Below, piece after piece: positions 1 through 64,000 of a stretch of 64,000 nt of DNA. The DNA comes from Leisingera sp. NJS204 (GTDB taxonomy: Bacteria > Pseudomonadota > Alphaproteobacteria > Rhodobacterales > Rhodobacteraceae), in the NCBI RefSeq assembly GCF_004123675.1, contig NZ_CP035420.1, positions 1 through 64,000 on the forward strand, in the 5' to 3' direction. The position numbers and the translations under genes were made by a program. Within the stretch, counting starts at the first letter, position 1. Each line of letters begins with the position of its first letter. Below the pieces are notes generated by a model. The model was not told the origin of the DNA and did not search any database. It worked only from the letters and a program-made list of their open reading frames with translations.

Positions 1-582
1 GCGCCGTCAGGCTACAGCGTGGGCTTTGACCAAAGCGCGGTGAATGCCGCCAATCAAAGCGCCGCCGGCTTTACCTTTGCCGGTGCCGAGGTTGGAACCA
101 GCTATGCCTATACCATCAGCTCGGACGGCGGCGGCAGCGATGTCACCGGCAGCGGCACCATCGCCACTGCCACCGATCAGATCGCCGGGCTGGACCTCGC
201 AGGTCTTGGCGACGGCACTTTGACGCTCTCGGTGGTGCTCACTGATGCGGCCGGCAATGCAGGCATCGCTGAGACCACCACAGTTGCCAAGGACGCAAGC
301 GCGCCGTCAGGCTACAGCGTCAGCTTTGACCAAAGCGCGGTGAATGCCGCCAATCAAAGCGCCGCCGGCTTTACCTTTGCCGGTGCTGAAACCGGCACCA
401 GCTATGCCTATACCATCAGCTCGGACGGCGGCGGCAGCGACGTGACCGGCAGCGGCACCATTGCCAGCGCCACCGATCAGATCGCCGGGCTGGACCTCGC
501 AGGTCTTGGCGACGGCACCCTGACGCTTTCGGTGGTGCTCACCGATGCGGCCGGCAATACAGGCGCCGCCACCGCCTCCGTG
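1..582 (+). repeat. Tandem 300-bp coding repeat in adhesin
   Basis: Bases 1-300 and 301-582 are almost identical. The second copy lacks the last few codons and then diverges. They encode the Ig-like units of the adhesin, and more copies may lie upstream of the window. Such near-identity at DNA level indicates recent duplication or gene conversion. Confidence 0.9.
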
Positions 583-3225
583 GAGAAAGAGGCCAGCCTG
601 CCCACCGCCGCACTCAGCGGGCCGGACACCGCGCAAAGCGACCCGTTTGAGGTGACGCTGCAATTCAGCGAAGCCGTCACCGGCCTGAGCCTGGACGGGC
701 TGGAGATCACCGGCGGCAGCGCCTCGGATCTGACCGGCAGCGATGCCAGCTACAGCGTCACCGTGACCCCGGATCACGACGGTCCCCTCACCATCCAGCT
801 GAGCGCGGATGCGGCGCAGGACCTGGCGGGCAATGGCAATGAAGCCTCGGACGTCCTGGAAGCCACCGCTGAGCTGACCGGCACCCCGAACCCGGTGCCG
901 CCTGCCGACCTGGATGGCGACGGTGTTCCCGACAGCTTTGAAAGCGCCACCGCGGACCGCGACGGCGACGGCATCCCCGATGCCCAGGATTACGATCCCC
1001 AGGGCTATTTCTACTGCGAGGATGACGGCCGGATCCTGACCGGCGGCGGTATCACCGTGACCGGCCCCTCAGGCTCCAACAGCAGCCTCGGCATCGCCAA
1101 TGACATCAACATCGTGCGCGATGGCACCACCGGTGAATACCAATGGTTCGCCCAGCGGCCCGGCACCTATACGGTTGCCTACAGCTACCCGGCCGGCGGC
1201 GCAGCCAGCACCGCGCGGCTCAGCTCCGGCAGCCTGGATGTGACCTCGCTGCTGCCCGCCAACCCGGCGGTTCTGGGCTCCACCCAGGTGGGATCCACCG
1301 GGGTCCTGGCGGATGCCTCGCTCAGCGCCAACCCGGTGTTCTACGATACCTTTGTGATCGAGGCCGGCGACCCCAACGTGCTGGCCAACAACATCCCGAT
1401 GACCCAATGCGCGGCAAATGCGGTCACGGTCAGCGCGTCCGATGACGGCGCCGAAGCCAACGGCGGCGTCCCGGACGATGCAGGCTTCACCATCTCGCTG
1501 GAGCGCGCCTCAACCGTGGATACGGTGCTCAGCTACAGCCTGACCGGCACCGCCACTGCTGGTGCCGACTATACCGCCCCCCCGGGTTCGGTGACGATCC
1601 CGGCCGGTGACACCAGTGCAGACGTCACCGTGACAGTGCTGGAGGACCAGCTGATCGAGGGCAGCGAAACCCTGATCCTGACCCTGACGGCGGTAACCTC
1701 GGGCGATGGTGCCGCCAGCCTCAGCACCACAGCGGCAGAGCTGACCGGCACCGCCAGCCTGGCGGACGATGACTTTGCCATTGTTGCGGTCACCAATGAC
1801 GACCTCACCGCGTCGGAGAACGGCGAAGACACCGCCGCGATGTCCTTCCGGCTGCTGGGCCAGCCCGGCCAGGATGTGCAGCTTGCCTTTAGCGGCGACA
1901 GCCAATGCACCGTCTCTCCCGCCTCGATGAGCTTCAGCGCGGCCAGCTTTACCACTGCCCAGGTGCTGACCATCAGCGCCATCGACGATGAGGATGTGGA
2001 AGGCGCCCACAGCTGCCAGCCCGCGGTCACTGTCAGTTCGGCAGATACCCGCTATGACGGTTTTGCCCTGACCCTGGCGCAGGTGCAGGTCAGCGACGAC
2101 CTGGTCGACCAGATCCGCGATCAGCTGACCGCGGTGCTGAAGAAAGACCTGGAAGAAACCATCAAGACCCAGCAGCGCTATTTCAGCCGGATCGCCAAAG
2201 GCGCGCTGGAGCGGCTGCAGGCCGGCCAGGAGGGGCTGCGCTGCGGCACCGTCGCCGCCTTTGACGTGGATGGCAGCCTGCAGGTCCAGGGCAGCACCGG
2301 CAACAGCGCCGGCAGTTTCGGCTGGGATGTCTACAATTGCGGCAGCGGCCGCCGCGAGATCCTGGATGGCGCCTTTACCCTCAGCCGCACCGACGGGCTG
2401 GGCACCCAGGCCATGCTGCAATTCTCGCGCCAGAGCGAGCGGTTCCTGCCGGAACAGGCGCTGCGCGGCAAATTCTGGGGCGGTTATGTCAGCCGTACCA
2501 GCGCCGATGGCCCCGCTGATGGCTCCATCACCGGTTTTGGCGCCAATGCCGGGATATACGGTGCCCGGGCCCTGAACGAGGGGCTGTTCCTGGACTATTA
2601 CGCCGCCGCCGCCCTTGGGCATCACCGCTACCGGCTGCGCTTTGAGACGGCCACCGACCCGATCCATGCCCGCGGCGGGTATACCTATGCGGCCGGTTTT
2701 GCCGGCGCGGCGCTGTCGGGGCGTCATCAGCTTGAAAACATGCTGATCAGCCCGCGGCTGGGCGCCGATCTGGCCTTTGCCGAGGCCGATGACGCCAGCG
2801 TCACCGCCACCCAGCTGGCGCAGCGCGATACCGGGCGGATCGACATCCCCGGCTATAACGGCGGCCGCATCTTTGCCGAGGTGGAATTTGCCAGCCTTGC
2901 CGCTGCCGAAGACAGCAACCCGGACAGCGGCCTGGCCGCCCGGCTGTCCTTTGCGCCGCGGCTGGCCTGCGAAAGCTCATCTTATGACGGCACCACCGGC
3001 TGCGGCGCGGGCTTTGTCTTTGCCCGCGATGTCTATGACCCTGCCACCGGCCTGCGGTTCGGTTTCGAGATCGATTACGAGCATATCGGCGGCACCGACC
3101 GGCTGGCGCTGGATGTGCACCGCGAACGGCCCTTTGCCCGTGGCCAGGGCGCAGTGGTGACCCGGATCACCGCACCGGATGCGGACAGCCTGAAGATCGA
3201 ACACGGCATCCGGCTCGATTTCTGA
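1..3225 (+). CDS. Large repeat-rich surface adhesin with C-terminal beta-barrel (5' end outside window)
   Basis: The frame is open from base 1, so the N-terminus lies outside; 1074 residues are visible. It starts with two near-identical 100-residue Ig-like repeats (each beginning APSGYSV), then a third Ig-like domain (about residues 200-290). A Ca-binding thrombospondin-3-like stretch (DLDGDGVPD...DRDGDGIPD, about 305-330) and a Calx-beta-like domain (about 480-590) follow. After a helical linker (about 705-750), the last 300 residues alternate in the manner of an outer-membrane beta-barrel and end in ...IRLDF with a terminal Phe, as in barrel proteins and autotransporters. I infer a cell-surface adhesin anchored by its own barrel. 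It ends before a bidirectional terminator and is followed by convergent Sel1 genes. A non-adhesive autotransporter passenger cannot be excluded because the N-terminal part is missing. Confidence 0.75.
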   Translation, partial: APSGYSVGFDQSAVNAANQSAAGFTFAGAEVGTSYAYTISSDGGGSDVTGSGTIATATDQIAGLDLAGLGDGTLTLSVVLTDAAGNAGIAETTTVAKDASAPSGYSVSFDQSAVNAANQSAAGFTFAGAETGTSYAYTISSDGGGSDVTGSGTIASATDQIAGLDLAGLGDGTLTLSVVLTDAAGNTGAATASVEKEASLPTAALSGPDTAQSDPFEVTLQFSEAVTGLSLDGLEITGGSASDLTGSDASYSVTVTPDHDGPLTIQLSADAAQDLAGNGNEASDVLEATAELTGTPNPVPPADLDGDGVPDSFESATADRDGDGIPDAQDYDPQGYFYCEDDGRILTGGGITVTGPSGSNSSLGIANDINIVRDGTTGEYQWFAQRPGTYTVAYSYPAGGAASTARLSSGSLDVTSLLPANPAVLGSTQVGSTGVLADASLSANPVFYDTFVIEAGDPNVLANNIPMTQCAANAVTVSASDDGAEANGGVPDDAGFTISLERASTVDTVLSYSLTGTATAGADYTAPPGSVTIPAGDTSADVTVTVLEDQLIEGSETLILTLTAVTSGDGAASLSTTAAELTGTASLADDDFAIVAVTNDDLTASENGEDTAAMSFRLLGQPGQDVQLAFSGDSQCTVSPASMSFSAASFTTAQVLTISAIDDEDVEGAHSCQPAVTVSSADTRYDGFALTLAQVQVSDDLVDQIRDQLTAVLKKDLEETIKTQQRYFSRIAKGALERLQAGQEGLRCGTVAAFDVDGSLQVQGSTGNSAGSFGWDVYNCGSGRREILDGAFTLSRTDGLGTQAMLQFSRQSERFLPEQALRGKFWGGYVSRTSADGPADGSITGFGANAGIYGARALNEGLFLDYYAAAALGHHRYRLRFETATDPIHARGGYTYAAGFAGAALSGRHQLENMLISPRLGADLAFAEADDASVTATQLAQRDTGRIDIPGYNGGRIFAEVEFASLAAAEDSNPDSGLAARLSFAPRLACESSSYDGTTGCGAGFVFARDVYDPATGLRFGFEIDYEHIGGTDRLALDVHRERPFARGQGAVVTRITAPDADSLKIEHGIRLDF

Positions 3226-3264
3226 GCCGGTTGCCCGCAGCGGGCAACAGGACACGGACAAAAG

Positions 3265-3296
3265 AAAACAGCCCGCCTAGGCAGACGGGCTGTTTT
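3265..3296. terminator. Bidirectional rho-independent terminator
   Basis: An 11-bp perfect stem, AAAACAGCCCG paired with CGGGCTGTTTT around a 10-base loop, lies between two convergent genes. Its A-rich left arm and T-rich right arm let it act in both directions. Confidence 0.85.
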
Positions 3297-3323
3297 GCTG
3301 TTTCAGTGTCCTCTGGCGCGGGG

Positions 3324-4511
3324 CTAGTGCTGCGGCCCGGCCTCTGCCTTGGCCGCCGCCAGCTCCTGGGCTTCGGCCAATTGCGCCGGGGTCAGCCTGG
3401 CCTGCAGCGCCGCGCTCAGACCGCGCGCTTCCGGCAGGCCGGCGCTGGCCGCCAGCACCAGCCACATATAGCCCAGCACATAATCCTGCGGCAGCGCGCG
3501 GCCTTCAAAATACATCCAGCCGAGGTTGGCCATCGCCGCCGGGTAGCCCGCCTCTGCCGAGGCGCGCAGCCATCCGGCAGCCGCCAGCAGCCCGGCGCGG
3601 GACGGATCCGGCTGCTGCAAGGCCAGCCAGGCCAGTTGGAACTGCGCCAGCGGATCGCCGGCCGCTGCCCCGTCCGTCAGCCGCTCCAGCCCTGCGGCAC
3701 TGCTGTCGGGCGGCGCCAGCCGGGCGTCATAGATCAGCCCTGGATCCGCCGCGGCACCGGCGGCGCGGGCCGCGCGGCGGTAAAGATCTGCCGCGCGGGC
3801 CTCATCCAGCGGCACGCCAAAGCCGTTTTCATACATCACCCCGAGATTGCGGATGGCCGGGGCCAGCCCCTGGGCAGAGGCCGCCTCGAACAGGGCGGCG
3901 GCGCGGGCATAATCCTGCACGGCGCCTTCAGCGCGCACATGCATCAGGCCCAGATTGTTCAGCGCCCGGGGATGACCGGCCGCAGCCGGGCCTTCATACA
4001 GCTGGCGGGCCCGCGCCGGATCCTGCGCCACGCCAGTGCCGTTCTGGTACAGCACCCCCAGGCTGACAGCCGCATCCTGATGGCCCTGCCCGGCAGCGCG
4101 GGCATAAAGCTCTGCCGCTTGCGCCGCGCCGCTGCCGTCCGGCGCCTGTTCCAGAACCGCAGCCAGGTCGAAAAGATACTGCGCCGTGCCGCTGGCAGCG
4201 GCCTGTTCCAGCCAGTGCAGCGCCTGCGCCCGGTCCTGCGCCACCCCCAGCCCGCTGTGGTAGGACTGGCCCAGCCGGTTCTGCGCTGCCGCATGGCCCT
4301 GCTCTGCGGCGCGGGTCAGCCAATCCGCGGCACGGCCGTAATTCTGCAGCACGCCGCGGCCATCCTGCAGCCGCAGCGCCAGCGCGTATTGCGCCGCGGC
4401 CTGGCCTGCAGCAGCTTCGGCGCGCAATTGCTCCAGCGGCGCTGCCTGCTGCCCGGCTGCAGCGGCCGGCAGCGCCAGCCACAGTGCGGCCACCAGCGGG
4501 CGCAGGCTCAT
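3324..4511 (-). CDS. Sel1-like repeat periplasmic protein
   Basis: The 395-residue protein begins MSLRPLVAALWLALPAAAAG, a clear signal peptide. Nearly all the rest is Sel1-like repeats (36-residue alpha/alpha units with the A-x-x-x-L-G-x-x-Y pattern; examples are AAQNRLGQSYHSGLGV and AMANLGWMYFEG). Such proteins are protein-interaction scaffolds, often periplasmic in Gram-negatives. I chose the ATG at 4511 because the signal peptide starts there and it overlaps the stop of the upstream gene as ATGA, giving translational coupling. A longer frame upstream has no sense as protein. Its partner gene encodes the same fold. Its position between the adhesin and the type II secretion genes hints at a link to secretion or the envelope, but the ligand is unknown. 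Confidence 0.8.
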   Translation of the reverse strand: MSLRPLVAALWLALPAAAAGQQAAPLEQLRAEAAAGQAAAQYALALRLQDGRGVLQNYGRAADWLTRAAEQGHAAAQNRLGQSYHSGLGVAQDRAQALHWLEQAAASGTAQYLFDLAAVLEQAPDGSGAAQAAELYARAAGQGHQDAAVSLGVLYQNGTGVAQDPARARQLYEGPAAAGHPRALNNLGLMHVRAEGAVQDYARAAALFEAASAQGLAPAIRNLGVMYENGFGVPLDEARAADLYRRAARAAGAAADPGLIYDARLAPPDSSAAGLERLTDGAAAGDPLAQFQLAWLALQQPDPSRAGLLAAAGWLRASAEAGYPAAMANLGWMYFEGRALPQDYVLGYMWLVLAASAGLPEARGLSAALQARLTPAQLAEAQELAAAKAEAGPQH

Positions 4512-6079
4512 TCTGCCGCCTGCCCGGCCGGAGCCGTGGCCGCCGCCAGGAAGGCACGCGCCGCCGCCTGAGCTTCGGCGACTTGTTCCGCTGTCATCAA
4601 ATCCGCCACCACCGCGCGGGTTTTCAGCGCCCCGGCACTGCCGCTTGCGGCGGCGATGTTCAGCCATTTATAGGCCTGCACATAATCCTGATCGCGCCCC
4701 AGCCCCTTGGTATAAAGCAGCCCCAGCTGGTGCTGCGCTGCACTGTCACCGGCCGCCGCCGCCGCCTCAAACAGCGCCGCCGCCTCAGCCGGGCGTGCCC
4801 CTGTCTCTGTCAGCCGCAATCCCAGCGCGGTCTGCGCCGGCCGCAGCCCGGCAGCCGCCTGCTGCGCCATCCAGGCCTCAGCCGCCGTGTCGCCCTGACG
4901 GGCGGCTACCAATGCCCAGGGCACCGCCCGATGCGGTGCCAGCAACCCGTCCAGGCGGCCCGCTCCGGCCAGCCGCCCCAGGTTCAATTCCGCAGCATGG
5001 CTGCCCAGTTCTGCCGCTTTACGGTACAGAATCACCGCCTGTTCCAGATCCGGATCCCGGCCGCGGCCTTGCTCCAGCATACCCGCCAGTCCCACCGCAG
5101 CCTGCGGCAGCCCCCGTTCCCAGGCGCTGCGGTACAGCTGCCAGGCCTGCGGCACATCCTCCGGCACGCCATAGGCGCCCAAATACGCCTCCCCCAGCGC
5201 CGCCATCGCGCTGCCCTCGCCCGCTTCGGCGGCACTGTGCAGCCAGCGCAACGCGCCTGCCGGATCGGCCTCTGCCCCGTCCCCCTTGAGGTATTTGCGC
5301 CCCAGCGCCGCCTGGGCCGGCACAAAACCGCCCTCGCCCGCCCGCCGCAGCCAGTCCAGGGCCGCCGCGCGGTCGCGGCCTATGCCCTGGCCGCTGTCCA
5401 GCGCATAGGCCAGGTAGAACTGCGCCTCACCGTGGCCTGCTGCTGCGGCCTCTTGCAGCCAATGCAGCGCCCGGGCGGTATCCTGCGCAACGCCCTGACC
5501 GCGGGAATAGATGCGGCTCAGCTCAAACTGCGCCGCGCTGTGGCCTTGCTCTGCCGCGGCCTGCAGCCAGGCCGCAGCACTGGCGACATCCTGCGCCACC
5601 CCCTCGCCCGTCTGGTGCAAAAGCCCCAGGTAGTATTGCGCCTCGCTGCTGCCGCGCGCGCCCGCCGCCAGCAGCAGCTGTGCCGCCTGCACCGGGTCGC
5701 GGGCCGGACCGCCCGGCACCGCGCTGAGATACAGCCGCGCCAGCAGCACCGCCGCCTGCGTCTGGCCCTGCTCCGCAGCGCGCTGCAGCCAGCCCTGCGC
5801 CGCCGCCGGATCCGCCGGGCCGCCCAGCCCTTCCAGCAGCACCCGGCCATAGCGGTACTGGGCAAACGCCGCTCCCGGGGCCGCTGCCAGCTGTGCCAGC
5901 CCTTGGCGGACACGCGCGAAATCCTTTGCCGCCCAGGCCTGTTCCACCTCTGCCATCGTCAGCGCATCCTGGCTGGCAGCCGCGGTTTCAGGCGTGGCAG
6001 GCGCCGCCTCCTGCGCCCGCAGGCACAGCGGGGCGGCAGCAAGGATCAGGCACAGCGGGGCAAAACGGAATAAGGTCAT
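4508..6079 (-). CDS. Sel1-like repeat periplasmic protein (larger paralogue)
   Basis: This 523-residue protein has the signal peptide MTLFRFAPLCLILAAAPLCL and about a dozen Sel1-like repeats (for example AFAQYRYGRVLLEGLGG and AQYYLGLLHQTGEGV). It is a second, longer member of the pair and forms a two-gene operon with the downstream Sel1 gene (ATGA overlap). The ATG at 6079 is preferred to the one at 6094 because GAGA sits about 5 bases upstream and the signal peptide begins cleanly there. Sel1 proteins are scaffolds; nothing in the sequence identifies a catalytic function. The gene lies just downstream of the prepilin peptidase gene on the same strand and may be cotranscribed with it. Confidence 0.78.
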   Translation of the reverse strand: MTLFRFAPLCLILAAAPLCLRAQEAAPATPETAAASQDALTMAEVEQAWAAKDFARVRQGLAQLAAAPGAAFAQYRYGRVLLEGLGGPADPAAAQGWLQRAAEQGQTQAAVLLARLYLSAVPGGPARDPVQAAQLLLAAGARGSSEAQYYLGLLHQTGEGVAQDVASAAAWLQAAAEQGHSAAQFELSRIYSRGQGVAQDTARALHWLQEAAAAGHGEAQFYLAYALDSGQGIGRDRAAALDWLRRAGEGGFVPAQAALGRKYLKGDGAEADPAGALRWLHSAAEAGEGSAMAALGEAYLGAYGVPEDVPQAWQLYRSAWERGLPQAAVGLAGMLEQGRGRDPDLEQAVILYRKAAELGSHAAELNLGRLAGAGRLDGLLAPHRAVPWALVAARQGDTAAEAWMAQQAAAGLRPAQTALGLRLTETGARPAEAAALFEAAAAAGDSAAQHQLGLLYTKGLGRDQDYVQAYKWLNIAAASGSAGALKTRAVVADLMTAEQVAEAQAAARAFLAAATAPAGQAAE

Positions 6080-6145
6080 ATTTCTCACAAGCATTATAAG
6101 CAGGCAGGCAATCTCCGCGGACCCTAAGGTCCGGCGCCGGCAAGA

Positions 6146-6949
6146 TCAAACCCCTCCTGCGGCCCGCAGCAGCCACAGCACCGCCGCCGCCGCGCACAGC
6201 GCCGCGCCAAAAGGCAGCACCATGCCGCCGCGCAGCCGCCGCCGCTGCAGCCAGGCCGCCGCCAGCGCCCCGCCCGAGGCCAGCAGCAGCAGCAGCGGCA
6301 GGTCCATCGCCCCGGCAAAACCGCCCAGGCCCGCCATCAGCTTGACGTCGCCCAGTCCCAGCCCCTCGCGCCCGCGCAACGCCCGGTAGCCCAGCCGCAG
6401 CGCCAGAAAACCGCCCGCCCCCAGCGCCGCGCCGCCCAGCACCGCCGCCAGCCCGGCGCCGCCTGGCTGCAGCCCCGTCAGCAGCACCAGCGCAAACAGC
6501 GCCCCCGTCAGCACATCCGGCAGCCGCAGCCACAACAGATCCGCAACCGCCAGCGTCAGCAGCAGCCACAGAAACAGGCAGGCGAGCAGAACCTCCGCCG
6601 CGCTGCCGCCCGCCGCCAGTGCCAGCACCGCAGCACCGGTTGCCGCGATCTCAAAATACAGCAGCCAGGGCGGCACCGCCGCGCCGCAGTGGCGGCAGTG
6701 TCCGCGTGTCAGAACAAAGGAGAGCAGCGGGACCAGATCCGCAGCCCCCAGCCGCTGGCCGCAGCTGCGGCAGGCCGAGCGCTGCCGGATCACATCCTCG
6801 CCGCGCGGCAGCCGGTCGGCCAGCACCGCCAGGAACGACCCCGCAGCCGGCGCCAGCAGCAGCAGCAGCAGCCAGGCTGGCAACCCAGCAGCCAGCCCGG
6901 CCGCAATCCCGGCCGCAATCCCGGCCTCAAGACCCGCCCCAAGGCTCAT
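6146..6949 (-). CDS. gspO: Type II secretion prepilin peptidase / N-methyltransferase GspO
   Basis: A 267-residue polytopic inner-membrane aspartyl protease that cleaves and N-methylates the pseudopilins encoded next door. It shows the two zinc-binding CxxC pairs (C60/C63 and C85/C88, CRSCG and CRHCG), the first catalytic Asp region ADLLWLRLPD (D137-D145) and the GxGD motif LGLGDVKL (D201). The length matches the family. The gene is divergent from gspG. Its N-terminus carries an odd four-residue repeat (GIAA GIAA GLAA) made from a 12-bp tandem DNA repeat. Confidence 0.92.
   Translation of the reverse strand: MSLGAGLEAGIAAGIAAGLAAGLPAWLLLLLLAPAAGSFLAVLADRLPRGEDVIRQRSACRSCGQRLGAADLVPLLSFVLTRGHCRHCGAAVPPWLLYFEIAATGAAVLALAAGGSAAEVLLACLFLWLLLTLAVADLLWLRLPDVLTGALFALVLLTGLQPGGAGLAAVLGGAALGAGGFLALRLGYRALRGREGLGLGDVKLMAGLGGFAGAMDLPLLLLLASGGALAAAWLQRRRLRGGMVLPFGAALCAAAAVLWLLRAAGGV
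6897..6944. repeat. 12-bp tandem repeat inside gspO N-terminus
   Basis: Four 12-base units (CCGGCCGCAATC twice, then CCGGCCTCAAGA and a weaker copy) encode alternating G-[LI]-x-A residues before the first membrane segment. Confidence 0.7.
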
Positions 6950-7063
6950 GCTGCTGCCTGCATGTTTTCCCCTCTTCCCGCGCCCCCGCCGGATTGGCTA
7001 TGGAGCAATGGACAATGTCTGACGCCCCCCTCTATCATGCCGCCGGTCAAAAGAAAGAACCCG

Positions 7064-7564
7064 ATGAAGCCACAGTCCGCCCCCGCCCCGCAGCCGCCCC
7101 GCGCGCGCCTCCAGCCTGTCCGCGCCAAGGCCCGGCAGCCGCATGGCGAGGCCGGGTTTTCCCTGCTCGAACTGATGGTGGTGGTGGTGATTCTCTCGAT
7201 CCTCGCCCTGGTGGTGGTGCCGCGGGTGATCGACCGGCCCGATCAGGCCCGCGCCGCCCGCGCCAAGGCCGACATCGCCGCCATTGCCAGCGCCGTCAAA
7301 CTCTACCGGCTCGACAACTACCGCTACCCCACCACCGAGCAGGGCCTGGCCGCCCTGGTGCAAAAGCCCGGCGGCAATCCGGTGCCCGCCAATTGGGCCC
7401 AAAACGGTTATATGGACCGGCTGCCGCAGGATCCCTGGGGCCAGCCCTACAACTACCTGTCGCCCGGCGTGCATGGCGAGTTCGACATCTTCAGCTATGG
7501 CGCCAACGGAGCGGCCGGCGGCAGCGGCGCGGATGCGGATATTGGCTCTTGGACCCTTCAATAG
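7064..7564 (+). CDS. gspG: Type II secretion major pseudopilin GspG
   Basis: The 166-residue major pseudopilin forms the periplasmic pseudopilus. The prepilin cleavage site is G|FSLLELMVVVVIL with Glu at mature position 5, followed by the conserved GspG body (TTEQGLAALVQKP, GYMDRLPQDPWGQPY, FSYGANG). The ATG at 7064 is chosen because AAAGAAAG lies 5-8 bases upstream; the frame extends further upstream without similarity. The leader before the cleavage site is long and Pro-rich (about 30 residues). It is the first gene of the gspG-H-I-J-K-L-M operon. Confidence 0.93.
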   Translation: MKPQSAPAPQPPRARLQPVRAKARQPHGEAGFSLLELMVVVVILSILALVVVPRVIDRPDQARAARAKADIAAIASAVKLYRLDNYRYPTTEQGLAALVQKPGGNPVPANWAQNGYMDRLPQDPWGQPYNYLSPGVHGEFDIFSYGANGAAGGSGADADIGSWTLQ

Positions 7565-8007
7565 AGCCTGCTTCCCCTGTTTCAACAGCTGCCGGCTTTA
7601 CCCTGATTGAGCTGCTGATCAGTGTCGCCATCCTGTCGGTGCTGGCTACGGCGGCGGTGCTGGCTTTGGGCGGCGGACCGGACCGCAGCAGCCGCGATCT
7701 GGCGCTGTTCCGCAGCCAGTACGGCGCCGCCCGGGCCCTGGCCATCGCCAGCGGCCAAAGCCGCGGGCTGGTCCTCACCCCCCAGGGATTGCGCCTGGCC
7801 CGCCGCGACACCGACGGCTGGGATATCTCAGAGCGGCTGCAGCCCTGGCAGGGAAAGGTGGCCCTCTCCGCCCGCCGCCCGGCTGCCGGAACACCCGGAA
7901 TCATCCTGCTGGCCAATGGAAGCTCCAGCGCCTTCAGCATTGCCTTTGGCAGCGCCGCCCGCTGCCGCAGCGACGGATGGGAGGCGCTGGCATGCCGCGA
8001 AAACTGA
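7549..8007 (+). CDS. gspH: Type II secretion minor pseudopilin GspH
   Basis: This is a pseudopilin with cleavage site G|FTLIELLISVAILSVLA and Glu5, followed by a short variable body of about 150 residues. The frame stays open far upstream but protein sense starts only here. I place the start at TTG 7549, overlapping the end of gspG by 16 bases; no better ATG or GTG exists near the leader. The order after gspG and before gspI supports GspH, a minor component of the pseudopilus. The start is uncertain; the identity is fairly secure. Confidence 0.82.
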   Translation: MDPSIEPASPVSTAAGFTLIELLISVAILSVLATAAVLALGGGPDRSSRDLALFRSQYGAARALAIASGQSRGLVLTPQGLRLARRDTDGWDISERLQPWQGKVALSARRPAAGTPGIILLANGSSSAFSIAFGSAARCRSDGWEALACREN

Positions 8008-8375
8008 TCCCGCCGCCGCACTCTGCCGCCACTGCCGGCCTCACCCTGATTGAACTGGCGATCGCCATCTTTGTTCTGGCCGCTGCCAGCATCGCCCTGC
8101 TGCGCAGCACCGATCAGTCGCGGCTGGCGATCGGCGGCGAGGCGCCCCGGCTGCTGGCCCGCGTCGCCGCCCGCAACCGCGCTGAAGAACTGCAGCTGCC
8201 GGACGCCGCTGCCCGGTTGCCCGGCCAGGCCAAGCTGGGCGGCATGATCTTCACCCTGCAGACCCGCCGCGAGACCACCGCTGCCGGGCTGGTCAAAACC
8301 GAAATCACCGCCCGCGCCGAAACCGGTGAAGCCGCAGCACTGACGCTCTACCTGCCCGCCGCGGGGCTGCGGTGA
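7992..8375 (+). CDS. gspI: Type II secretion minor pseudopilin GspI
   Basis: A 127-residue protein with type IV pilin-like leader and cleavage site G|LTLIELAIAIFVLAAASIALL with Glu5. The start ATG 7992 has GGGAGG 7 bases upstream; an in-frame ATG at 7977 lacks this spacing. It overlaps the end of gspH by 16 bases. In characterised systems GspI forms the pseudopilus tip with GspJ and GspK, and both of those follow here. Confidence 0.88.
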   Translation: MPRKLIPPPHSAATAGLTLIELAIAIFVLAAASIALLRSTDQSRLAIGGEAPRLLARVAARNRAEELQLPDAAARLPGQAKLGGMIFTLQTRRETTAAGLVKTEITARAETGEAAALTLYLPAAGLR

Positions 8376-9040
8376 GAGGCCGGCGCGCCCCGGCAGACCG
8401 CGGCCTCAGCCTGATCGAGCTGGTGGCGGCGATGGCCATCTTTGCGCTGGTGGCGGTGCTGGGTGTCCAGGCCCTGGGCGGTATGATCCGGATGCGCGGC
8501 ACGCTGGAGGCCCGCGCCGCAGAGACCGCCGCGCTGGAGCAAGCGCTGAGCCTGCTGCGCGCCGATCTGTCAGCCGCGGTGCCGATGCTGTTTTACCCGC
8601 CGGGCCGTGGCGCTCCGCAATCAGCGCTGCGGTTGCGCGGCGGCGTGCTGGCGCTTTCCGCGGGCGGCCAGCCGGCGCTGGATCCGGAGCCGCAGGCTTT
8701 GGGGCTGCAGCGGATCGAATGGCAGCTGCAGGGCGGCCGCCTCAGCCGCCGCGCCTGGCCTGCGCTGATACCCGCCAGCGCCGCCTCGCGTTCGCCGGCA
8801 GTGACGGTGCTTGAGGGCGTATCCGGGCTGCGGGTGCGCAGCTATTGGGAGGGTCCCGGCTGGGTGGAGGGCACAGCAGCGCTTAGCCCGCAACCACAGA
8901 CCAGCCCTGCAACGGCAGCGGATACCGACCAGGCCGGCGGCGCCCCCGAGGTCTATTCCAGCACCCTGCCGCTGGCGGTGGAACTGCAGCTCGAAACCAA
9001 GGGTTTCGGCTCTATACGGCTGGTGGAGACCCTGAAATGA
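8372..9040 (+). CDS. gspJ: Type II secretion minor pseudopilin GspJ
   Basis: The 222-residue protein has leader RG|LSLIELVAAMAIFALVAVLGVQ with Glu5 and a larger C-terminal domain typical of GspJ (LLRADLSAAVPMLFYPP and a late VxGLRVRSYWEG). It starts with GTG, overlapping the gspI stop as GTGA, and ends by overlapping gspK as ATGA, so the block is translationally coupled. Confidence 0.88.
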   Translation: MRGRRAPADRGLSLIELVAAMAIFALVAVLGVQALGGMIRMRGTLEARAAETAALEQALSLLRADLSAAVPMLFYPPGRGAPQSALRLRGGVLALSAGGQPALDPEPQALGLQRIEWQLQGGRLSRRAWPALIPASAASRSPAVTVLEGVSGLRVRSYWEGPGWVEGTAALSPQPQTSPATAADTDQAGGAPEVYSSTLPLAVELQLETKGFGSIRLVETLK

Positions 9041-9978
9041 ACCGCCGCCAGAACAGCAGCCGCGGCTTTGTCCTGGTCAATGCGCTGGTGCTGGTGGCGG
9101 CGCTGTCGGCGGTGGCGGTGCTGCTGCTGGCACGCGCCGAAAGCGGCCGGGCACGGCTGCAGGCCGGGCAGGAGGCGGATCAGCTGGCGCTGGCGCTGGA
9201 CGCCTTTGATGCGCTGGCCATCACCCTGCTGGCGCAGGACCGCTCCGCCACCGATCACCCCGGCGAGGCCTGGGCCCGCGTGCAGGCGGAACAGGCATTG
9301 GCACGGGGCGCGGTCAGCGGCCGGATCGAAGATCTGCAAGGGCGCTTCAATGTGAACTGGCTGGCGGATCCGGACAATACCGCTGCCCGGGCCGCCTTTG
9401 CCCGGCTGCTGAAGATCCTGGCGCTGCCGCCCCGCACCGGCGAGACCATCCGCGCCGCCCTGCAGCCGGGCGGGCCGCAGAACCGCGCGGCCTGGGCCCG
9501 GCTTGATCCGCCGCTGGACCCGGTGGGCGGCGCGCTGCTGGACGCCGGGCAGCTGGCCGGCATCCCCGGCCTGCCACCGCGCAGCTATCAGCGGCTGCGC
9601 CCCTATATCACCGCCCTGCCCGGCAGCAGCCGCCTGAATGTGAACACCGCCTCTCCGCAGGTGCTGGCCGCCTTTCTGCCGCATCTGCCGCCCGCAGCCC
9701 TGGCCCGGCTGCAAACCGCGCTGCCCGCCGCCTCTCCCGAGGCTTTTCTGGCCGCCGCCGGCCTGGCCCGGATCAGCGCAGAGCAGGCCCCGGAACAAAG
9801 CGATGAGACAGCGGCAGATCACTTGGGCGCAGAGCAGATCACAGTGGTCTCGCACTGGTTCCGCGCCAGTTCGCAGGCGCAACTGGGCACACTCTCCGCA
9901 CAGCGCAGCACGGTGCTGCGCAAAACCGGCGCCGCCCGGCGGCCTGCAGTCGCCTGGCGGCTGACCCGCCGGCCCTGA
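9037..9978 (+). CDS. gspK: Type II secretion pseudopilus tip protein GspK
   Basis: The 313-residue protein has leader RG|FVLVNALVLVAALSAVAVLL. It lacks Glu5, which is normal for GspK and marks it as the tip subunit. The large globular domain carries the family motifs DLQGRFNVNWL and RLNVNTASPQVLAA. The ATG at 9037 overlaps the gspJ stop. It caps the GspI-J-K complex in the periplasm. Confidence 0.9.
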   Translation: MNRRQNSSRGFVLVNALVLVAALSAVAVLLLARAESGRARLQAGQEADQLALALDAFDALAITLLAQDRSATDHPGEAWARVQAEQALARGAVSGRIEDLQGRFNVNWLADPDNTAARAAFARLLKILALPPRTGETIRAALQPGGPQNRAAWARLDPPLDPVGGALLDAGQLAGIPGLPPRSYQRLRPYITALPGSSRLNVNTASPQVLAAFLPHLPPAALARLQTALPAASPEAFLAAAGLARISAEQAPEQSDETAADHLGAEQITVVSHWFRASSQAQLGTLSAQRSTVLRKTGAARRPAVAWRLTRRP

Positions 9979-10102
9979 TCCCGGCGCGGCTCTCCGGCGG
10001 CGGCACCGGTCAGCAGCACGGGTCCGATTGCGCATTGCACTTGCCCCGTGCCGCCCCCATTCTGCGCAGCGCAAAATACAGCAGTAACAGGAGCCCCGGG
10101 CG

Positions 10103-11305
10103 ATGCCCTCTGCCAGCGCCAAGCCAGACATCGCCGCAGAGTTTGTCCGCCTGGGACCGGACGGCAGTGCCGCGGCTGCGCCGCATCAGGTGGTGACCGT
10201 GCCCGGCGAAACGGTGCCGCTGTTTGCGCTGGATCTGCCTGCCAGGCTGCGCGGTCAGGCCCGCGAGCAGGTCGCCCGGCGCCAGCTGGCCGCCCGGCTG
10301 GGGCTGCGCAGCGATCAGATCTCTATGCACCCCTTTGCCCCGGCCCGCAAAACCGCCGCCGCTTGGACCCGGGTGCTGGCCGCCGAGACCGGCTGGCTGG
10401 ACAGTCTGCGCCGCCTGCCCGGCCGGGCGGTGCTGCCCGATTACCTGGCACTGCCCGCCGCCGCCGGCATCTGGAGCCTCGCCCTGCGCGGCAGCGGCCC
10501 GGGTGCTGCAATCAGCGTCCGGCTGGGGGTGGAGGACGGCTTTACCGCCCAGGCGCCGCTGACCCTGATGATGCTGCAGCAGGCGCTGGACAGCCGCCCC
10601 CGGCCCAAAGCGCTGCTGCTGCCTGCGGAAGCGCCGCCGGAATTTGCGGAGCTGGCCCGTGCCCACGGCATCCCCGCAGCTGCCAGCCCCGCCGCAGTGG
10701 CAGCATTGGGGCTGCCGCAACCGGTGGTGCTGGGGCATGGCGAATTGACCTGCGATCTGCGCCGCAACCCGATGGCGGCTCAGGCGCAGCTGGAGCGCAA
10801 ACTGCTGCCCTGGCGCTGGCCGCTGCTGGCTGCGGTACTGGCAGCAGCGCTGTGGAGCGCTGCCCAGATCACTGCCATCCTCCGCATCGAGGCACAGACC
10901 GCTGCCGCGGCGGCAGAAACCACGGCCCTGGCGCAGACGCATTTCACCAATGGCGCGCCGGTGCTCGATGCCCGGCTGCAAATCAGCCGCGCCCTGGCCG
11001 GACTGCGCAATGCCGCCGGACCGGCAGCGCAGCCGGATGTGCTGGAGCTGACCCGCCGCATCGCCGCTGTGGCCGCCAAAGCCGGCGCCCGGGCCGAAAG
11101 CCTCAGCTATCAGCAAGGCGAAGCGGTGCGGCTGGCGGTGCGGCTGGCCGATTTTGCCGCCGCCGATCAGCTGGCAGCGGCACTGCGGACGCAAGGTCTG
11201 GCGGTGCAGCTGACCGATTCCCGGGCCGATGGCAGCGAGGGCGGCGTCTTTGCCGAATTTGCCATCACCGCAGACAGCCCGGGCCCGGACGGAGAGCGCC
11301 GATGA
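10103..11305 (+). CDS. gspL: Type II secretion assembly platform protein GspL
   Basis: The 400-residue bitopic inner-membrane protein links the cytoplasmic ATPase GspE to the periplasmic parts. The cytoplasmic actin-like domain (residues 1-230) is followed by one transmembrane segment (about 234-258, WRWPLLAAVLAAALWSAAQI) and a periplasmic ferredoxin-like domain (about 310-390). AGGAG lies upstream of ATG 10103. A 124-base gap separates it from gspK; it overlaps gspM as ATGA. Confidence 0.88.
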   Translation: MPSASAKPDIAAEFVRLGPDGSAAAAPHQVVTVPGETVPLFALDLPARLRGQAREQVARRQLAARLGLRSDQISMHPFAPARKTAAAWTRVLAAETGWLDSLRRLPGRAVLPDYLALPAAAGIWSLALRGSGPGAAISVRLGVEDGFTAQAPLTLMMLQQALDSRPRPKALLLPAEAPPEFAELARAHGIPAAASPAAVAALGLPQPVVLGHGELTCDLRRNPMAAQAQLERKLLPWRWPLLAAVLAAALWSAAQITAILRIEAQTAAAAAETTALAQTHFTNGAPVLDARLQISRALAGLRNAAGPAAQPDVLELTRRIAAVAAKAGARAESLSYQQGEAVRLAVRLADFAAADQLAAALRTQGLAVQLTDSRADGSEGGVFAEFAITADSPGPDGERR

Positions 11306-11805
11306 CCGCCCGGATGATCTCCCGCCTGGCCGGCCTGCTGCTGCCGCTCAACCGCCGCGAACGGCTGCTGCTGGCCGCATTGCTGCTGGCGGTGCTGCCG
11401 CTGGGGGCCGGGTTTGCGCTGCTGCTGCCGCTGCATGAACGCCGCCTGGCGGCGGAACAGGCGCAGGCCGAAGCCGCCGCCTTGCAGGCCTGGGCGGCCG
11501 GGCGGCTGGCAGAGAAACAGACCCTGGCCCGCAGCGCGCCGCCTGCCCCCGGCGCCCCGGCCGGTCTCAGCGGTATTGAACAAAGGCTGATTGCCGCCGG
11601 GCTGCGGCGCCGGCTCAGCGGGCTGGGCAGCGGTCCCGGAGAGACGGTGGAGCTGCGCTTTGACAGCATTGGCTTTGAGGAGCTCGGCGCCTTTCTGATG
11701 GGCGCGCATCCCGCCTGGGGCTACCGCCTGCGCAGTTTCCGCTTTGAGGCACAGGAGGCACCGGGGCGGGTGGCCGCCTGGATCACCCTGGCGCCGCAGC
11801 AATAA
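11302..11805 (+). CDS. gspM: Type II secretion assembly platform protein GspM
   Basis: This 167-residue protein has a short cytoplasmic N-terminus (NRRERLLLAALLLAVLPLG), one transmembrane helix, a coiled region (RRLAAEQAQAEAAALQAW) and a small periplasmic domain, the GspM layout. ATG 11302 overlaps the gspL stop as ATGA; a longer open frame upstream is not coding. It is the last gene of the plus-strand gsp operon. Confidence 0.85.
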   Translation: MTARMISRLAGLLLPLNRRERLLLAALLLAVLPLGAGFALLLPLHERRLAAEQAQAEAAALQAWAAGRLAEKQTLARSAPPAPGAPAGLSGIEQRLIAAGLRRRLSGLGSGPGETVELRFDSIGFEELGAFLMGAHPAWGYRLRSFRFEAQEAPGRVAAWITLAPQQ

Positions 11806-11855
11806 GCCGCGCCCTGGTCCGACCGTTTTGTGCCCCTGCCGCTGCTTGCCCGGGC

Positions 11856-12389
11856 CTACAGCTTGCCCAGGCGGACCCGGATACTGGCCTGGCGTCCGGC
11901 CAGCGAACCCAGCGGATCCATGCCGGCATGGGACTTCAGGACTTCATCCAGCGCGGCCTGGGCCGCTTGCAGCTGCTGTTTTCCGGCCTCTGCCTGGCCC
12001 CCGGCCAGCAGCGACAGGCCCAGTTCATGCTGGGCGGTGCCCTGCACCGCCAGCGCCGCGGCACGGGCCTCGCCGGACTGGCCTTGCGCCAGCGTTCCGG
12101 CGGTTTTGGCGGCAGCGGCAAAATCACCGCTGCGCAGTTCGGCATGGGCATATTCCAGCTGCATCCGCGGCGCCAGCGGCCCGGATTGGCCGATCAGCTT
12201 CAGATAGGCGCGCTTGGCCTGCGCATAATCGCCGCCTTCCAGTGCATTGCGGGCGACCCCGTACTGCTTCTGGAACGCGCCCTGCCCGGAAGGCCCCGCG
12301 CCGCAGCTGCCCAGCAGCAGCACAAGCGCCAATCCCGCCAGTCCGGTTCTTCCGGCCCGGGCCGGAATTGCAAAGGTAGATGCCTGCAT
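11856..12389 (-). CDS. TPR-like lipoprotein inside the type II secretion locus
   Basis: The 177-residue protein begins MQASTFAIPARAGRTGLAGLALVLLLGSC; the lipobox LLGSC marks a lipoprotein. The mature part is helical and TPR-like (GDYAQAKRAYLKLIGQSGPLAPRMQLEYAHAELRSGDFAAA). The ATG at 12389 is chosen because the signal sequence starts there with AAAGAG upstream; the longer open frame is not protein-like. It sits on the opposite strand between gspM and gspC. No recognisable GspS or GspN is present, so it may act as a pilotin or assembly factor for the secretin. That role rests on position, lipidation and TPR character only. Confidence 0.72.
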   Translation of the reverse strand: MQASTFAIPARAGRTGLAGLALVLLLGSCGAGPSGQGAFQKQYGVARNALEGGDYAQAKRAYLKLIGQSGPLAPRMQLEYAHAELRSGDFAAAAKTAGTLAQGQSGEARAAALAVQGTAQHELGLSLLAGGQAEAGKQQLQAAQAALDEVLKSHAGMDPLGSLAGRQASIRVRLGKL

Positions 12390-12533
12390 CAGCTGTTCTC
12401 TTTCCGGCTGCCCATTTCTTGTGTTAATTCTTGCGGAAAATTTACCATGCCCCGCGCCGCCCGTCCATGCTTGCCGCAAGCCGGGCCGCCGGTGCCGGGC
12501 AAAGCCGGGACAGCGGTTTTTGGAAAGGATCCG

Positions 12534-12998
12534 ATGCGTCTGATATCTGCATTCTGCACGCTGATCGCGCTGGCCGCGGCCGCCCAGGCCGGGCATCTTC
12601 TGTGGCAGGAAATCCAAGGCCCATCCAGCCTGCCCGTCCACGCCCATGCAGCCGCCCCTGCCGCCGTCCAGCAGCCCGCCGCCGCAACCGCGCCGCCGCG
12701 CAGCTGGGCGCCGCTGTTCGGGGAGAAACAACCGCCGCAGCCGCAGGCTCCTGCATCCGCGCCTGCCCCGGCGGCAAGCGCCGCCGAACCGCCGCTTGCC
12801 AGCCTGGGCTATGCGCTCCAAGGGGTGGTGCAGGCAGGCGAGGCCACCTGGGCGATGATCTCCCATCCCGCCGGCGCCCGGCTGCTGCGGGCCGGGGATG
12901 AGCTGCCCGGCGGTATCAAAGTGGTGCGGATCGACAGCCGCGGTCTGTGGCTGTCGCGCAGCGATGGCGCGCCTGAACTGCTGAATTTCCCGCAATAG
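12534..12998 (+). CDS. gspC: Type II secretion inner-membrane protein GspC
   Basis: This 154-residue protein has one N-terminal membrane segment (FCTLIALAAAAQAGHLLW), a Pro/Ala-rich linker and the GspC homology region (RSWAPLFGE ... ASLGYALQGVVQAG ... GDELPGGIKVVRIDSRGLWL). The homology region contacts the secretin GspD. GGAAAGGA upstream supports ATG 12534. There is no C-terminal PDZ or coiled-coil domain, so it is a short GspC. It stands alone on the plus strand, convergent with gspF. Confidence 0.87.
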   Translation: MRLISAFCTLIALAAAAQAGHLLWQEIQGPSSLPVHAHAAAPAAVQQPAAATAPPRSWAPLFGEKQPPQPQAPASAPAPAASAAEPPLASLGYALQGVVQAGEATWAMISHPAGARLLRAGDELPGGIKVVRIDSRGLWLSRSDGAPELLNFPQ

Positions 12999-13015
12999 AG
13001 CCGGGTTACCCCGCC

Positions 13016-14230
13016 TCAGCCCGCAATCGCCGCCTGCAGATCAAAGACCGGCAACAGCACCGCCAGCACAATCACCAGCACCAGCCCGCCCACCAGCATC
13101 ATCAGCACCGGTTCCAGCAGGGCAGCGATGCGCTTGCGCTCGGTCTGCAGCCGGTGTTCGGTCAGATCGGCGGCCCGCCCGGTCATCCGGGCCAGCTGCA
13201 CCGAGACTTCGCCCGCACTGATCAGCTGCCGCGCCACCGGCGGCAGAAAGCTGAGCCGCCCCAGCGCCGCTGACAGGCTTTCGCCCTGGCGCACCGCCGC
13301 GGCCACGGCGCCGGCCTCGTCCTGGAACCGGGCGATCTCCAGCACTCCGGCGGCACTGGAGGCAGCACTCAGCACCGCATGGCGCGAGCCCAGAACCAGC
13401 GCCAGGGTGCGCATATACTGCACCGCCTCGCCCAGCCGTGCCAGCCGCCCCAGCACCGGCAGCCGCAACAGGATCCGGTCCCGCAGGTGGCGCAGGCGCG
13501 GCACCCGCGGCACCGCCGCCAGAAAAACCGCCAGGGCAGCGGCCAGCACCATCAGCACCGCCGCCTGATCCCTCAGAAAGTCCGAGACCGCCAGCACCGC
13601 CGCCGTCAGCGGCGGCAGCGGCCGGCCGGTCATTTCAAACATCGCCACGATTTCGGGCGCCACGCTGGTCATCAGAATACCGCAGACCAGAACCGAGACC
13701 GCGGCCACAAACCCCGGATAGACCAGCGCGGTGGCAATCTGGGCGCGCCCGGTGTTCTGCTGCTCCAGATGCGCAGCCAGCCCGTCAAACACCGCCGCCA
13801 GCTCGCCGGCCTCCTCGCCGGCCCTGAGAGCGGCCAGGTAAAAGGGCGGAAACCCCGCACCCGCATCCGCCAGCGCCTCCGACAGCGCCGCCCCGTCCAG
13901 CAAAGCCGCCCGCGCCTGCGCCGCCATTGCATCCAGCGCCGGATGGCCGCCCGCGCGCACCGCCTCGAGCGCTTCATCCACCGGCAGTTCAGCCGCCAGC
14001 ATCACCGCCATCTGGCGGGTGAAAACCGCCTGCAGATCCGGGATCAGGCGGCGCTGGCGCCAGCGGCTGGCCGCTCTGTTGGACCCGCGGCGGCGCGCCT
14101 CAGAGAGATCTGCGGGAAACAGATCCTGCGCCGCCAGCTGGGCGGCGGCATCTGCTTCGGTTTCCGCCACCACGGTGCCGCGCCGTTTGCGGCCGGCGCT
14201 GGTGTAGGCGGTATAGGCATAGGCCTTCAT
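13016..14230 (-). CDS. gspF: Type II secretion inner-membrane platform protein GspF
   Basis: A 404-residue polytopic protein with the family's duplicated cytoplasmic helical domains and three membrane segments. Signature stretches include FTRQMAVMLAAELPVDEALEAV, the central VLVCGILMTSVAPEIV region and the C-terminal LLEPVLMMLVGGLVLVIVLAVLLPVFDL. It overlaps the gspE stop as ATGA, as the last gene of the gspD-E-F operon. Confidence 0.93.
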   Translation of the reverse strand: MKAYAYTAYTSAGRKRRGTVVAETEADAAAQLAAQDLFPADLSEARRRGSNRAASRWRQRRLIPDLQAVFTRQMAVMLAAELPVDEALEAVRAGGHPALDAMAAQARAALLDGAALSEALADAGAGFPPFYLAALRAGEEAGELAAVFDGLAAHLEQQNTGRAQIATALVYPGFVAAVSVLVCGILMTSVAPEIVAMFEMTGRPLPPLTAAVLAVSDFLRDQAAVLMVLAAALAVFLAAVPRVPRLRHLRDRILLRLPVLGRLARLGEAVQYMRTLALVLGSRHAVLSAASSAAGVLEIARFQDEAGAVAAAVRQGESLSAALGRLSFLPPVARQLISAGEVSVQLARMTGRAADLTEHRLQTERKRIAALLEPVLMMLVGGLVLVIVLAVLLPVFDLQAAIAG

Positions 14231-15852
14231 GTGTTGTCCCCGGCGACCCGCAGGGTTTCCTCCAGGCTGACCAGCCCGGCAGCAGCAGCCGTCAGCCCCT
14301 GCCCGGCCAGGCTGTCCTGCGGCCGCAAGGCAAGATCGCGCAACGCCGTCTCGCCGGCGCCTGCGTCAATGGCATTGCGCAGCGCCTCATCCACTTCGGC
14401 GATTTCAAAAATCCCCAGCCGCCCGGCATGGCCGCTGCCGCCGCAGGAGGCGCAGCTGCCGTTTCCCGCCTGATAAAGCCGCGCCGGCGCCGCCAGCCCG
14501 CAGCGGGCAAACAGGGCTGCCGCCTGTTCCCCAACCGGGGCCGGGCGGCGGCAGTCCTGGCACAGCCGCCGCAACAGCCGCTGCGCGATCACCCCGCGCA
14601 AAGTGGCGGCAATCAGGAAATTATCCGTCCCCAGATCGCGCAGCCGCACCACCGCGCCGGCGGTGCTGTTGGCATGCAGCGAGGAGAACACCAGATGCCC
14701 GGTCAGCGCCGCCTGCGCCGCGGTCGAGGCGGTCTCGGCATCCCGGATCTCGCCCACCAGGATCACATCCGGGTCCTGGCGCAGGGTGGCGCGCAGGCCT
14801 GCGGCAAAGCTCATGCCGATGCCCGCGTTGATCTGGCTTTGCGAAATCCCCGGCAGATCGTATTCCACCGGGTCCTCGACGGTGACAATATTGCGCGACG
14901 CCCGGTCCGCCAGCTGCAGCAGCGAATACAGCGTCGTCGTCTTGCCCGCCCCGGTCGGCCCGGTGGCCAGGATGATGCCGTTCGGAAACCCCGCCAGCCG
15001 CTGCAGCAGCGCCTGCTGGCCTGCATTCAGCCCCAGGCCGTCCAGCGGCAGCAGACCGCTGGAACGGTCCAGGATCCGCAGCACGATGCGTTCGCCGTAC
15101 TGGCCGGGCAGAGAGCTTACCCTGGTGTCGATCACCCGCCCGCCCAGCGACAGCGGGATGCGGCCGTCCTGCGGCAGCCGGGTCTCGGCAATGTCCAGAC
15201 CCGCCATCACCTTAAGCCGCGACACCACCCGCCGCACCGGCACATCGCCGCGGTCCAGCACCGCTTGCAGCACCCCGTCGATGCGCATCCTGACCCTTAG
15301 CCCTGCCTCATGCGGCTCGATATGCAGATCCGAGGCACCGCTTTGCACCGCCCGGCGCAGCAGCTGGTTCACCAGCTGGATCACCGGCGCGTCGCCCGGC
15401 TCATCCAAGAGGTCGCGCTGGCGGCGGGCAAAGGCAGCCTCCTCAAGATCAAAGCTGAGATCCGCGCCGGCCTGTTCCGCCTCTGCCCCGGCCGGGCCGT
15501 CCTGATAGATGCGGGCCAGTGCTGCCTCAAACCCGGTCCGGTCCAGCTGCTCCACCGCCTCCAGCCGGGTGCCGGCCCCCAGCTGCCGCTGCGCCTCGCG
15601 CAGGCCCGTCTGGGTGGCGCCGGGTCCGGCCAGCAGGCGGATGCCGGCCGGGACCGTCTCCAGCAGCACCTGCTGGTCGCGGGCAAAGGCAAAAGGCAAC
15701 CGCGGCGCAGGCGCCGTTCCGGACCGGCCCCCGGTCTCAGGCCCGGTCTCAGGCCTGTTCTCTGGCCCAGTCTCAGTTCCGGTCTCAGTTCTGGCCGTTG
15801 AAACGGAGGCGGCTGGGGAGCGGGGGATAGTTTCGGCGTTGAGCAACGTCAT
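14227..15852 (-). CDS. gspE: Type II secretion ATPase GspE
   Basis: The cytoplasmic hexameric ATPase powers pseudopilus assembly. With the ATG at 15852 it has 541 residues. It shows Walker A GPTGAGKTT (about residue 295), Asp and His boxes, Walker B VILVGEIRDAE (about 361) and the zinc tetracysteine pairs CQDC and CASC (about 428 and 466). The start is uncertain: a TTG at 15870 and an ATG at 15867 are in frame, but 15852 has GGA about 8 bases upstream and the smallest overlap with gspD (68 bases). The N-terminal linker is an in-frame 12-bp repeat tract giving PETG-like units. Confidence 0.93.
   Translation of the reverse strand: MTLLNAETIPRSPAASVSTARTETGTETGPENRPETGPETGGRSGTAPAPRLPFAFARDQQVLLETVPAGIRLLAGPGATQTGLREAQRQLGAGTRLEAVEQLDRTGFEAALARIYQDGPAGAEAEQAGADLSFDLEEAAFARRQRDLLDEPGDAPVIQLVNQLLRRAVQSGASDLHIEPHEAGLRVRMRIDGVLQAVLDRGDVPVRRVVSRLKVMAGLDIAETRLPQDGRIPLSLGGRVIDTRVSSLPGQYGERIVLRILDRSSGLLPLDGLGLNAGQQALLQRLAGFPNGIILATGPTGAGKTTTLYSLLQLADRASRNIVTVEDPVEYDLPGISQSQINAGIGMSFAAGLRATLRQDPDVILVGEIRDAETASTAAQAALTGHLVFSSLHANSTAGAVVRLRDLGTDNFLIAATLRGVIAQRLLRRLCQDCRRPAPVGEQAAALFARCGLAAPARLYQAGNGSCASCGGSGHAGRLGIFEIAEVDEALRNAIDAGAGETALRDLALRPQDSLAGQGLTAAAAGLVSLEETLRVAGDNT
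15731..15790. repeat. 12-bp tandem repeat at gspD/gspE overlap
   Basis: Five 12-base units on the plus strand (CCGGTCTCAGGC twice, then degenerate copies) cover the gspE N-terminal linker. The tract reaches the gspD stop codon at 15785. On the gspE coding strand the unit reads GGGCCTGAGACC. Confidence 0.85.
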
Positions 15853-17770
15853 CAATGAATCCGGCATCAAAGGGCTGGTTCAGATCGGCGCCGTCAAACG
15901 GCAGCGCGCCGACCCGGGTTTGCGGGAACCGGCCGTCGTCCAGCGGCGCGATGGCGGCGCTGGCGTTCTGCGCCTTGCGCGACAGCTGGCGGGTGATCCG
16001 CCGTGCCTCGGCATCCGTGGCCACCACCTGCGGCCGCAGGAGCACCAGCAGCACCCGCTGGTCGCCGGTGGCATTCTTGCCGCGGAACAGCCCGCCCAGC
16101 AGCGGCAGTTTCGACAGGCCCGGCACCCGCTGGTCAACCGCGCCCGAACCGTTCTCCAGCAAGCCCCCCAGCATGATCACCGCCCCGTCGCTGACCAGCG
16201 CAGTGGTCGACAGCGACCGCCGCGAGGTGATCTCGCCGCCCGAGGACGCGGTGGCATTGGTCAGGTTGGACACCTCCTGCTTGATCAGCAGCCGCACGGT
16301 GCGGTCGGCATTGATCTGCGGCGTGACATTCAGGGTCAGGCCGACATCCTGGCGCTCGATGGTCTGGAACGGGTTTTCCACCGCACTGCCGCTCACGGTG
16401 GAGAAGCTGCCGGTGACAAAAGGCACATTCTGCGCCACCACGATCTCGGCCTCCTGATTGTTCAGGGTCAGGATCGACGGCGTTGACAGCAGCCGGGTGG
16501 AATTCACCGTGGTAATGGCGGTGAGCAGCCCGGCAATGCCGTCGCCGTCCTTCAGCCGGGCGGCGCCGATGACGCCGGCGGCGCCAACCTCCGGCGCCGC
16601 GCCGCTGCGGGCGGTGGAAATCAAATTGATCAGGCTGCTGCGCCCCGGCAGGGTGAACTGCACCCCGCCCACCAGCGCATCATTCAGCACCGCGCCGAAT
16701 TGCACCGACAGATCCGACAGCCCCTGCACCGACATCTCAAAGATCACCGCCTCCACCAGCACCTGGGTGGGGCGGCGGTCCAGATAGCGCACCATCTGCA
16801 CGATCTCATCAATCCGGTCCTGCGGCGCCGAGACCAGCAGCGTATTGGTCTGCGGCTCGGGCACAATGCGGACCGGTGTGCGGCCTGTCGTGTCGCCGCT
16901 GTCATTCAGCGTGCGCATCACCACATCGGCAATCGCCGCCGCATCGGCATAGTTCAGCCCGATGCTGCGCGCCACCACCCGGTCGCGCTGGGTATCAAGC
17001 TCGGCAGCCAGCACCCGCACCCGGTGGCGCAGCGCCTCGGAGCCGGAGACCACCAGCGCATTGGAACGCCGGTCGACGCTGATCGCCGCATCCTCCGGCA
17101 GGATCTGCATCGCCTGCACCACCTGCATCACATCCGCCGCCGCCGCGTTCTGCAGCCGGATAATTTCAACCGGCGTCTGTTTGCGCGGCTTGTCCAGGCT
17201 TTCGATCAGCCGCGCGATCCGTTCCAGATTGGCCCTGCGGTCCGACAGGATCAGCCGGTTCGACCCCGGCACCGCCGTCATCACCGCCTCGGCCGGCAAC
17301 AGCGGGCGCACCACCTCGATCACCTCCTGCAGCGGGATCTCGCGCACCGGGATCACCCGCGTCTCAAAGCCCCCCGGCAGCCCCGCGCCGCCGCCCGAAG
17401 CCAGCTCCCGCGCTGCATTCATCGGCACAATCCGGTCAGCCCCCGCCCCTTCGATGAGGGTCAGCCGGTTCAGCTCCAGCACCGCCAGGAACACCTCATA
17501 CAGATCCTCCGGCGACATCTGGTCCGGTGCCAGCACCGTCACCGTGCCGCGCGCATTGCCGTCCAGCACAAAGCTGCGGCCGGTGGCCTCCGAGACAATC
17601 TCGACAAAATTGCGCAGATCCGCATCGCGCAGATCCAGCGTCACCTGCGCTGCCGCAGGCCCGCCGGGCCAGGCGGCCAGAAACAGCAGCAGCATCATCG
17701 CCCGCACAGAGGCCGCCCCCCGCAAAATCAGCCCTGCTGCGGCCTGCCGCATCTGTGCCTGGTATATCAT
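15785..17770 (-). CDS. gspD: Type II secretion outer-membrane secretin GspD
   Basis: With ATG 17770 it has 661 residues: an N-terminal signal region (MMLLLFLAAWPGGPAAAQ), N0 domain (VTLDLRDADLRNFVEIVSEATG), N1-N3 domains (repeated RVIPVREIPLQEVIEVV / IIRLQNAAAADVMQVV / SIGLNYADAAAIADVV), then the secretin core (VLVEAVIFEMS ... LLSTPSILTLNNQEAEIVV ... VPGLSKLPLLGGLFRG). It forms the outer-membrane channel. No C-terminal S-domain is evident, and the tail is short. The frame is open upstream to 17860 but the start at 17770 suits the signal peptide better. It heads the minus-strand gspD-E-F operon. Confidence 0.92.
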   Translation of the reverse strand: MIYQAQMRQAAAGLILRGAASVRAMMLLLFLAAWPGGPAAAQVTLDLRDADLRNFVEIVSEATGRSFVLDGNARGTVTVLAPDQMSPEDLYEVFLAVLELNRLTLIEGAGADRIVPMNAARELASGGGAGLPGGFETRVIPVREIPLQEVIEVVRPLLPAEAVMTAVPGSNRLILSDRRANLERIARLIESLDKPRKQTPVEIIRLQNAAAADVMQVVQAMQILPEDAAISVDRRSNALVVSGSEALRHRVRVLAAELDTQRDRVVARSIGLNYADAAAIADVVMRTLNDSGDTTGRTPVRIVPEPQTNTLLVSAPQDRIDEIVQMVRYLDRRPTQVLVEAVIFEMSVQGLSDLSVQFGAVLNDALVGGVQFTLPGRSSLINLISTARSGAAPEVGAAGVIGAARLKDGDGIAGLLTAITTVNSTRLLSTPSILTLNNQEAEIVVAQNVPFVTGSFSTVSGSAVENPFQTIERQDVGLTLNVTPQINADRTVRLLIKQEVSNLTNATASSGGEITSRRSLSTTALVSDGAVIMLGGLLENGSGAVDQRVPGLSKLPLLGGLFRGKNATGDQRVLLVLLRPQVVATDAEARRITRQLSRKAQNASAAIAPLDDGRFPQTRVGALPFDGADLNQPFDAGFIDDVAQRRNYPPLPSRLRFNGQN

Positions 17771-17880
17771 TGGCCCGCTCTCTGGTTCTGCGCCGCCGCT
17801 ATCCCGGCGGCCGCCCTGCCTGTTCTGGCGTACCATAAGGCAAGCAGCAGCGAAACACACAGGTTTCTATGCGTTTTGCG

Positions 17881-17896
17881 GCGGCAGGCCTGCCGC
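17881..17896. repeat. 16-bp perfect palindrome in gspD / glycosyltransferase intergenic region
   Basis: GCGGCAGGCCTGCCGC is a perfect inverted repeat between the divergent gspD and glycosyltransferase genes. It is a candidate operator or structural element. Confidence 0.5.
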
Positions 17897-17917
17897 ATCT
17901 CCACCGCTGCCGCAGCG

Positions 17918-17964
17918 TGCCGTTCCCTGCAGCCTGCACTTGCATCCGGCGGCAGGGAACGGCA
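17918..17964 (+). promoter_or_regulatory. Leader inverted repeat ahead of family-4 glycosyltransferase
   Basis: Perfect 13-bp arms (TGCCGTTCCCTGC and GCAGGGAACGGCA) enclose 21 bases and end 11 bases before ATG 17976. The right arm contains the only AGGGAA ribosome-binding-like stretch, so the hairpin could mask translation of the gene. Confidence 0.5.
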
Positions 17965-17975
17965 AGCATACACTC

Positions 17976-19217
17976 ATGAAAATCCTGTTTGTGCATCAGA
18001 ACATGCCCGGCCAGTACCGGGAGCTTGCGCCCTGGCTGGCGGCGCAAGGCGGCCATGAAATTGTCTTCCTCACCCAGCGCAAGGACGTGCAGCTGAAGGG
18101 GATCAGAACCGTCACCTACAAACCCTTCCGCAGTCCCGCCAAGGATGCCTTCGGCCTTTCCAAGGACTGGGAGGCGGCAGCGGGCGCCGGTCTGGGCGCG
18201 GCGCTGGCGGCGCGGCAGCTGCGCGATGCGGGGTTCACCCCCGACATCATCCTCGGCCACACCGGCTGGGGCGAATTGCTGTTCATCAAGGACGCCTACC
18301 CGGATGTGCCCGTCATCGGATTTTTTGAGTATTTCTACCGAACCTCCGGCGGGCTGGTGGGTTTTGATCCGGAAAATCCGGCCAACGACCAGGCCTATTT
18401 CTTTGCCGAGGCCCGCAACACGGTGCCTTATGCCAGCATCGAACTGGTTGATCAGGGCCATGTGCCCACTGCCTGGCAGCGCGACCGCTTCCCGGCCAGT
18501 TTCCACGACCGGATGTATCTGTGCCATGACGGCATCCGCACCGACAAGCTGGGACCGGACCCGGAGGCCACGGTTGGCCTGGGGCGGCTGGAGCGCCCGC
18601 TCAGCCGCGAAGACGAGGTGGTGACATATATTGCCCGCAACATGGAGCGCGCCCGCGGCTTTCACGTCATGATGCGGGCGCTGCCGCGGATCCAGGCGCA
18701 GCGCCCCAATGCGCGGGTGCTGATGATCGGCGGCAATGACACCTCATATGGCGCCGAAAGCAAACACCCCGGCGGCCTGCGCGGCGAGATGGAGGACGAG
18801 CTGGGCGATAGCGTCGACTGGAGCCGGGTGCATTTCCTCGGCAAGGTTCCCTATGACGACCTCACCCGGATCATCCAGATCAGCCGCTGCCATATCTATC
18901 TGACGATGCCCTTTGTGCTCAGCTGGTCCTTGCTGGAATCGATGGCGATGCAGGCCACGGTGGTGGCGGCGGATGTCGACCCGGTGCGCGAGGCGATCAC
19001 CCATGGCGAGACCGGCCTGCTGGTGGATTTCTTCTCGCCCGAAAAGCTCGCCGATCAGGTGGCGGACGTGCTGGCCAGCCCCGCGGATTATGCCCATATC
19101 GGCCCGGCGGCCCGCGCCCATGTGGTGGAGAAGTATGATTTTCTGACCCGCTGCCTGCCGGAGCATATCGCCCGGATCAATGCGCTCGTGCCGGAGGCAC
19201 GGAGAATCAAGGTCTAG
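17976..19217 (+). CDS. Family-4 (GT-B) glycosyltransferase
   Basis: The 413-residue protein begins MKILFVHQNMPGQYRELAPWL, an N-terminal Rossmann domain. The C-terminal nucleotide-sugar domain shows YIARNMERARGFHVMMRALP, HFLGKVPYDDL and the E-x7-E-like region SWSLLESMAMQATVVAADVDPVREAITHGETGLLVDFF, typical of retaining GT4 enzymes. The substrate is not recognisable; a role in surface polysaccharide synthesis is likely. The last nine codons are the first unit of a 27-bp tandem repeat that continues in frame beyond the TAG stop, suggesting the tail has been cut short by a nonsense codon. Confidence 0.85.
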   Translation: MKILFVHQNMPGQYRELAPWLAAQGGHEIVFLTQRKDVQLKGIRTVTYKPFRSPAKDAFGLSKDWEAAAGAGLGAALAARQLRDAGFTPDIILGHTGWGELLFIKDAYPDVPVIGFFEYFYRTSGGLVGFDPENPANDQAYFFAEARNTVPYASIELVDQGHVPTAWQRDRFPASFHDRMYLCHDGIRTDKLGPDPEATVGLGRLERPLSREDEVVTYIARNMERARGFHVMMRALPRIQAQRPNARVLMIGGNDTSYGAESKHPGGLRGEMEDELGDSVDWSRVHFLGKVPYDDLTRIIQISRCHIYLTMPFVLSWSLLESMAMQATVVAADVDPVREAITHGETGLLVDFFSPEKLADQVADVLASPADYAHIGPAARAHVVEKYDFLTRCLPEHIARINALVPEARRIKV

Positions 19218-19341
19218 CCGGAGGCACGGAGAAGCAAACCTGTGCCGGAGGCACGGCAGATCAAAATCCAGCCGCAGGCCGGGCGCATAAAGCCTGAGCT
19301 GCAGGCGCAGACCATGAAACCGCAGCCGGAGGCATGAAAAC
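19190..19341 (+). repeat. 27-bp degenerate tandem repeat (5.5 copies) spanning a stop codon
   Basis: Units start at 19190, 19217, 19244, 19271, 19298 and 19325, each beginning GCCGGAGGCACGG or a variant. The period of 27 is nine codons. In the frame of the upstream glycosyltransferase they read VPEARRIKV, stop, PEARRSKPV, PEARQIKIQ, PQAGRIKPE, LQAQTMKPQ, PEA, then TGA at 19335. Confidence 0.85.
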
Positions 19342-19399
19342 AGGCTCTAATACGGCCGCTTCCGGCCTGCTTAGCCCAACCGGCGCGACTGAGCGGCCC

Positions 19400-19445
19400 C
19401 CAAGGCTTTTCGAAAAGTCTTGGCAAAAGTTTTTGAAAACTTTTG
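19400..19445. terminator. Double hairpin terminator
   Basis: Two adjacent hairpins: a 24-base near-palindrome built on CCAAGGCTTTT (19400-19423) and a 22-base one built on CAAAAGTTTT (19424-19445). They lie between the plus-strand glycosyltransferase and the convergent LuxR gene and probably serve both. Confidence 0.7.
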
Positions 19446-19476
19446 CGCCCGCCCGGGGCGGTGCCGCCTGCCGCCG

Positions 19477-20166
19477 TCAGTGGCGGCGCAGGTCCGGTGC
19501 CTGCGGCGGCAGTTTCTCCGAGGCCCAAAGTGCGGCCTGGGTGCGGTTCTTGGCGCCGATCTTGCGGAAACAGGTGCGCAGATGCACTTTCACCGTGGCC
19601 TCGCAGATGCCCAGCTCATTGGCGATGCTCTTGTTGGTGGCGCCCTCGGTGAGCTTGGCCAGGATCAGCTGTTCGCGGTCCGACAGGCCATGGCCGGTAT
19701 CAGGCCCGCTATCAGGCCCGTTATTGAACCCGTTAGCGGACCCGTTGCGCCGCGGCTGCACCGTCATCCGGGCGGCAGCCTCTCCTGCTTCTGCCCCGGG
19801 CAGCACAATCCGGTAGCCGTCCTGCACCACCTGCAGCGCCGCAATCAGCGCATCGGCCGATTTGCGTTCCGGTATCACCGCCTCGGCATATTGGCTCAGC
19901 TCCGCCTGGACCTCAGGCGGGCATTGATCGCCGGTGATCAGGATCAGATAGGCCCCGCCTTTATGGGCGCGGAAGGCCCGCAGCTCCGCCTCCAGCGCCT
20001 CCCCGGCGCTATGGCTGTAGAACAGAACCAGGTCTTTTGCCGGCAGCGGCGGCAAATCCGCCAGGCTGCCGCAGCAGTGCCCGGTCTCATAGTCATGTGC
20101 TTCACAGATGGCCAGAAACATGTCCCTGAGAAGCCTGCTTTCCCCCACAATATGGACAGGCATCAT
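19477..20166 (-). CDS. LuxR-family transcriptional regulator with receiver-like N-terminus
   Basis: A 229-residue regulator. The N-terminal 120 residues look like a receiver fold (MMPVHIVGESRLLRDMFLAI), but the usual phospho-acceptor Asp after strand 3 is absent (KDLVLFYSHS), so it may be phosphorylation-independent. The C-terminal LuxR HTH is clear (LSDREQLILAKLTEGATNKSIANELGICEATVKVHL). The linker is a 12-bp DNA repeat product (PDSGPDTG). AAAGGAG precedes tandem ATGs; I took the first. It is divergent from a second LuxR gene. Regulators of this kind often control biofilm or matrix genes; no target is shown here. Confidence 0.83.
   Translation of the reverse strand: MMPVHIVGESRLLRDMFLAICEAHDYETGHCCGSLADLPPLPAKDLVLFYSHSAGEALEAELRAFRAHKGGAYLILITGDQCPPEVQAELSQYAEAVIPERKSADALIAALQVVQDGYRIVLPGAEAGEAAARMTVQPRRNGSANGFNNGPDSGPDTGHGLSDREQLILAKLTEGATNKSIANELGICEATVKVHLRTCFRKIGAKNRTQAALWASEKLPPQAPDLRRH
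19694..19753. repeat. 12-bp tandem repeat in LuxR linker
   Basis: Five units of 12 (CCGGTATCAGGC, CCGCTATCAGGC, then degenerate) encode the linker between receiver-like and HTH domains. The unit differs by one base from that in gspE. Confidence 0.8.
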
Positions 20167-20852
20167 TAAACTCCTTTACTCGTAACACCAGCCGGATCTT
20201 CATCCGGCCCCGTCCCTCCAGGAGCGCGCGTTTATGGCTGCCTGCCCCCGCAGACGGCCCTTATTGCGATGCGCTGCCGCTCCCTGGAACACAGTCCGCC
20301 CGCCTGCTGCCCACTTGGCCCCGGCGGCGCTGTGCGCCGCCGTTTCCGGATCGTGATAAAAACAGAACATGCCCGCAAAAAACCTCTTGGGCCGGGCTGC
20401 GCAGACGGGCGTCCAAACACTTCTGATGCGCATTGCTGTGGATAAACCCTAGCGAAACCAGCCGAATTTGTTAAGAAACTTCCCCTCCCGGTACAGTGCT
20501 TTCCGGCGGGGCCGTGGCGGCGGTGGCGGCGAAATCCGCCTTATAATCTTGTTTTTCCACAGCTTCTGCCAAAACCCCCTTACGCCATTGGCAGTGTCCC
20601 CAATGGGGAAACGATGTGTTTCCAAGGTAGAATTCACAATTTAAGAGAATTTTTTCCACAATCAAAACAACCCTTGGTTACTCGAATCGACCTCTTCCAC
20701 CGCAAAAAGCTACCCCCTTGGTGGTATTCTGCAGCCGCCGCCCGGCCCTGCCCGCCATCGTTCCGGCCTTTGGCGTACCCCCTCTGCCCGGTTTGACACA
20801 GCGGCCGGCGTGCTACCTTCAGGACATTCATTATGTCATGCCGGGGGGCAAC
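20167..20852. promoter_or_regulatory. AT-rich divergent intergenic region with DnaA-box-like sites
   Basis: This gene-free region of about 690 bases separates two divergent LuxR genes. It holds a GCCGGAT/ATCCGGC hairpin (20191-20208), a perfect DnaA box in reverse (TGTGGATAA, 20437-20445), two one-mismatch copies TTTTCCACA (20553-20561, 20652-20660) and a TTGACA element at 20793-20798 that may be the -35 of the right-hand gene. It is much more AT-rich than its surroundings. Short open frames inside show no protein sense. Confidence 0.6.
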
Positions 20853-21935
20853 ATGGTTATGTTGAGTGCGTCCGTTGCGCAAACGGGCAAGGTATTGTTT
20901 TCCAAGTCACTTCAAAGGCAAATCTCTTCTCTGGCACGGCTGGCCCTGGTGCAGCCGGGGCATCGCAGCGCCCCGGTTCTGACCAGCGCCGCAGGCCTGG
21001 GCGAACCCTGCCCGGACACCGCCGCGGCGGCGCTGCGGCGCCAGTTGCAGCCGGGGGCCGCCAACGGCTTCCGGCCCCGGCGCGCAGGCGGGCCCGCAGC
21101 CCAGGCCCTGGCGGCGCGGCTGCCGGACCCGGAGCTGGCGGCGGATCTCGCTGCGGGCCGCGGCTGGACCCTGTTTTCCTGCAGCTTTGAGGATGGCAGC
21201 GAGGATCTGATCGCGCTGAAACTGGAAGGCGGCCCGCATGACGCCCATTGCAGCGACATCCTGCAGGCGATCTGGCCGGTGCTGCGCGAGGACAGTCTGC
21301 GCGAGCTGGCGGGCGAGACCCAGGCGGCGGTGACCAGCGCGCTGCTGTGGACCATTTCCAAGAAAACCGACAGTGCGGTGCTGGTGCTGGATGGCGAAGG
21401 CACGCTGCTGCATTGCAATGAATCGGGGCGCGACATGCTGGATGGCGGTGCTCTGCTCAGCGACGGCAGCGGCCGCCTCAGCTGCGCCAGCCCGGGCGAG
21501 ACCGCGGGGTTTTATGCGGCGGTGGCCGAATGCGCCCGCAGCCAGCGCGGCGGCGGCAGTTCAGGCCAGCACCCGCGCGAGCTGATCCTGTTCCTGGAGG
21601 AGCGCGACAGCGGCATGCGGCTGCCGGTGTCGCTGACCCGCTACCGCTGCGCCGGCGCCGACATGCCGCTGGTGGTGGCGATCCTGCCGCGCCAGCCCGA
21701 CCGCACCCGGATCGAAATGCTGGCCCAGAAAATGGGGCTGTCGCCCTCCGAGGCGCGGGTGGCGGCGCTGATCCAGCTGGGGCTCAGCAACCGCGAGGCG
21801 GCGCATATCGCAGGCCTTAAGGAACAGACTTTCAACACCTATGCCAAGCGGGTGCTGGCCAAGCTGCAATCGGCGGGCCGCGCCGAGATGGCGCAGCGGC
21901 TGACCTGGCAGGCCTCATTGGGGAGAGCGTCATGA
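20853..21935 (+). CDS. LuxR-family transcriptional regulator with PAS-like domain
   Basis: A 360-residue protein with a central PAS-like region (SAVLVLDGEGTLLHCNESGRDML) and a C-terminal LuxR-type HTH (MGLSPSEARVAALIQLGLSNREAAHIAGLKEQTFNTYAKRVLAKL). GGGGGG lies 5 bases before ATG 20853, so I prefer this start to the in-frame ATG at 20838 or the longer frame. It overlaps the next gene as ATGA and lies upstream of the RTX/type I secretion genes, which it may regulate. The ligand is unknown. Confidence 0.82.
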   Translation: MVMLSASVAQTGKVLFSKSLQRQISSLARLALVQPGHRSAPVLTSAAGLGEPCPDTAAAALRRQLQPGAANGFRPRRAGGPAAQALAARLPDPELAADLAAGRGWTLFSCSFEDGSEDLIALKLEGGPHDAHCSDILQAIWPVLREDSLRELAGETQAAVTSALLWTISKKTDSAVLVLDGEGTLLHCNESGRDMLDGGALLSDGSGRLSCASPGETAGFYAAVAECARSQRGGGSSGQHPRELILFLEERDSGMRLPVSLTRYRCAGADMPLVVAILPRQPDRTRIEMLAQKMGLSPSEARVAALIQLGLSNREAAHIAGLKEQTFNTYAKRVLAKLQSAGRAEMAQRLTWQASLGRAS

Positions 21936-22597
21936 ACAAGCTGACGCTTGACGCACCCGTGCAGGGGCCGCCCGCCCCGGCCGGCAGCCCCCGCCCCGCC
22001 GCCGCGCAGGAACAGGACCGGCCCGCAGCGCAACAGGCCGAACCGGAACAGGCCCCGGAACAGGCCAAAGCAGAGCAAGCCGGGCCGGACACTGCTGGCA
22101 AGCCGGCCCAGCCGCCGCGGCTGAGTGCGGCAGTGCTGGCACAGATTGCCGCCGCCCTGCGCCAGGGCGGGCCCGACGGCGCGCCGCTGGCCGCACAGGC
22201 GGATCTGGTGGCCCTGCACAAGCGCATCGCCGAGATGTTCACCACTTTGAACGAGGGGCTGGGCGCGCAAGCGGCGCAAAAGGCCGCCGCCGACCGCGCC
22301 GCGCTGAGCGCCCGTATCGACCAGCTGGAGGATGCGGTGAACCGGATGGAAGGCGCGCTCAGGATCGAGTTTGAACCGGTGCTGAAATCGGCGCTGGCCG
22401 AGGCGCTGGCACAAACGGCGCCGCAGCCGCGCCGCCGCTGGCGCGGGAGGCTGGCGGCAGCGCTTCTGGCGGCGGCGGCGCTGGCGGCCGGCGCCTGGTG
22501 GCACACACCGCTGCAAGAGGCCGCGGCAGCGGCGGCGCAGATCGTGGACGGCTGGCTGGGGGGCGCGTTGGGCGGCTGGCTGGAAATGATCGGCTAA
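21932..22597 (+). CDS. Unknown membrane-anchored coiled-coil protein
   Basis: I do not recognise this 221-residue protein. It has a Pro/Gln/Ala/Glu-rich N-terminal third (repeats of EQAPEQAKAEQA), a helical coiled-coil middle (AALSARIDQLEDAVNRMEGAL), a basic stretch (PRRRWRG) and one transmembrane helix (LAAALLAAAALAAGAWW) near the C-terminus. Its ATG overlaps the stop of the LuxR gene, so the two are coupled. It could be a signalling partner of that regulator or a membrane tether; nothing shows which. Confidence 0.65.
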   Translation: MNKLTLDAPVQGPPAPAGSPRPAAAQEQDRPAAQQAEPEQAPEQAKAEQAGPDTAGKPAQPPRLSAAVLAQIAAALRQGGPDGAPLAAQADLVALHKRIAEMFTTLNEGLGAQAAQKAAADRAALSARIDQLEDAVNRMEGALRIEFEPVLKSALAEALAQTAPQPRRRWRGRLAAALLAAAALAAGAWWHTPLQEAAAAAAQIVDGWLGGALGGWLEMIG

Positions 22598-22787
22598 ATC
22601 ACTGATTTAGTCCCCATTTGGGGGCATCGCAGAGCCTGGCTTTGCGCTGCAATACACTCAGAAGGCAGCATCACGCCTTTCCCGCGCCGCCGCTGCTGCA
22701 GCCGCAGCAGACCCGGCGCAGGGGCACTGACCCCGGGCAGCAGCTGCTGCCCTGCCCCGCATAGTTTTAATGAGGAGGACGTTTACC
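22598..22787 (+). promoter_or_regulatory. Leader region of RTX gene
   Basis: 190 bases without a gene. It contains a small TCCCCATTTGGGGG hairpin near 22612 and the strong ribosome-binding site GAGGAGG at 22772-22778, 9 bases before the RTX start. The promoter of the highly GC-biased RTX gene presumably lies here, but no clear boxes are seen. Confidence 0.4.
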
Positions 22788-25220
22788 ATGGGTATCAAAG
22801 ACAGAACCCCCGACTGGGAAGTCTGCAATCCGGAATGCGACATCCGGTTCAGCGACAAGAAAACCGACCCGGACTACAATGACGGCACCACCGAAATCGG
22901 CGGCACCGACGGCAATGTGATCAACCTGAACGACCACGATGCCGGCGACAATGCCCGCGCCGGCGCCGGCGATGACGCGGTCTACGGCAATGAGCGCAAC
23001 AACCGCATCGACGGCGAAAAAGGCCAGGACTATGTCGAAGGCCAGGATGGCGACGACCTGATCGAAGGCGGCACCGGCAATGACACCCTGTTCGGCGGCA
23101 ATGCCGACGGCAAGGGCCATTACGTGCAGGTGATCACCGGCTATGAGACCAAGGTCAACCCGGACACTTGGGAAGAATACCAGGTGCCGATCTACGGCAA
23201 GAAATACATCGACGACGGCGACGACTGGATCGACGGTGAAGAAGGCTGGGATTACATCGACGGCGAAACCGGCAATGACACCCTGCTGGGCGGCGAGGAC
23301 ACCGACAGCGTCTTCGGCGGCAAGGGCGACGACCACATCTTCGGCGACGACGCCGATGGCAACTACAGCGCTTCCGACGGCGATGCCGGCGACTACCTTT
23401 ACGGTGAGCTCGGCGACGATTGCATCGACGGCGAAGGCGGCGACGACTGGATGTGGGGCGACATGGGCCAGTCCGGCGAAACCGCCCAGGACGGCCATGA
23501 CACCATGTACGGCCGCGACGGCGACGACCGGATGAACGGCCAGGGCGGCGACGACCGCATGTCAGGCGGCCTCGGCGACGACCTGGTGATCGGCGGCTCC
23601 GGCAACGACGAGATGTTCGGCGACGAACGCCAGTCGCAGAACGACGATCTTGATTTCGGCGCCGACAACGGCACCGGCAACAAGGACGAGCAGGTCGATG
23701 GCGACGACTGCATGCTGGGCGGTGACGGCAACGACACCATGGACGGCCAGGGCGGCGACGACACCATGTTCGGTGAAGACGACGACGACCTGATGCAGGG
23801 CGGCCGCGGCAATGACCTGATGGATGGCGGCGCAGGCCGCGATGACGTCAACGGCGGTGCCGGCCACGACACCATGCGCGGCGGCTCCAACAACGACGTG
23901 CTGGAAGGCGGCGCCCAGGGCGACCTGATTTTCGGCGACCGCGGCAAAAATCTCGGCGCCGATGTCAAAGGCTACAAGATCGACTGGGACTGCTGCGACG
24001 AGGACGAAGTGCCGACCCAGGCCTCGCAGGGCCATGAAGGCGACGGGCTGAAAGAAGTCGCTTCCCCGGAATGCTACACCCCGAGAGACGGCGGTGAAGA
24101 CGGCAATGACCGCATCCGCGGCGGTTCCGGCAACGACACCATGTTCGGTGAAGGCGGCAATGACGTCATCGTCGGCGGCCGCGGTGCCGACTACGGCTAT
24201 GGCGGCGACGGCAATGACCGTCTCTACGGCGGCAAGGGCGGCGATCTGCTGCACGGCAACGACGGCGACGACTGGGTCCTCGGTAATGCCGGCCATGACC
24301 GGCTTTATGGCGATGACGGCAATGACACCATCAAAGGCGGCGACGATTCCGACAAAGCCTGGGGCGGTGACGGCGACGACAAGATCTTTGGCGATAGCGG
24401 CGACGACTTCCTTTATGGCAATGACGGCGACGACAAGATCTATGGCGGCACCGGCAATGACGTGGCCCATGGCGGCGACGGCAATGACACCATCAAAGGC
24501 AACGACGGTGACGACTTCCTTGACGGCAATGACGGCAACGACAGGGTCATCGGCGGCTCCGGCAAGGATGTGCTGCAGGGCGGCGAGGGCAAAGACACCC
24601 TGGGCGGCGGAAGCGACCGTGACTGCCTCTTTGGCGAGAACGGCAACGATCTGCTCAATGGCGGCAAGGGGGCTGACTTCCTTGACGGCGGCGAGGGCGA
24701 TGACCGGCTGTTCGGCGGCAAGGGCGATTACAACGACTTCCTGAAAGGCGGCGCTGGCGATGACGACCTGACCGGCGGCGACGGCAAGGATGTCTTTATC
24801 ATCGACCTGACCTGGGATGGCGCTACCTTTGCCTCCATGGATGGCACCGACACCATCCACGACTTCGACATCGACCAGGACCACGACGTGCTTCTGTTCC
24901 GTGTCACCAATGTGGGCGGCGGCCTTGGCACCTCGGCGCAGGATGCCTTCGGCGCCCTGGACGGCGGCGGTGCCACCGTGACCGACGACGGTACCGACAC
25001 CAGCATCAGCGCTGGCGGCGCCACGGTGAACATCCTCGGCCTGACCGGCAACGAGGCACCGTTCACCTCGCTGGGACAGGACGCCATCCCGATCGGCGGC
25101 GTCGGCATCAACGCGGTGACCACCGGTGATGCGGGCTCCTATGAAGCGATCCGGGTGCTGACCTCTGACACCGGCTTTGACGACAGCTACGACAACATTT
25201 GGGGTCCCACAGCCGTCTGA
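22788..25220 (+). CDS. RTX (hemolysin-type) calcium-binding protein, type I secretion substrate
   Basis: An 810-residue acidic protein made almost wholly of RTX nonapeptides (GGxGxDxUx; for example GGDGNDRLYGGKGGDLL) that bind Ca2+ in a beta-roll after export. The C-terminus (TDTIHDFDIDQDHDVLLFRV and the following 100 residues) is the usual uncleaved type I signal region. No protease, lipase or other enzymatic domain is evident, and there is no N-terminal signal peptide. The strong GAGGAGG site supports ATG 22788. The exporter genes follow directly. I infer a secreted Ca-binding matrix or adhesion protein rather than a toxin. Confidence 0.88.
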   Translation: MGIKDRTPDWEVCNPECDIRFSDKKTDPDYNDGTTEIGGTDGNVINLNDHDAGDNARAGAGDDAVYGNERNNRIDGEKGQDYVEGQDGDDLIEGGTGNDTLFGGNADGKGHYVQVITGYETKVNPDTWEEYQVPIYGKKYIDDGDDWIDGEEGWDYIDGETGNDTLLGGEDTDSVFGGKGDDHIFGDDADGNYSASDGDAGDYLYGELGDDCIDGEGGDDWMWGDMGQSGETAQDGHDTMYGRDGDDRMNGQGGDDRMSGGLGDDLVIGGSGNDEMFGDERQSQNDDLDFGADNGTGNKDEQVDGDDCMLGGDGNDTMDGQGGDDTMFGEDDDDLMQGGRGNDLMDGGAGRDDVNGGAGHDTMRGGSNNDVLEGGAQGDLIFGDRGKNLGADVKGYKIDWDCCDEDEVPTQASQGHEGDGLKEVASPECYTPRDGGEDGNDRIRGGSGNDTMFGEGGNDVIVGGRGADYGYGGDGNDRLYGGKGGDLLHGNDGDDWVLGNAGHDRLYGDDGNDTIKGGDDSDKAWGGDGDDKIFGDSGDDFLYGNDGDDKIYGGTGNDVAHGGDGNDTIKGNDGDDFLDGNDGNDRVIGGSGKDVLQGGEGKDTLGGGSDRDCLFGENGNDLLNGGKGADFLDGGEGDDRLFGGKGDYNDFLKGGAGDDDLTGGDGKDVFIIDLTWDGATFASMDGTDTIHDFDIDQDHDVLLFRVTNVGGGLGTSAQDAFGALDGGGATVTDDGTDTSISAGGATVNILGLTGNEAPFTSLGQDAIPIGGVGINAVTTGDAGSYEAIRVLTSDTGFDDSYDNIWGPTAV

Positions 25221-25275
25221 GCCTTAGGAACGGCGGATCCGGGGGCAACCCCGGGCCCGCCCAGCCCTGGTTCAG

Positions 25276-25328
25276 GACAGCGATTTGGTCCCCGGCCAAG
25301 GATTGCATCCTTGGACCAGGGCGCTGTT
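25276..25328 (+). terminator. Long imperfect stem-loop between RTX gene and exporter
   Basis: The arms ACAGCG...GGTCC...CCAAGGAT and ATCCTTGG...GGACC..CGCTGT close on a 3-base loop at 25304-25306. It lies between the RTX stop and the ABC gene and may terminate or process the transcript, so the substrate is made in excess over its exporter. There is no long T tract. Confidence 0.55.
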
Positions 25329-25374
25329 CTCCAGATTTTATAGCTTCAATTCGTGCAGCCGGGGGGCTACGACA

Positions 25375-27168
25375 ATGAAGATAAGACGGGTATTTGATGG
25401 TCAGCGGGGCGTGCTTGCCGCCATTTTCACGGCAAGCATTTTTGTAAACCTCCTTGTCCTGACAGCGCCGCTTTATATGCTGCAACTGTTTGCCCGGGTC
25501 ATGGCCTCGGGCAGCATTCCAACCTTGATTGCTTTGACCACCGGCGCAGCCATTGCGCTGGTGTTCTTTTTTCTCTTTGACATGATCCGCCAGCGCCTGG
25601 TGGCGCGGCTTGGCTCCCGGCTTGAGGCGCGGCTCAGCCCGCTGGTGCTGGACGGCATGATCAGCGGCCGGATGCCGCCTGCGCTGCGCACAGCTGAACC
25701 GATCCGCGACATTCAGGAGCTGCGCGGCTTTGTCACCAGCCCGGTGTTCCTGGCGCTCTTGGACGCGCCCTGGTCGGTGATTTTCCTGGCTCTGATCTTC
25801 ATGTTCAGCCCGATCCTGGGCCTGGTGGCGCTGACCGGTATCGCGCTGCTGTTCATTCTGGGCCTGCTCAGCGAAGTAATGGCCCGCAAACCCTTGGAGG
25901 AGGCCGGCAAACAGGCCTCTGAGACCAATGCCGCAGTGGGTGAGATGATGGCCAATGCCGGCCTCATCCATGCCATGGGCAAGACCGCGCCGCTGATCAA
26001 GCGCTGGCAGCTCAAGGCGTTCTCGGCGCTGGTGTTCAACACCTTGGCCACCGACCGGATGGCGCTGATGACCTCGCTGGCCAAGGCGGTGCGGATGGGG
26101 CTGCAGATCGCGGTTCTGGGCACCGGCGTGGTGCTGGTGATCAACAACCAGCTGACACCGGGGCTGATGATTGCCTCCTCGATCCTCTTGGGCCGTGCCG
26201 CAGCACCGGTGGAACAGTCGATTGCCGGCTGGCGCGGCTTTCTGAAGGCACGCAGCGCGCATGGGCGGCTGAACATGTTCCTCGCCCATCTGGGCGCCGC
26301 GCCGGAACGGCTGACCCTGCCCGAACCCGAAGGCCGGCTGTCGGTGGAAAACGCCACCGTGGTGTTGCCGGGGCGGCCCGATCCGCTGCTTTTGGACATC
26401 ACGCTGGAGCTGAAGCCGGGCCAGTCACTGGGCCTCATTGGCCCCTCGGGTGCCGGCAAGACCACATTGGCCCATGCGCTGGCAGGCTTGCAGCCGCTGG
26501 TGCGCGGCCATATCCGCATTGACGATGCCGCGCTCACCGATTGGGATCCGGCGCAGATCGGCCAGCATATCGGCTTCCTGCCGCAGCGGGTCGAGCTGTT
26601 CCAGGGCACGGTGGCGGAAAACATCGCCCTCCTCGACCCTGCGGCCAGGCCGTCGGATGTGGTGGCAGCGGCCAAGCTGGCGCAGGTGCACGGGATGATC
26701 CTGTCCCTGCCCGGCGGCTACAACGCCGAGGTCGGCCCGCGCGGCGAGTTCCTGTCGGCAGGCCAGCGCCAGCGCATCGGTCTTGCGCGCGCCTTTTTCG
26801 GCGACCGCAAGCTGATCATCCTGGATGAGCCGAACGCCAATCTCGACCCCGAGGGCGAAGAGGCGCTGGCCGCCGCCATTGAGGAAGCCTGCGCCCGCGG
26901 CGCCGCGGTGGTCGCGGTGACCCACCGGCTCAGCCTGCTGCGCCGGGTCAGCCATGCCGCACTGCTGCAAGAGGGCCGCATCGCCCGCTTCGGCGAGGCC
27001 CGTCATGTGATCGAGGCAGCAGCCCAGCCGCTGGCCCGCGCCCAGGCCGCCCAGGCCCAGGACGACCCTAAGATCGCCCCCTTCCGCCACCGCAACGCCC
27101 AAGACGGCCCGGAAAAGGGGGAAGACGGCCCGCAAAGTGGCCAGCAAAATAAAGGAACAAGCGCATGA
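25375..27168 (+). CDS. Type I secretion ABC transporter (PrtD/HlyB-type ATPase-permease)
   Basis: The 597-residue exporter has an N-terminal six-helix membrane domain (from IFTASIFVNLLVLTAPLYMLQL) and a C-terminal ATPase with Walker A GPSGAGKTT (about residue 360), signature LSAGQRQRIGLARA (about 460) and Walker B LIILDEPNAN. No C39 peptidase domain is present, as in PrtD-type exporters. ATG 25375 is preceded by GGGGGG. It overlaps the membrane-fusion gene as ATGA. It presumably exports the RTX protein just upstream; the outer-membrane TolC partner is not in the window. Confidence 0.9.
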   Translation: MKIRRVFDGQRGVLAAIFTASIFVNLLVLTAPLYMLQLFARVMASGSIPTLIALTTGAAIALVFFFLFDMIRQRLVARLGSRLEARLSPLVLDGMISGRMPPALRTAEPIRDIQELRGFVTSPVFLALLDAPWSVIFLALIFMFSPILGLVALTGIALLFILGLLSEVMARKPLEEAGKQASETNAAVGEMMANAGLIHAMGKTAPLIKRWQLKAFSALVFNTLATDRMALMTSLAKAVRMGLQIAVLGTGVVLVINNQLTPGLMIASSILLGRAAAPVEQSIAGWRGFLKARSAHGRLNMFLAHLGAAPERLTLPEPEGRLSVENATVVLPGRPDPLLLDITLELKPGQSLGLIGPSGAGKTTLAHALAGLQPLVRGHIRIDDAALTDWDPAQIGQHIGFLPQRVELFQGTVAENIALLDPAARPSDVVAAAKLAQVHGMILSLPGGYNAEVGPRGEFLSAGQRQRIGLARAFFGDRKLIILDEPNANLDPEGEEALAAAIEEACARGAAVVAVTHRLSLLRRVSHAALLQEGRIARFGEARHVIEAAAQPLARAQAAQAQDDPKIAPFRHRNAQDGPEKGEDGPQSGQQNKGTSA

Positions 27169-28583
27169 GCCTGGTGGAACATGAAGACCGCAGCCCGGCA
27201 CCGCAGCCCGGCAGCGGCGCTGCCCCAAGCGGGTTCCGCGACCTGATGCCGGCCGGCAGCCGCCAGGATGTGCCGCTGCCGCAGCGCCCGCCGACCCGGG
27301 TGCGGCGGCTGGTGCTGTGGATGGCGGTTTGCGGCTTCGGGCTGTTCGGCGGGCTGGTGTTCTGGGCCGCCAAGGCAGAGCTGACCAGCGCGGTGGTGGC
27401 CTCCGGCGCCTTCAACGTGGCCGGCGACCGGCTGGCGGTGCAGCATCTGGAGGGCGGCATTCTGCGCGAACTGAATGTGGCCGAGGGCACCCGGGTGGCC
27501 AAGGGCCAGGTGGTGGCCCGGCTTGACGGCCGCCGCATCCAGGCGCAGCTGGCGATCCTGAACGGCCAGCTGGCCAGCCTCTTGGCGCAGCAGGCGCGGC
27601 TGCAGGCGGAACGCGCAGGCCGTGATATGCTGCAGCCGGGACCGGAGCTGGCCCGGCTCACCGCCCAGGCGCCGGAACTGGCGCAGCTGGTGGCGCTGCA
27701 GCAGGATCTGCTCACCTCCAACCGGGCGCTGTACCAGGGCCAGATGGACATCCTTGCGGGCCGCGTCAGCCAGCTTGAGGATCAGCTGGGGGGCCGCGAT
27801 GCCCGCATCCGCGCCACCGAAGAACAGCTGGCGCTGGTGCAGGGCGAGCTGGCCGATCTGACTGCGCTGTTTGAAAAAGGCCTGGTGCCGAAGACCCGCA
27901 TCGGCCAGCGGCAGATGCAGCAAAGCGGCCTTCTGGGCACCCTTGGCGCGCTGGAAAGCGACCGCGGCAATGTTCTGGAGCGGATCGGCGAGACCGAAGA
28001 GCGGCGGCTGCAGGCCGGGCGCGACCGGACCGCGCGGCTGGCGGCGCAAAGCCAGGACGTGCAGGAGCAGCTGCTGGACCTGCGCCAGCGCCTGGACGCC
28101 GCAAGGGACGTGGCCGAGCGCCAGATCATCCGCGCGCCGCGCGATGGCCGGGTGGTGGGGCTTTCCATCAACACCCTGGGCCAGGTGGTTGATCCCGGCC
28201 AGACCATCCTGGAGCTGATGCCCGAGGATGCCGGCCTCCTGGTGGAAACCCGGGTGGCGGTGGCGGATATCGACGAGGTCTCGATGGGCAGCCAGGCACG
28301 GGTGCAATTGACCGCCTACAGCTTCCGCAGCACGCCGCCGGTCAGCGGCGAAGTGGTCATGGTGGCGGCGGGCAGCAGCACCGACCGGGCCACTGGCGAA
28401 TCCTACTACCCGGTGCATATCCGCATTGCCGAGGCGGATCTGGCCGCCCTGCCCAATGTGAAGGCCCTGCCCGGCATGCCGGCCCAGGCGATGATCGAAA
28501 CCGGCCGCCAGACGCTGGCCGATTACCTGATCAGCCCGGTGCTCTCCAGCATGTCGCAGGCCTTGAAAGAAGGCAGCGGCTAG
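27165..28583 (+). CDS. Type I secretion membrane fusion protein (HlyD/PrtE family)
   Basis: The 472-residue periplasmic adaptor has a short cytoplasmic N-terminus, one membrane helix (LVLWMAVCGFGLFGGLVFW), a lipoyl/barrel-sandwich half (LEGGILRELNVAEGTRVAKGQVVARLDG), long coiled coils (about residues 120-330) and a C-terminal barrel (IRAPRDGRVVGLSINTLGQVVDPGQTILELMP). It bridges the ABC exporter and an outer-membrane channel. The start overlaps the ABC stop (ATGA). Confidence 0.9.
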   Translation: MSLVEHEDRSPAPQPGSGAAPSGFRDLMPAGSRQDVPLPQRPPTRVRRLVLWMAVCGFGLFGGLVFWAAKAELTSAVVASGAFNVAGDRLAVQHLEGGILRELNVAEGTRVAKGQVVARLDGRRIQAQLAILNGQLASLLAQQARLQAERAGRDMLQPGPELARLTAQAPELAQLVALQQDLLTSNRALYQGQMDILAGRVSQLEDQLGGRDARIRATEEQLALVQGELADLTALFEKGLVPKTRIGQRQMQQSGLLGTLGALESDRGNVLERIGETEERRLQAGRDRTARLAAQSQDVQEQLLDLRQRLDAARDVAERQIIRAPRDGRVVGLSINTLGQVVDPGQTILELMPEDAGLLVETRVAVADIDEVSMGSQARVQLTAYSFRSTPPVSGEVVMVAAGSSTDRATGESYYPVHIRIAEADLAALPNVKALPGMPAQAMIETGRQTLADYLISPVLSSMSQALKEGSG

Positions 28584-28640
28584 CGCCGCGCCGCAAGAAC
28601 GGAAGGCCGCGGCCCCGGGGGGAGGCCCGCAGCCTGTCCG

Positions 28641-28672
28641 GGCCCGCTTCAGCCGCCAAGGCTGAGGCGGGC
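28641..28672 (+). terminator. Terminator hairpin of the RTX export operon
   Basis: GGCCCGCTTCAGC pairs with GCTGAGGCGGGCC around a 6-7-base loop, about 60 bases after the membrane-fusion stop, followed by TGTTAATGTTT. The rest of 28584-28922 (about 340 bases) holds no other clear feature apart from the AAGGAG site of the next gene. Confidence 0.65.
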
Positions 28673-28922
28673 CTGTTAATGTTTGCCGCCTGCCCCGTTT
28701 CTTCCTGCCCCGGCTCTTCATGCTCCGGCCCCGGTTCCCGGCGCCGCGCTCTGCGGCCTCCCCCGGACAGATACCCTGACCCATGGGGGCCGGGGATACC
28801 CCTCCGCACCCCGCGCCTATCCTTTGGTGCAGCCGGCAACCGGCTCCCCCCATGCTAGAAAAGGGTCAACGCAAACACGCACCGCCCCGGCCCCCCCGGA
28901 CGCACCGCAAGGAGACAAGCCC

Positions 28923-29141
28923 ATGACCCTGATCAGCACCCTCACCGGCCTCATCGCAAGCCTGGCAGCCGTGGCCGCAGGTTTCCTCCTGGGTCTGCCG
29001 CTGCTGATCCTGGCCATTCTCTACCCGGTGGCCGGCGTGATGGGCTGCATCGCCAGCCAATGGGCGCTGGAACAGCGCGAGCGCCTGGCAGCCGCCGGCC
29101 CGCAGCTGTCCTATTACAGCCCCCAGGCCTACTTCGGATAA
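28923..29141 (+). CDS. Small two-helix membrane protein, unknown
   Basis: A 72-residue protein with AAGGAG 8 bases before its ATG. Two hydrophobic segments (LTGLIASLAAVAAGFLLGL and LILAILYPVAGVMGCIASQWAL) are followed by a polar tail ending in QLSYYSPQAYFG. I do not recognise a family. It stands alone between the type I secretion operon and the replication module, with its own ribosome-binding site. Confidence 0.6.
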   Translation: MTLISTLTGLIASLAAVAAGFLLGLPLLILAILYPVAGVMGCIASQWALEQRERLAAAGPQLSYYSPQAYFG

Positions 29142-29343
29142 CCCGCGCGCCCCGATGCACCGTCCCGGCCGGACCCGCCCTCCCCCCGGGCGGGACCCGG
29201 TTGGGACCGGCCTGCCGCTCCCCCGGTTTCAGGTTTCCCCTCCCCCTCCTCCGCTGAGGCCCGGAACCGGGGGTCGCGCTGCCGCAGTTTTTGCAAGCCC
29301 GCATCCCGCAAACACCCCGCCGGAAATAAGACCGATCCGGACA

Positions 29344-29367
29344 AAATGTTTCGCGCGCGAAACATTT
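29344..29367. promoter_or_regulatory. parS-like centromere site 1
   Basis: A 24-bp perfect palindrome whose core TGTTTCGCGCGCGAAACA (29347-29364) resembles the canonical ParB site TGTTTCACGTGAAACA with a different centre. The same core occurs at two other places around parAB. Confidence 0.75.
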
Positions 29368-29438
29368 GGTCAATCATGCTGACCTATATGATAGCGGCAT
29401 ATTCCGCCTTTCCACGGAAAGGCGAAGGCCTGCGGCGC

Positions 29439-29509
29439 GGGTATTGAAGACCAGAAAGAAGCGGCAGGGACAGCAAAGCCGGCCTGCTTCTTTCTGGTTC
29501 CAAATACCC
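29439..29509 (-). terminator. Long inverted repeat at the end of rep
   Basis: GGGTATT and CCAGAAAGAAGC on the left pair with GCTTCTTTCTGG and AATACCC on the right around about 23 bases. It lies 34 bases past the rep stop and probably ends the rep transcript. A homologous structure is found at 35401-35471. Confidence 0.6.
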
Positions 29510-29542
29510 GGATTCCCCGGCAGCTCCGGGGCGCGGCAGCGG

Positions 29543-30550
29543 CTACTGCGCGGCGCGTTTGCGGACCCAGCCCAGAAACGCCGCATCCGGCACACGCAGA
29601 CGCGGCGCGCCGGAACGCAGCCACATGGCGCGCCACTCGGCCTCCAGCGCATAGGCGTCGGCGCCGGGGATCAGCGCGCGCGCCTCCTCCAGCGTCTGCG
29701 GCTTCAGGCTGGGCGCGTTCAGCACCGCCTCGGTCACCGCCCCCTTCTGGGAGAAACGGATCAAATCGCCCTCCAGCTCCTCCAGCGCGTAATCCGGCAA
29801 GGGCTGGGCCGTGATCATGTCGCGGATCATCTTGCGGAACACCCGGCGCGGTGACGCCGACCCGGATTTCTTCAGAAGCGTCTCCACCGAAACCTGCCAG
29901 CTGTTCTGGCGGCCGCAATGCTTGCGCGCCAGCTCATAGATCCGCCGCTCCAGGGGTTTGCGGAGGCGGAAATAATCGCGGCTCAGCGTCAGCACCGATT
30001 TCGACAGGACCGCCCGGTACAGCCAGTCGCTGAGCGTCACCGCCACGCTGACCATCTTGCCGCCGCGCGCTTTGCGGACAATCTCCCATTTCTCAATCAG
30101 GCCAAAGCCCGTCGTGACCTCCTGGCCGCCGGTGACGATATTGGTGGTGATGCGGGTGCCCGCCAGCCGTTCAAACGCCTCGCGCAAGCGCCGGTAGGCG
30201 TCACCGCTGGTTTCACGGTTGGTGGCAATCAGCAGGTCGTGCGCTTTCAGATGCAAGGTCCGGCTCACCTGGCGGCCGGCATTCAGCGCCGCCATCAGCT
30301 GGCTGATGCAGAAGATCAGAATGTCCTTGTCGTGGATTGTCGCCAGCCCTTTGACCGAAGGCACCACGGTGATCTCGGCGCCATTGTGCTGGTAGTTCAG
30401 AATGCGCCGGTCCGGCCTGGTGCCCAGCGAGAACAGCGGATGCTCCATCGACGCCAGATCGTTTTTGGGGATCGCCCCGAAGATATCGCAAAGGAAAAAA
30501 TCCCCCTGCCCCTCTGGCGGAATCCCCGCCGCTGTCAGCTCTGCTGCCAT
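29543..30550 (-). CDS. repA: Plasmid replication initiator, RepA type (RPA family)
   Basis: A 335-residue initiator typical of alphaproteobacterial RepA plasmids. Tandem winged-helix-type stretches include LLIATNRETSGDAYRRLREAFERLAG and LRKPLERRIYELARKHCGRQNSWQVSVETLLKKSGSASPRRVFRKMIRDM. The N-terminal segment FFLCDIFGAIPKNDLASMEHPLFSL is the family's start. It would bind the iterons next to its gene and load the replisome. It is transcribed away from the origin and divergent from parA-parB. A RepC (RepABC) origin is excluded, because rep is on the opposite strand to parAB and lacks RepC similarity. Confidence 0.88.
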   Translation of the reverse strand: MAAELTAAGIPPEGQGDFFLCDIFGAIPKNDLASMEHPLFSLGTRPDRRILNYQHNGAEITVVPSVKGLATIHDKDILIFCISQLMAALNAGRQVSRTLHLKAHDLLIATNRETSGDAYRRLREAFERLAGTRITTNIVTGGQEVTTGFGLIEKWEIVRKARGGKMVSVAVTLSDWLYRAVLSKSVLTLSRDYFRLRKPLERRIYELARKHCGRQNSWQVSVETLLKKSGSASPRRVFRKMIRDMITAQPLPDYALEELEGDLIRFSQKGAVTEAVLNAPSLKPQTLEEARALIPGADAYALEAEWRAMWLRSGAPRLRVPDAAFLGWVRKRAAQ

Positions 30551-31031
30551 CTGCCTGCCCGTAATCTGCTCTGCCGGCCGCCGGATTTCTGCGAATCCTG
30601 TGCGGCTGTTTTATCGTGGTTTTGATTACGCTCACCCTAGGGTTATCCACAAGCCGCGGCAACGGGGGTTCGGAATCGCATTGTCGGGGGTTCGGAGTCG
30701 TTTGATCGGGGTTTCAGAGTCGCTGCCCCGAAAAAAACCTCCCCGATCGCCAATGAAAAAAGGGCTTTGCGCAGCTGCCTGCCTGCCTATAACTAATAAA
30801 TAACTCATAATTAACAGGGCAGATTTTTTTGACAGCCCTGAACAGCCGCCGCTGAACCCGCTGCAACTATTGAATTTACTTAGAAAAATCAGGGGAGATG
30901 CGCATTCTGCTTCCATGTGCGGTGTTTTCTAGTATCCTGTCAAAAAGGCAGCACATCAGGCTGCAGGGCAGCAAACAGCAGCATTCCACACCGGCAGGGC
31001 CGCAAGGCCCGCACACAGCAGGCAGATCCTC
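30551..31031. other. Origin of replication (iterons, DnaA box, AT-rich stretch)
   Basis: A gene-free 480-base region between divergent rep and parA. It holds a perfect DnaA box TTATCCACA at 30643-30651, three 22-bp iterons (30664, 30686, 30708) and an AT-rich stretch near 30790-30845. This is the layout of an iteron origin. Confidence 0.8.
30664..30729. repeat. Three 22-bp iterons
   Basis: Units start at 30664, 30686 and 30708 with exact 22-base spacing. The shared part is GGGGGTTCGGAGTCG; the third copy is the most diverged (GGGGTTTCAGAGTCG). A two-turn period fits initiator binding on one face of the helix. Confidence 0.8.
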
Positions 31032-32456
31032 ATGGCGCGAGATATCCACAGGAAAGACCTTCCCCGGGCAAGCAGCAGCCTGCCCCCCTATTTCAGCATT
31101 GATCCCGATGCCGCCCTGGCGGATCTTGATGCCCCGGCCAGCACCGCAGGCTTTGCCGAGATCGCTGCCGCCTGCGCCCAAGGCCGCGCCGATCTGGCCA
31201 GCCGCGGCATGAACGAGGAGGGGCGCAAAGAGCTGCGTCTGTTCTCGACCTGGGAAATCACCCGCTATCTGATCCCGGTCGCCCAGGCCCATTTCCGCCG
31301 GGTGCTGAAAGCCAACCCCGATCTGCCCCAAGGCCGCTCGGAGACCGAAGGCGGCGCCAAGTGGTTCACCCTGGATGAGGTGCTGCGCTTGCGCGCCCAT
31401 TTCGGCAGCCAGGGATCAAAAGCCAAGGAATACATCCCCTACCGCCCCGAAGGGCTGCCCGCCAAAATGGTCGCGGTGGCGAACTTCAAAGGCGGCGTCG
31501 GCAAGACATCCACCGCGGCGCATCTGGCGATGTCGGCCGCACTCGACGGCTACAAGGTGCTGGTGATTGATCTGGACAGCCAGGGTTCGATGACCTCGAT
31601 CTTCGGCGGCCGGGTTGAGGATGAATGGCAGACCGCCTTCCCGCTGCTGGCGCGCCATTACGGCGAGCATCTGCGCATGGAGAACCAGCGCCGCCTGGAT
31701 CGCGGCGATGCCCCCCAGCCGCTGGACGAAGCGCTGGATGCGGCGATGGAGATGACCGCTGGGGACGTGATCCAGGACACCCACTGGCCGAACATTGACC
31801 TCATTGGCGCGCAGCTCAATCTGTATTGGGCGGAATTCCAGATCCCGGTCTGGCGGATGGCGGCGCGCAGCTGGAAGCTGTGGGATGCGCTGACCGAACG
31901 GCTGGAGGCGGACGGGGTGCTGGAGCAATACGATGTGATCTTCATCGATACGCCGCCGGCGCTTGGCTACCTTACCATCAACGGGCTGTCGGCGGCGGAC
32001 ATCCTCTTGGTGCCGATGGGGGCGTCGTTCCTGGAATTCGATTCCACCGGCCGCTTTTTTGACATGCTGCATTCCACCTTTGCCTCGATCGAGGAGGGCG
32101 AGAACCTGGCGGCCCGCGCGCTTGGCAGGCCGGGCCTCAGCTTTGAATGGGATGCGGTGCGCACCGTGATCACCCGCTACGACAGCGCCCAGCAGGGCGA
32201 GCTGGCGGCCCTGATGCAGGCCTATATGGGCCGGGTGCTGTCCCCGCATAAGCAGGATTACACCGCGCTGATCGGTCAAGCGGGTGAGCAGGTCAGCGGC
32301 ATCTACGAGGCCGACTACCGCGACTTCAACCGCGAGACCTATGCACGCGGGCGCGAAACCTTCGATGAAACTTATGCCGCCTTCAAGAAGCTCCTGATCG
32401 GGGTCTGGCGGCGCGAGGCGTTGCAGGAACAGCAGGATCAGCGCGCGGCGGGCTAA
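31032..32456 (+). CDS. parA: Plasmid partition ATPase ParA (type Ia)
   Basis: A 474-residue deviant-Walker ATPase that moves the plasmid. The long N-terminal extension (about 140 residues, with a helix-turn-helix-like FTLDEVLRLRAHFG) marks type Ia ParA, which also represses its own operon. Walker A KGGVGKTS is at 153-160, A' VIDLDSQGS follows, and Walker B is IFIDTPP (about 303). It lies 65 bases upstream of parB on the same strand. Confidence 0.93.
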   Translation: MARDIHRKDLPRASSSLPPYFSIDPDAALADLDAPASTAGFAEIAAACAQGRADLASRGMNEEGRKELRLFSTWEITRYLIPVAQAHFRRVLKANPDLPQGRSETEGGAKWFTLDEVLRLRAHFGSQGSKAKEYIPYRPEGLPAKMVAVANFKGGVGKTSTAAHLAMSAALDGYKVLVIDLDSQGSMTSIFGGRVEDEWQTAFPLLARHYGEHLRMENQRRLDRGDAPQPLDEALDAAMEMTAGDVIQDTHWPNIDLIGAQLNLYWAEFQIPVWRMAARSWKLWDALTERLEADGVLEQYDVIFIDTPPALGYLTINGLSAADILLVPMGASFLEFDSTGRFFDMLHSTFASIEEGENLAARALGRPGLSFEWDAVRTVITRYDSAQQGELAALMQAYMGRVLSPHKQDYTALIGQAGEQVSGIYEADYRDFNRETYARGRETFDETYAAFKKLLIGVWRREALQEQQDQRAAG

Positions 32457-32521
32457 GGCCCTAACAAGGACTTTCCGGCAGGATAGCAGCCCGGAGACAA
32501 GAAGACAGGTCAGGACAGAAC

Positions 32522-33661
32522 ATGGCAAAACGCAAACGGCTTTCCCCGGCGCAGACCGGTTACCTGACGGCGGCGCCTGCGGGCAAACCGGCGCTTGGCA
32601 CCGCGTCCAGTGTGGGGGCGGCGCCGATTGCCCAGGTCGCCTCGGATGCCTCGGCCCAGGCGGCGCTGCAGGAGCTGTCCGGGGTTCTGGAAACGGCGCG
32701 TGCCAAGGGGCTGATGATCGAAGAGCTGCCGCTGGCGGCGATTGATGAGAACCACCTGGTGCGCGACCGGATTGAGCAGGACGAGGAAGAGCTGCAGGCG
32801 TTGATGGCATCGCTGCGGGCCCGCGGCCAGCAGACCCCGGCGGAAGTGGTGCCGCTGGAGGATACCTTCGGCGGCCGCACCCACGGTCTGATCTCCGGCT
32901 GGCGCCGCCTGACGGCCCTGCGCAGACTCTATGAAGAAACATCAGACCCTAAGTTTGCCACGATCAAGGCGCTGGTGATCAAGCCCGGCAGCGCCGAAGC
33001 CTCTTATGTGGCGATGGTCGAAGAAAACGAGATCCGGGTGAACCTCTCCCATTATGAGCGCGCCCGCATCGCCGTGCGCGCCTGCAAGGAGGGTGTCTTC
33101 ACCCGCCGCAAATACGCGCTGCAGGCGCTGTTCGGCAATGCCACCCGCACCAAACGCTCCAAGATCGGCAGCTTTGTCACCCTGGTCGAAGCACTCGATG
33201 CGGTGCTGTTCTACCCCACCGCCATCAGCGAAAAGCTGGGCCTGGCGCTGGTGCGCGCGATCGAGGCGGACGAAGGCTTTGCCGCCCGCGCCACCCAGGC
33301 GCTGCAGGCCGCGGACCGCTCCAGCCCCGAGGCAGAGCTGGACGTGCTGATGCGTCTTGCGGAAGGGGATGCGCCGGCGCAAACGCCCTTGTTAGACACT
33401 GATACCTCCCCTGCCCCGGCCTATGAAACCCCGCCCGCCCCATCCGCGCCTGAGGCGCCGGTGCCGCCGCTGGTCAGCCGCCCGCGGGTGCGCGGGGCTT
33501 ATGATTGGGACGCCGCCCAGCCCGGCGAGCGGATTTCCCTGCCCGCGCCCAAAGGGGTGACCCTGGGCTATACTCCTAGCGAACAGAAGATTGAGATCAG
33601 CGGGTCCGGCGTCAACGCTGCCCTGGCCGAGGCACTGCAGGCCTGGCTGAAAAAACTCTGA
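32522..33661 (+). CDS. parB: Partition protein ParB
   Basis: The 379-residue protein has the N-terminal ParB/sulfiredoxin-type CTPase domain (LPLAAIDENHLVRDRIEQDEEELQALMASLRARGQQTPAEVVPL ... GLISGWRRLTALRRL, with the box II ENEIRVNLSHYERARIA). A helical DNA-binding domain, a Pro-rich linker (about 285-320) and a short C-terminal domain follow. AGGACAG lies ahead of ATG 32522. It should load on the parS-like palindromes, of which one is 130 bases downstream of the gene. Confidence 0.92.
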   Translation: MAKRKRLSPAQTGYLTAAPAGKPALGTASSVGAAPIAQVASDASAQAALQELSGVLETARAKGLMIEELPLAAIDENHLVRDRIEQDEEELQALMASLRARGQQTPAEVVPLEDTFGGRTHGLISGWRRLTALRRLYEETSDPKFATIKALVIKPGSAEASYVAMVEENEIRVNLSHYERARIAVRACKEGVFTRRKYALQALFGNATRTKRSKIGSFVTLVEALDAVLFYPTAISEKLGLALVRAIEADEGFAARATQALQAADRSSPEAELDVLMRLAEGDAPAQTPLLDTDTSPAPAYETPPAPSAPEAPVPPLVSRPRVRGAYDWDAAQPGERISLPAPKGVTLGYTPSEQKIEISGSGVNAALAEALQAWLKKL

Positions 33662-33710
33662 TCAGAGTCTGCAGCCTCTTCTTCTTTGCTAAAATACTCG
33701 CTCCGCAGGC

Positions 33711-33740
33711 AAAGGGCTTTTCTTCGGAAAGTCCCTTTTT
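33711..33740 (+). terminator. parB terminator
   Basis: AAAGGGCTTTTC and GAAAGTCCCTTTTT form a stem around a TTCG tetraloop with a T-rich end, 50 bases after parB. Confidence 0.8.
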
Positions 33741-33790
33741 AGTCTCTAATATTTGCTGGTCCCGGTGAGTCTTTTTAGGTCAGCACGGTT

Positions 33791-33822
33791 GACCAAATGT
33801 TTCGCGCGCGAAACATTTGGTC
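33791..33822. promoter_or_regulatory. parS-like centromere site 2 (inverted relative to 1 and 3)
   Basis: A 32-bp perfect palindrome with core TGTTTCGCGCGCGAAACA (33798-33815). Its flanks (TAGGTCAGCA on the left, CGGACCTA on the right) match those of sites 1 and 3 only when read in reverse, so the whole element of about 60 bases is inverted here. Confidence 0.8.
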
Positions 33823-33835
33823 CGAACCGGACCTA

Positions 33836-35161
33836 TTATGGAGCGCCGTTCAGCTGGCCGCGCCCCACCGCCACATAACTCTCAAAACCGGCCCGTTTGG
33901 CGGATTTGGATGAGTAGATATTGCGCAGATCTGCCATCCGCGGCACCTCCATTTTGCGCGCCAGCTTCTTCAGATCCAGGGCGCGGAACTCGTTCCATTC
34001 GGTCAGCAGCACCACCAGATCGGCATTCTGCGCCGCCTTATAGGGGTCCTCTTCCCATTTGACGCCGGGCAGCAATGCTTCGCCCTCGGCGCGGCCCTGC
34101 GGGTCCACCACCCGCACCCGTGCGCCGCCGCCGACCAGTGCCGGCACGATGGTCAGACTGGGCGCATCGCGCATGTCATCGGTGTTGGGTTTGAAGGTGA
34201 CGCCCAGCACCGCCACGGTCTTGCCGTTGAAGGACCCGCCGCAGATGTCGCGCAGCTTTTCGACCATCCGCGCCTTCACCTCGTCATTGACCCGCATCAC
34301 CGTCTCGGTGATCCGCATCGGAAAGCCATGGTCCTGGCCGATCCGCGCCAGGGCGGCAGTGTCCTTGGGAAAACACGAGCCGCCATAGCCGGGGCCCGCA
34401 TGCAGGAATTTGTTGCCGATGCGGCCGTCAAAGCCGATACCGCGGGAGACTTCCTTGACGTCCGCGCCGACCCGTTCGCACAGGCCCGCCACTTCGTTGA
34501 TGAAAGTGATCTTGGCGGCCAGGAACGCATTGGCGGCGTATTTGATCATCTCTGCCGATTCCAGATCGGTGGACAGGACCGGGTAGTCGCGCAGGTAAAG
34601 CGGCCGGTAGATTTCTGCCATCACCTCGGCTGCGCGGTCGTTCTGCACCCCGACCACCACCCGGTCGGGTTTCATGAAATCCTCGATCGCCGCGCCTTCG
34701 CGCAGGAATTCCGGATTGGAGGCGACGTCGAACTCCGCCTGCGGATTGGCCTTGGCAATTACCTGTTTCACCTGCCGGTTGGTGCCCACCGGCACGGTGG
34801 ATTTGGTCACCACCACTGCATAGCCGGTGAGTGCTGCGGCGATCTCTTCGGCGGCGGCCATCACATAGGTGAGATCGGCATGGCCGTCGCCGCGCCGGGT
34901 CGGGGTGCCGACGGCGATGAACACCGCCTCGGCGCCCGCCACCGCCGCCGCCAGATCGGAGGTGAAGCTGAGCCGCCCGGCGGCCACGTTCTTCTCCATC
35001 AGCTGGTCCAGCCCCGGCTCGTAGATCGGCACTTCGCCGCCCTGCAGCCGGGCGATCTTGCCCGCGTCCTTGTCGACGCAGATCACATCATGGCCGAAAT
35101 CCGAAAAACAAACGCCGGACACCAAGCCGACATAGCCGGTGCCAATCATTGCAATACGCAT
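33836..35161 (-). CDS. ugd: UDP-glucose 6-dehydrogenase
   Basis: The 441-residue enzyme oxidises UDP-glucose to UDP-glucuronate with NAD. The N-terminal Rossmann motif is GTGYVGLVSGVCFSDFGH; the catalytic Cys lies in GYGGSCFPKDT (about residue 265). The C-terminal domain VAVLGVTFKPNTDDMRDAP is intact. The ATG at 35161 has AAAAGGG upstream and starts MRIAMIGTGY; the extra upstream residues are not needed. It feeds the epimerase encoded next (35538-36539) and supplies acidic sugar to the polysaccharide. Confidence 0.95.
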   Translation of the reverse strand: MRIAMIGTGYVGLVSGVCFSDFGHDVICVDKDAGKIARLQGGEVPIYEPGLDQLMEKNVAAGRLSFTSDLAAAVAGAEAVFIAVGTPTRRGDGHADLTYVMAAAEEIAAALTGYAVVVTKSTVPVGTNRQVKQVIAKANPQAEFDVASNPEFLREGAAIEDFMKPDRVVVGVQNDRAAEVMAEIYRPLYLRDYPVLSTDLESAEMIKYAANAFLAAKITFINEVAGLCERVGADVKEVSRGIGFDGRIGNKFLHAGPGYGGSCFPKDTAALARIGQDHGFPMRITETVMRVNDEVKARMVEKLRDICGGSFNGKTVAVLGVTFKPNTDDMRDAPSLTIVPALVGGGARVRVVDPQGRAEGEALLPGVKWEEDPYKAAQNADLVVLLTEWNEFRALDLKKLARKMEVPRMADLRNIYSSKSAKRAGFESYVAVGRGQLNGAP

Positions 35162-35301
35162 GGAATGCCCTTTTCCCAATCCCCGTCCGGCCGCTTGGCT
35201 GCAGCCATTGTTATGAGTTTAGAGGAATATACAGCGCCGGACAGGGCGCAAGCCGGTTTTTGTGCTGCCGTTGCTGAAGATGAAAAAGTGGGTCCGATAC
35301 G

Positions 35302-35333
35302 GACCAAATGTTTCGCGCGCGAAACATTTGGTC
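35302..35333. promoter_or_regulatory. parS-like centromere site 3
   Basis: A 32-bp perfect palindrome identical to that of site 2, in the same orientation as site 1, within the right copy of the long repeat. Confidence 0.78.
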
Positions 35334-35400
35334 AATCTTGCTGACCTAATTGCGGGCGGTGAATTCCGCCTTTCCCTAGAAAGGCGGAGGCCTGCGGCGC

Positions 35401-35471
35401 GGGTATTGGGGACCAGAAAGAAACAGTGGGGGAGAGGACAGCAGCTGGCTTCTTTCTGGTCCTAAATACCC
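35401..35471 (-). terminator. Long inverted repeat beyond the epimerase gene
   Basis: GGGTATT...CCAGAAAGAA pairs with TTCTTTCTGG...AATACCC. It is the homologue of the structure at 29439-29509 and lies downstream of the minus-strand epimerase gene, so it may end that transcript. Confidence 0.55.
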
Positions 35472-35537
35472 AAATCCGCCGGTTGTCCCGGGGCGCGGCA
35501 CAGGCAGTCTGCAATGCAGGTGCAAAAGGCGGGGGGG

Positions 35538-36539
35538 TCAGATGCGGTAATAGTCCCGGTACCAGGCAGCAAAACGGGCGACGCCCTCGGCAACGCCGAC
35601 TTGGGGCTGATAGCCGGTCAGCGTGCTCAGCAGGCTGGTATCGGCCCAGGTGGCGGGCACGTCTCCGGCCTGCATCTCCAGCATGTTTTTCTGCGCTTCA
35701 ATGCCAAGCGCCGTCTCAAGCGCCGCGATATAGTTCATCAGCGGCGTCGGCTTGCTGGCGCCGATATTGACCACCCGGAACGGCGCCACCGGGCTGAGAC
35801 TGTCCTGATCCGACACCGGTTCGGCACCCGGCACCGCCGCGATCAGCCCGGTGATGCCGGTGACCAGATCGTCGATATAGGTGAAGTCGCGGCTCATGCG
35901 GCCGTGGTTGTAGACGTCGATCGGCAGGCCTGCCAGCATCGCCTTGGTGAATTTGAACAGCGCCATGTCGGGCCGGCCCCAGGGGCCGTAGACGGTGAAA
36001 AACCGGAACATGGTGACGGGCAGGGCGTAGAGATGGGCATAGGAATGCGCCATCGACTCATTGGCCTTTTTGGTGGCGGCATAAAAGGACATCTGGTGGT
36101 CGGTCTGCTGACGTTCTTCAAACGGCATTTCAGTGTTGGCGCCGTAAGCCGAGGAGGTGGAGGCCATCAGCAAGTGCTTGGGCGGATGGGCGCGGGCGGC
36201 TTCCAAAAGCTCAAAGCTGCCGATCAGATTGGCCTCCAAGTAGTCGCGCGGCGCGTCAATGGAATGGCGCACCCCGGCCTGGGCGGCCAGGTGGATCACC
36301 GCATCCGGTTTGTGCTCCTCAAACAGGCCCATCAGCCGGCCGGGGTCTTCCAGCCTGCCGATGACGGGCGTGAACCCCGGGGTCTGCGCCAGCATCGCAT
36401 GGCGGCGCTGTTTCAGCGTCACGTCGTAATAGGTCGACAGGCAATCCAGCCCGATGACCCGCCAGCCTGCCGCCAGCAGCCGCGCTGCCAGGTGATATCC
36501 GATGAAGCCGGCCGAACCGGTGATGAGAGCTGTTTGCAT
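35538..36539 (-). CDS. UDP-glucuronate 4-epimerase
   Basis: A 333-residue short-chain dehydrogenase-type epimerase that converts UDP-glucuronate to UDP-galacturonate. It shows GxxGxxG in ITGSAGFIGYHLAARLL, the Ser and YxxxK catalytic set (STSSAYG ... FYAATKK) and the UDP-GlcA epimerase feature FFTVYGPWGRPDMALFKF. It lies next to ugd on the same strand, so the two form a supply pathway for an acidic sugar. A related UDP-glucose epimerase activity is possible but less likely. Confidence 0.9.
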   Translation of the reverse strand: MQTALITGSAGFIGYHLAARLLAAGWRVIGLDCLSTYYDVTLKQRRHAMLAQTPGFTPVIGRLEDPGRLMGLFEEHKPDAVIHLAAQAGVRHSIDAPRDYLEANLIGSFELLEAARAHPPKHLLMASTSSAYGANTEMPFEERQQTDHQMSFYAATKKANESMAHSYAHLYALPVTMFRFFTVYGPWGRPDMALFKFTKAMLAGLPIDVYNHGRMSRDFTYIDDLVTGITGLIAAVPGAEPVSDQDSLSPVAPFRVVNIGASKPTPLMNYIAALETALGIEAQKNMLEMQAGDVPATWADTSLLSTLTGYQPQVGVAEGVARFAAWYRDYYRI

Positions 36540-36706
36540 GGCTCTTAGGTGGCGGCTTCCTGCCGTTCTGTCAAACGCTTTGCCCGAGGGAACGGCGGCG
36601 GAAAGCCGGGGGCAGGCGGTAAAGGATTTGACAGTGCCAGGGATTTATGAGCTTTCGGGGCCGCATAAGCGGCATCAGATTCCATCAGACAGGCAAGGAG
36701 CCCCGG

Positions 36707-37741
36707 GTGAGCACGGCAGAAGTAATCGGCACCGGGAAACCGGCAGCGGCACAGGCCCTGGAAACCGTTCCGGCAGGCGCCGGGCGGCTGGTGGCGGTGG
36801 TGGTGACACACAACCGGCTGGACAAGCTCAAGGCGACGGTGGCGCGGCTGCTGGAGAGCCCCGCGCATGAGCTGGCGGCGCTGGTGGTGGCCGACAATGC
36901 CTCGACCGACGGCACCGCCGAGTGGCTGGCGGCGCAAGGCGATCCGCGGCTGGATATCTGCACCAGCACTGAAAACCGCGGCGGTGCGGGTGGCTTTGAG
37001 ATGGGCATGCGGCGGGCGATGGAGCAGCACGCGGCGGATTGGCTGGTGGTGATGGATGATGATGCCTGTCCTGCACCTGGCGCCTTTGCCGCCTTTCATG
37101 CCCGGCCCCGGCCGCTGGACACGGCGCTGGCGGCGGCGGTCTATTTCCCCGACGGGCAGATCTGCGAGATGAACCGGCCCTCGGTGAACCCGTTCTGGAA
37201 CCCCTCGGTCTTTCTGCGCACGCTGCTGAAAGCGCGCAACGGCTATCACATTCCCTATACGGCCTATGAGGCTCCGGCCCCGATGCCCATCGATCTCACC
37301 TCCTTTGTCGGGCTGTTCCTGCCGCGGCGGATGGTGGAAGCGGCGGGCTATCCGGATCCGGGGCTGTTTCTGTACGGCGACGATGTGATTTACACGCTGG
37401 GGCTGCGGCGGCGCGGCGAGACGATCCTGTTCGACCCGGAGCTGCGGTTTGAGCATGACTGCTCGACGTTTCAGAATGACCGGCACCGGGTGTTCCGCCC
37501 GTTGTGGAAAGTCTACTACGCCTACCGCAACGGGCTGATGATGTACCGCAAGGCAGCCGGCCTGCTGTTCTGGCCGCTGCTTCTGGTGGTGCTGCTGAAA
37601 TGGCGGCTGACCGCGCGCCGCTATGGCGCAGGCCAGCGGGCCGCCTATCTGCGGCTGCTGCGCCACGCGGCCTGGGACGGGGTGCGGGGCAGGACCGGGC
37701 GCTCCCATGCCCGGGTGCTGGAGCTGGCGGGCGAAGACTGA
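36707..37741 (+). CDS. Family-2 glycosyltransferase (GlfT1/WbbL-like)
   Basis: A 344-residue GT-A enzyme. It has VVVTHNRLDKLKATV, the nucleotide motif VVADNASTDGT, the metal motif MDDDACP and LYGDDVIYTLGLRRRG, and a C-terminal amphipathic/membrane segment (LLFWPLLLVVLL). The GTG at 36707 has AAGGAG 6 bases upstream and the N-terminus before it has no homologous sense. The layout is that of galactofuranosyl or rhamnosyl transferases; with glf and a GlfT2-like gene in the locus, an initiating Galf transferase is plausible. It is divergent from the epimerase gene. Confidence 0.83.
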   Translation: MSTAEVIGTGKPAAAQALETVPAGAGRLVAVVVTHNRLDKLKATVARLLESPAHELAALVVADNASTDGTAEWLAAQGDPRLDICTSTENRGGAGGFEMGMRRAMEQHAADWLVVMDDDACPAPGAFAAFHARPRPLDTALAAAVYFPDGQICEMNRPSVNPFWNPSVFLRTLLKARNGYHIPYTAYEAPAPMPIDLTSFVGLFLPRRMVEAAGYPDPGLFLYGDDVIYTLGLRRRGETILFDPELRFEHDCSTFQNDRHRVFRPLWKVYYAYRNGLMMYRKAAGLLFWPLLLVVLLKWRLTARRYGAGQRAAYLRLLRHAAWDGVRGRTGRSHARVLELAGED

Positions 37742-37750
37742 TCTTCGCCC
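37729..37750. terminator. Hairpin at convergent gene ends
   Basis: GGGCGAAGA pairs with TCTTCGCCC across the stop codon of the glycosyltransferase, between it and the convergent kpsM-like gene. There is no clear T tract. Confidence 0.5.
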
Positions 37751-37783
37751 TGGCCGCCTGTCTCCTGTCTCCCGCCGCAGGTC

Positions 37784-38653
37784 TCAGCGGTTCAGGATGT
37801 CGCGGTGAAAACGGCCCATCAGGATCAGCCCGAGCGCAAACAGGATCAGGCTGGTGGCCAGCACATAGGTCACGCTGACGTAAGCGGCGGTATAGCTGGG
37901 ATAAAACCCGCTGCGCATCAGACCGGTGATATGCATCAAGGGGTTGAACCACAGGATGTCCTGCGCCAGCGGCGGCAGATCCTCATAAAGAAACAGCACG
38001 CCTGAGGCCAGGAACAGCGGCCGGGTGATCACCGACCAGGCCACGTCCCACAGCGGGTAGAGCCCCATCAGCACGCAGTTCAGGGTGCCGACTCCCAGCC
38101 CCAGCAGCAGCGAGAGCACCATGGCCAGCACTGCGGGCGGCAGATCCAGCACCGCGCGGCTGTCGGTCACCGCATAGACGCCGCCGATCAGCAGGAAGGT
38201 GATCAGGATGCCAGTCAGGCTGTTCAGCAGGAACCGGGCCAGCACCGCGTCCAGCCAGGTGACAGCCGGAAATTTCAGCAGCGGCTTGGAATAGGCAATC
38301 GCCCGGCCGGTGGTGGCTGAAATGCTTTGGTAGAGATTGAAGGGCAGAAAACCGGTGGCGTAGAACAGCAGGAAGCTGGTGCCCAGCGACGGGGTGCGGA
38401 TCACCAGAGAAAAGCCGATCGCCAGGAACAGAATGGCCGCCATCGGTTCGAGAATAGCCCAGAGATAGCCGCCGGGGGTGCGCCCGTAGCGGGTCGACAT
38501 CTCCCGCAGCACCAGGGCAGCCACTGTGCGCAAGGTGGCAAAGCGCCGGGCGCGCCCGGGGAGGGGCGGCTGGGCCGGAGACTGGACCGGATATTGGGCG
38601 GGGGGCAGGGCCGGAGACTGGGCTGGGGCCGCCGCAGGCGTGGTTCTGGTCAT
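37784..38653 (-). CDS. kpsM: Capsule polysaccharide ABC-2 permease (KpsM-like)
   Basis: A 289-residue inner-membrane permease with six hydrophobic segments. It has the family stretch VLREMSTRYGRTPGGYLWAILEPMAAILFLAIGF and the C-terminal FNPLMHITGLMRSGFYPSYTAAYVS typical of KpsM/Wzm of group 2 capsules. The N-terminal tail is Pro/Gln-rich and made by a 12-bp tandem DNA repeat (38571-38630). The ATPase (KpsT-like) and the KpsE-like gene lie just across on the other strand. Confidence 0.9.
   Translation of the reverse strand: MTRTTPAAAPAQSPALPPAQYPVQSPAQPPLPGRARRFATLRTVAALVLREMSTRYGRTPGGYLWAILEPMAAILFLAIGFSLVIRTPSLGTSFLLFYATGFLPFNLYQSISATTGRAIAYSKPLLKFPAVTWLDAVLARFLLNSLTGILITFLLIGGVYAVTDSRAVLDLPPAVLAMVLSLLLGLGVGTLNCVLMGLYPLWDVAWSVITRPLFLASGVLFLYEDLPPLAQDILWFNPLMHITGLMRSGFYPSYTAAYVSVTYVLATSLILFALGLILMGRFHRDILNR
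38571..38630. repeat. 12-bp tandem repeat in kpsM N-terminal tail
   Basis: Five 12-base units (TGGGCCGGAGAC and variants) encode the SPAQ-type repeats. The unit GGGCCGGAGACT matches the gspE coding-strand unit GGGCCTGAGACC at 10 of 12 bases, but on the opposite strand relative to the gene. Confidence 0.75.
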
Positions 38654-38744
38654 GAATACCCATTGTGAATATGCGCTGTGCAGGCGATAATATGAAAGAA
38701 AGACGAGGCAATTACAAACGGCTGCAGGCCGGGGTAAGCAGATT

Positions 38745-40160
38745 ATGACACAGGATCACCCGGCGGCGCGGCAAAAGGCTGCCGCCCAGTTCCGTACTGG
38801 CCGGAAAGCCGCAGACAGGGACACCCCGGCCGCAGCGGTGCCCGCCGGCACGGAGCAGGCCGGGCCTGCAGAACAGCTGTCCGCAGCACCCAGCCGTAAA
38901 AGCCGCGGCAAAGGCGGCAAGCTCAAGCGGCTGCGCCGCAAGGTCCAGGACGCCGAAAGGGCCCAGGCGCTGCTGGCGCAGAAAGCCGACAGCCTGGAGG
39001 CGCAGATTGCTGAAACCCCGGCTTACCCGGTGGCGCGGCCTGCCCATGTCAAGACCCGCCACCGCGGCGTGATCGCCAGCTTTGCGGCATTGGTGCTGCT
39101 GCCGCTGGCGGCGGCGGTGTTTTATCTGTTTGCGGTGGCCGAGGATCAATATGCCTCCACCGCCGGTTTCACCGTGCGCAGCCAGGAAAGCTCCGGTGCC
39201 AATGAGCTGCTGGGCGGGCTGGCCAGTTTTGCCGGCAATACCACCGCCTCGGACAGCGATATCCTGTATGAATTCATCCAGAGCCAGGAAATGGCCGAAG
39301 CGGTCAATGCCCGGGTGGACCTGCGCGCCCATTACAGCCAGTACTGGCCAACCGACTGGGCCTTTTCAATCTGGCCCGATGCAACGCTGGAGGAGCTGGT
39401 CTGGTTCTGGCACCGGGTGGTGCGCATTTCCTATGACAGCGGCTCGGGGCTGACCGAAGTGCGGGTCACCGCCTTTGACCGGGACATGGCCCGGGCGGTC
39501 AGCCGCGCCATCGTCGACGAAAGCCAGATCCGCATCAATGCGCTGAACGAACAGGCGCGCGCCGATGCGATGCGCTATGCCGAGGCCGATCTGATGGAGG
39601 CGGTTGAGCGGCTGAAGCTGGCGCGCCAAGAGCTGACCCGGTTCCGCACCCGCACCCGTATCGTCGACCCCGCGGCCGATATCCAGGGCCGCATGGGGGT
39701 GATGAACAACCTGCAGCAGCAGCTGGCGGAGGCGCTGATCCAGTACGATCTGCTGGCCGGCACCGTCAGCCCGGGCGATGTGCGCCTTAAACAGGGGCAG
39801 CAGCAGATTGAGGTGATCCGCGAACGGATCAATATCGAACGCCAAGCCTTTGCCTCCAGCAATACAGACACCGGGGCGGTGGGCGAGGATTATCCCTCGC
39901 TGATCTCGGAATTCGAGCGCCTCACGGTGGACCGGGAGTTTGCCGAGGAGACCTACCGCGCGGCGCTGACCGCGCTGGAGGTGGCGCGCGACGATGCCGC
40001 CCGTCAGAGCCGTTACCTTGCGACCTATATCACCCCGACCCTGGCCGAGGAGCCGGAATACCCGCGCCGCTATGTGCTGTCGGCGCTTGCCGGGCTGTTT
40101 TTGCTGCTGGGCTGGTCGATCGGGGTGCTGATCTATTATTCGATCCGCGACCGCAGCTGA
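38745..40160 (+). CDS. kpsE: Capsule export inner-membrane co-polymerase/adaptor (KpsE-like)
   Basis: The 471-residue protein has a long basic cytoplasmic N-terminus with a coil (KLKRLRRKVQDAERAQALL). A first membrane helix (VIASFAALVLLPLAAAVFYLFAVAEDQYASTAGFTVRSQE), a long periplasmic coiled-coil region and a C-terminal membrane helix (YVLSALAGLFLLLGWSIGVLIYYS) follow. This is the Wzz/KpsE architecture. It lies 10 bases upstream of kpsT and probably connects the exporter to the outer-membrane channel, which is not in the window. Confidence 0.85.
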   Translation: MTQDHPAARQKAAAQFRTGRKAADRDTPAAAVPAGTEQAGPAEQLSAAPSRKSRGKGGKLKRLRRKVQDAERAQALLAQKADSLEAQIAETPAYPVARPAHVKTRHRGVIASFAALVLLPLAAAVFYLFAVAEDQYASTAGFTVRSQESSGANELLGGLASFAGNTTASDSDILYEFIQSQEMAEAVNARVDLRAHYSQYWPTDWAFSIWPDATLEELVWFWHRVVRISYDSGSGLTEVRVTAFDRDMARAVSRAIVDESQIRINALNEQARADAMRYAEADLMEAVERLKLARQELTRFRTRTRIVDPAADIQGRMGVMNNLQQQLAEALIQYDLLAGTVSPGDVRLKQGQQQIEVIRERINIERQAFASSNTDTGAVGEDYPSLISEFERLTVDREFAEETYRAALTALEVARDDAARQSRYLATYITPTLAEEPEYPRRYVLSALAGLFLLLGWSIGVLIYYSIRDRS

Positions 40161-40170
40161 GAGGCCGCCT

Positions 40171-40824
40171 ATGATCCGCTTCGAAAACCTGACCAAGAGC
40201 TTCCGGCTCAAGGGCGAGCGCAAGGTGGTGATCGACAATCTGAACCTGACGCTGCCGCCGGGGAAATCCCTGGCGCTGCTGGGCCGCAACGGGGCGGGCA
40301 AGTCGACGCTGTTGCAGATCATTGCCGGCACCATGCGGCCCGATCACGGCCGGGTGGTGTCCGATGGCAGCATCTCCTGGCCGGTGGGGCTGGGCGGCTC
40401 GTTCCACCGTGATCTGACCGGCGCCGAGAATGTCCGCTTCATCGCCCGCATCTACGGGGTGGACACCCGCGATCTGGTCAATTTTGTCGGCGAGTTCGCC
40501 GAGCTGGGCAAATTCTACCACATGCCGATGCGCAGCTATTCCTCGGGCATGCGCTCGCGGCTGACCTTCGGCGCCTCGATGGGGATCCGCTTCGACACCT
40601 ATCTGGTCGACGAGGTAACGGCCGTGGGCGACCGGTCGTTCAAACGCAAGAGCCGGGCGGTCTTTGCCGACCGGATGAAGCATTCCAGCGCCATCATGGT
40701 CAATCATTCGATGGCGCAGATCCGCCAGTTCTGCAATGCCGGGCTGGTGCTGGAGGCCGGGCGGATCCGCTATTACGACGATCTGGACGCGGCGATTGCC
40801 GCGCATGAGGCGATGCTGGACTGA
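40171..40824 (+). CDS. kpsT: Capsule polysaccharide ABC ATPase (KpsT-like)
   Basis: The 217-residue ATPase has Walker A GRNGAGKST (about residue 45), signature YSSGMRSRL and Walker B FDTYLVDEV. The length and sequence match KpsT of group 2-type capsule export. It pairs with the KpsM-like permease (37784-38653). Confidence 0.93.
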   Translation: MIRFENLTKSFRLKGERKVVIDNLNLTLPPGKSLALLGRNGAGKSTLLQIIAGTMRPDHGRVVSDGSISWPVGLGGSFHRDLTGAENVRFIARIYGVDTRDLVNFVGEFAELGKFYHMPMRSYSSGMRSRLTFGASMGIRFDTYLVDEVTAVGDRSFKRKSRAVFADRMKHSSAIMVNHSMAQIRQFCNAGLVLEAGRIRYYDDLDAAIAAHEAMLD

Positions 40825-40850
40825 TCCAGCCGCGCCTCAGCGCTCAGCGC

Positions 40851-42650
40851 TCAGGCCTCTGCCGGGACCGGATCTGCTGCCGGGGCCAGGGTTTTCTCCC
40901 AATAGGGTTTGCTGGCCATCTCGGCATAGCCGCTGCGGTAGACCGCTTTCAGGCGGCTGTGCTCGCGGCGGAAGGCAGCCAGGGTCTTGGCCATGCGCCA
41001 GGCCAGGCTGAAGAAGCGCCGCTTTGAGTGGGTGACGGTATAGCCCTTGCTGCCATCGGTGTTGAGATAGGTGAGCCGGGCGCCGCCGAAGGCCGGGAAC
41101 ACCAGGCCGCGCTCGCCGATGTTCAGCACCATCCGGTCGCCGATCGTCTTCCAGAACGGCACCAGATGGCCATTCAGGGTGAACAGGCCAAGATAATGCC
41201 GCAGGCGGCGCGGCAGGCGGCTGAAGCGGCGCCGCTCATCGGTGCTGAGGGTCTCTGCCGGCTGCCAGGCTTCGTCTTTGATCAGCGCCTTGATGTCGGC
41301 GCGGCGCGCACTCATGTCGATGTTCTCGTCAAAGAACTGCGGCCCCTGCATCACATCCTGCCAGGCCAGCAGCTGTGCCTCGGCGCTGTCGTATTTGCAG
41401 CGCAGCAGCGAGCGCAGCATGAAGCGGAGGGCGATTTTGGCGGTGCCAAGCGGGCTGCGCTCCAGCGCGTCGAACACCAGATGGTGGATCAGGTGGTTGC
41501 GCAGATCCAGATACAGCGTCTGGGCGCTTTCCTTTTCGGTGAAATCATCCTGGAAGGAGACCACCCCGTTCAGGGTGAAGATGTTGAAATCATTGGCCAG
41601 CGAAAAGCTGATGTCATCGCCGCGCACAAAGAACGGGAACGGGTGGCGGGCGGCCTGGGCGATGGGGAAGGCGAAGAACCACCAGCCGCCGTAAAGGGTT
41701 TCGGGGGCAGAGCGGGCAGAGCTGAATTCCATATCGATGACCTGGCCCGGGCTGCGCAGGTCGAGCCCGTTGTAGAGCGGGCGGCAGGAGCCGTCGAACC
41801 AGGCGCCGTTTTCCCACATGCACCATTTGTGGGTGTTGTTGATCATCGCGCCTGCCAGAGCGGCCTTGGGGTCCCGCGCCAGCGCCAGGAACATATAGGC
41901 GCGGGCGATGTTCTCCATGTGGAAGGAGGCATCGTCATCCATGAACAGGCAATGGCTGCAGCCGCGTTTGCCGGCCTCCAGAAGCCCGCGGGCAAAGCCG
42001 CCTGCACCGCCGAGGTTGCGGTTCGGGTAGGGGGTGACTTTGTCGCTGGCAGCGATGCCGGCGCTCTGGCCGTTATCGACCACCTGCACGTGGATATTGG
42101 CGCTGTGCTCGAATTCTTCCAGGAAATGTTCAAGCCGGGCCACGGTTGTCTGCACCTCCTGCTCGCGCTGGAAGGTGGTGATGGAGACCGCAAGCTGCGG
42201 CAGGCTGTCCGGCACGGCGGCGGTGGCAAAGCGGCCGCCGGTCAGGGTGACCTCGTCCCCCAGCGCCAGCACCTCGGCGTAAAGCACGCCTTCAATGCCG
42301 GGGCCTGCATATTCCGACAGGTCAATCTGATAGGGGGCGCCTTCCGCCAGCTCGGCGATGTCGCAATAAACCACTTCCCAGGACCGGTTGGGCTGGGCCA
42401 GGGTGATCTTGATTTCGGCTTTGCCGCTGCCGGTCAGCTCGGCAAACAGCGTGTCGAACGCGCAGCCGCGGTTCCATTTGCCCAGGCTGAACAGGTTGAA
42501 ATAGGTATCAAACCTGACACAGGCGCCGCGGGACAGGGTGTAATGCCCGGTGCTTTGGGAAAAACCGGCCGGCCCCTGCACATGGCAGTAAAGCGCCTGT
42601 TCGGTGCAGATTTCTGGTTCGGGGGTGATGAAATTCTGCAGGGTGATCAT
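40851..42650 (-). CDS. Galactofuranosyltransferase (GlfT2-like, GT2)
   Basis: A 599-residue protein with an N-terminal beta-rich domain (residues 1-150) like GlfT2. The GT-A core has VSITTFQREQEVQTT, the metal motif LFMDDDAS, the acceptor-site GGWWFFAFPIAQ and FFVRGDDISFSL, followed by a helical C-terminal half. ATG 42650 is chosen because AAGGA lies 9 bases upstream; the ATG at 42659 abuts that site and the 698-residue frame is not protein-like upstream. GlfT2-type enzymes polymerise galactofuranose from UDP-Galf, which Glf (47153) provides. Exact linkage cannot be told. Confidence 0.85.
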   Translation of the reverse strand: MITLQNFITPEPEICTEQALYCHVQGPAGFSQSTGHYTLSRGACVRFDTYFNLFSLGKWNRGCAFDTLFAELTGSGKAEIKITLAQPNRSWEVVYCDIAELAEGAPYQIDLSEYAGPGIEGVLYAEVLALGDEVTLTGGRFATAAVPDSLPQLAVSITTFQREQEVQTTVARLEHFLEEFEHSANIHVQVVDNGQSAGIAASDKVTPYPNRNLGGAGGFARGLLEAGKRGCSHCLFMDDDASFHMENIARAYMFLALARDPKAALAGAMINNTHKWCMWENGAWFDGSCRPLYNGLDLRSPGQVIDMEFSSARSAPETLYGGWWFFAFPIAQAARHPFPFFVRGDDISFSLANDFNIFTLNGVVSFQDDFTEKESAQTLYLDLRNHLIHHLVFDALERSPLGTAKIALRFMLRSLLRCKYDSAEAQLLAWQDVMQGPQFFDENIDMSARRADIKALIKDEAWQPAETLSTDERRRFSRLPRRLRHYLGLFTLNGHLVPFWKTIGDRMVLNIGERGLVFPAFGGARLTYLNTDGSKGYTVTHSKRRFFSLAWRMAKTLAAFRREHSRLKAVYRSGYAEMASKPYWEKTLAPAADPVPAEA

Positions 42651-42699
42651 GCGGGTCATTCCTTGAGGCCCGGAAACCGGGGTGCGGGCGTATAAACGG

Positions 42700-43803
42700 T
42701 TACTGGCACAAGTCTTGCTGCAGATCTGTGACAAAGCTTTGCAGCGCCGGCGAGGGCAGCTGGGCGGGGTCCAGGCTTTCCAGCAGGCGGAGGGTCGCCT
42801 GGGGTCCGGGCACCGGGCGGGTTTCGAGCATCTCTTCGATGGCCGGGAAAAAGGCCGCCTGGCCGGTGAGGCTGCTGAGATAGCTGTGCACCGGGGCAAA
42901 GGCCTCGGCAAGCTGGCTGCGCAGGCTGCTGCCGAACAGTTCCACATCGCGGTTGCGCACCGGCAGCTCGCCAGCGGGCAGCTTCAGGAAGACCTCCCGC
43001 AGCGCTTTTGCCTCCTCTGGCGGCAGGCGGTGATTGCCCCGGCGGATGATCTCATAGGCGGCGCGCGGCAAACCGTGGTTGGCCGGGCCCTTGTGCGGCA
43101 GATCCTCCGGGAAGGCACAGCCTGCTTGAGCGGTGAAATCCTGCACCGAGCCGCCGGCCGTCAGGAGGTCGTCGTAATTGCGGATATGCAGCCGGGCATT
43201 GCTGAAGATGCGGGTCCAGGGCTCCACCATCTTGCGGTAGTTGAAATGGATGGTTTTGGCGCTTGCCAGCGCCGCACCGCCATCCAGGGGGCGCAGCTGG
43301 TGGCCGAACCGCAGCCGCTGGCCGAACCAGGAGGCCATGTATTCATCGGGCTGGCGCAGCGCGCAGTAAAGCTCCTGCTCGGCATCGGGAAACAGATCGC
43401 GCAATTTGGCGATCAGATCCTCATGCCCGGCGCCGAAGTTGGAAAAGACCTCGGAGCACAGGATGACGGTGTGCGGCTGCAGCACGCTGACCTGGTTGCG
43501 GATTGTGCTGAGCATCGCGGGCAGGCCGGGCAGGGCGCCGTGCCAGGCCGGGGTGCCGCCGCCCTGCTTGCTGGCCAGCATCCGGAAGCCAAGCGCATTA
43601 TGCGGCTCGCGCAGGTTCATGCAGCCAAGGTCCGGCGTGTCCTGGCGGCCAAGCGCCTGGGCCAGAAGATGCGACATGCCCTCGCTTTCCACCGCCGGAT
43701 AGAGGATGCCATGCCGCAGCAGCTCCAGGGTGTTGCGGGCCAGATAGGCCTGCAGCGCAGTGGAGCCGACCTTGTGGTGGCCGAAATAGATAATGACTTT
43801 CAT
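42700..43803 (-). CDS. Sulfotransferase-like protein 1
   Basis: The 367-residue protein starts MKVIIYFGHHKVGSTALQAYL, the 5'-phosphosulfate P-loop (compare HxxKTGSTxLQ). A later LYCALRQPDEYMASWFGQRL fits the 3'-phosphate motif with R-x-P. It probably transfers sulfate from PAPS to the polysaccharide. It lies next to a second sulfotransferase on the same strand and may be cotranscribed. Confidence 0.7.
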   Translation of the reverse strand: MKVIIYFGHHKVGSTALQAYLARNTLELLRHGILYPAVESEGMSHLLAQALGRQDTPDLGCMNLREPHNALGFRMLASKQGGGTPAWHGALPGLPAMLSTIRNQVSVLQPHTVILCSEVFSNFGAGHEDLIAKLRDLFPDAEQELYCALRQPDEYMASWFGQRLRFGHQLRPLDGGAALASAKTIHFNYRKMVEPWTRIFSNARLHIRNYDDLLTAGGSVQDFTAQAGCAFPEDLPHKGPANHGLPRAAYEIIRRGNHRLPPEEAKALREVFLKLPAGELPVRNRDVELFGSSLRSQLAEAFAPVHSYLSSLTGQAAFFPAIEEMLETRPVPGPQATLRLLESLDPAQLPSPALQSFVTDLQQDLCQ

Positions 43804-43836
43804 ACCGGACCCGATAACTGAGGTGCTCTGGTTCGC

Positions 43837-44967
43837 CTATTCGGCAGCGGAGGCAGGCTGCAGGGCCGCTTCGGCATCGCGGACCCGCTTGCCGTGCAGG
43901 AAGGCGGGCCAATTGACCTCTCCGGCGTCCAGCAGCCCGCTGGTCATCCCGGCCATGAGGGTCAGCCCGTGCAATTCGGACGGAGACAGGTGATCGGCCG
44001 GGGCAGTGGACTGCGGTTTGGCGATGGCTTTCTTCACCGCCGTGTGCAGCTCGTTTTCCATCAACGGTTCGCCGCTGAAAAACATGCGGTCCATATTGCG
44101 GGCATCCTCCAGGTAGCTGTCGCGGAGAGTCTTCGCCAAGGCCCGGTGCAGCTGCAGCCTGGTGCGCGCCGGCGCCGGCGGCAGATGCCCTGCCAAGCGG
44201 GAAAACTCCCAGCCGACCTTAAGCCTGAGGTCCTTGGACTGGTGCAGCAGTGCCTTCTGCAGCACTTTCAGACGCATCAGGTCCTCCAGGCACAGCGATT
44301 CATTGGCCTGGCTTTCGCCGCTGATGGTAAAGCCAAGGCCGCCAAAGGCGTGATGAATGAAATCGCTGACCACATCGCCCTGATAGAGCTGGCTGCGGAT
44401 CATCGGGCGCAGGGTGAAGCGGTCAGCGAAATGCTCCCGCCAGGCGGCAAACCGCGGCAGGTAGATGAATTCCCCGACCTCCTTGCGCCGGGCGGCAAAG
44501 CTGTCCAGATCCGAGCGCAGGGCGCGCGGGGTGCCGACCTTGATGCGTTCGGCAAAGCTGGACAGGATGCGGGCGGCATGGGGGCGCACATAGCCGATGA
44601 TACGGATCTCATCGGCAGCGCCGGCAAAGAAGGTGCCGGCAATCTCGTGAAACAGTGCCGCCGGGACGGTTTCCAGCGCTTCGGCCGAGACAAGGGCGAA
44701 ATCGGCTTTTGACGCCTGGATCTGCGCGGCCAGCTTCTGGAGGGGCCTGCCGGCTTTCTGCCGGGTCTCCGGGGTCTCCGCATTGCCGTAGGCCCGGCAC
44801 TGCGCGCCGAGGGTGTTGCTGGCCAGCCGGGCCGGATAAAAGACACTGTGCCCGTCCAGCGCCACCTGGCCCTTGGCAAAGGCCAGCTGAACCGAGGTGG
44901 AGCCGGTTTTGTGATCGCCGATGTGGAAAATCAGAGTCTTGCGGCGGGGACGTTCTGGGGCAGGCAT
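43837..44967 (-). CDS. Sulfotransferase-like protein 2
   Basis: A 376-residue protein with FHIGDHKTGSTSVQLAFAKG, a clear 5'-phosphosulfate loop, and RIIGYVRPHAARILSSFAERIK as the 3'-phosphate part. The ATG at 44967 is preferred to the TTG at 45003. It belongs to the same family as the previous gene and lies 33 bases upstream of it. A carbohydrate acceptor is inferred from context only. Confidence 0.72.
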   Translation of the reverse strand: MPAPERPRRKTLIFHIGDHKTGSTSVQLAFAKGQVALDGHSVFYPARLASNTLGAQCRAYGNAETPETRQKAGRPLQKLAAQIQASKADFALVSAEALETVPAALFHEIAGTFFAGAADEIRIIGYVRPHAARILSSFAERIKVGTPRALRSDLDSFAARRKEVGEFIYLPRFAAWREHFADRFTLRPMIRSQLYQGDVVSDFIHHAFGGLGFTISGESQANESLCLEDLMRLKVLQKALLHQSKDLRLKVGWEFSRLAGHLPPAPARTRLQLHRALAKTLRDSYLEDARNMDRMFFSGEPLMENELHTAVKKAIAKPQSTAPADHLSPSELHGLTLMAGMTSGLLDAGEVNWPAFLHGKRVRDAEAALQPASAAE

Positions 44968-45165
44968 ATGAGTGCCGGATCCTGTGTTTGGTGCGGGTTT
45001 CAAGGCTGTGGTGTAGGGGATTTTCGCGCCGGAGACAATCGCCGTCCCGGACAGGCTGCGCAGCGGGTTGCGCTAAGCGGGAAAACTGTGCAGAGAAGCC
45101 GCAGGTTGCATCAGACGGTTTGGCGGCCCCGGTAATTTGACAGCGGCATCTCAGGTGATTTGACC

Positions 45166-46068
45166 ATGGCATTGCAATTTTTAAGGGCCGGCCTGCGCGC
45201 CCTGGCACAGAGATGGCGGCGGCAAACCGGGCCGAAGGATACCAGGGCTGAAAACACCGGGCCTGAAAACACTGGGCCTGCGGCTGACGGGCCGGCACCG
45301 CGGCTTTATGTCTTCGGGTCCTCCTCGTCAGAGGTTTTTGATTACATCTTCGGCGCCAGCCGGCGCTACCGCAGCTATTGGGCCGGCGGCTGGTCAGCCC
45401 GGGGGCTGCGGAAGGACGCGAACCGGGGCTATGTGCTGCAATGCCTGCAGCGGGCCCGGCCGCAGGACATCATTTTCCTGCACTACGGTGTGGTGGATGC
45501 AGCTTTCAGTTCGGGCTACCGCATGGACCGCGGGGATTTCCTTGATCCCGAAAGCTTTTGCCGGGAGGCAGCCGAAGGGGTCGGGATGCTGGTGCAGGAT
45601 CTGCGCGCGGCGGGCTTCAGCAATATCTATACAGTGGCCGTCGGCGCTCCCTGCCGGGTGCCGGAGCGGTATTTCCGTAAACGGTTCAAGCTGCACGGGC
45701 TGCCGCCGCGCTATCAGGCGCAGCTTTTGAACCGGATCAACCAGTTGATCAGCGGTTTCTGCGACCGGCGTGATCTGACACCGGTTCTGGGGGATGAGCA
45801 CGGGGTGCTGAAGCGGGAATACCACCGGGCCAAGCCGAATCACCATGCCGATTACGTCAGGATCCAGGAACTGGTCTGGGAGGGGATCCGGGATATTCCC
45901 GGTCTGCCGCCGCGCCGCGCGGATTGGCGCACGGTGCTTTATAAAAGCGGTGTGCGCGGCGGGGTCGGCAAGAAAATCAGAGCGGAAAACTACCGGGCGG
46001 CCAATCTGAAGCGGTTCGAGCCCGCAGCGGCCTTGCCGCGGGAGAAAGCCCCGGCAGTGGAGGCATAA
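45166..46068 (+). CDS. SGNH-like polysaccharide-modifying protein, paralogue A
   Basis: A 300-residue protein I do not recognise with certainty. Residues near 48-60 read LYVFGSSSSEVFDYIFG, later DIIFLHYGVVD, RADWR and PNHHADYVRIQ. The GSS, YGxVD and HHADY blocks recall SGNH/GDSL hydrolase blocks I, III and V, suggesting an esterase or O-acyl modifier. The N-terminus is basic and not a signal peptide, so it likely acts in the cytoplasm. It carries a 15-bp repeat tract (45244-45287, PENTG units). A clear paralogue follows. Confidence 0.55.
   Translation: MALQFLRAGLRALAQRWRRQTGPKDTRAENTGPENTGPAADGPAPRLYVFGSSSSEVFDYIFGASRRYRSYWAGGWSARGLRKDANRGYVLQCLQRARPQDIIFLHYGVVDAAFSSGYRMDRGDFLDPESFCREAAEGVGMLVQDLRAAGFSNIYTVAVGAPCRVPERYFRKRFKLHGLPPRYQAQLLNRINQLISGFCDRRDLTPVLGDEHGVLKREYHRAKPNHHADYVRIQELVWEGIRDIPGLPPRRADWRTVLYKSGVRGGVGKKIRAENYRAANLKRFEPAAALPREKAPAVEA
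45244..45287 (+). repeat. 15-bp tandem repeat in SGNH-like paralogue A
   Basis: About three units of GGGCCTGAAAACACC encode G-P-E-N-T. The core GGGCCTGA is shared with the repeat tracts in gspE and the LuxR gene. Confidence 0.7.
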
Positions 46069-46203
46069 GGCGGGCCTGCGGAAAACTGCCGGTCTGCCGG
46101 GCGGACCGGCAGGCAGCCGGGTTGCCACAGGGGCGGGCAGTCCGTTAGCAGTGGGCGCAAAGTGCAGAGATGGGGCCATGGCCCGGCAGCCTTGGACACA
46201 ACG

Positions 46204-48325
<2,122 letters not shown>

Positions 48326-48333
48326 GCGGCGGC

Positions 48334-49377
48334 TCAGGCGGTCTGGCGGCGGATGAATTTGCGCAGCCGGACCCGGGCGGCCTCGTCCAGCAGCTCCGCC
48401 CGGCCCCAGTCCTGGCTGCGCGCCGCGCAGAGCGTATCGGTGCGGGTGGCAAACAATGCTGCCAATTCGCTGCGTTCGGCCTCCAGCCGCCGGGTGATGT
48501 CTTCTGCCATGGCCGCGCTCAGATGCAGGCTGCTGCCGCGGGCGGGGCCTGGCGGGGCGCCGCGGGTGAAATCCCGCTTCAGCAGTTTCGGGCGCAGCTG
48601 CATATAGACCGGCTGGCTGACCCGGGTCTGCACATATTCGATTTCGGCCAGCTTGCGCGGCTGAATGCGGCTGTTGCGCCGCGCTGCCGTTTCGGGGGGC
48701 GGCAGGCCGAGCAGGTTGCAGAAATCGCTCAGCATGTCTGGCGCATCCAGATCCGCAGGCGCGTTCGAGCGCAGGACCAGACTGTCGCGGGGAAATTGCG
48801 CCAGCAGCATCTGCGTAAAGCTGAGAAGAGAGGGCAGGGGAAAGCCGTAGCTTTCTTCGAAACAACGGAGGTAGCGGTCAATGCCGGGAGGGCCTGCGGC
48901 AAAGAAGGCCGGTTTAGCGATCCCGAACAGCCCGGCGCGCAGAAACTGCGCATAGCTTGATTCCGCAAAGCCGTAGGGGTTGCGGAAATAGGCAACCAGG
49001 CGGATCTGCCAGCCCGGCATCCGCTGTTGCAGCGCCTGAACCAGCGCGGCCAGGTTGCTGGTGCGAAAAGCATTGGTCCAATGCTCGCAGGACAGCAGGA
49101 TGCGGCGGCAGCTGTGGCGCTCCGCTTCGGCCTCGATCTCTGTCAGGGCGGCGGGCAAGACCTCTGCGGCCATCCGGGCCAGCGGGATGTGGTTGCGGTA
49201 ACCAGCGGGGGAGCGGTGGCGTTGCGGATAGCACAGGCCAAGCCGCAGATGCTGCTCATAGGTTTCGGCCATATGGTGCTGGATTGTGGTCGAGCCGCAT
49301 TTCGGCAGGCCGATGTGCAGCCAGATCTGGCGCGGGCTGCTGCTGCCGGGGGAGGGGAGCGGTGGGCGCAGAACCAT
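48334..49377 (-). CDS. Sulfotransferase-like protein 3
   Basis: A 347-residue protein with the 5'-phosphosulfate loop IWLHIGLPKCGSTTIQHHMA and the 3'-phosphate region RLVAYFRNPYGFAESSYAQFL. I prefer ATG 49377, which lies 7 bases after the stop of the upstream glycosyltransferase gene with GAG in between; ATG 49416 would overlap it by 32 bases. It ends 9 bases from the convergent glf stop. Likely sulfates the surface polymer. Confidence 0.72.
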   Translation of the reverse strand: MVLRPPLPSPGSSSPRQIWLHIGLPKCGSTTIQHHMAETYEQHLRLGLCYPQRHRSPAGYRNHIPLARMAAEVLPAALTEIEAEAERHSCRRILLSCEHWTNAFRTSNLAALVQALQQRMPGWQIRLVAYFRNPYGFAESSYAQFLRAGLFGIAKPAFFAAGPPGIDRYLRCFEESYGFPLPSLLSFTQMLLAQFPRDSLVLRSNAPADLDAPDMLSDFCNLLGLPPPETAARRNSRIQPRKLAEIEYVQTRVSQPVYMQLRPKLLKRDFTRGAPPGPARGSSLHLSAAMAEDITRRLEAERSELAALFATRTDTLCAARSQDWGRAELLDEAARVRLRKFIRRQTA

Positions 49378-49384
49378 GGCGGGC

Positions 49385-50323
49385 TCAGGCCTGGCCGCGC
49401 TGTGCGGCGCGCGCATCCGGCAGGCCTGGCAGCTCAGCCGGTGCGTGGGCGGCGAGGAAGGCGCTGATCCGCTGGGCCAGCTGCGGGTGCAGTAGGGGGT
49501 CCAGATTACTCTTCACCCAGTGCATCAGCCCGGTAAAGAACGACCAGAAAGGCTGCAGATAGAGATCCAGGCCTTTTGCCTGAATTTCAGCGGCAATCCG
49601 GGTGAGAGGGATGAACACGTCCAGCCTTTCAGACCCGGTCCGGTTGGTCAGCCGCTGGCCGTCCGGGGCGACGTCATGCACCACGGCAACATGGGTGCTG
49701 GCCAGGATCCGGCTGCCATTCAGGAAGCTGCGCCAGTGCAGCTCGATGTCGTTGTGGACCGGAATTTCGGAACAGCCAATGCTGTGTTCGTGCAGAAAAC
49801 CGGTCCGGTAGATTTTGTTCCAAGGGTAGTTCGAAGTTTGCACCAGGCTGGCGGCGGCAAATGGCGATACTTTGGTGCAGGCTCCCAGGCTGAGACCGGC
49901 GAAGTCCCAGAGCGCCTGATCGTAAGGCATCTGGCCGAACGCGCCCTGCGCGTCTCTGCGGGTGTCGTGATGCTGGAAGAGGCAGAAATCGAACTCCTGC
50001 CCCGCGAGGTCCTGCAGCAGCCAGGGCAGGGCACGGGCAGGGCGGTCGTCGGCATCCAGGAACAGGACGTGGGAGGTCCGGACATGTGCAAGCGCCAGAT
50101 TGCGGGCGGCGCCGGCGCCTTTTGCCGTTTCGTGGCGCAGCAGCCGCAGCTGCCCGGTTTCCAGGCCGGCTGCATCCAGCAGAACGGTTTCCTGAAGCGG
50201 CACCTGCGACCCGTCATCCACCACCACAATCTGATCGGCGCAGCCGAGCGCCCGCAGCATGCGCAGCAGGCGCAGCAGGCTGGCGCAATCATTATGCGCG
50301 GGGATGGCCACGGTCAGGTTCAC
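49385..50323 (-). CDS. Family-2 glycosyltransferase
   Basis: A 312-residue GT-A enzyme with VAIPAHNDCASLLRLLRML, VVVDDGSQVPL and the metal motif FLDADDRPARALPWLL, ending in a variable helical part. The start is GTG at 50323, overlapping the stop of the 178-residue gene as GTGA. Donor and acceptor are not recognisable. Confidence 0.82.
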   Translation of the reverse strand: MNLTVAIPAHNDCASLLRLLRMLRALGCADQIVVVDDGSQVPLQETVLLDAAGLETGQLRLLRHETAKGAGAARNLALAHVRTSHVLFLDADDRPARALPWLLQDLAGQEFDFCLFQHHDTRRDAQGAFGQMPYDQALWDFAGLSLGACTKVSPFAAASLVQTSNYPWNKIYRTGFLHEHSIGCSEIPVHNDIELHWRSFLNGSRILASTHVAVVHDVAPDGQRLTNRTGSERLDVFIPLTRIAAEIQAKGLDLYLQPFWSFFTGLMHWVKSNLDPLLHPQLAQRISAFLAAHAPAELPGLPDARAAQRGQA

Positions 50324-50856
50324 AGGAAGAACAGCCGCAGATCCTGCAGCTCCAGGCGGCAGCTGCGGGTGGGCAGGAACAGCACCAGTTCAAACCATTC
50401 GGCGTCTAACGGCAGATGCGGGCAGCTGGGCAGGTGCAGCGTGTCCATATGGTCGGACGGCTCTTCCCGGGCCAGCAGGTGGCGCGGGAAGAAACAGTCG
50501 GAAAACCCGCCGCCGGGCAGGCCGGCGCGCAGGCAGGGGCGCAGCACCTCGGCACTGCCGGCCGCGCTCCGGCAGGCCACTCCGGCATAGCGGAAGGGCA
50601 GCAGGCCCAACTGTCCCAGCGTCAGATGCAAGCCGATCCATTCTCCCTGGCCCGCGATTTGGAGATCAAGCTCCAGCAGCCGCCCCGCCGGTGACCGCCA
50701 GTGCCCGCCGGCCTGCAGGGCCGGATCTGCGCGCAGCGTGAACCCGTCGCTCAGGAGTGTTCCGGCGCTGATACGGCCGCTGGCGGTACTGTCCTGCAGC
50801 CCGGCCAAAGCTTGGTTGAAAGGGGCGCAGGGACCCAAGGGAGGATTCAGTGTCAA
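50320..50856 (-). CDS. Unknown 178-residue protein coupled to a glycosyltransferase
   Basis: I do not recognise this protein. It starts at TTG 50856 with AAAGGA 9 bases upstream, and ends GTGA-overlapping the glycosyltransferase gene. It appears all-beta (alternating stretches such as HWRSPAGRLLELDLQIAGQGEWIGLHLTLGQLGLL and WFELVLFLPTRSCRLELQDLRLFFL), like a carbohydrate-binding sandwich. It has no signal peptide. It could hold substrate for the coupled enzyme. Confidence 0.55.
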   Translation of the reverse strand: MTLNPPLGPCAPFNQALAGLQDSTASGRISAGTLLSDGFTLRADPALQAGGHWRSPAGRLLELDLQIAGQGEWIGLHLTLGQLGLLPFRYAGVACRSAAGSAEVLRPCLRAGLPGGGFSDCFFPRHLLAREEPSDHMDTLHLPSCPHLPLDAEWFELVLFLPTRSCRLELQDLRLFFL

Positions 50857-51078
50857 GCGGGCAATCCTTTATTCCGGCGTTCCGGCCCACGGGGCATTTC
50901 CAGGCTTGTTACAGGATCGGCGGCCAGCCACCGAACGGGCGGTTCACGCTTGCGGGCCTAAGCGAAGCTCTGTATGCCCGCAACTGCAGGATGCGATCAT
51001 TTCTTGCGAGTATTGCATATTTTCTCCTTCCGTTCGGGGGAGTTTTATCGCCAGGCAGAATAATGGGATTGGGTTGAT
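50857..51078. promoter_or_regulatory. Divergent intergenic region
   Basis: 222 bases between the minus-strand unknown gene and the plus-strand ulosonate-type operon. It is locally AT-richer around 50995-51075, where a promoter for the right-hand operon would be expected. No exact boxes or repeats were found. Confidence 0.35.
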
Positions 51079-52689
51079 ATGTCAGAGACACTATTGCTGG
51101 ATTGCACGTTGCGGGATGGCGGATATTACAATGCCTGGGATTTTCCGCAAGAACTGATCGAAACGTATTTGGAGGCCATGAGAGCCGCCCGGGTCGATAT
51201 TGTCGAGATCGGCTTCAGGTTCTTGAAAAACAACGGTTTCAAAGGATCTTGCGCCTATACCAGCGATGATTTCCTGCGCAGTTTGAACATTCCGGAAGAG
51301 TTGCAAGTTGCGGTCATGGTGAATGGGGCCGACCTGCTGACGGACCTTGGGCTTGAGGCTTCCCTGGAACGGTTGTTCCCGGAGCCGGCCGCCGCCACGC
51401 CGGTTGACCTGGTGCGCATCGCTTGCCACTTCCGCGAGGTCAAGCAGGTGCTGCCGGCAGTGACCTGGCTGGTCGAGCGGGGGTACCGGGTCGGGTTCAA
51501 CCTGATGCAGATTGCCGACCGGAGCCGTGAAGAGGTGGTGGAACTGGCCCGTGAAGCGCGCGCCTGGCCGGTGGAAGTGCTCTATTTTGCCGATAGCATG
51601 GGCAGCATGACGCCTGCGGATACGGCCCGTATTATCGGCTGGCTGCGCGAGGAATGGGACGGTCCTATCGGCATACACACCCATGACAACATGGGGCTGG
51701 CATTGCAAAACACGCTGCGGGCGCAAGCCGAAGGCGCCACTTGGCTGGATGCCACTGTGACCGGCATGGGCCGTGGCCCCGGCAACGCCCGTACCGAAGA
51801 GCTGGTGATCGAGGCGGCGGAACGGCGCGGCCGTCCGGCCAACTTGGTTCCGCTGATGAGCCTGCTGCAGCGGCATTTCCAGCCGATGAAAGAACAGTAT
51901 GGCTGGGGGACCAACCCGTATTACTATCTGTCCGGGAAATACGGAATCCATCCGACCTATATTCAGAATATGCTGCTCGACTCCCGCTACAGCGAAGAAG
52001 ATGTCCTGGCCGTCATTGAACACTTGCGCCAGGAAGGCGGCAAGAGCTTCAGTGCCGGCACCCTTGATGGCGCCCGCAATTTTTACCAAGGCGCGCCGCA
52101 AGGGACCTGGCAGCCGCGCTCGATGCTGGAGGGCCGCGAGGTGCTGATCCTTGGCGCGGGGTCCGGCGCAGAGCAGCACCGCACGGCGCTTGAGGCCTAT
52201 GTGCGCCGGGCGCAGCCGGTGGTGATCGCGCTGAATACCCAAAGCGGTATCTCCGAAGACCTGATCGATCTGCGCGCGGCCTGCCATCCGGTGCGGCTGA
52301 TGGCCGATAGCGAGGCGCATCTGGCGCTGCGCCAGCCGCTGATCACCCCGGCCTCAATGCTGCCTGCGGATCTGAGCGGCCCGCTCAGCGGCAAGGAGCT
52401 TCTGGACTTTGGCGTCAGCCTCGCCGAGGGCCGGTTTGAGTTCGGCGACAGCCACTGCGCATCCCCAAGCCTGCTGGTGCTGGCCTATGCGCTGGCAGTT
52501 GCCGCCGCCGGAAACGCCAGCCGGGTGCTGCTGGCCGGCTTTGACGGGTATGCGCCGGGCGACGCGCGCAACCGCGAGGTTGAGGAGGTTTTGCGGCTTC
52601 TGGAGAACACCGCGGGCAGCCCGCAGGTGGTTTCGATCACGCCGAGCCGCTACAAGCATCTCAAGCAAATATCAGTTTATGGAATGTGA
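51079..52689 (+). CDS. DRE-TIM (HMGL-like) aldolase fused to a second domain; candidate ulosonate synthase
   Basis: The 536-residue protein has an N-terminal TIM barrel (1-320) of the HMG-CoA lyase/4-hydroxy-2-oxovalerate aldolase type. It shows LLDCTLRDGGYYNAWDF with the Arg-Asp pair, the metal ligands IHTHDNMG and GMGRGPGNARTEEL. Residues 345-536 form a second, Rossmann-like domain (REVLILGAGSGAEQHRTAL ... AGNASRVLLAGFDGYAPGD). It is followed by a KdsB-like CMP transferase and a HAD phosphatase, so I infer that it condenses pyruvate with a sugar to an ulosonic acid, replacing KdsA or NeuB. The reaction is inference from neighbours. Confidence 0.72.
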   Translation: MSETLLLDCTLRDGGYYNAWDFPQELIETYLEAMRAARVDIVEIGFRFLKNNGFKGSCAYTSDDFLRSLNIPEELQVAVMVNGADLLTDLGLEASLERLFPEPAAATPVDLVRIACHFREVKQVLPAVTWLVERGYRVGFNLMQIADRSREEVVELAREARAWPVEVLYFADSMGSMTPADTARIIGWLREEWDGPIGIHTHDNMGLALQNTLRAQAEGATWLDATVTGMGRGPGNARTEELVIEAAERRGRPANLVPLMSLLQRHFQPMKEQYGWGTNPYYYLSGKYGIHPTYIQNMLLDSRYSEEDVLAVIEHLRQEGGKSFSAGTLDGARNFYQGAPQGTWQPRSMLEGREVLILGAGSGAEQHRTALEAYVRRAQPVVIALNTQSGISEDLIDLRAACHPVRLMADSEAHLALRQPLITPASMLPADLSGPLSGKELLDFGVSLAEGRFEFGDSHCASPSLLVLAYALAVAAAGNASRVLLAGFDGYAPGDARNREVEEVLRLLENTAGSPQVVSITPSRYKHLKQISVYGM

Positions 52690-52693
52690 TCCC

Positions 52694-53434
52694 ATGACGG
52701 CCTGTGTGATTATCCCCGCCCGCTATGCTTCGACCCGCTATCCCGGCAAGCCGCTGGTGCCGCTTCTTGGTAAGCCGATGGTTCTCTGGGTGGCTGAGCT
52801 CAGCGCCCGTGCGGTAGGCCGGGAACATGTTTATGTGGCCACCGAAGATGACCGCATAAGCGAGGTGGTGGAGGCCGCAGGCTTTAAGGCGCTGATGACG
52901 GGCAAAGACGCGCTGACGGGCACCGACCGGCTGGCCGAGGCCGCGCAGATGATCGACTATGACATCTATGTTAATGTGCAGGGCGACGAACCGCTGGTAA
53001 ATCCTGCGGATATCAAGCGCTGCGTCGACCTGAAGGCCGCAGATCCCAGCCTGATCGTCAACGGCTTTGCCTGGGTCAGCGATGAAGAGGATCCGCACAG
53101 CGTTAACATCCCCAAGGTCATTACCACCGAGGACGATGTCATGGTGTATATGTCGCGGCTGGCGCTGCCGGGCTTCAAGGATCCGGGATGTGCACCGGAA
53201 CGCTACAAGAAGCAGGTCTGCATCTACGGCTTTACCCGCGAGGAGCTGCAGGCGTTCCAAGGGTTCGGCCGTAAGGGCGCGCTGGAAAGAAGCGAGGACA
53301 TTGAAATCCTGCGGTTCCAGGAACTGGGGCGCAAGATTGTAATGTATGAAACTTCGCCCGGCACCATGGCAGTGGATGTGCCTGAGGATGTGGCACCGGT
53401 CGAAGCGGCCCTGCGCAGGCTGTGGAACCTGTGA
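52694..53434 (+). CDS. CMP-ulosonate synthetase (KdsB-like)
   Basis: A 246-residue cytidylyltransferase that activates a 2-keto-3-deoxy acid with CTP. The N-terminal loop PARYASTRYPGKPLVPLLGKP, TEDDRI and VNVQGDEPLV are KdsB motifs; the length fits (about 250). The ATG at 52694 has GGA 10 bases upstream and follows the aldolase stop by 4 bases. Because no kdsA, kdsC or kdsD lies here, the substrate may be a KDO relative made by the aldolase. A housekeeping KDO role is possible. Confidence 0.88.
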   Translation: MTACVIIPARYASTRYPGKPLVPLLGKPMVLWVAELSARAVGREHVYVATEDDRISEVVEAAGFKALMTGKDALTGTDRLAEAAQMIDYDIYVNVQGDEPLVNPADIKRCVDLKAADPSLIVNGFAWVSDEEDPHSVNIPKVITTEDDVMVYMSRLALPGFKDPGCAPERYKKQVCIYGFTREELQAFQGFGRKGALERSEDIEILRFQELGRKIVMYETSPGTMAVDVPEDVAPVEAALRRLWNL

Positions 53435-54081
53435 TGCCGGCGGGCTACCGGACATTGGTCTTCGACTGCGACGGGGTGATCCTGGATTCCAACCGGGTGA
53501 AGACCGAAGCCTTCCGCCAGGCGGCGCTGCCCTACGGCGCAGAGGCGGCAGAGGCGCTGGTGGCGCATCACGTGGCCAATGGCGGCATCTCCCGCTACCT
53601 GAAGTTCCAGCATTTTCTGGACGGGATTGTGCCTGGCCGGAACGGCCCCGGGCTGGAAGAGCTGCTGGCGTCTTATGCCGGTGCTGTGCGGGCCGGGCTG
53701 ATGACCTGCGCAGCCGCGCCGGGGCTGCAGGAGCTGCGCGCCGCCTTCCCGGATCAGCGCTGGCTGATTGTCTCGGGCGGGGATCAGGCCGAGCTGCATG
53801 ACATCTTTGCCGCGCGCGGGCTGGACGGGTTGTTTGATGGCGGCATCTTCGGCAGTCCCGACACCAAGGATGCGATCCTGGCGCGGGAACTGGACAGCGG
53901 CAATATCCGGCCGCAGGCGCTGTTCCTGGGGGACAGCACCTACGACCACCGCGCTGCCGCTGCAGCTGGCCTGGACTTCGTGTTCATCAGCGGCTGGAGC
54001 GAGGTGGCGGACTGGCAGGGGTACGTGCGCACGCATGGCCTGAAGAAGCTGGCAAATGTTGGAGAACTCCAGGATCTGTGA
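53434..54081 (+). CDS. HAD-superfamily phosphatase
   Basis: A 215-residue HAD hydrolase with motif I FDCDGVILDSNRVK, a cap domain, motif II IVSGGD, and motif IV FLGDSTYDHRAA. The start ATG overlaps the previous stop by one base (TGATG). As third gene after the aldolase and the CMP transferase it fits removal of a phosphate from the ulosonate product, as KdsC does. A general sugar phosphatase cannot be excluded. Confidence 0.8.
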   Translation: MPAGYRTLVFDCDGVILDSNRVKTEAFRQAALPYGAEAAEALVAHHVANGGISRYLKFQHFLDGIVPGRNGPGLEELLASYAGAVRAGLMTCAAAPGLQELRAAFPDQRWLIVSGGDQAELHDIFAARGLDGLFDGGIFGSPDTKDAILARELDSGNIRPQALFLGDSTYDHRAAAAAGLDFVFISGWSEVADWQGYVRTHGLKKLANVGELQDL

Positions 54082-54129
54082 CAGGCCATGGCGCCGTTGG
54101 CATATTCTTCGCGGGAAAGGGAGCAGCAG

Positions 54130-56061
54130 GTGAACACACAGAATAAGCTCACCGTATTGACGGACTTTGAGGAATGCGCGCCTGCTGAGGACGTTTACCT
54201 TGCGGATTGTGCGTCGCTTGTGCGGAACGCCGGCACTGACGGCTGTTTCACGCGGTTGCACGGCAGCCCGGAGGCTTGGGATTGTGCCGCAGACCGCCCG
54301 GTTCTGGTGCTGTATGAACGGGCGGAAACCGCCGTCAGCACCGGTCTCGCCCGCGGATTAAGCCCCGCGCAGGCTTTGAAAAACTGGGAAGATCAAGCGC
54401 AGGAACTGCTGGCGTTCTGCCGCCGGAACCGCCGTCAGGTTGCACTGATGGAGGCGGAGAATCTGATCAGCTCCCCGGAGGCGATGCTGGAGCGGGCTTG
54501 CGGGCATCTTGGCATTGCTTCGCTGCCGGAGCCGGACCTGGAACGGCCCGCAGAACCGGCGGGGCCGGTCTGGGAGGGTATCGCGGCTCTGGCTGTGGCG
54601 CGCTCTGCCGCGGCCGCGGCGCTGAATGCTGAGCTTGAGGCGAGAGCCATTCCAGCAGATGCCGCGCAGCCGGAAGCTTTGGAGATTGCGGAGCGGGCCG
54701 CGCAGGATTACCGGCGGCAGCTGAACGGGCTGGCAGAGCAGGAGGTTTTGAAAACAGCCTTCGATGCGGCGCAGAAAGAGATACAAACCCTGGGCCGGGA
54801 ACGGCCGGCCCAGAAAACCGCATTGGACGCTCAGACCCATCTGGCCGCGCTGAAGCAAAGCCAGGCGGAGCTGCTGCAGGTGCAGCTGCGCAGTCTTCAG
54901 GACGCATTGGAAGCGGAACGGCGCGATTTTCAGGGCGTATTGGAAGAGAAACGGCGCAATGCGGCGAATCTTGTCAAGGTTCAAGGGGCCTTGGAGGAGA
55001 CCCGGGCGGCGCTGAAAAAAGAGAGTGAGGTCAGGAAGCGGCGCGGCAGGATCGTGGGTGAATTGAGTGAGCAGGTGGCGGCTCTGGAAGCGGCGCAGAG
55101 TGAACGCGATGGCTGGCTGACGGACAAGGATGCCCAGCTGCAGGCTGTTTGGAACTCGACGTCCTGGCGGATGACTGCGCCTCTGCGGTGGGTCAAACTT
55201 GCAGTAAACGGTCAGCTGCACACCGTGCATAAGCAGCCCGGCCCGGAAGAGGCGCAGCCCGGCGGCGCAGGGGAGGAAAATGTGCTGGAAGCCCCGGAAA
55301 TAAATGCTCCGGCTGGTTCCGCCGGACCGAAAGTTTCGGTGGTGACTGTTGTGTACTGTGACGCAGACGGGTTGGAAAACACACTCGGGAGCGTGCGGCG
55401 GCAGAGTTATCCAAATATCGAGTACGTGGTGGTCGATGGAGCATCTCCGGATCGCACCCGGGAGATTCTGGACGCACAGGCCGGGTCAATCGATGTTTTG
55501 ATTTCGGAACCGGACAAAGGGATTTACGACGCCATGAACAAAGGCATCGCGGCGGCCTCCGGGGATTACATCATATTCATGAATGCCGCCGATACTTTTG
55601 CTCATGACAATACGCTGGAGGAAGTGGCTGCTGAGCTGACCGGGGAAGATGTCGTGTATGGGCATAGGTACTATATGCGGAAGTCCGGTCCTGTTTTGCA
55701 GGCTTCCCATCCAGCGGATTATGTGCGCCAGCGGATGCCCTATTGCCATCAGTCTGCGTATTACCGCCGGGAGGTCCTGCAACAGCATCCGTTCAACCTG
55801 GCCTACAAATACGCCGCCGATTACAATCAAGTGGTGGAAATGTTTGTGGCAGGGTGCTCGTTCAAACAGATCGACAAGGCGTTGTGTAATTTTGAGCCGG
55901 GCGGCGCGTCAGAATCCGGAATTAGGCCGTATCTGGAAGTGTTGAAAATCCAGTTCGATAATTTTGGGGACGGGGACCACATGAAAGAGAGTGAGTACAT
56001 GCAGGGTTTTGTTGCCAATGCCCCCAATCTCTTGAAAAACTATCAGAATGAGAGAGGGTAA
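54130..56061 (+). CDS. Coiled-coil / family-2 glycosyltransferase fusion
   Basis: The 643-residue protein has an N-terminal domain of about 110 residues shared with the protein at 62566-63465 (VLYERAETAVSTGLARGLSPAQALKNWEDQAQELL). A long coiled coil (about 200-330) and a C-terminal GT-A domain follow (VSVVTVVYCDADGLENTLGSVRRQSYPNIEYVVVDGASPDRT ... IFMNAADTFAHDN). GTG 54130 is preferred because AAAGGGAG lies 7 bases upstream and this start aligns with the paralogous domain; ATG 54088 has no good site. No export signal is seen. The coil probably makes oligomers or docks on other scaffold-like proteins here. Confidence 0.78.
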   Translation: MNTQNKLTVLTDFEECAPAEDVYLADCASLVRNAGTDGCFTRLHGSPEAWDCAADRPVLVLYERAETAVSTGLARGLSPAQALKNWEDQAQELLAFCRRNRRQVALMEAENLISSPEAMLERACGHLGIASLPEPDLERPAEPAGPVWEGIAALAVARSAAAAALNAELEARAIPADAAQPEALEIAERAAQDYRRQLNGLAEQEVLKTAFDAAQKEIQTLGRERPAQKTALDAQTHLAALKQSQAELLQVQLRSLQDALEAERRDFQGVLEEKRRNAANLVKVQGALEETRAALKKESEVRKRRGRIVGELSEQVAALEAAQSERDGWLTDKDAQLQAVWNSTSWRMTAPLRWVKLAVNGQLHTVHKQPGPEEAQPGGAGEENVLEAPEINAPAGSAGPKVSVVTVVYCDADGLENTLGSVRRQSYPNIEYVVVDGASPDRTREILDAQAGSIDVLISEPDKGIYDAMNKGIAAASGDYIIFMNAADTFAHDNTLEEVAAELTGEDVVYGHRYYMRKSGPVLQASHPADYVRQRMPYCHQSAYYRREVLQQHPFNLAYKYAADYNQVVEMFVAGCSFKQIDKALCNFEPGGASESGIRPYLEVLKIQFDNFGDGDHMKESEYMQGFVANAPNLLKNYQNERG

Positions 56062-56065
56062 AGAC

Positions 56066-56767
56066 GTGCATTTCTTCCTGCACATTCCAAAATGCGGCGG
56101 ATCGACTATTCGCCAGTACTATGCTTCTGCATTCGCTCCGGTACTCAGGATTCAAAGCGGGCCCCGAGGGGACGTCGCGGCTGCCGATTTTCCCCGCTTT
56201 CAAGGGGTTTTTAGTTATGGTGCAATCGTCGGGCACTTACGGTTCGATCAATTCATTGAAAACAATGAGGCCGCATCCTATCCTGATCCTTTCGTGATAC
56301 ATAGTGTCATACGGAATCCGGTCGACCGGCTGATCAGCCTGTATAACTTTATTAAATACAACAAGGTTCATCCTGAACATGACCAAGTGCGCCACCTGAA
56401 TGGTGTGCGCTTTGTACTGGATTGCACGCGAAATTCTCAGGCAAGATACCTGGGGATAAACGCGTGTTTCGCAAACATCTCTGAAGTTTCTAACCATATA
56501 AATTTGATTGATCTCGAAACCTCTGTGCAGAGAATGCACGAGTATTTCACGTCCAATCTCAAGAAAGAAATTGGATTGGCTGAAAGAAAAAATATTACGT
56601 CGAGAAACTTTGTGAAAGAGGGGCAGCCGATGCTGAGCAGGGCCGATTTCACGGAAAGCCAGCTGCAGCAGTTGGAGGATGCGCATTCTCTCGATATACG
56701 GCTGCACAAGCTCTCCCGCGAGAAGAAGACTTTGAAGACGTTTTCGTTTACCCGTGCCGGGGGCTAG
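56066..56767 (+). CDS. Sulfotransferase family-2 protein (sulfotransferase-like 4)
   Basis: A 233-residue protein with FFLHIPKCGGSTIRQYY, the PAPS 5' loop of carbohydrate sulfotransferases, and VIRNPVDRLISLYNFIKY as the 3' motif. GTG 56066 is preferred because GAGGG lies about 8 bases upstream and it follows the glycosyltransferase stop by 4 bases; ATG 56048 overlaps and lacks a site. Its codons are distinctly richer in A and T than the neighbours, suggesting recent acquisition. Confidence 0.8.
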   Translation: MHFFLHIPKCGGSTIRQYYASAFAPVLRIQSGPRGDVAAADFPRFQGVFSYGAIVGHLRFDQFIENNEAASYPDPFVIHSVIRNPVDRLISLYNFIKYNKVHPEHDQVRHLNGVRFVLDCTRNSQARYLGINACFANISEVSNHINLIDLETSVQRMHEYFTSNLKKEIGLAERKNITSRNFVKEGQPMLSRADFTESQLQQLEDAHSLDIRLHKLSREKKTLKTFSFTRAGG

Positions 56768-56820
56768 GCTGATGCAGAAGGGCGAAAAAGAGGGATGCGC
56801 TGTTGCGTGTGATTTGACCA

Positions 56821-58017
56821 GTGACTGAGAATTCTGAGTTTTTCACAGACGCCGGGCTGTGGCGTGATATCCTATTTGCGGATGCTTACAGCCTGAAGGG
56901 GAAGACTTCGGCTGAAAAGCAGGCTACACGCGATGTCTGGTTGCGCGATTTCCTCTATTCGGACTACCGCCTGCCGCAGCAGCGCGAGACCGGTGCGGTG
57001 TTCTTCCGCAGTCTGGTGCGCGATGATTACAAGGGGCTGTTCCATGCGGTGATCGGCGCCTCGGGGATCCGCGACCGGGTGGTGGTGGAGGAGTATCAGC
57101 ACCGGACCCCCCGGCTGAACGCTGCTGCCAGCCGCTACATGATGGAAAATGCGGCTGTCTTTGATGCGCTGGATATTGCGGATCCGCTGGACCGGGCCTG
57201 CTGTTTCATCCGCGCCTGCAAGTACGGTTTTATTCTGGAGCATTTCCGGAAGATGACGTTCAAGGCGCTGATCTGTTTTGCGGATATGCAGCCGGTAGAG
57301 CATCTTCTTGCACGTTATTTCCGCGCCCAAGGGGTTACCACCCTCACCCTGCAGCACGGGCTGTATGTGGATTACGGCGATATGGATACGGTGAATGTGA
57401 TCAACTACCAGCACCAGCCGTCGGAATACTTTCTGTCCTGGGGGCCTGAGAGTTCGCAGCTGATCAAACACCACCATCCGGGAAACACCACGGTGAATTG
57501 CGGCAAGCCGCTGATTTTCAATGCGTCTGGCGACGAGGTTTCGGAGAAACCCCAGCCCTATATCGCGGTGTTCCTGGATCAGAGGATCTTTAACCAGCAG
57601 AATGAAGAAATGCTGCAGATCGCCTCGGCCTGTGCCCGCCGCACGGGGCGCACGGTCAAGGTGCGCTTTCATCCGTCGATCCGCAAGGAGGAGTTCCTGC
57701 AGAGATTTCCGGATATCCGCGAACAATTGCATTTCCAGGATGCGGATTTCGTTATTGGCCACACCTCGTCGCTGATTTATGAAGCCTTGTCGCTGGGCTG
57801 CCGGGTGCTGCGCTACGACAGCGAGGTGCCGGGTATTCCGTTACCGGACAGCTGCACGTTCCGTACGCTGGAGCAGTTGGAGGCCCGCTTGGCATTGCCG
57901 CAGCCCGAAGGGCTGGCACAGCAGTATTTCTGTGCAACTGGCGAGGCATCTCTGCGCCGTTATGCAGATTTTTTCCGGGAGGTGCTGCCGGATCTTGCCG
58001 GGCAGGCTGCTGCCTGA
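56821..58017 (+). CDS. GT-B glycosyltransferase with sialyltransferase-like HP and SS motifs
   Basis: The 398-residue protein has LTLQHGLYVDYGD (about 175-187), VRFHPS (281-286) and IGHTSSLIYEAL (312-323). HP and S-S motifs in this order are the CMP-binding marks of bacterial sialyl/polysialyl-type transferases, so the CMP-ulosonate made by the upstream module is a reasonable donor. The start is GTG 56821. It may instead belong to the glycerophosphotransferase-like capsule families, which share a similar fold. It ends before a terminator. Confidence 0.62.
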   Translation: MTENSEFFTDAGLWRDILFADAYSLKGKTSAEKQATRDVWLRDFLYSDYRLPQQRETGAVFFRSLVRDDYKGLFHAVIGASGIRDRVVVEEYQHRTPRLNAAASRYMMENAAVFDALDIADPLDRACCFIRACKYGFILEHFRKMTFKALICFADMQPVEHLLARYFRAQGVTTLTLQHGLYVDYGDMDTVNVINYQHQPSEYFLSWGPESSQLIKHHHPGNTTVNCGKPLIFNASGDEVSEKPQPYIAVFLDQRIFNQQNEEMLQIASACARRTGRTVKVRFHPSIRKEEFLQRFPDIREQLHFQDADFVIGHTSSLIYEALSLGCRVLRYDSEVPGIPLPDSCTFRTLEQLEARLALPQPEGLAQQYFCATGEASLRRYADFFREVLPDLAGQAAA

Positions 58018-58040
58018 ACAGGCTCTTTTCAGGAAAAAGA

Positions 58041-58072
58041 AAAGGCGCTGGTCCTGCGGGACCGCGCCTTTC
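58041..58072. terminator. Bidirectional terminator
   Basis: AAAGGCGC-T-GGTCC pairs with GGACC-GCGCCTTT around a short loop. It has A-rich and T-rich flanks and lies between convergent genes (56821 operon and fcl). Confidence 0.85.
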
Positions 58073-58095
58073 CGTTTTATGACCTGCACCGGATC

Positions 58096-59073
58096 CTATT
58101 TGGCCCGCAGATTATCCAGCCCCTGCGCCAGGAACCACTCATAAGTGCCGCGCACCCCGGTCTCCAGCCCGATCCCGGCCTGCCAGCCCAGCCGTTTGAG
58201 CCGCGACACATCCATCAGCTTGCGCGGGGTGCCGTCGGGTTTTGACGGGTCGGTCAGGATCTCCCCTTCAAACCCCGTCACCTCTGCCACCAGCTGCGCC
58301 AGCTCCAGGATCGACACATCCGCGCCGCAGCCCACATTGATATGGGAGAGCATCGGCTCGGTCTCGCGCTGATACGTCTGCGCCTCGAGATCCATCACAA
58401 ACAGCGAGGCCGCCGCCATGTCGTCCACATGCAGGAACTCGCGCCGGGGCGTGCCGGAGCCCCAGATGGTGACGCTCTCTGCGCCGGCCGCGGCCGCCTC
58501 GTGGAAGCGGCGGATCAGGGCGGGCAGCACATGGCTGTTCTCCGGGTGGAAATTGTCGCCCGGCCCGTAAAGGTTGGTCGGCATCACCGAGCGGTAATCC
58601 ACGCCGTACTGGCGGTTGTAGCTTTCACACAGCTTGATGCCGGCGATCTTGGCAATTGCATAAGGCTCGTTGGTGGGCTCCAGCACGCCTGTCAGCAGCG
58701 CATCCTCGGCCATCGGCTGGTCTGCCAGCTTGGGGTAGATGCAGCTTGACCCCAGCTGCAGCAGTTTTTTCACCCCGGCCTCATAGGCGGCGTGGATGAC
58801 GTTGCACTCGATCATCAGGTTTTCATAGATGAACTCAGCCGGGTAGCTGTTGTTGGCAACGATGCCGCCCACTTTGGCAGCGGCCAGAATGACCTGATCG
58901 GGCTGTTCCGCCTGCATGAAGGCGCGCACCGCGGCCTGATCGGTCAGATCCAGCTCGGCGCTGCTGCGGGTGATCAGCGCAAGCTCTTCGCCTGCGTCCC
59001 GGCGCGTCTGCAATTGCCGCAGGATCGCCCCCCCGACCATGCCGCGGTGGCCTGCCACATAAATCCGGGTCAT
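58096..59073 (-). CDS. fcl: GDP-L-fucose synthase
   Basis: The 325-residue bifunctional epimerase-reductase makes GDP-L-fucose from GDP-4-keto-6-deoxymannose. It shows [45 protein letters not shown] and [29 protein letters not shown], the signature of Fcl. ATG 59073 follows the gmd stop by 4 bases. It forms an operon with gmd upstream. Confidence 0.95.
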
Positions 59074-59077
59074 GACC

Positions 59078-60196
59078 TTAGCCCTCAACGCTGACCGGCA
59101 GATCCATGCCGTGCTCTTTCAACAGCGCATGGCGGCGGGCGGTTTTCAGATCCTCGGCGACCATCTCGGCGCACATTTCCTGGGTGGTGATTTCCGGCAC
59201 CCAGCCCAGCTTTTCCTTGGCCTTGGCGGGATCGCCGAGCAGCGTCTCCACCTCTGCCGGACGGAAATAGCGCGGGTCGATCCGCATGATCACGTCACCC
59301 GCCTTCAAGCTGGGGGCGTTATCGCCCTCAATCGCGGCCACGGTGGCAATCTCGTCGATGCCGCTGCCGGAAAACTCCAGGTGAATGCCCAGCTCGGCTG
59401 CCGACCATTGGATGAACTGGCGGACTGAGTACTGCTTGCCGGTGGCGATCACAAAATCCTCCGCCGCGTCCTGCTGCAGCATCATCCACTGCATCCGCAC
59501 GTAATCTTTGGCATGGCCCCAGTCGCGCAGCGCGTCGATGTTGCCCATATACAGGCAGGGCTCCAGCCCTTGCGCGATATTGGCCAGGCCGCGGGTGATC
59601 TTGCGGGTCACAAAAGTCTCGCCGCGGCGCGGGCTCTCGTGGTTGAACAGGATGCCGTTGCAGGCATACATGCCATAGGCCTCGCGGTAGTTCACCGTGA
59701 TCCAATAGGAATAGAGCTTGGCCACCGCATAAGGCGAGCGCGGGTAGAACGGCGTCGTCTCGCGCTGCGGCGTCTCCTGCACCAGCCCGTAAAGCTCCGA
59801 GGTCGAGGCCTGATAGAAGCGGGTCTTCTTCTCCAGGCCGAGGAAACGGATCGCCTCCAGCAGGCGCAGGGTGCCCATGGCATCCACATCGGCGGTGTAT
59901 TCCGGGCTTTCAAAGCTCACCGCCACATGGGACTGGGCGCCGAGGTTATAGACCTCGTCGGGCTGCACTTCCTGCAGGATCCGGGTCAGGTTAGACGTGT
60001 CGCTCAGATCGCCGTAATGCAGCTTCAGGCGGGCATGATCCACATGCGGATCCTGGTAGATGTGATCGACCCGCTGAGTGTTGAATGATGAGGCGCGGCG
60101 TTTGATGCCATGCACTTCATAGCCCTTCTCCAGAAGGAACTCTGCAAGATAGGAGCCGTCCTGGCCGGTGATGCCGGTGATAAGAGCTTTTTTCAT
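59078..60196 (-). CDS. gmd: GDP-mannose 4,6-dehydratase
   Basis: The 372-residue enzyme begins [46 protein letters not shown], the exact start of Gmd. It has [39 protein letters not shown] with the catalytic Thr/Tyr/Lys set. It converts GDP-mannose to the 4-keto-6-deoxy sugar used by Fcl. Confidence 0.97.
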
Positions 60197-60279
60197 TACA
60201 ATCCTACTACTGTCTATCTGTAAACGCCTGCGCGAGTGCTTAGGGCAGATGCGGAGGGAATTGAAGGGGGGTTTTCTGC

Positions 60280-61212
60280 TTAAGCGGTTTCCGGGTCCGG
60301 GTCATAATCCAACCGGGCGCAGAGGGCCGCATAGCTGGATGAGACGCGGACTTCCTGCTTCACATCTTCCGGCACGGGCCGCCGCGGGCGGGGAGCGATC
60401 ACCCCGTCGCCGCGGCCGCTGTCGCCGGAGAGCTGCACCGCGGAAAAATCCTCCTGGAAACCTGGATTGAAAGCCAGATCCAGAATGCTGCAAATCTGCC
60501 GCATGCACATTTCAGGCTCTGCCAGAAAGTCCTCATAGCGCAACAGCTCCGCACCGGCATAGAGATCAAGGAAAGCCAGGTAGCGGCGGGCATATTCCTC
60601 AAGACCGGCCGGCTGCCAATGCACCCATTTCCGGCGCAGGAGACTCAGATACGAATCCAGCGGATGGCGCACGCTCACCAGGCTCAGCAGCCGGTAGTTT
60701 CCCTCCAGCATTTGCTGCAGCGAGGGCCGTTCCGGGATTTTACTGCCGCAGCAGAAATGGCTGTGGGCATGGTCGCGCAGGATCAGGTCGCGCCCCTCGG
60801 CCCGGGTGTCTTCGGCCAGCGCTGCAAGGCCGGCCCGGAAGATGCGCAGCAGGGTGTCCTGCCCCGGCGGGCTGGACCCGAGCTTAGCCAGACCGATCAG
60901 GTCAGCAGGCAGGAAGCTGTTTTTGTGCGTTAGCCGGCTCAAAGGATCCACTTCGCTCAGCAACCGGGTGCACGGCATGGCTGCGATGCATTTGCTGATC
61001 AATGTGCCGCCGGTGCAGGCAAAGTGATGCACCGTGCGCAGCACTGGACGCTGCGGGCGGCCGGCCAAAGTTTCAGCCTCTGCCAGCAGGTTTTGCAGCT
61101 CCTCTGAATTCCGCAGCCGCTCTGCCAGCGCGGGATCCCGCTGAGCGGCGGCCAGGGCCAGCTGGCGTTGCAAGCCCTGGAGGGTAGAGACGCGCGGGAC
61201 CAGGCCGTTCAC
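60280..61212 (-). CDS. Sulfotransferase-like protein 5
   Basis: The 310-residue protein has a helical N-terminal 60 residues, then [20 protein letters not shown] as a P-loop-like 5' motif and [23 protein letters not shown] as the 3'-phosphate motif with R-H-P. GTG 61212 overlaps the stop of the upstream gene as GTGA. It is more diverged than the other four; sulfotransfer is inferred from the two motifs. Confidence 0.65.
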
Positions 61213-62564
61213 GTGCTTTGGCCCTCCTTCAGACGCGCAGGCGCAGCCGCGGCCTCCGCAAGCACCAGACCGGCCTCTTCTGAAGGCGCTTCATCCACCA
61301 GATATGCAAGGCAGGCTTTGGTGCGCTGGAGCAAATCATCCTGCGCCTCCTGGCGTTCCAGAAGTGCGCTGTAGCGTGCCTGCAATTCTTTCAGATCAGC
61401 CTCGCGCTGGCTCTGCAGCCGCAGGGCCACTGCCAGGTTCTGCTGGGCTTTCCGGGCCTCGGCTTCGCGGGCTGCGGCCTGCTCCAGCGCTTGTGCCTGG
61501 CGCGCGGCCTCTGCATCCTGGTCCGCCGCCTTTGCAGCCAGTGCTGCGGCCTCGGCACGCGCGCTGTCACGCTCCGCAACCGCCTGCTCCCGCGCCTGTG
61601 CCTGGCGAGCCGCCTCTGCATCCTGGTCCGCAACCTTCGCAGCCAGCTCCGCGGCTTCGGCACGCGCGCTGTCACGCTCCGCAACCGCCTGCTCCAGCGC
61701 CTGTGCCTGGCGCGCCGTCTCCGCATCCTGTTCCGCAACCTTCGCAGCCAGTGCTGCGGCCTCGGTGCGTGCGCTGTCACGTTCCGCAACCGCCTGCTTC
61801 CGCGCCTGCGCCTGGTGCCCGGCCTTTGCTTCCAGCTCGGCAGAACGGAGTTCACTTGCCTGCTGTGCGGCCCCGGTTGCAGCCAGTTTTTTTTCCAGAT
61901 CAGCCACCTGAAGAACGAGCGGTTCCTGCTCCAGAAAACAGGCCGGGAAATCAGGGTCTTGGTTTTCCGTATGCCGCAACCGCCACCCTGCAGTGTGCAG
62001 ACGCTGCAGAATCTCCGCCATGGGCTCGCTGCCTTCGTAGAGCGGGGCAGCAGGGAGGGAAAGGTAGAGATGCTGGAATTTGGAGAGCAGGCCGGAAGCC
62101 TGCAGCTGGCGAAGGATTTCGGCTTCCTGGCCGGGGCAATCAATTGCCAGAAGGTTGCAGCCAGGCCCGGTCCGCTCCGGCATATCAAGCAGGCTGGTTA
62201 CGGGCTCGGCTTTCACCTGCACTGTATCGGTCTGGCGCAGGCCGGGGAAAACTTTTTCCAGCCCGTCCGGCCGGCAGCAGCTGGACAGGGAGCGGATGTT
62301 GAAGATGTGAAAGGGGCGCTCTCCGGACTCGTCCGCGACCGCTGCTTCGCGCAGTTGAACGCCGGCAGCAATGCAGGCCGGTCTGAGTGCTGCAGCCCTT
62401 TCCGGGTCTGCTTCGGTCAAGAGAATATGTTCAGCACCGCTGTCCAGGCAGGCTTTGACGGTATCCGGACCGGCTTTGCCGGCCCCCAGATAGACCAGTG
62501 TGCCGAGGCCGCCTGATTGGCTGATCCGGGAAAGCTGTTTCTGGAAGAAGGTGCTGTTTTGCAT
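61209..62564 (-). CDS. FkbM-methyltransferase-like protein with long coiled coil
   Basis: The 451-residue protein has an N-terminal Rossmann-like region (TLVYLGAGKAGPDTVKACLDSGAEHILLTEADPERAAAL) followed by LLAIDCPGQEAEILRQL, as in FkbM-type methyltransferases. From about residue 215 it is a coiled coil with three and a third exact 35-residue repeats. ATG 62564 follows the upstream stop by one base. The methyltransferase fold may be degenerate, serving only as a scaffold domain. Confidence 0.65.
   Translation of the reverse strand: MQNSTFFQKQLSRISQSGGLGTLVYLGAGKAGPDTVKACLDSGAEHILLTEADPERAAALRPACIAAGVQLREAAVADESGERPFHIFNIRSLSSCCRPDGLEKVFPGLRQTDTVQVKAEPVTSLLDMPERTGPGCNLLAIDCPGQEAEILRQLQASGLLSKFQHLYLSLPAAPLYEGSEPMAEILQRLHTAGWRLRHTENQDPDFPACFLEQEPLVLQVADLEKKLAATGAAQQASELRSAELEAKAGHQAQARKQAVAERDSARTEAAALAAKVAEQDAETARQAQALEQAVAERDSARAEAAELAAKVADQDAEAARQAQAREQAVAERDSARAEAAALAAKAADQDAEAARQAQALEQAAAREAEARKAQQNLAVALRLQSQREADLKELQARYSALLERQEAQDDLLQRTKACLAYLVDEAPSEEAGLVLAEAAAAPARLKEGQST
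61477..61823 (-). repeat. 105-bp tandem repeat in coiled-coil gene
   Basis: Units start at 61477, 61582 and 61687 (each 105 bases), with a partial unit at 61792. Each encodes a 35-residue, alanine-rich coil unit (AVAERDSARAEAA core). Differences between units are few. Confidence 0.9.
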
Positions 62565-62565
62565 G

Positions 62566-63465
62566 TTATTTGCGGCCCTGTTGGATCTGTTCCTGCCCTG
62601 CCTGGTTCTGACGCAGAGACCGCAGCGGGGCGATAAGGCGGAAAATTCCGGCGGTGAGAGAGTGCAGCCGCGTTTGCTTCGGCGTCCGGGCGCCAAGCAG
62701 GCGGTCTTGCAGCAGGGCCGTATGGGCTTCCAGGCTGCGGATTTTCCGGCCCGCGGCCTGCAGCGCCTGCTCTTTTGCAGCGATCCGCCGCTGCTGTGAC
62801 TCTGCCAGGCGGCAGTTCAGGATTTGAAGGGTTTCCAGTTCTTGATGCATCAGGTTTTTCTGCTCCTGCAGGAGGGCAGCCTGTGCGTCAGCATTCCGGT
62901 GAGCCTGTATCGCGGCGGTTGTGTTCAGGCTTGCGGCAGCGGAGGGCGCGGCAGGGGGCAGCGCGGCCTGTTGCACCGCTTGAGCCAAGCTCAGCACAAT
63001 GCTGTCCTGCTGCAGGCAGGCTGTGGCGAGTGCCAAAAGAACCGGGTCGTCTGCTGCGTCGTCTGCCACTGGAGGGACGGAGGGTGCCGACTCGTCCGGG
63101 GCGCCGCCGCCGGGCAGGCCCAGATGTGTGATAAATGCTTGTGGAGAAAGGATAAACTGGCTGAGTCCGGCGACCGCTGTTTGTGCCCCCTCTTCACGGA
63201 CCGCACACAGGATATCTTCGGCTTGTGCGGACCAGGCGGCCAGGGCGTCTGCCGGGGCCTGATCCTGCAGAAGCGCCTGGTACAGATGGTGCTCTGGAGT
63301 TTGATAAAGCAGCAATGCCGGGCCGCGGCTTGCCTCCAGCGGAGAGTTCAGCCGGGTCAGGCCGAAGCGATCGGATAACGCGGCTAGAGCCTGACCATAA
63401 GCCGCATCCTCCGGGTACCAGATGTACCGCGCCTCCGCCTTGGCGGCCTTAGGAGTTACATTCAT
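62566..63465 (-). CDS. Coiled-coil protein sharing an N-terminal domain with the 54130 glycosyltransferase
   Basis: The 299-residue protein has an N-terminal domain (LLLYQTPEHHLYQALLQDQAPADALAAWSAQAEDIL) homologous to residues of the 54130 gene. A coiled-coil C-terminal part (NLMHQELETLQILNCRLAESQQ ... ALQAAGRKIRSLEAHTALLQDRLLG) and a basic tail follow. ATG 63465 is chosen because the homologous domain begins there in both proteins; a TTG at 63537 would add 24 residues without support. No catalytic motifs are seen. Confidence 0.6.
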   Translation of the reverse strand: MNVTPKAAKAEARYIWYPEDAAYGQALAALSDRFGLTRLNSPLEASRGPALLLYQTPEHHLYQALLQDQAPADALAAWSAQAEDILCAVREEGAQTAVAGLSQFILSPQAFITHLGLPGGGAPDESAPSVPPVADDAADDPVLLALATACLQQDSIVLSLAQAVQQAALPPAAPSAAASLNTTAAIQAHRNADAQAALLQEQKNLMHQELETLQILNCRLAESQQRRIAAKEQALQAAGRKIRSLEAHTALLQDRLLGARTPKQTRLHSLTAGIFRLIAPLRSLRQNQAGQEQIQQGRK

Positions 63466-63609
63466 TTGCACTGTGTTCTTGTATATGCTTGCGGCCTGTT
63501 CCAGAAAAGCAATCTTATTGTCCCGGGGGGAAGTCAACCGCTAAGGGCTTCAGGCATCCCTTCCTTTGCTGCCCGGATGATGGGGCGGCGAACCAGCAGG
63601 TAGAGCAGC

Positions 63610-64000
63610 GTGATCAAAATTTACATGGCCGGCAAGCACATGAAACGGTCGCCGCTCAGCTACAGTGCCCTGGCACCGCTGTTTGAAGGCTGGGTCGAAC
63701 GCGTTTCGGAACCAGAGCAGGCCGATTTGTATCTCTTTACCCATATACTGGACATTGAAGAGGCGCCGCAGGCGGCAATCACAGCCTGGCGGCAGCGGCG
63801 CAAGCCGATTGTGCTTTTGTCGGAAGAGCCGTTCTGGGATACAATCTGGGGCTGCCGGCCGCTGAATCGGGAACTGATCGTGGAAACCCGCTTCGGCGCG
63901 GTGCCAGTGATTCAACTGAATCATGCCACCACCAGTATTTTCCGTTTTTCTCGAATTCCCTATTACCTTTTGACCAACCACCGTTTTGCCAATGCCTATG
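63610..64000 (+). CDS. Probable glycosyltransferase, N-terminal part (3' end outside window)
   Basis: An open frame from GTG 63610 (VIKIYMAGKHMKRSPLSYSA...) runs off the right edge after 130 residues, ending with YYLLTNHRFANAY. It has no internal stop and reads as protein, with phrases such as RKPIVLLSEEPFWDTIW and RIPYYLLTNHRF typical of the donor domain of family-10 (fucosyl) and related transferases. With gmd and fcl nearby, fucosyl transfer is plausible but unproven. A short opposite-strand frame is less likely. Confidence 0.5.
   Translation, partial: MIKIYMAGKHMKRSPLSYSALAPLFEGWVERVSEPEQADLYLFTHILDIEEAPQAAITAWRQRRKPIVLLSEEPFWDTIWGCRPLNRELIVETRFGAVPVIQLNHATTSIFRFSRIPYYLLTNHRFANAY

Follow-up and report, generated by a model that had tools for sequence, protein, structure and literature searches.

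A widespread trio of aldolase, KdsB-like and phosphatase genes, carried on a Leisingera plasmid, with a probable role in making a CMP-activated ulosonic acid other than Kdo

A three-gene module in a polysaccharide locus

A plasmid of a marine Leisingera carries a set of three adjacent genes encoding an HMGL-type aldolase, a KdsB-like cytidylyltransferase and a HAD phosphatase. The set lies within the 64,000-nucleotide stretch of DNA analysed here (the window), whose sequence matches a Leisingera plasmid. The trio is a widespread module and, judging from its sequences and gene linkage, it probably constitutes a dedicated route to a CMP-activated 3-deoxy-2-ulosonic acid other than Kdo, with a pyruvate aldolase as its first enzyme. 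CMP-activated acidic sugars have two known entries, both of them PEP-based, to which a pyruvate-based route would be added if this reading is true. Many surface-polysaccharide loci would then be misnamed, bacteria carrying the module (Gram-positives included) would produce a sugar acid not anticipated there by glycobiologists, and sugar synthesis would be fused with a sialyltransferase fold in a new way. No description of the module was found by title or abstract start among the matches listed from the open-licence literature, outside which most subscription journals fall, and the accessible part of PMC13171606 has no match to aldolase, HMG or KdsB. The genes of the locus are as follows.

51079..52113, + strand: catalytic domain of the aldolase (residues 1-345), a putative pyruvate aldolase with an HMGL-like DRE-TIM barrel
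52114..52689, + strand: C-terminal domain of the aldolase (residues 346-536), with a Rossmann fold of the Maf/MptE/Cst-I-like type and a putative role in binding CMP or the CMP-sugar
52694..53434, + strand: KdsB-like cytidylyltransferase, 246 aa; CTP_transf_3, NF009905; non-Kdo pocket signature
53434..54081, + strand: HAD-IA type phosphatase; Pfam Hydrolase; proposed ulosonate-phosphate phosphatase
54088..56061, + strand: large protein with a C-terminal GT2 domain (residues 417-535); Pfam Glycos_transf_2, 82.9 bits
56048..56767, + strand: probable sulfotransferase; Pfam Sulfotransfer_2, 22.6 bits (cut-off 22)
56821..58017, + strand: HP/SS protein, 398 aa, candidate CMP-ulosonate transferase; HP and HT[ST][ST] motifs, co-occurrence with the full-length aldolase
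58096..59088, - strand: GDP-L-fucose synthase of the same polysaccharide locus; so annotated in the Leisingera sp. M527 plasmid, 93.6% identical
59078..60196, - strand: GDP-mannose 4,6-dehydratase of the same polysaccharide locus; gmd in the M527 annotation, 99.5% identical
47153..48325, + strand: UDP-galactopyranose mutase (Glf) of the same polysaccharide locus; TIGR00031, 314.8 bits against 303.75
37784..38653, - strand: ABC-2 permease, candidate capsule exporter; Pfam ABC2_membrane, 58.6 bits
40171..40824, + strand: ABC ATPase, candidate capsule exporter; Pfam ABC_tran, 59.4 bits

The full aldolase reading frame (51079-52689, 536 aa) is separated from the KdsB-like gene by four bases (52690-52693), and the KdsB-like and HAD genes overlap by one base, in TGATG at 53432-53436. 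The HAD gene starts at the ATG at 53434, downstream of the GTG at 53422 with which its listed reading frame begins. Counting onward, the HP/SS gene comes third after the HAD gene and fifth after the aldolase. The genes, coordinates, gap, overlap and VRFHPS/GHTSS motifs reported in the first-pass annotation were all confirmed in the sequence, and its family calls (DRE-TIM aldolase, KdsB-like enzyme, HAD phosphatase) agree with the Pfam and NCBIfam profile matches.

In the proposed pathway, the HMGL-type enzyme would condense pyruvate with an aldehyde, as its fold and metal-site residues suggest. Central metabolism probably supplies this aldehyde as an aldose phosphate, since the loci were not seen to share any other dedicated gene. 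The HAD enzyme, on the strength of its linkage, would take off the phosphate, and the KdsB-like enzyme would couple the sugar acid to CMP, consistent with its family, its conserved catalytic residues and its changed pocket. At the window locus and in a few relatives, the HP/SS protein and its GT2 partner may then attach the sugar to an ABC-exported polysaccharide. This acceptor is probably sulfated, and genes for precursors of fucose and galactofuranose lie in the same locus.

Linkage and distribution

The aldolase was followed through 81 loci, comprising the window and 80 fetched loci (the top-ranking 80 among 129 confirmed relatives). A CMP-sugar synthetase gene lies within 4 kb of the aldolase in 78 of these, and the other three end at a contig edge; linkage is 78/78 once loci truncated by a contig end are set aside. 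Of the 78 synthetases, 51 are KdsB-like and 27 NeuA/PseF-like. A HAD gene follows on the same strand in 73/78 loci, at most 120 bp from the synthetase in 66/78. The module spans Proteobacteria, Cyanobacteria, Planctomycetes, Actinobacteria and Bacillota. Together with the pocket clade described below, the linkage and the exchange of synthetases support the core claim of the earlier annotation, namely a CMP-ulosonate module in which a DRE-TIM aldolase takes the place of KdsA or NeuB.

Along the aldolase tree, the synthetase has switched type 12 times or more; 18 changes were counted, compared with a mean of 22.8 after shuffling (6/500 shuffles as low). As the two types are somewhat clustered on the tree, they may go with different products. 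The 27 loci with a NeuA/PseF-like enzyme in the synthetase slot recall the NeuB/NeuA and PseI/PseF (nonulosonic acid) pathways, but the trio has no NeuB-type synthase, and the three partner enzymes scanned scored 65-67 bits against a PseF cut-off of 205.7. Ten loci encode a second aldolase, of the HpcH/HpaI type, and in these either aldolase could be the bond-forming enzyme.

Catalytic domain of the aldolase

Pfam HMGL-like covers residues 6-251 of the aldolase (95.6 bits) and is its sole Pfam family at E ≤ 0.01. The DAHP/KdsA and NeuB families gave no match at this threshold, and a NeuB or KdsA in disguise was ruled out on this basis. In a Foldseek search with the whole aldolase, for which the best 50 matches listed are TIM-barrel enzymes, 3dxi came out on top for the catalytic domain (E-value: 6.4e-20, TM 0.90 by target length), followed by DmpG-type aldolases. 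The 3dxi entry ('N-terminal domain of a putative aldolase') is BVU_2661 of Bacteroides vulgatus, which is the best match of the catalytic domain in sequence as well as structure. Both it and the window aldolase begin with DCTLRDGGYY and contain the WGTN region. Its structure was solved for the N-terminal domain only, and the title of the entry assigns it no function.

The module aldolases resemble the DmpG/BphI 4-hydroxy-2-oxovalerate aldolases in having a DRE-TIM barrel and the R-D ... H-x-H metal-site motif (R12 and D13 in 80/80 readable aldolases, H200 and H202 in 81/81). A catabolic enzyme of this kind that lies by chance in a polysaccharide locus would have the same fold and metal-site residues, and the first-pass annotation had named such an enzyme as an outcome that would overturn its claim. 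We consider this explanation very improbable, and the candidate was rejected, for three reasons. First, the aldolase scores 94.6 bits against the 4-hydroxy-2-oxovalerate aldolase equivalog TIGR03217, for which the cut-off is 286. Second, the catalytic histidine of DmpG, His21, aligns with Tyr16, and the tyrosine is present in 80/80 readable aldolases. Third, the conserved linkage is to CMP-sugar synthetases instead, and no aldehyde dehydrogenase family was found among the 20 window genes searched in Pfam. The C-terminal domain is also of another kind than in DmpG/BphI. Because tyrosine replaces His21, the chemistry of the module aldolases may differ from that of DmpG.

Shorter relatives lack the C-terminal domain, and their neighbours are aminotransferase, SDR or meta-cleavage genes; no CMP-sugar synthetase is annotated in these loci. 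Around the Streptomyces relative, no features are listed.

C-terminal domain of the aldolase

A separate domain is predicted with high confidence for residues 346-536 (pLDDT 94.5 in a model of this region by itself); it is present in 80/81 aldolases, the remaining one (L048) being cut by a contig end. Structure prediction of this region had been proposed as a check in the earlier annotation, and it yielded a Maf/GT42/MptE-like fold when the predicted structure was compared using VIA-align. Maf and the GT42 sialyltransferase Cst-I were seen only in VIA-align and are absent among the best 50 Foldseek matches of the domain. The window's domain differs from the Maf glycosyltransferase and Cst-I in being fused to an aldolase, and its identity to them is 14-15%. 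The structure alignments included 62/81 aldolases in one case and 43/81 in the other. The MptE-like family PF01973 matched 14/43 members at E ≤ 1 (best E-value: 1.4e-4), and the window's own domain had no match.

The suggestion that this domain modifies or binds the product can now be given a more specific form: from the modelled fold, it most likely binds CMP or a CMP-sugar. It could serve as a sensor, as a channelling partner or, less likely, as a transferase. A bolder reading is that the module represents a third CMP-ulosonate route beside those of KdsA and NeuB, in which a metal-dependent pyruvate aldolase joined to a sialyltransferase-fold domain works with either synthetase subfamily to make a non-Kdo, possibly undescribed sugar. 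We regard this reading as falling slightly short of an even chance. Taken furthest, it would have the fused domain help to handle or transfer the pathway's own CMP-sugar.

The KdsB-like synthetase and the identity of the sugar

The KdsB-like protein matches Pfam CTP_transf_3 (113.3 bits) and NCBIfam NF009905 (259.5 bits; cut-off 255). NF009905 is a family named for Kdo, with the window enzyme barely above its cut-off, and the gene is publicly annotated as a Kdo enzyme in the Leisingera sp. M527 plasmid.

The module enzymes were compared with reference KdsBs from the 30 best-scoring loci of 144 genomes with a match, which are not a random set. The pocket and tree comparison covered 48 of the 51 KdsB-like loci in the first pass, the count of His and Gln in the pocket covered all 51, and locus L059 was outside the group used for the clade test. 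Residues of the CTP and metal sites (R10, K19, D98 and D232 in the window enzyme) are kept in 48/48 module enzymes and 30/30 references. The module enzymes form a clade that lacks residues shared by all reference KdsBs in the Kdo-binding lobe, a role of the lobe given in the accessible part of PMC3149649. Twelve conserved reference positions are lost in this clade, four of them in the CTP-binding part. At window enzyme position 174, the references have His in 30/30 cases and the module enzymes in 0/51, with Gln in 49/51. The signature of the window enzyme is M153, Q174, C176, I203 and I205, positions of which single residues presumably contact Kdo in the reference enzymes. The KdsB-like partners at L056 and L059 have a different pocket (LAHHH), so the product may differ between loci.

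The altered pocket could still take Kdo or a Kdo stereoisomer, and the whole module might even make Kdo: with pyruvate as its substrate, the aldolase would replace KdsA, and the KdsB-like enzyme would act as a KpsU-type capsule CMP-Kdo synthetase serving a poly-Kdo linker or a Kdo-containing repeat. The score above the NF009905 cut-off is compatible with this, as are the ABC-exporter genes in the window, the KpsC/KpsS-type genes in the genome and the closest solved relative, 1gq9 (E-value: 3.4e-41), which we take to be E. coli KpsU. However, 1gq9 retains the His and Gly that are missing from the module enzymes, and the KpsC/KpsS-type matches are all on contig C1, with none on the window's contig. 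The genome also has its own KdsA and KdsB apart from the module's KdsB-like gene, which together with the pocket changes makes either KpsU or a supply of Kdo for lipid A unlikely; on sequence grounds, the module enzyme is a second copy, contrary to the possibility allowed in the first-pass annotation that it accepts only Kdo for lipid A. Finally, among ten actinobacterial or Bacillota genomes with the aldolase (completeness unreported), WaaA was not found in 10/10 and KdsA over its cut-off was not found in 9/10. We therefore think it improbable that the module makes Kdo.

The favoured non-Kdo route parallels the KdsA-KdsC-KdsB pathway and KpsU in its aldol step, phosphatase and CMP activation, and the last enzyme is homologous. 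It differs in the unrelated aldol enzyme, for which pyruvate rather than PEP is the presumed substrate, and in the changed sugar pocket of the last enzyme. The module HAD protein matches Pfam Hydrolase (49.8 bits) but not the KdsC model in the profile search, and its nearest solved relatives are weak matches only.

As to the sugar itself, linkage and pocket support the CMP-ulosonate module of the earlier annotation, and the undescribed 2-keto-3-deoxy sugar acid that it placed in the surface polymer is retained as a candidate. An account that overlaps the favoured one, and that has a substantial though not a leading chance of being correct, is that the pathway is as proposed, only its enzymes being new, and the sugar is a chemically known 3-deoxy-ulosonic acid. 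Several such acids, 3-deoxy-hexulosonic and 3-deoxy-pentulosonic acids among them, are known from structural work on polysaccharides. A simple sugar is suggested because no dedicated modifying gene common to the loci was seen.

The HP/SS protein and the transfer step

The HP/SS protein matches no Pfam or NCBIfam family at E ≤ 0.01. Against PDB sequences it gave two chance-level matches (E-values: 0.56 and 1.4), and an 8-row profile gave none at E ≤ 10. Its motifs are VRFHPS, with HP at 284, and GHTSS, with HTSS at 314. Such a pair in a single protein is weak evidence, as HP followed by [ST]S 20-50 residues on also occurred in 144/2000 shuffles of the protein; the conservation of HP and HT[ST][ST] in 8/8 homologues (window protein included) is stronger. 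This order of motifs is shared with the HP-motif sialyltransferases of GT38, GT52 and GT80, from which the HP/SS protein differs in having no Pfam or PDB sequence match and in lacking the D/E-D/E-G motif (0/8 homologues). The available portion of PMC2169525 defines D/E-D/E-G for known bacterial sialyltransferases and reports a role for HP in the binding of CMP-Neu5Ac by NmB-polyST and PmST1. The transferase with a CMP-binding motif pair proposed earlier is retained as a candidate, with the CMP-ulosonate as its putative donor.

The HP/SS protein and the full-length aldolase occur in the same 2/292 Rhodobacterales genomes, and their genes in the same two plasmid records. Because of this co-occurrence in genomes, the HP/SS gene likely encodes the transferase at the window locus. 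It is less likely, though worth weighing, that the HP/SS protein uses another donor and that a different enzyme adds the ulosonate, perhaps the Maf-like C-terminal domain of the aldolase, whose fold is like that of CMP-sialyltransferases. The missing D/E-D/E-G motif would fit this alternative, and HP and SS-like motifs are also carried by CDP-alditol transferases. Most fetched loci, moreover, have no detected HP/SS homologue: the gene was found strongly in 4/80, plus three weak matches (flanks ≤ 10 kb). The shared genomes and plasmid records count against it and for a role of the HP/SS protein in ulosonate transfer.

Among 398 genomes scanned across the phylum, two (G000 and G643) encode the C-terminal domain. 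The HP/SS protein was detected in G000, and G345 gave one weak partial match to it; G643 thus has the domain but not the HP/SS protein. The shared placement of the HP/SS and aldolase genes may reflect transfer of one whole locus. At two loci (L101 and L057), the HP/SS domain forms part of a fusion protein with a GT2 domain.

Gene set and genomic setting

Re-examination of the window sequence bore out the three genes of the first-pass annotation, their spacing and the motifs of a fourth gene. Their homologues across many species show that these ORFs are real genes:

51079-52689 (+), HMGL-type aldolase, 536 aa, with an extra C-terminal domain (residues 346-536)
52694-53434 (+), KdsB-like CMP-sugar synthetase
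53434-54081 (+), HAD-family protein
56821-58017 (+), HP/SS protein, 398 aa, named for its VRFHPS and GHTSS motifs

Our overall reading of the first three is CMP-ulosonate synthesis via an aldolase of another family that is fused to a sialyltransferase-fold domain, the sugar acid probably not being Kdo. The surroundings are those of a polysaccharide locus, with genes for UDP-galactopyranose mutase, GDP-mannose dehydratase, GDP-fucose synthase, glycosyltransferases, sulfotransferase-like proteins and an exporter-type ABC permease and ATPase. The genome is 5.04 Mb in size, and the window covers the first 64 kb of one of its contigs (C4, 140,681 bases). A search of plasmid records matched the aldolase at 99.8% identity to a homologue in Leisingera sp. 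M527 (plasmid of 138,883 bases) and at 91.8% to one on an L. caerulea plasmid; we therefore regard the window as belonging to a Leisingera plasmid.

Scanning a single genome for each species gave 129 aldolase relatives, of which the best 80 (flanks of up to 10 kb) were kept and combined with the window to give 81 loci. The trio is a conserved gene set: in 78 of the 81 loci (window counted) a same-strand CMP-sugar synthetase gene lies downstream, no more than 4 kb away. The other three (L033, L043 and L048) are cut off by the contig edge where the aldolase ends or at most about 200 bases from there. In 68 of these 78 loci no more than 60 bases separate the aldolase stop from the synthetase start; a same-strand HAD gene is next in 73, lying within 120 bases of the synthetase in 66. 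Clustering of the flanks gave only one other frequent family, a merged cluster with 50 members spread over 35 loci, and its example resembles GDP-mannose dehydratase by eye; this suggests that the aldehyde partner would be drawn from central metabolism.

Aldolase

The best solved match to the catalytic domain is 3dxi, the N-terminal domain of a putative Bacteroides aldolase, followed by DmpG-type pyruvate aldolases. The Arg-Asp pair is kept in 80/80 readable aldolases and the two metal-site histidines in 81/81, but the equivalent of DmpG His21 is Tyr in 80/80, making it a related yet distinct enzyme. The extra domain is predicted to adopt a sialyltransferase fold. We infer pyruvate as donor, a phosphorylated aldehyde as the other substrate, and the order of the pathway steps.

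Shorter relatives without the extra domain adjoin HAD-family genes in Paraburkholderia and Mesorhizobium plasmids, where the annotated genes include an aminotransferase or SDR and no CMP-sugar synthetase; the pairing with HAD may therefore be older than CMP-sugar use. Two such rhizobial plasmid loci (L142, 5983-9821; L144, 5980-9227), with HAD-IA hydrolase genes and aminotransferase or SDR genes near by, perhaps encode a small-molecule pathway. A shorter Priestia relative has meta-cleavage genes near by.

Two synthetase types

In 51 loci the partner is a KdsB-like synthetase and in 27 a NeuA/PseF-like one; the two have been exchanged for each other. A quick tree built from the 81 aldolases shows 18 switches of type (at least 12 forced by well-supported branches), and close relatives, such as L001 and L002 or members of the Halomonas group, have unlike partners. 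The types are only mildly clustered, since 6 of 500 shuffles (mean 22.8 switches) were as low. Representatives of both types match Pfam CTP_transf_3, a family of known makers of CMP-ulosonic acids, and the swap thus points to a CMP-ulosonate as end product whichever type is present.

Ten loci also encode an HpcH/HpaI-type aldolase, downstream of the HMGL-type aldolase and upstream of the synthetase, which is NeuA-like in L009, L050, L051, L053, L055, L062, L066 and L067 and an odd KdsB-like enzyme in L056 and L059. KdsB-like and NeuA-like synthetases occur together in Thiomicrospira L066 (9693-13575), alongside a single HAD and aldolases of both kinds, so two such CMP-sugars may be produced at some loci. 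Amphritea L030 carries a second, far longer KdsB-like ORF (17970-19280; 621 bits against the family profile) about 6 kb past the aldolase.

Sugar pocket and Kdo

We compared 30 reference KdsBs (the window genome's own included) with 48 module enzymes, which retain 38 of 50 strongly conserved KdsB positions. Of the 12 lost positions, four (37, 51, 54 and 66) are in the first half of the protein; those never kept are in the C-terminal lobe, the Kdo-binding part of the solved enzyme (PMC3149649). The sugar pocket is altered: His174, present in 30/30 references, is found in 0/51 module enzymes (Gln in 49/51), and Phe153 is replaced by Met (48/51), Gly176 by Cys (48/51), Leu203 by Ile (49/51) and Gln205 by Ile (49/51). 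The two main exceptions, from Actinobacteria (L056 and L059), have the pocket set LAHHH. The capsule-type enzyme 1gq9, which we take to be KpsU, retains the His and Gly. Against the references, 47 module enzymes form a single clade (support 100). On another contig, C1, the window genome has a KdsA (413 bits) and a KdsB (343 bits) of its own. The sugar acid of the module is probably not Kdo.

The module is also present outside organisms with a Kdo transferase. Among ten actinobacterial and Bacillota genomes with the aldolase, several of them metagenome assemblies of unreported completeness, WaaA was found in none and KdsA exceeded the cut-off in one (Bacillus sp. PS06). Their partners are standard KdsB-like in four (L029, L045, L046 and L054; WaaA 0/4, KdsA 1/4), NeuA-like in four and odd in two (L056 and L059). 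Both WaaA and KdsA are present in 4/4 comparison Gram-negative genomes. The KdsA-type gene of PS06 (the genome of L046) is at C29:1636-2400 and scores 407 bits; WaaA was not found in that genome.

HP/SS protein

The HP/SS protein would transfer the sugar. In two enzymes that have been studied, the HP motif contributes to binding CMP-Neu5Ac (PMC2169525). The D/E-D/E-G motif of bacterial sialyltransferases is absent from 8/8 HP/SS homologues, and the HP/SS profile had no sequence match among solved structures.

Homologues occur in 2 of 292 Rhodobacterales genomes (the window genome and G123), the same two that have the full-length aldolase; no other genome has an aldolase match stronger than E 1.8e-20, and those listed cover the barrel only. 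Gene order in G123 is as in the window (aldolase, KdsB-like, HAD, GT2, HP/SS), but G123 lacks the sulfotransferase-like gene that precedes the HP/SS gene in the window. Two of 72,556 plasmid records contain HP/SS, and the same two match at least 80% of the aldolase. The HP/SS domain is fused to a GT2 domain in L101 of L. caerulea and L057 of Gilvimarinus, which suggests a polymerase with two heads. Since only 4 of the 80 fetched loci have a strong HP/SS match and three more a weak one (flanks of up to 10 kb), most modules must be served by other transferases or by ones outside the fetched flanks.

Other window genes

Two adjoining window genes without a Pfam match (45160-46068 and 46162-47121) both match one M527 stretch (L100, 5963-6696), which retains only part of the pair, as if shortened by recombination. 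The second half of the protein encoded at 61209-62696 (-) is repetitive by eye, with AQALEQAVAERDSARAEAA-type repeats, and is probably a coiled coil.
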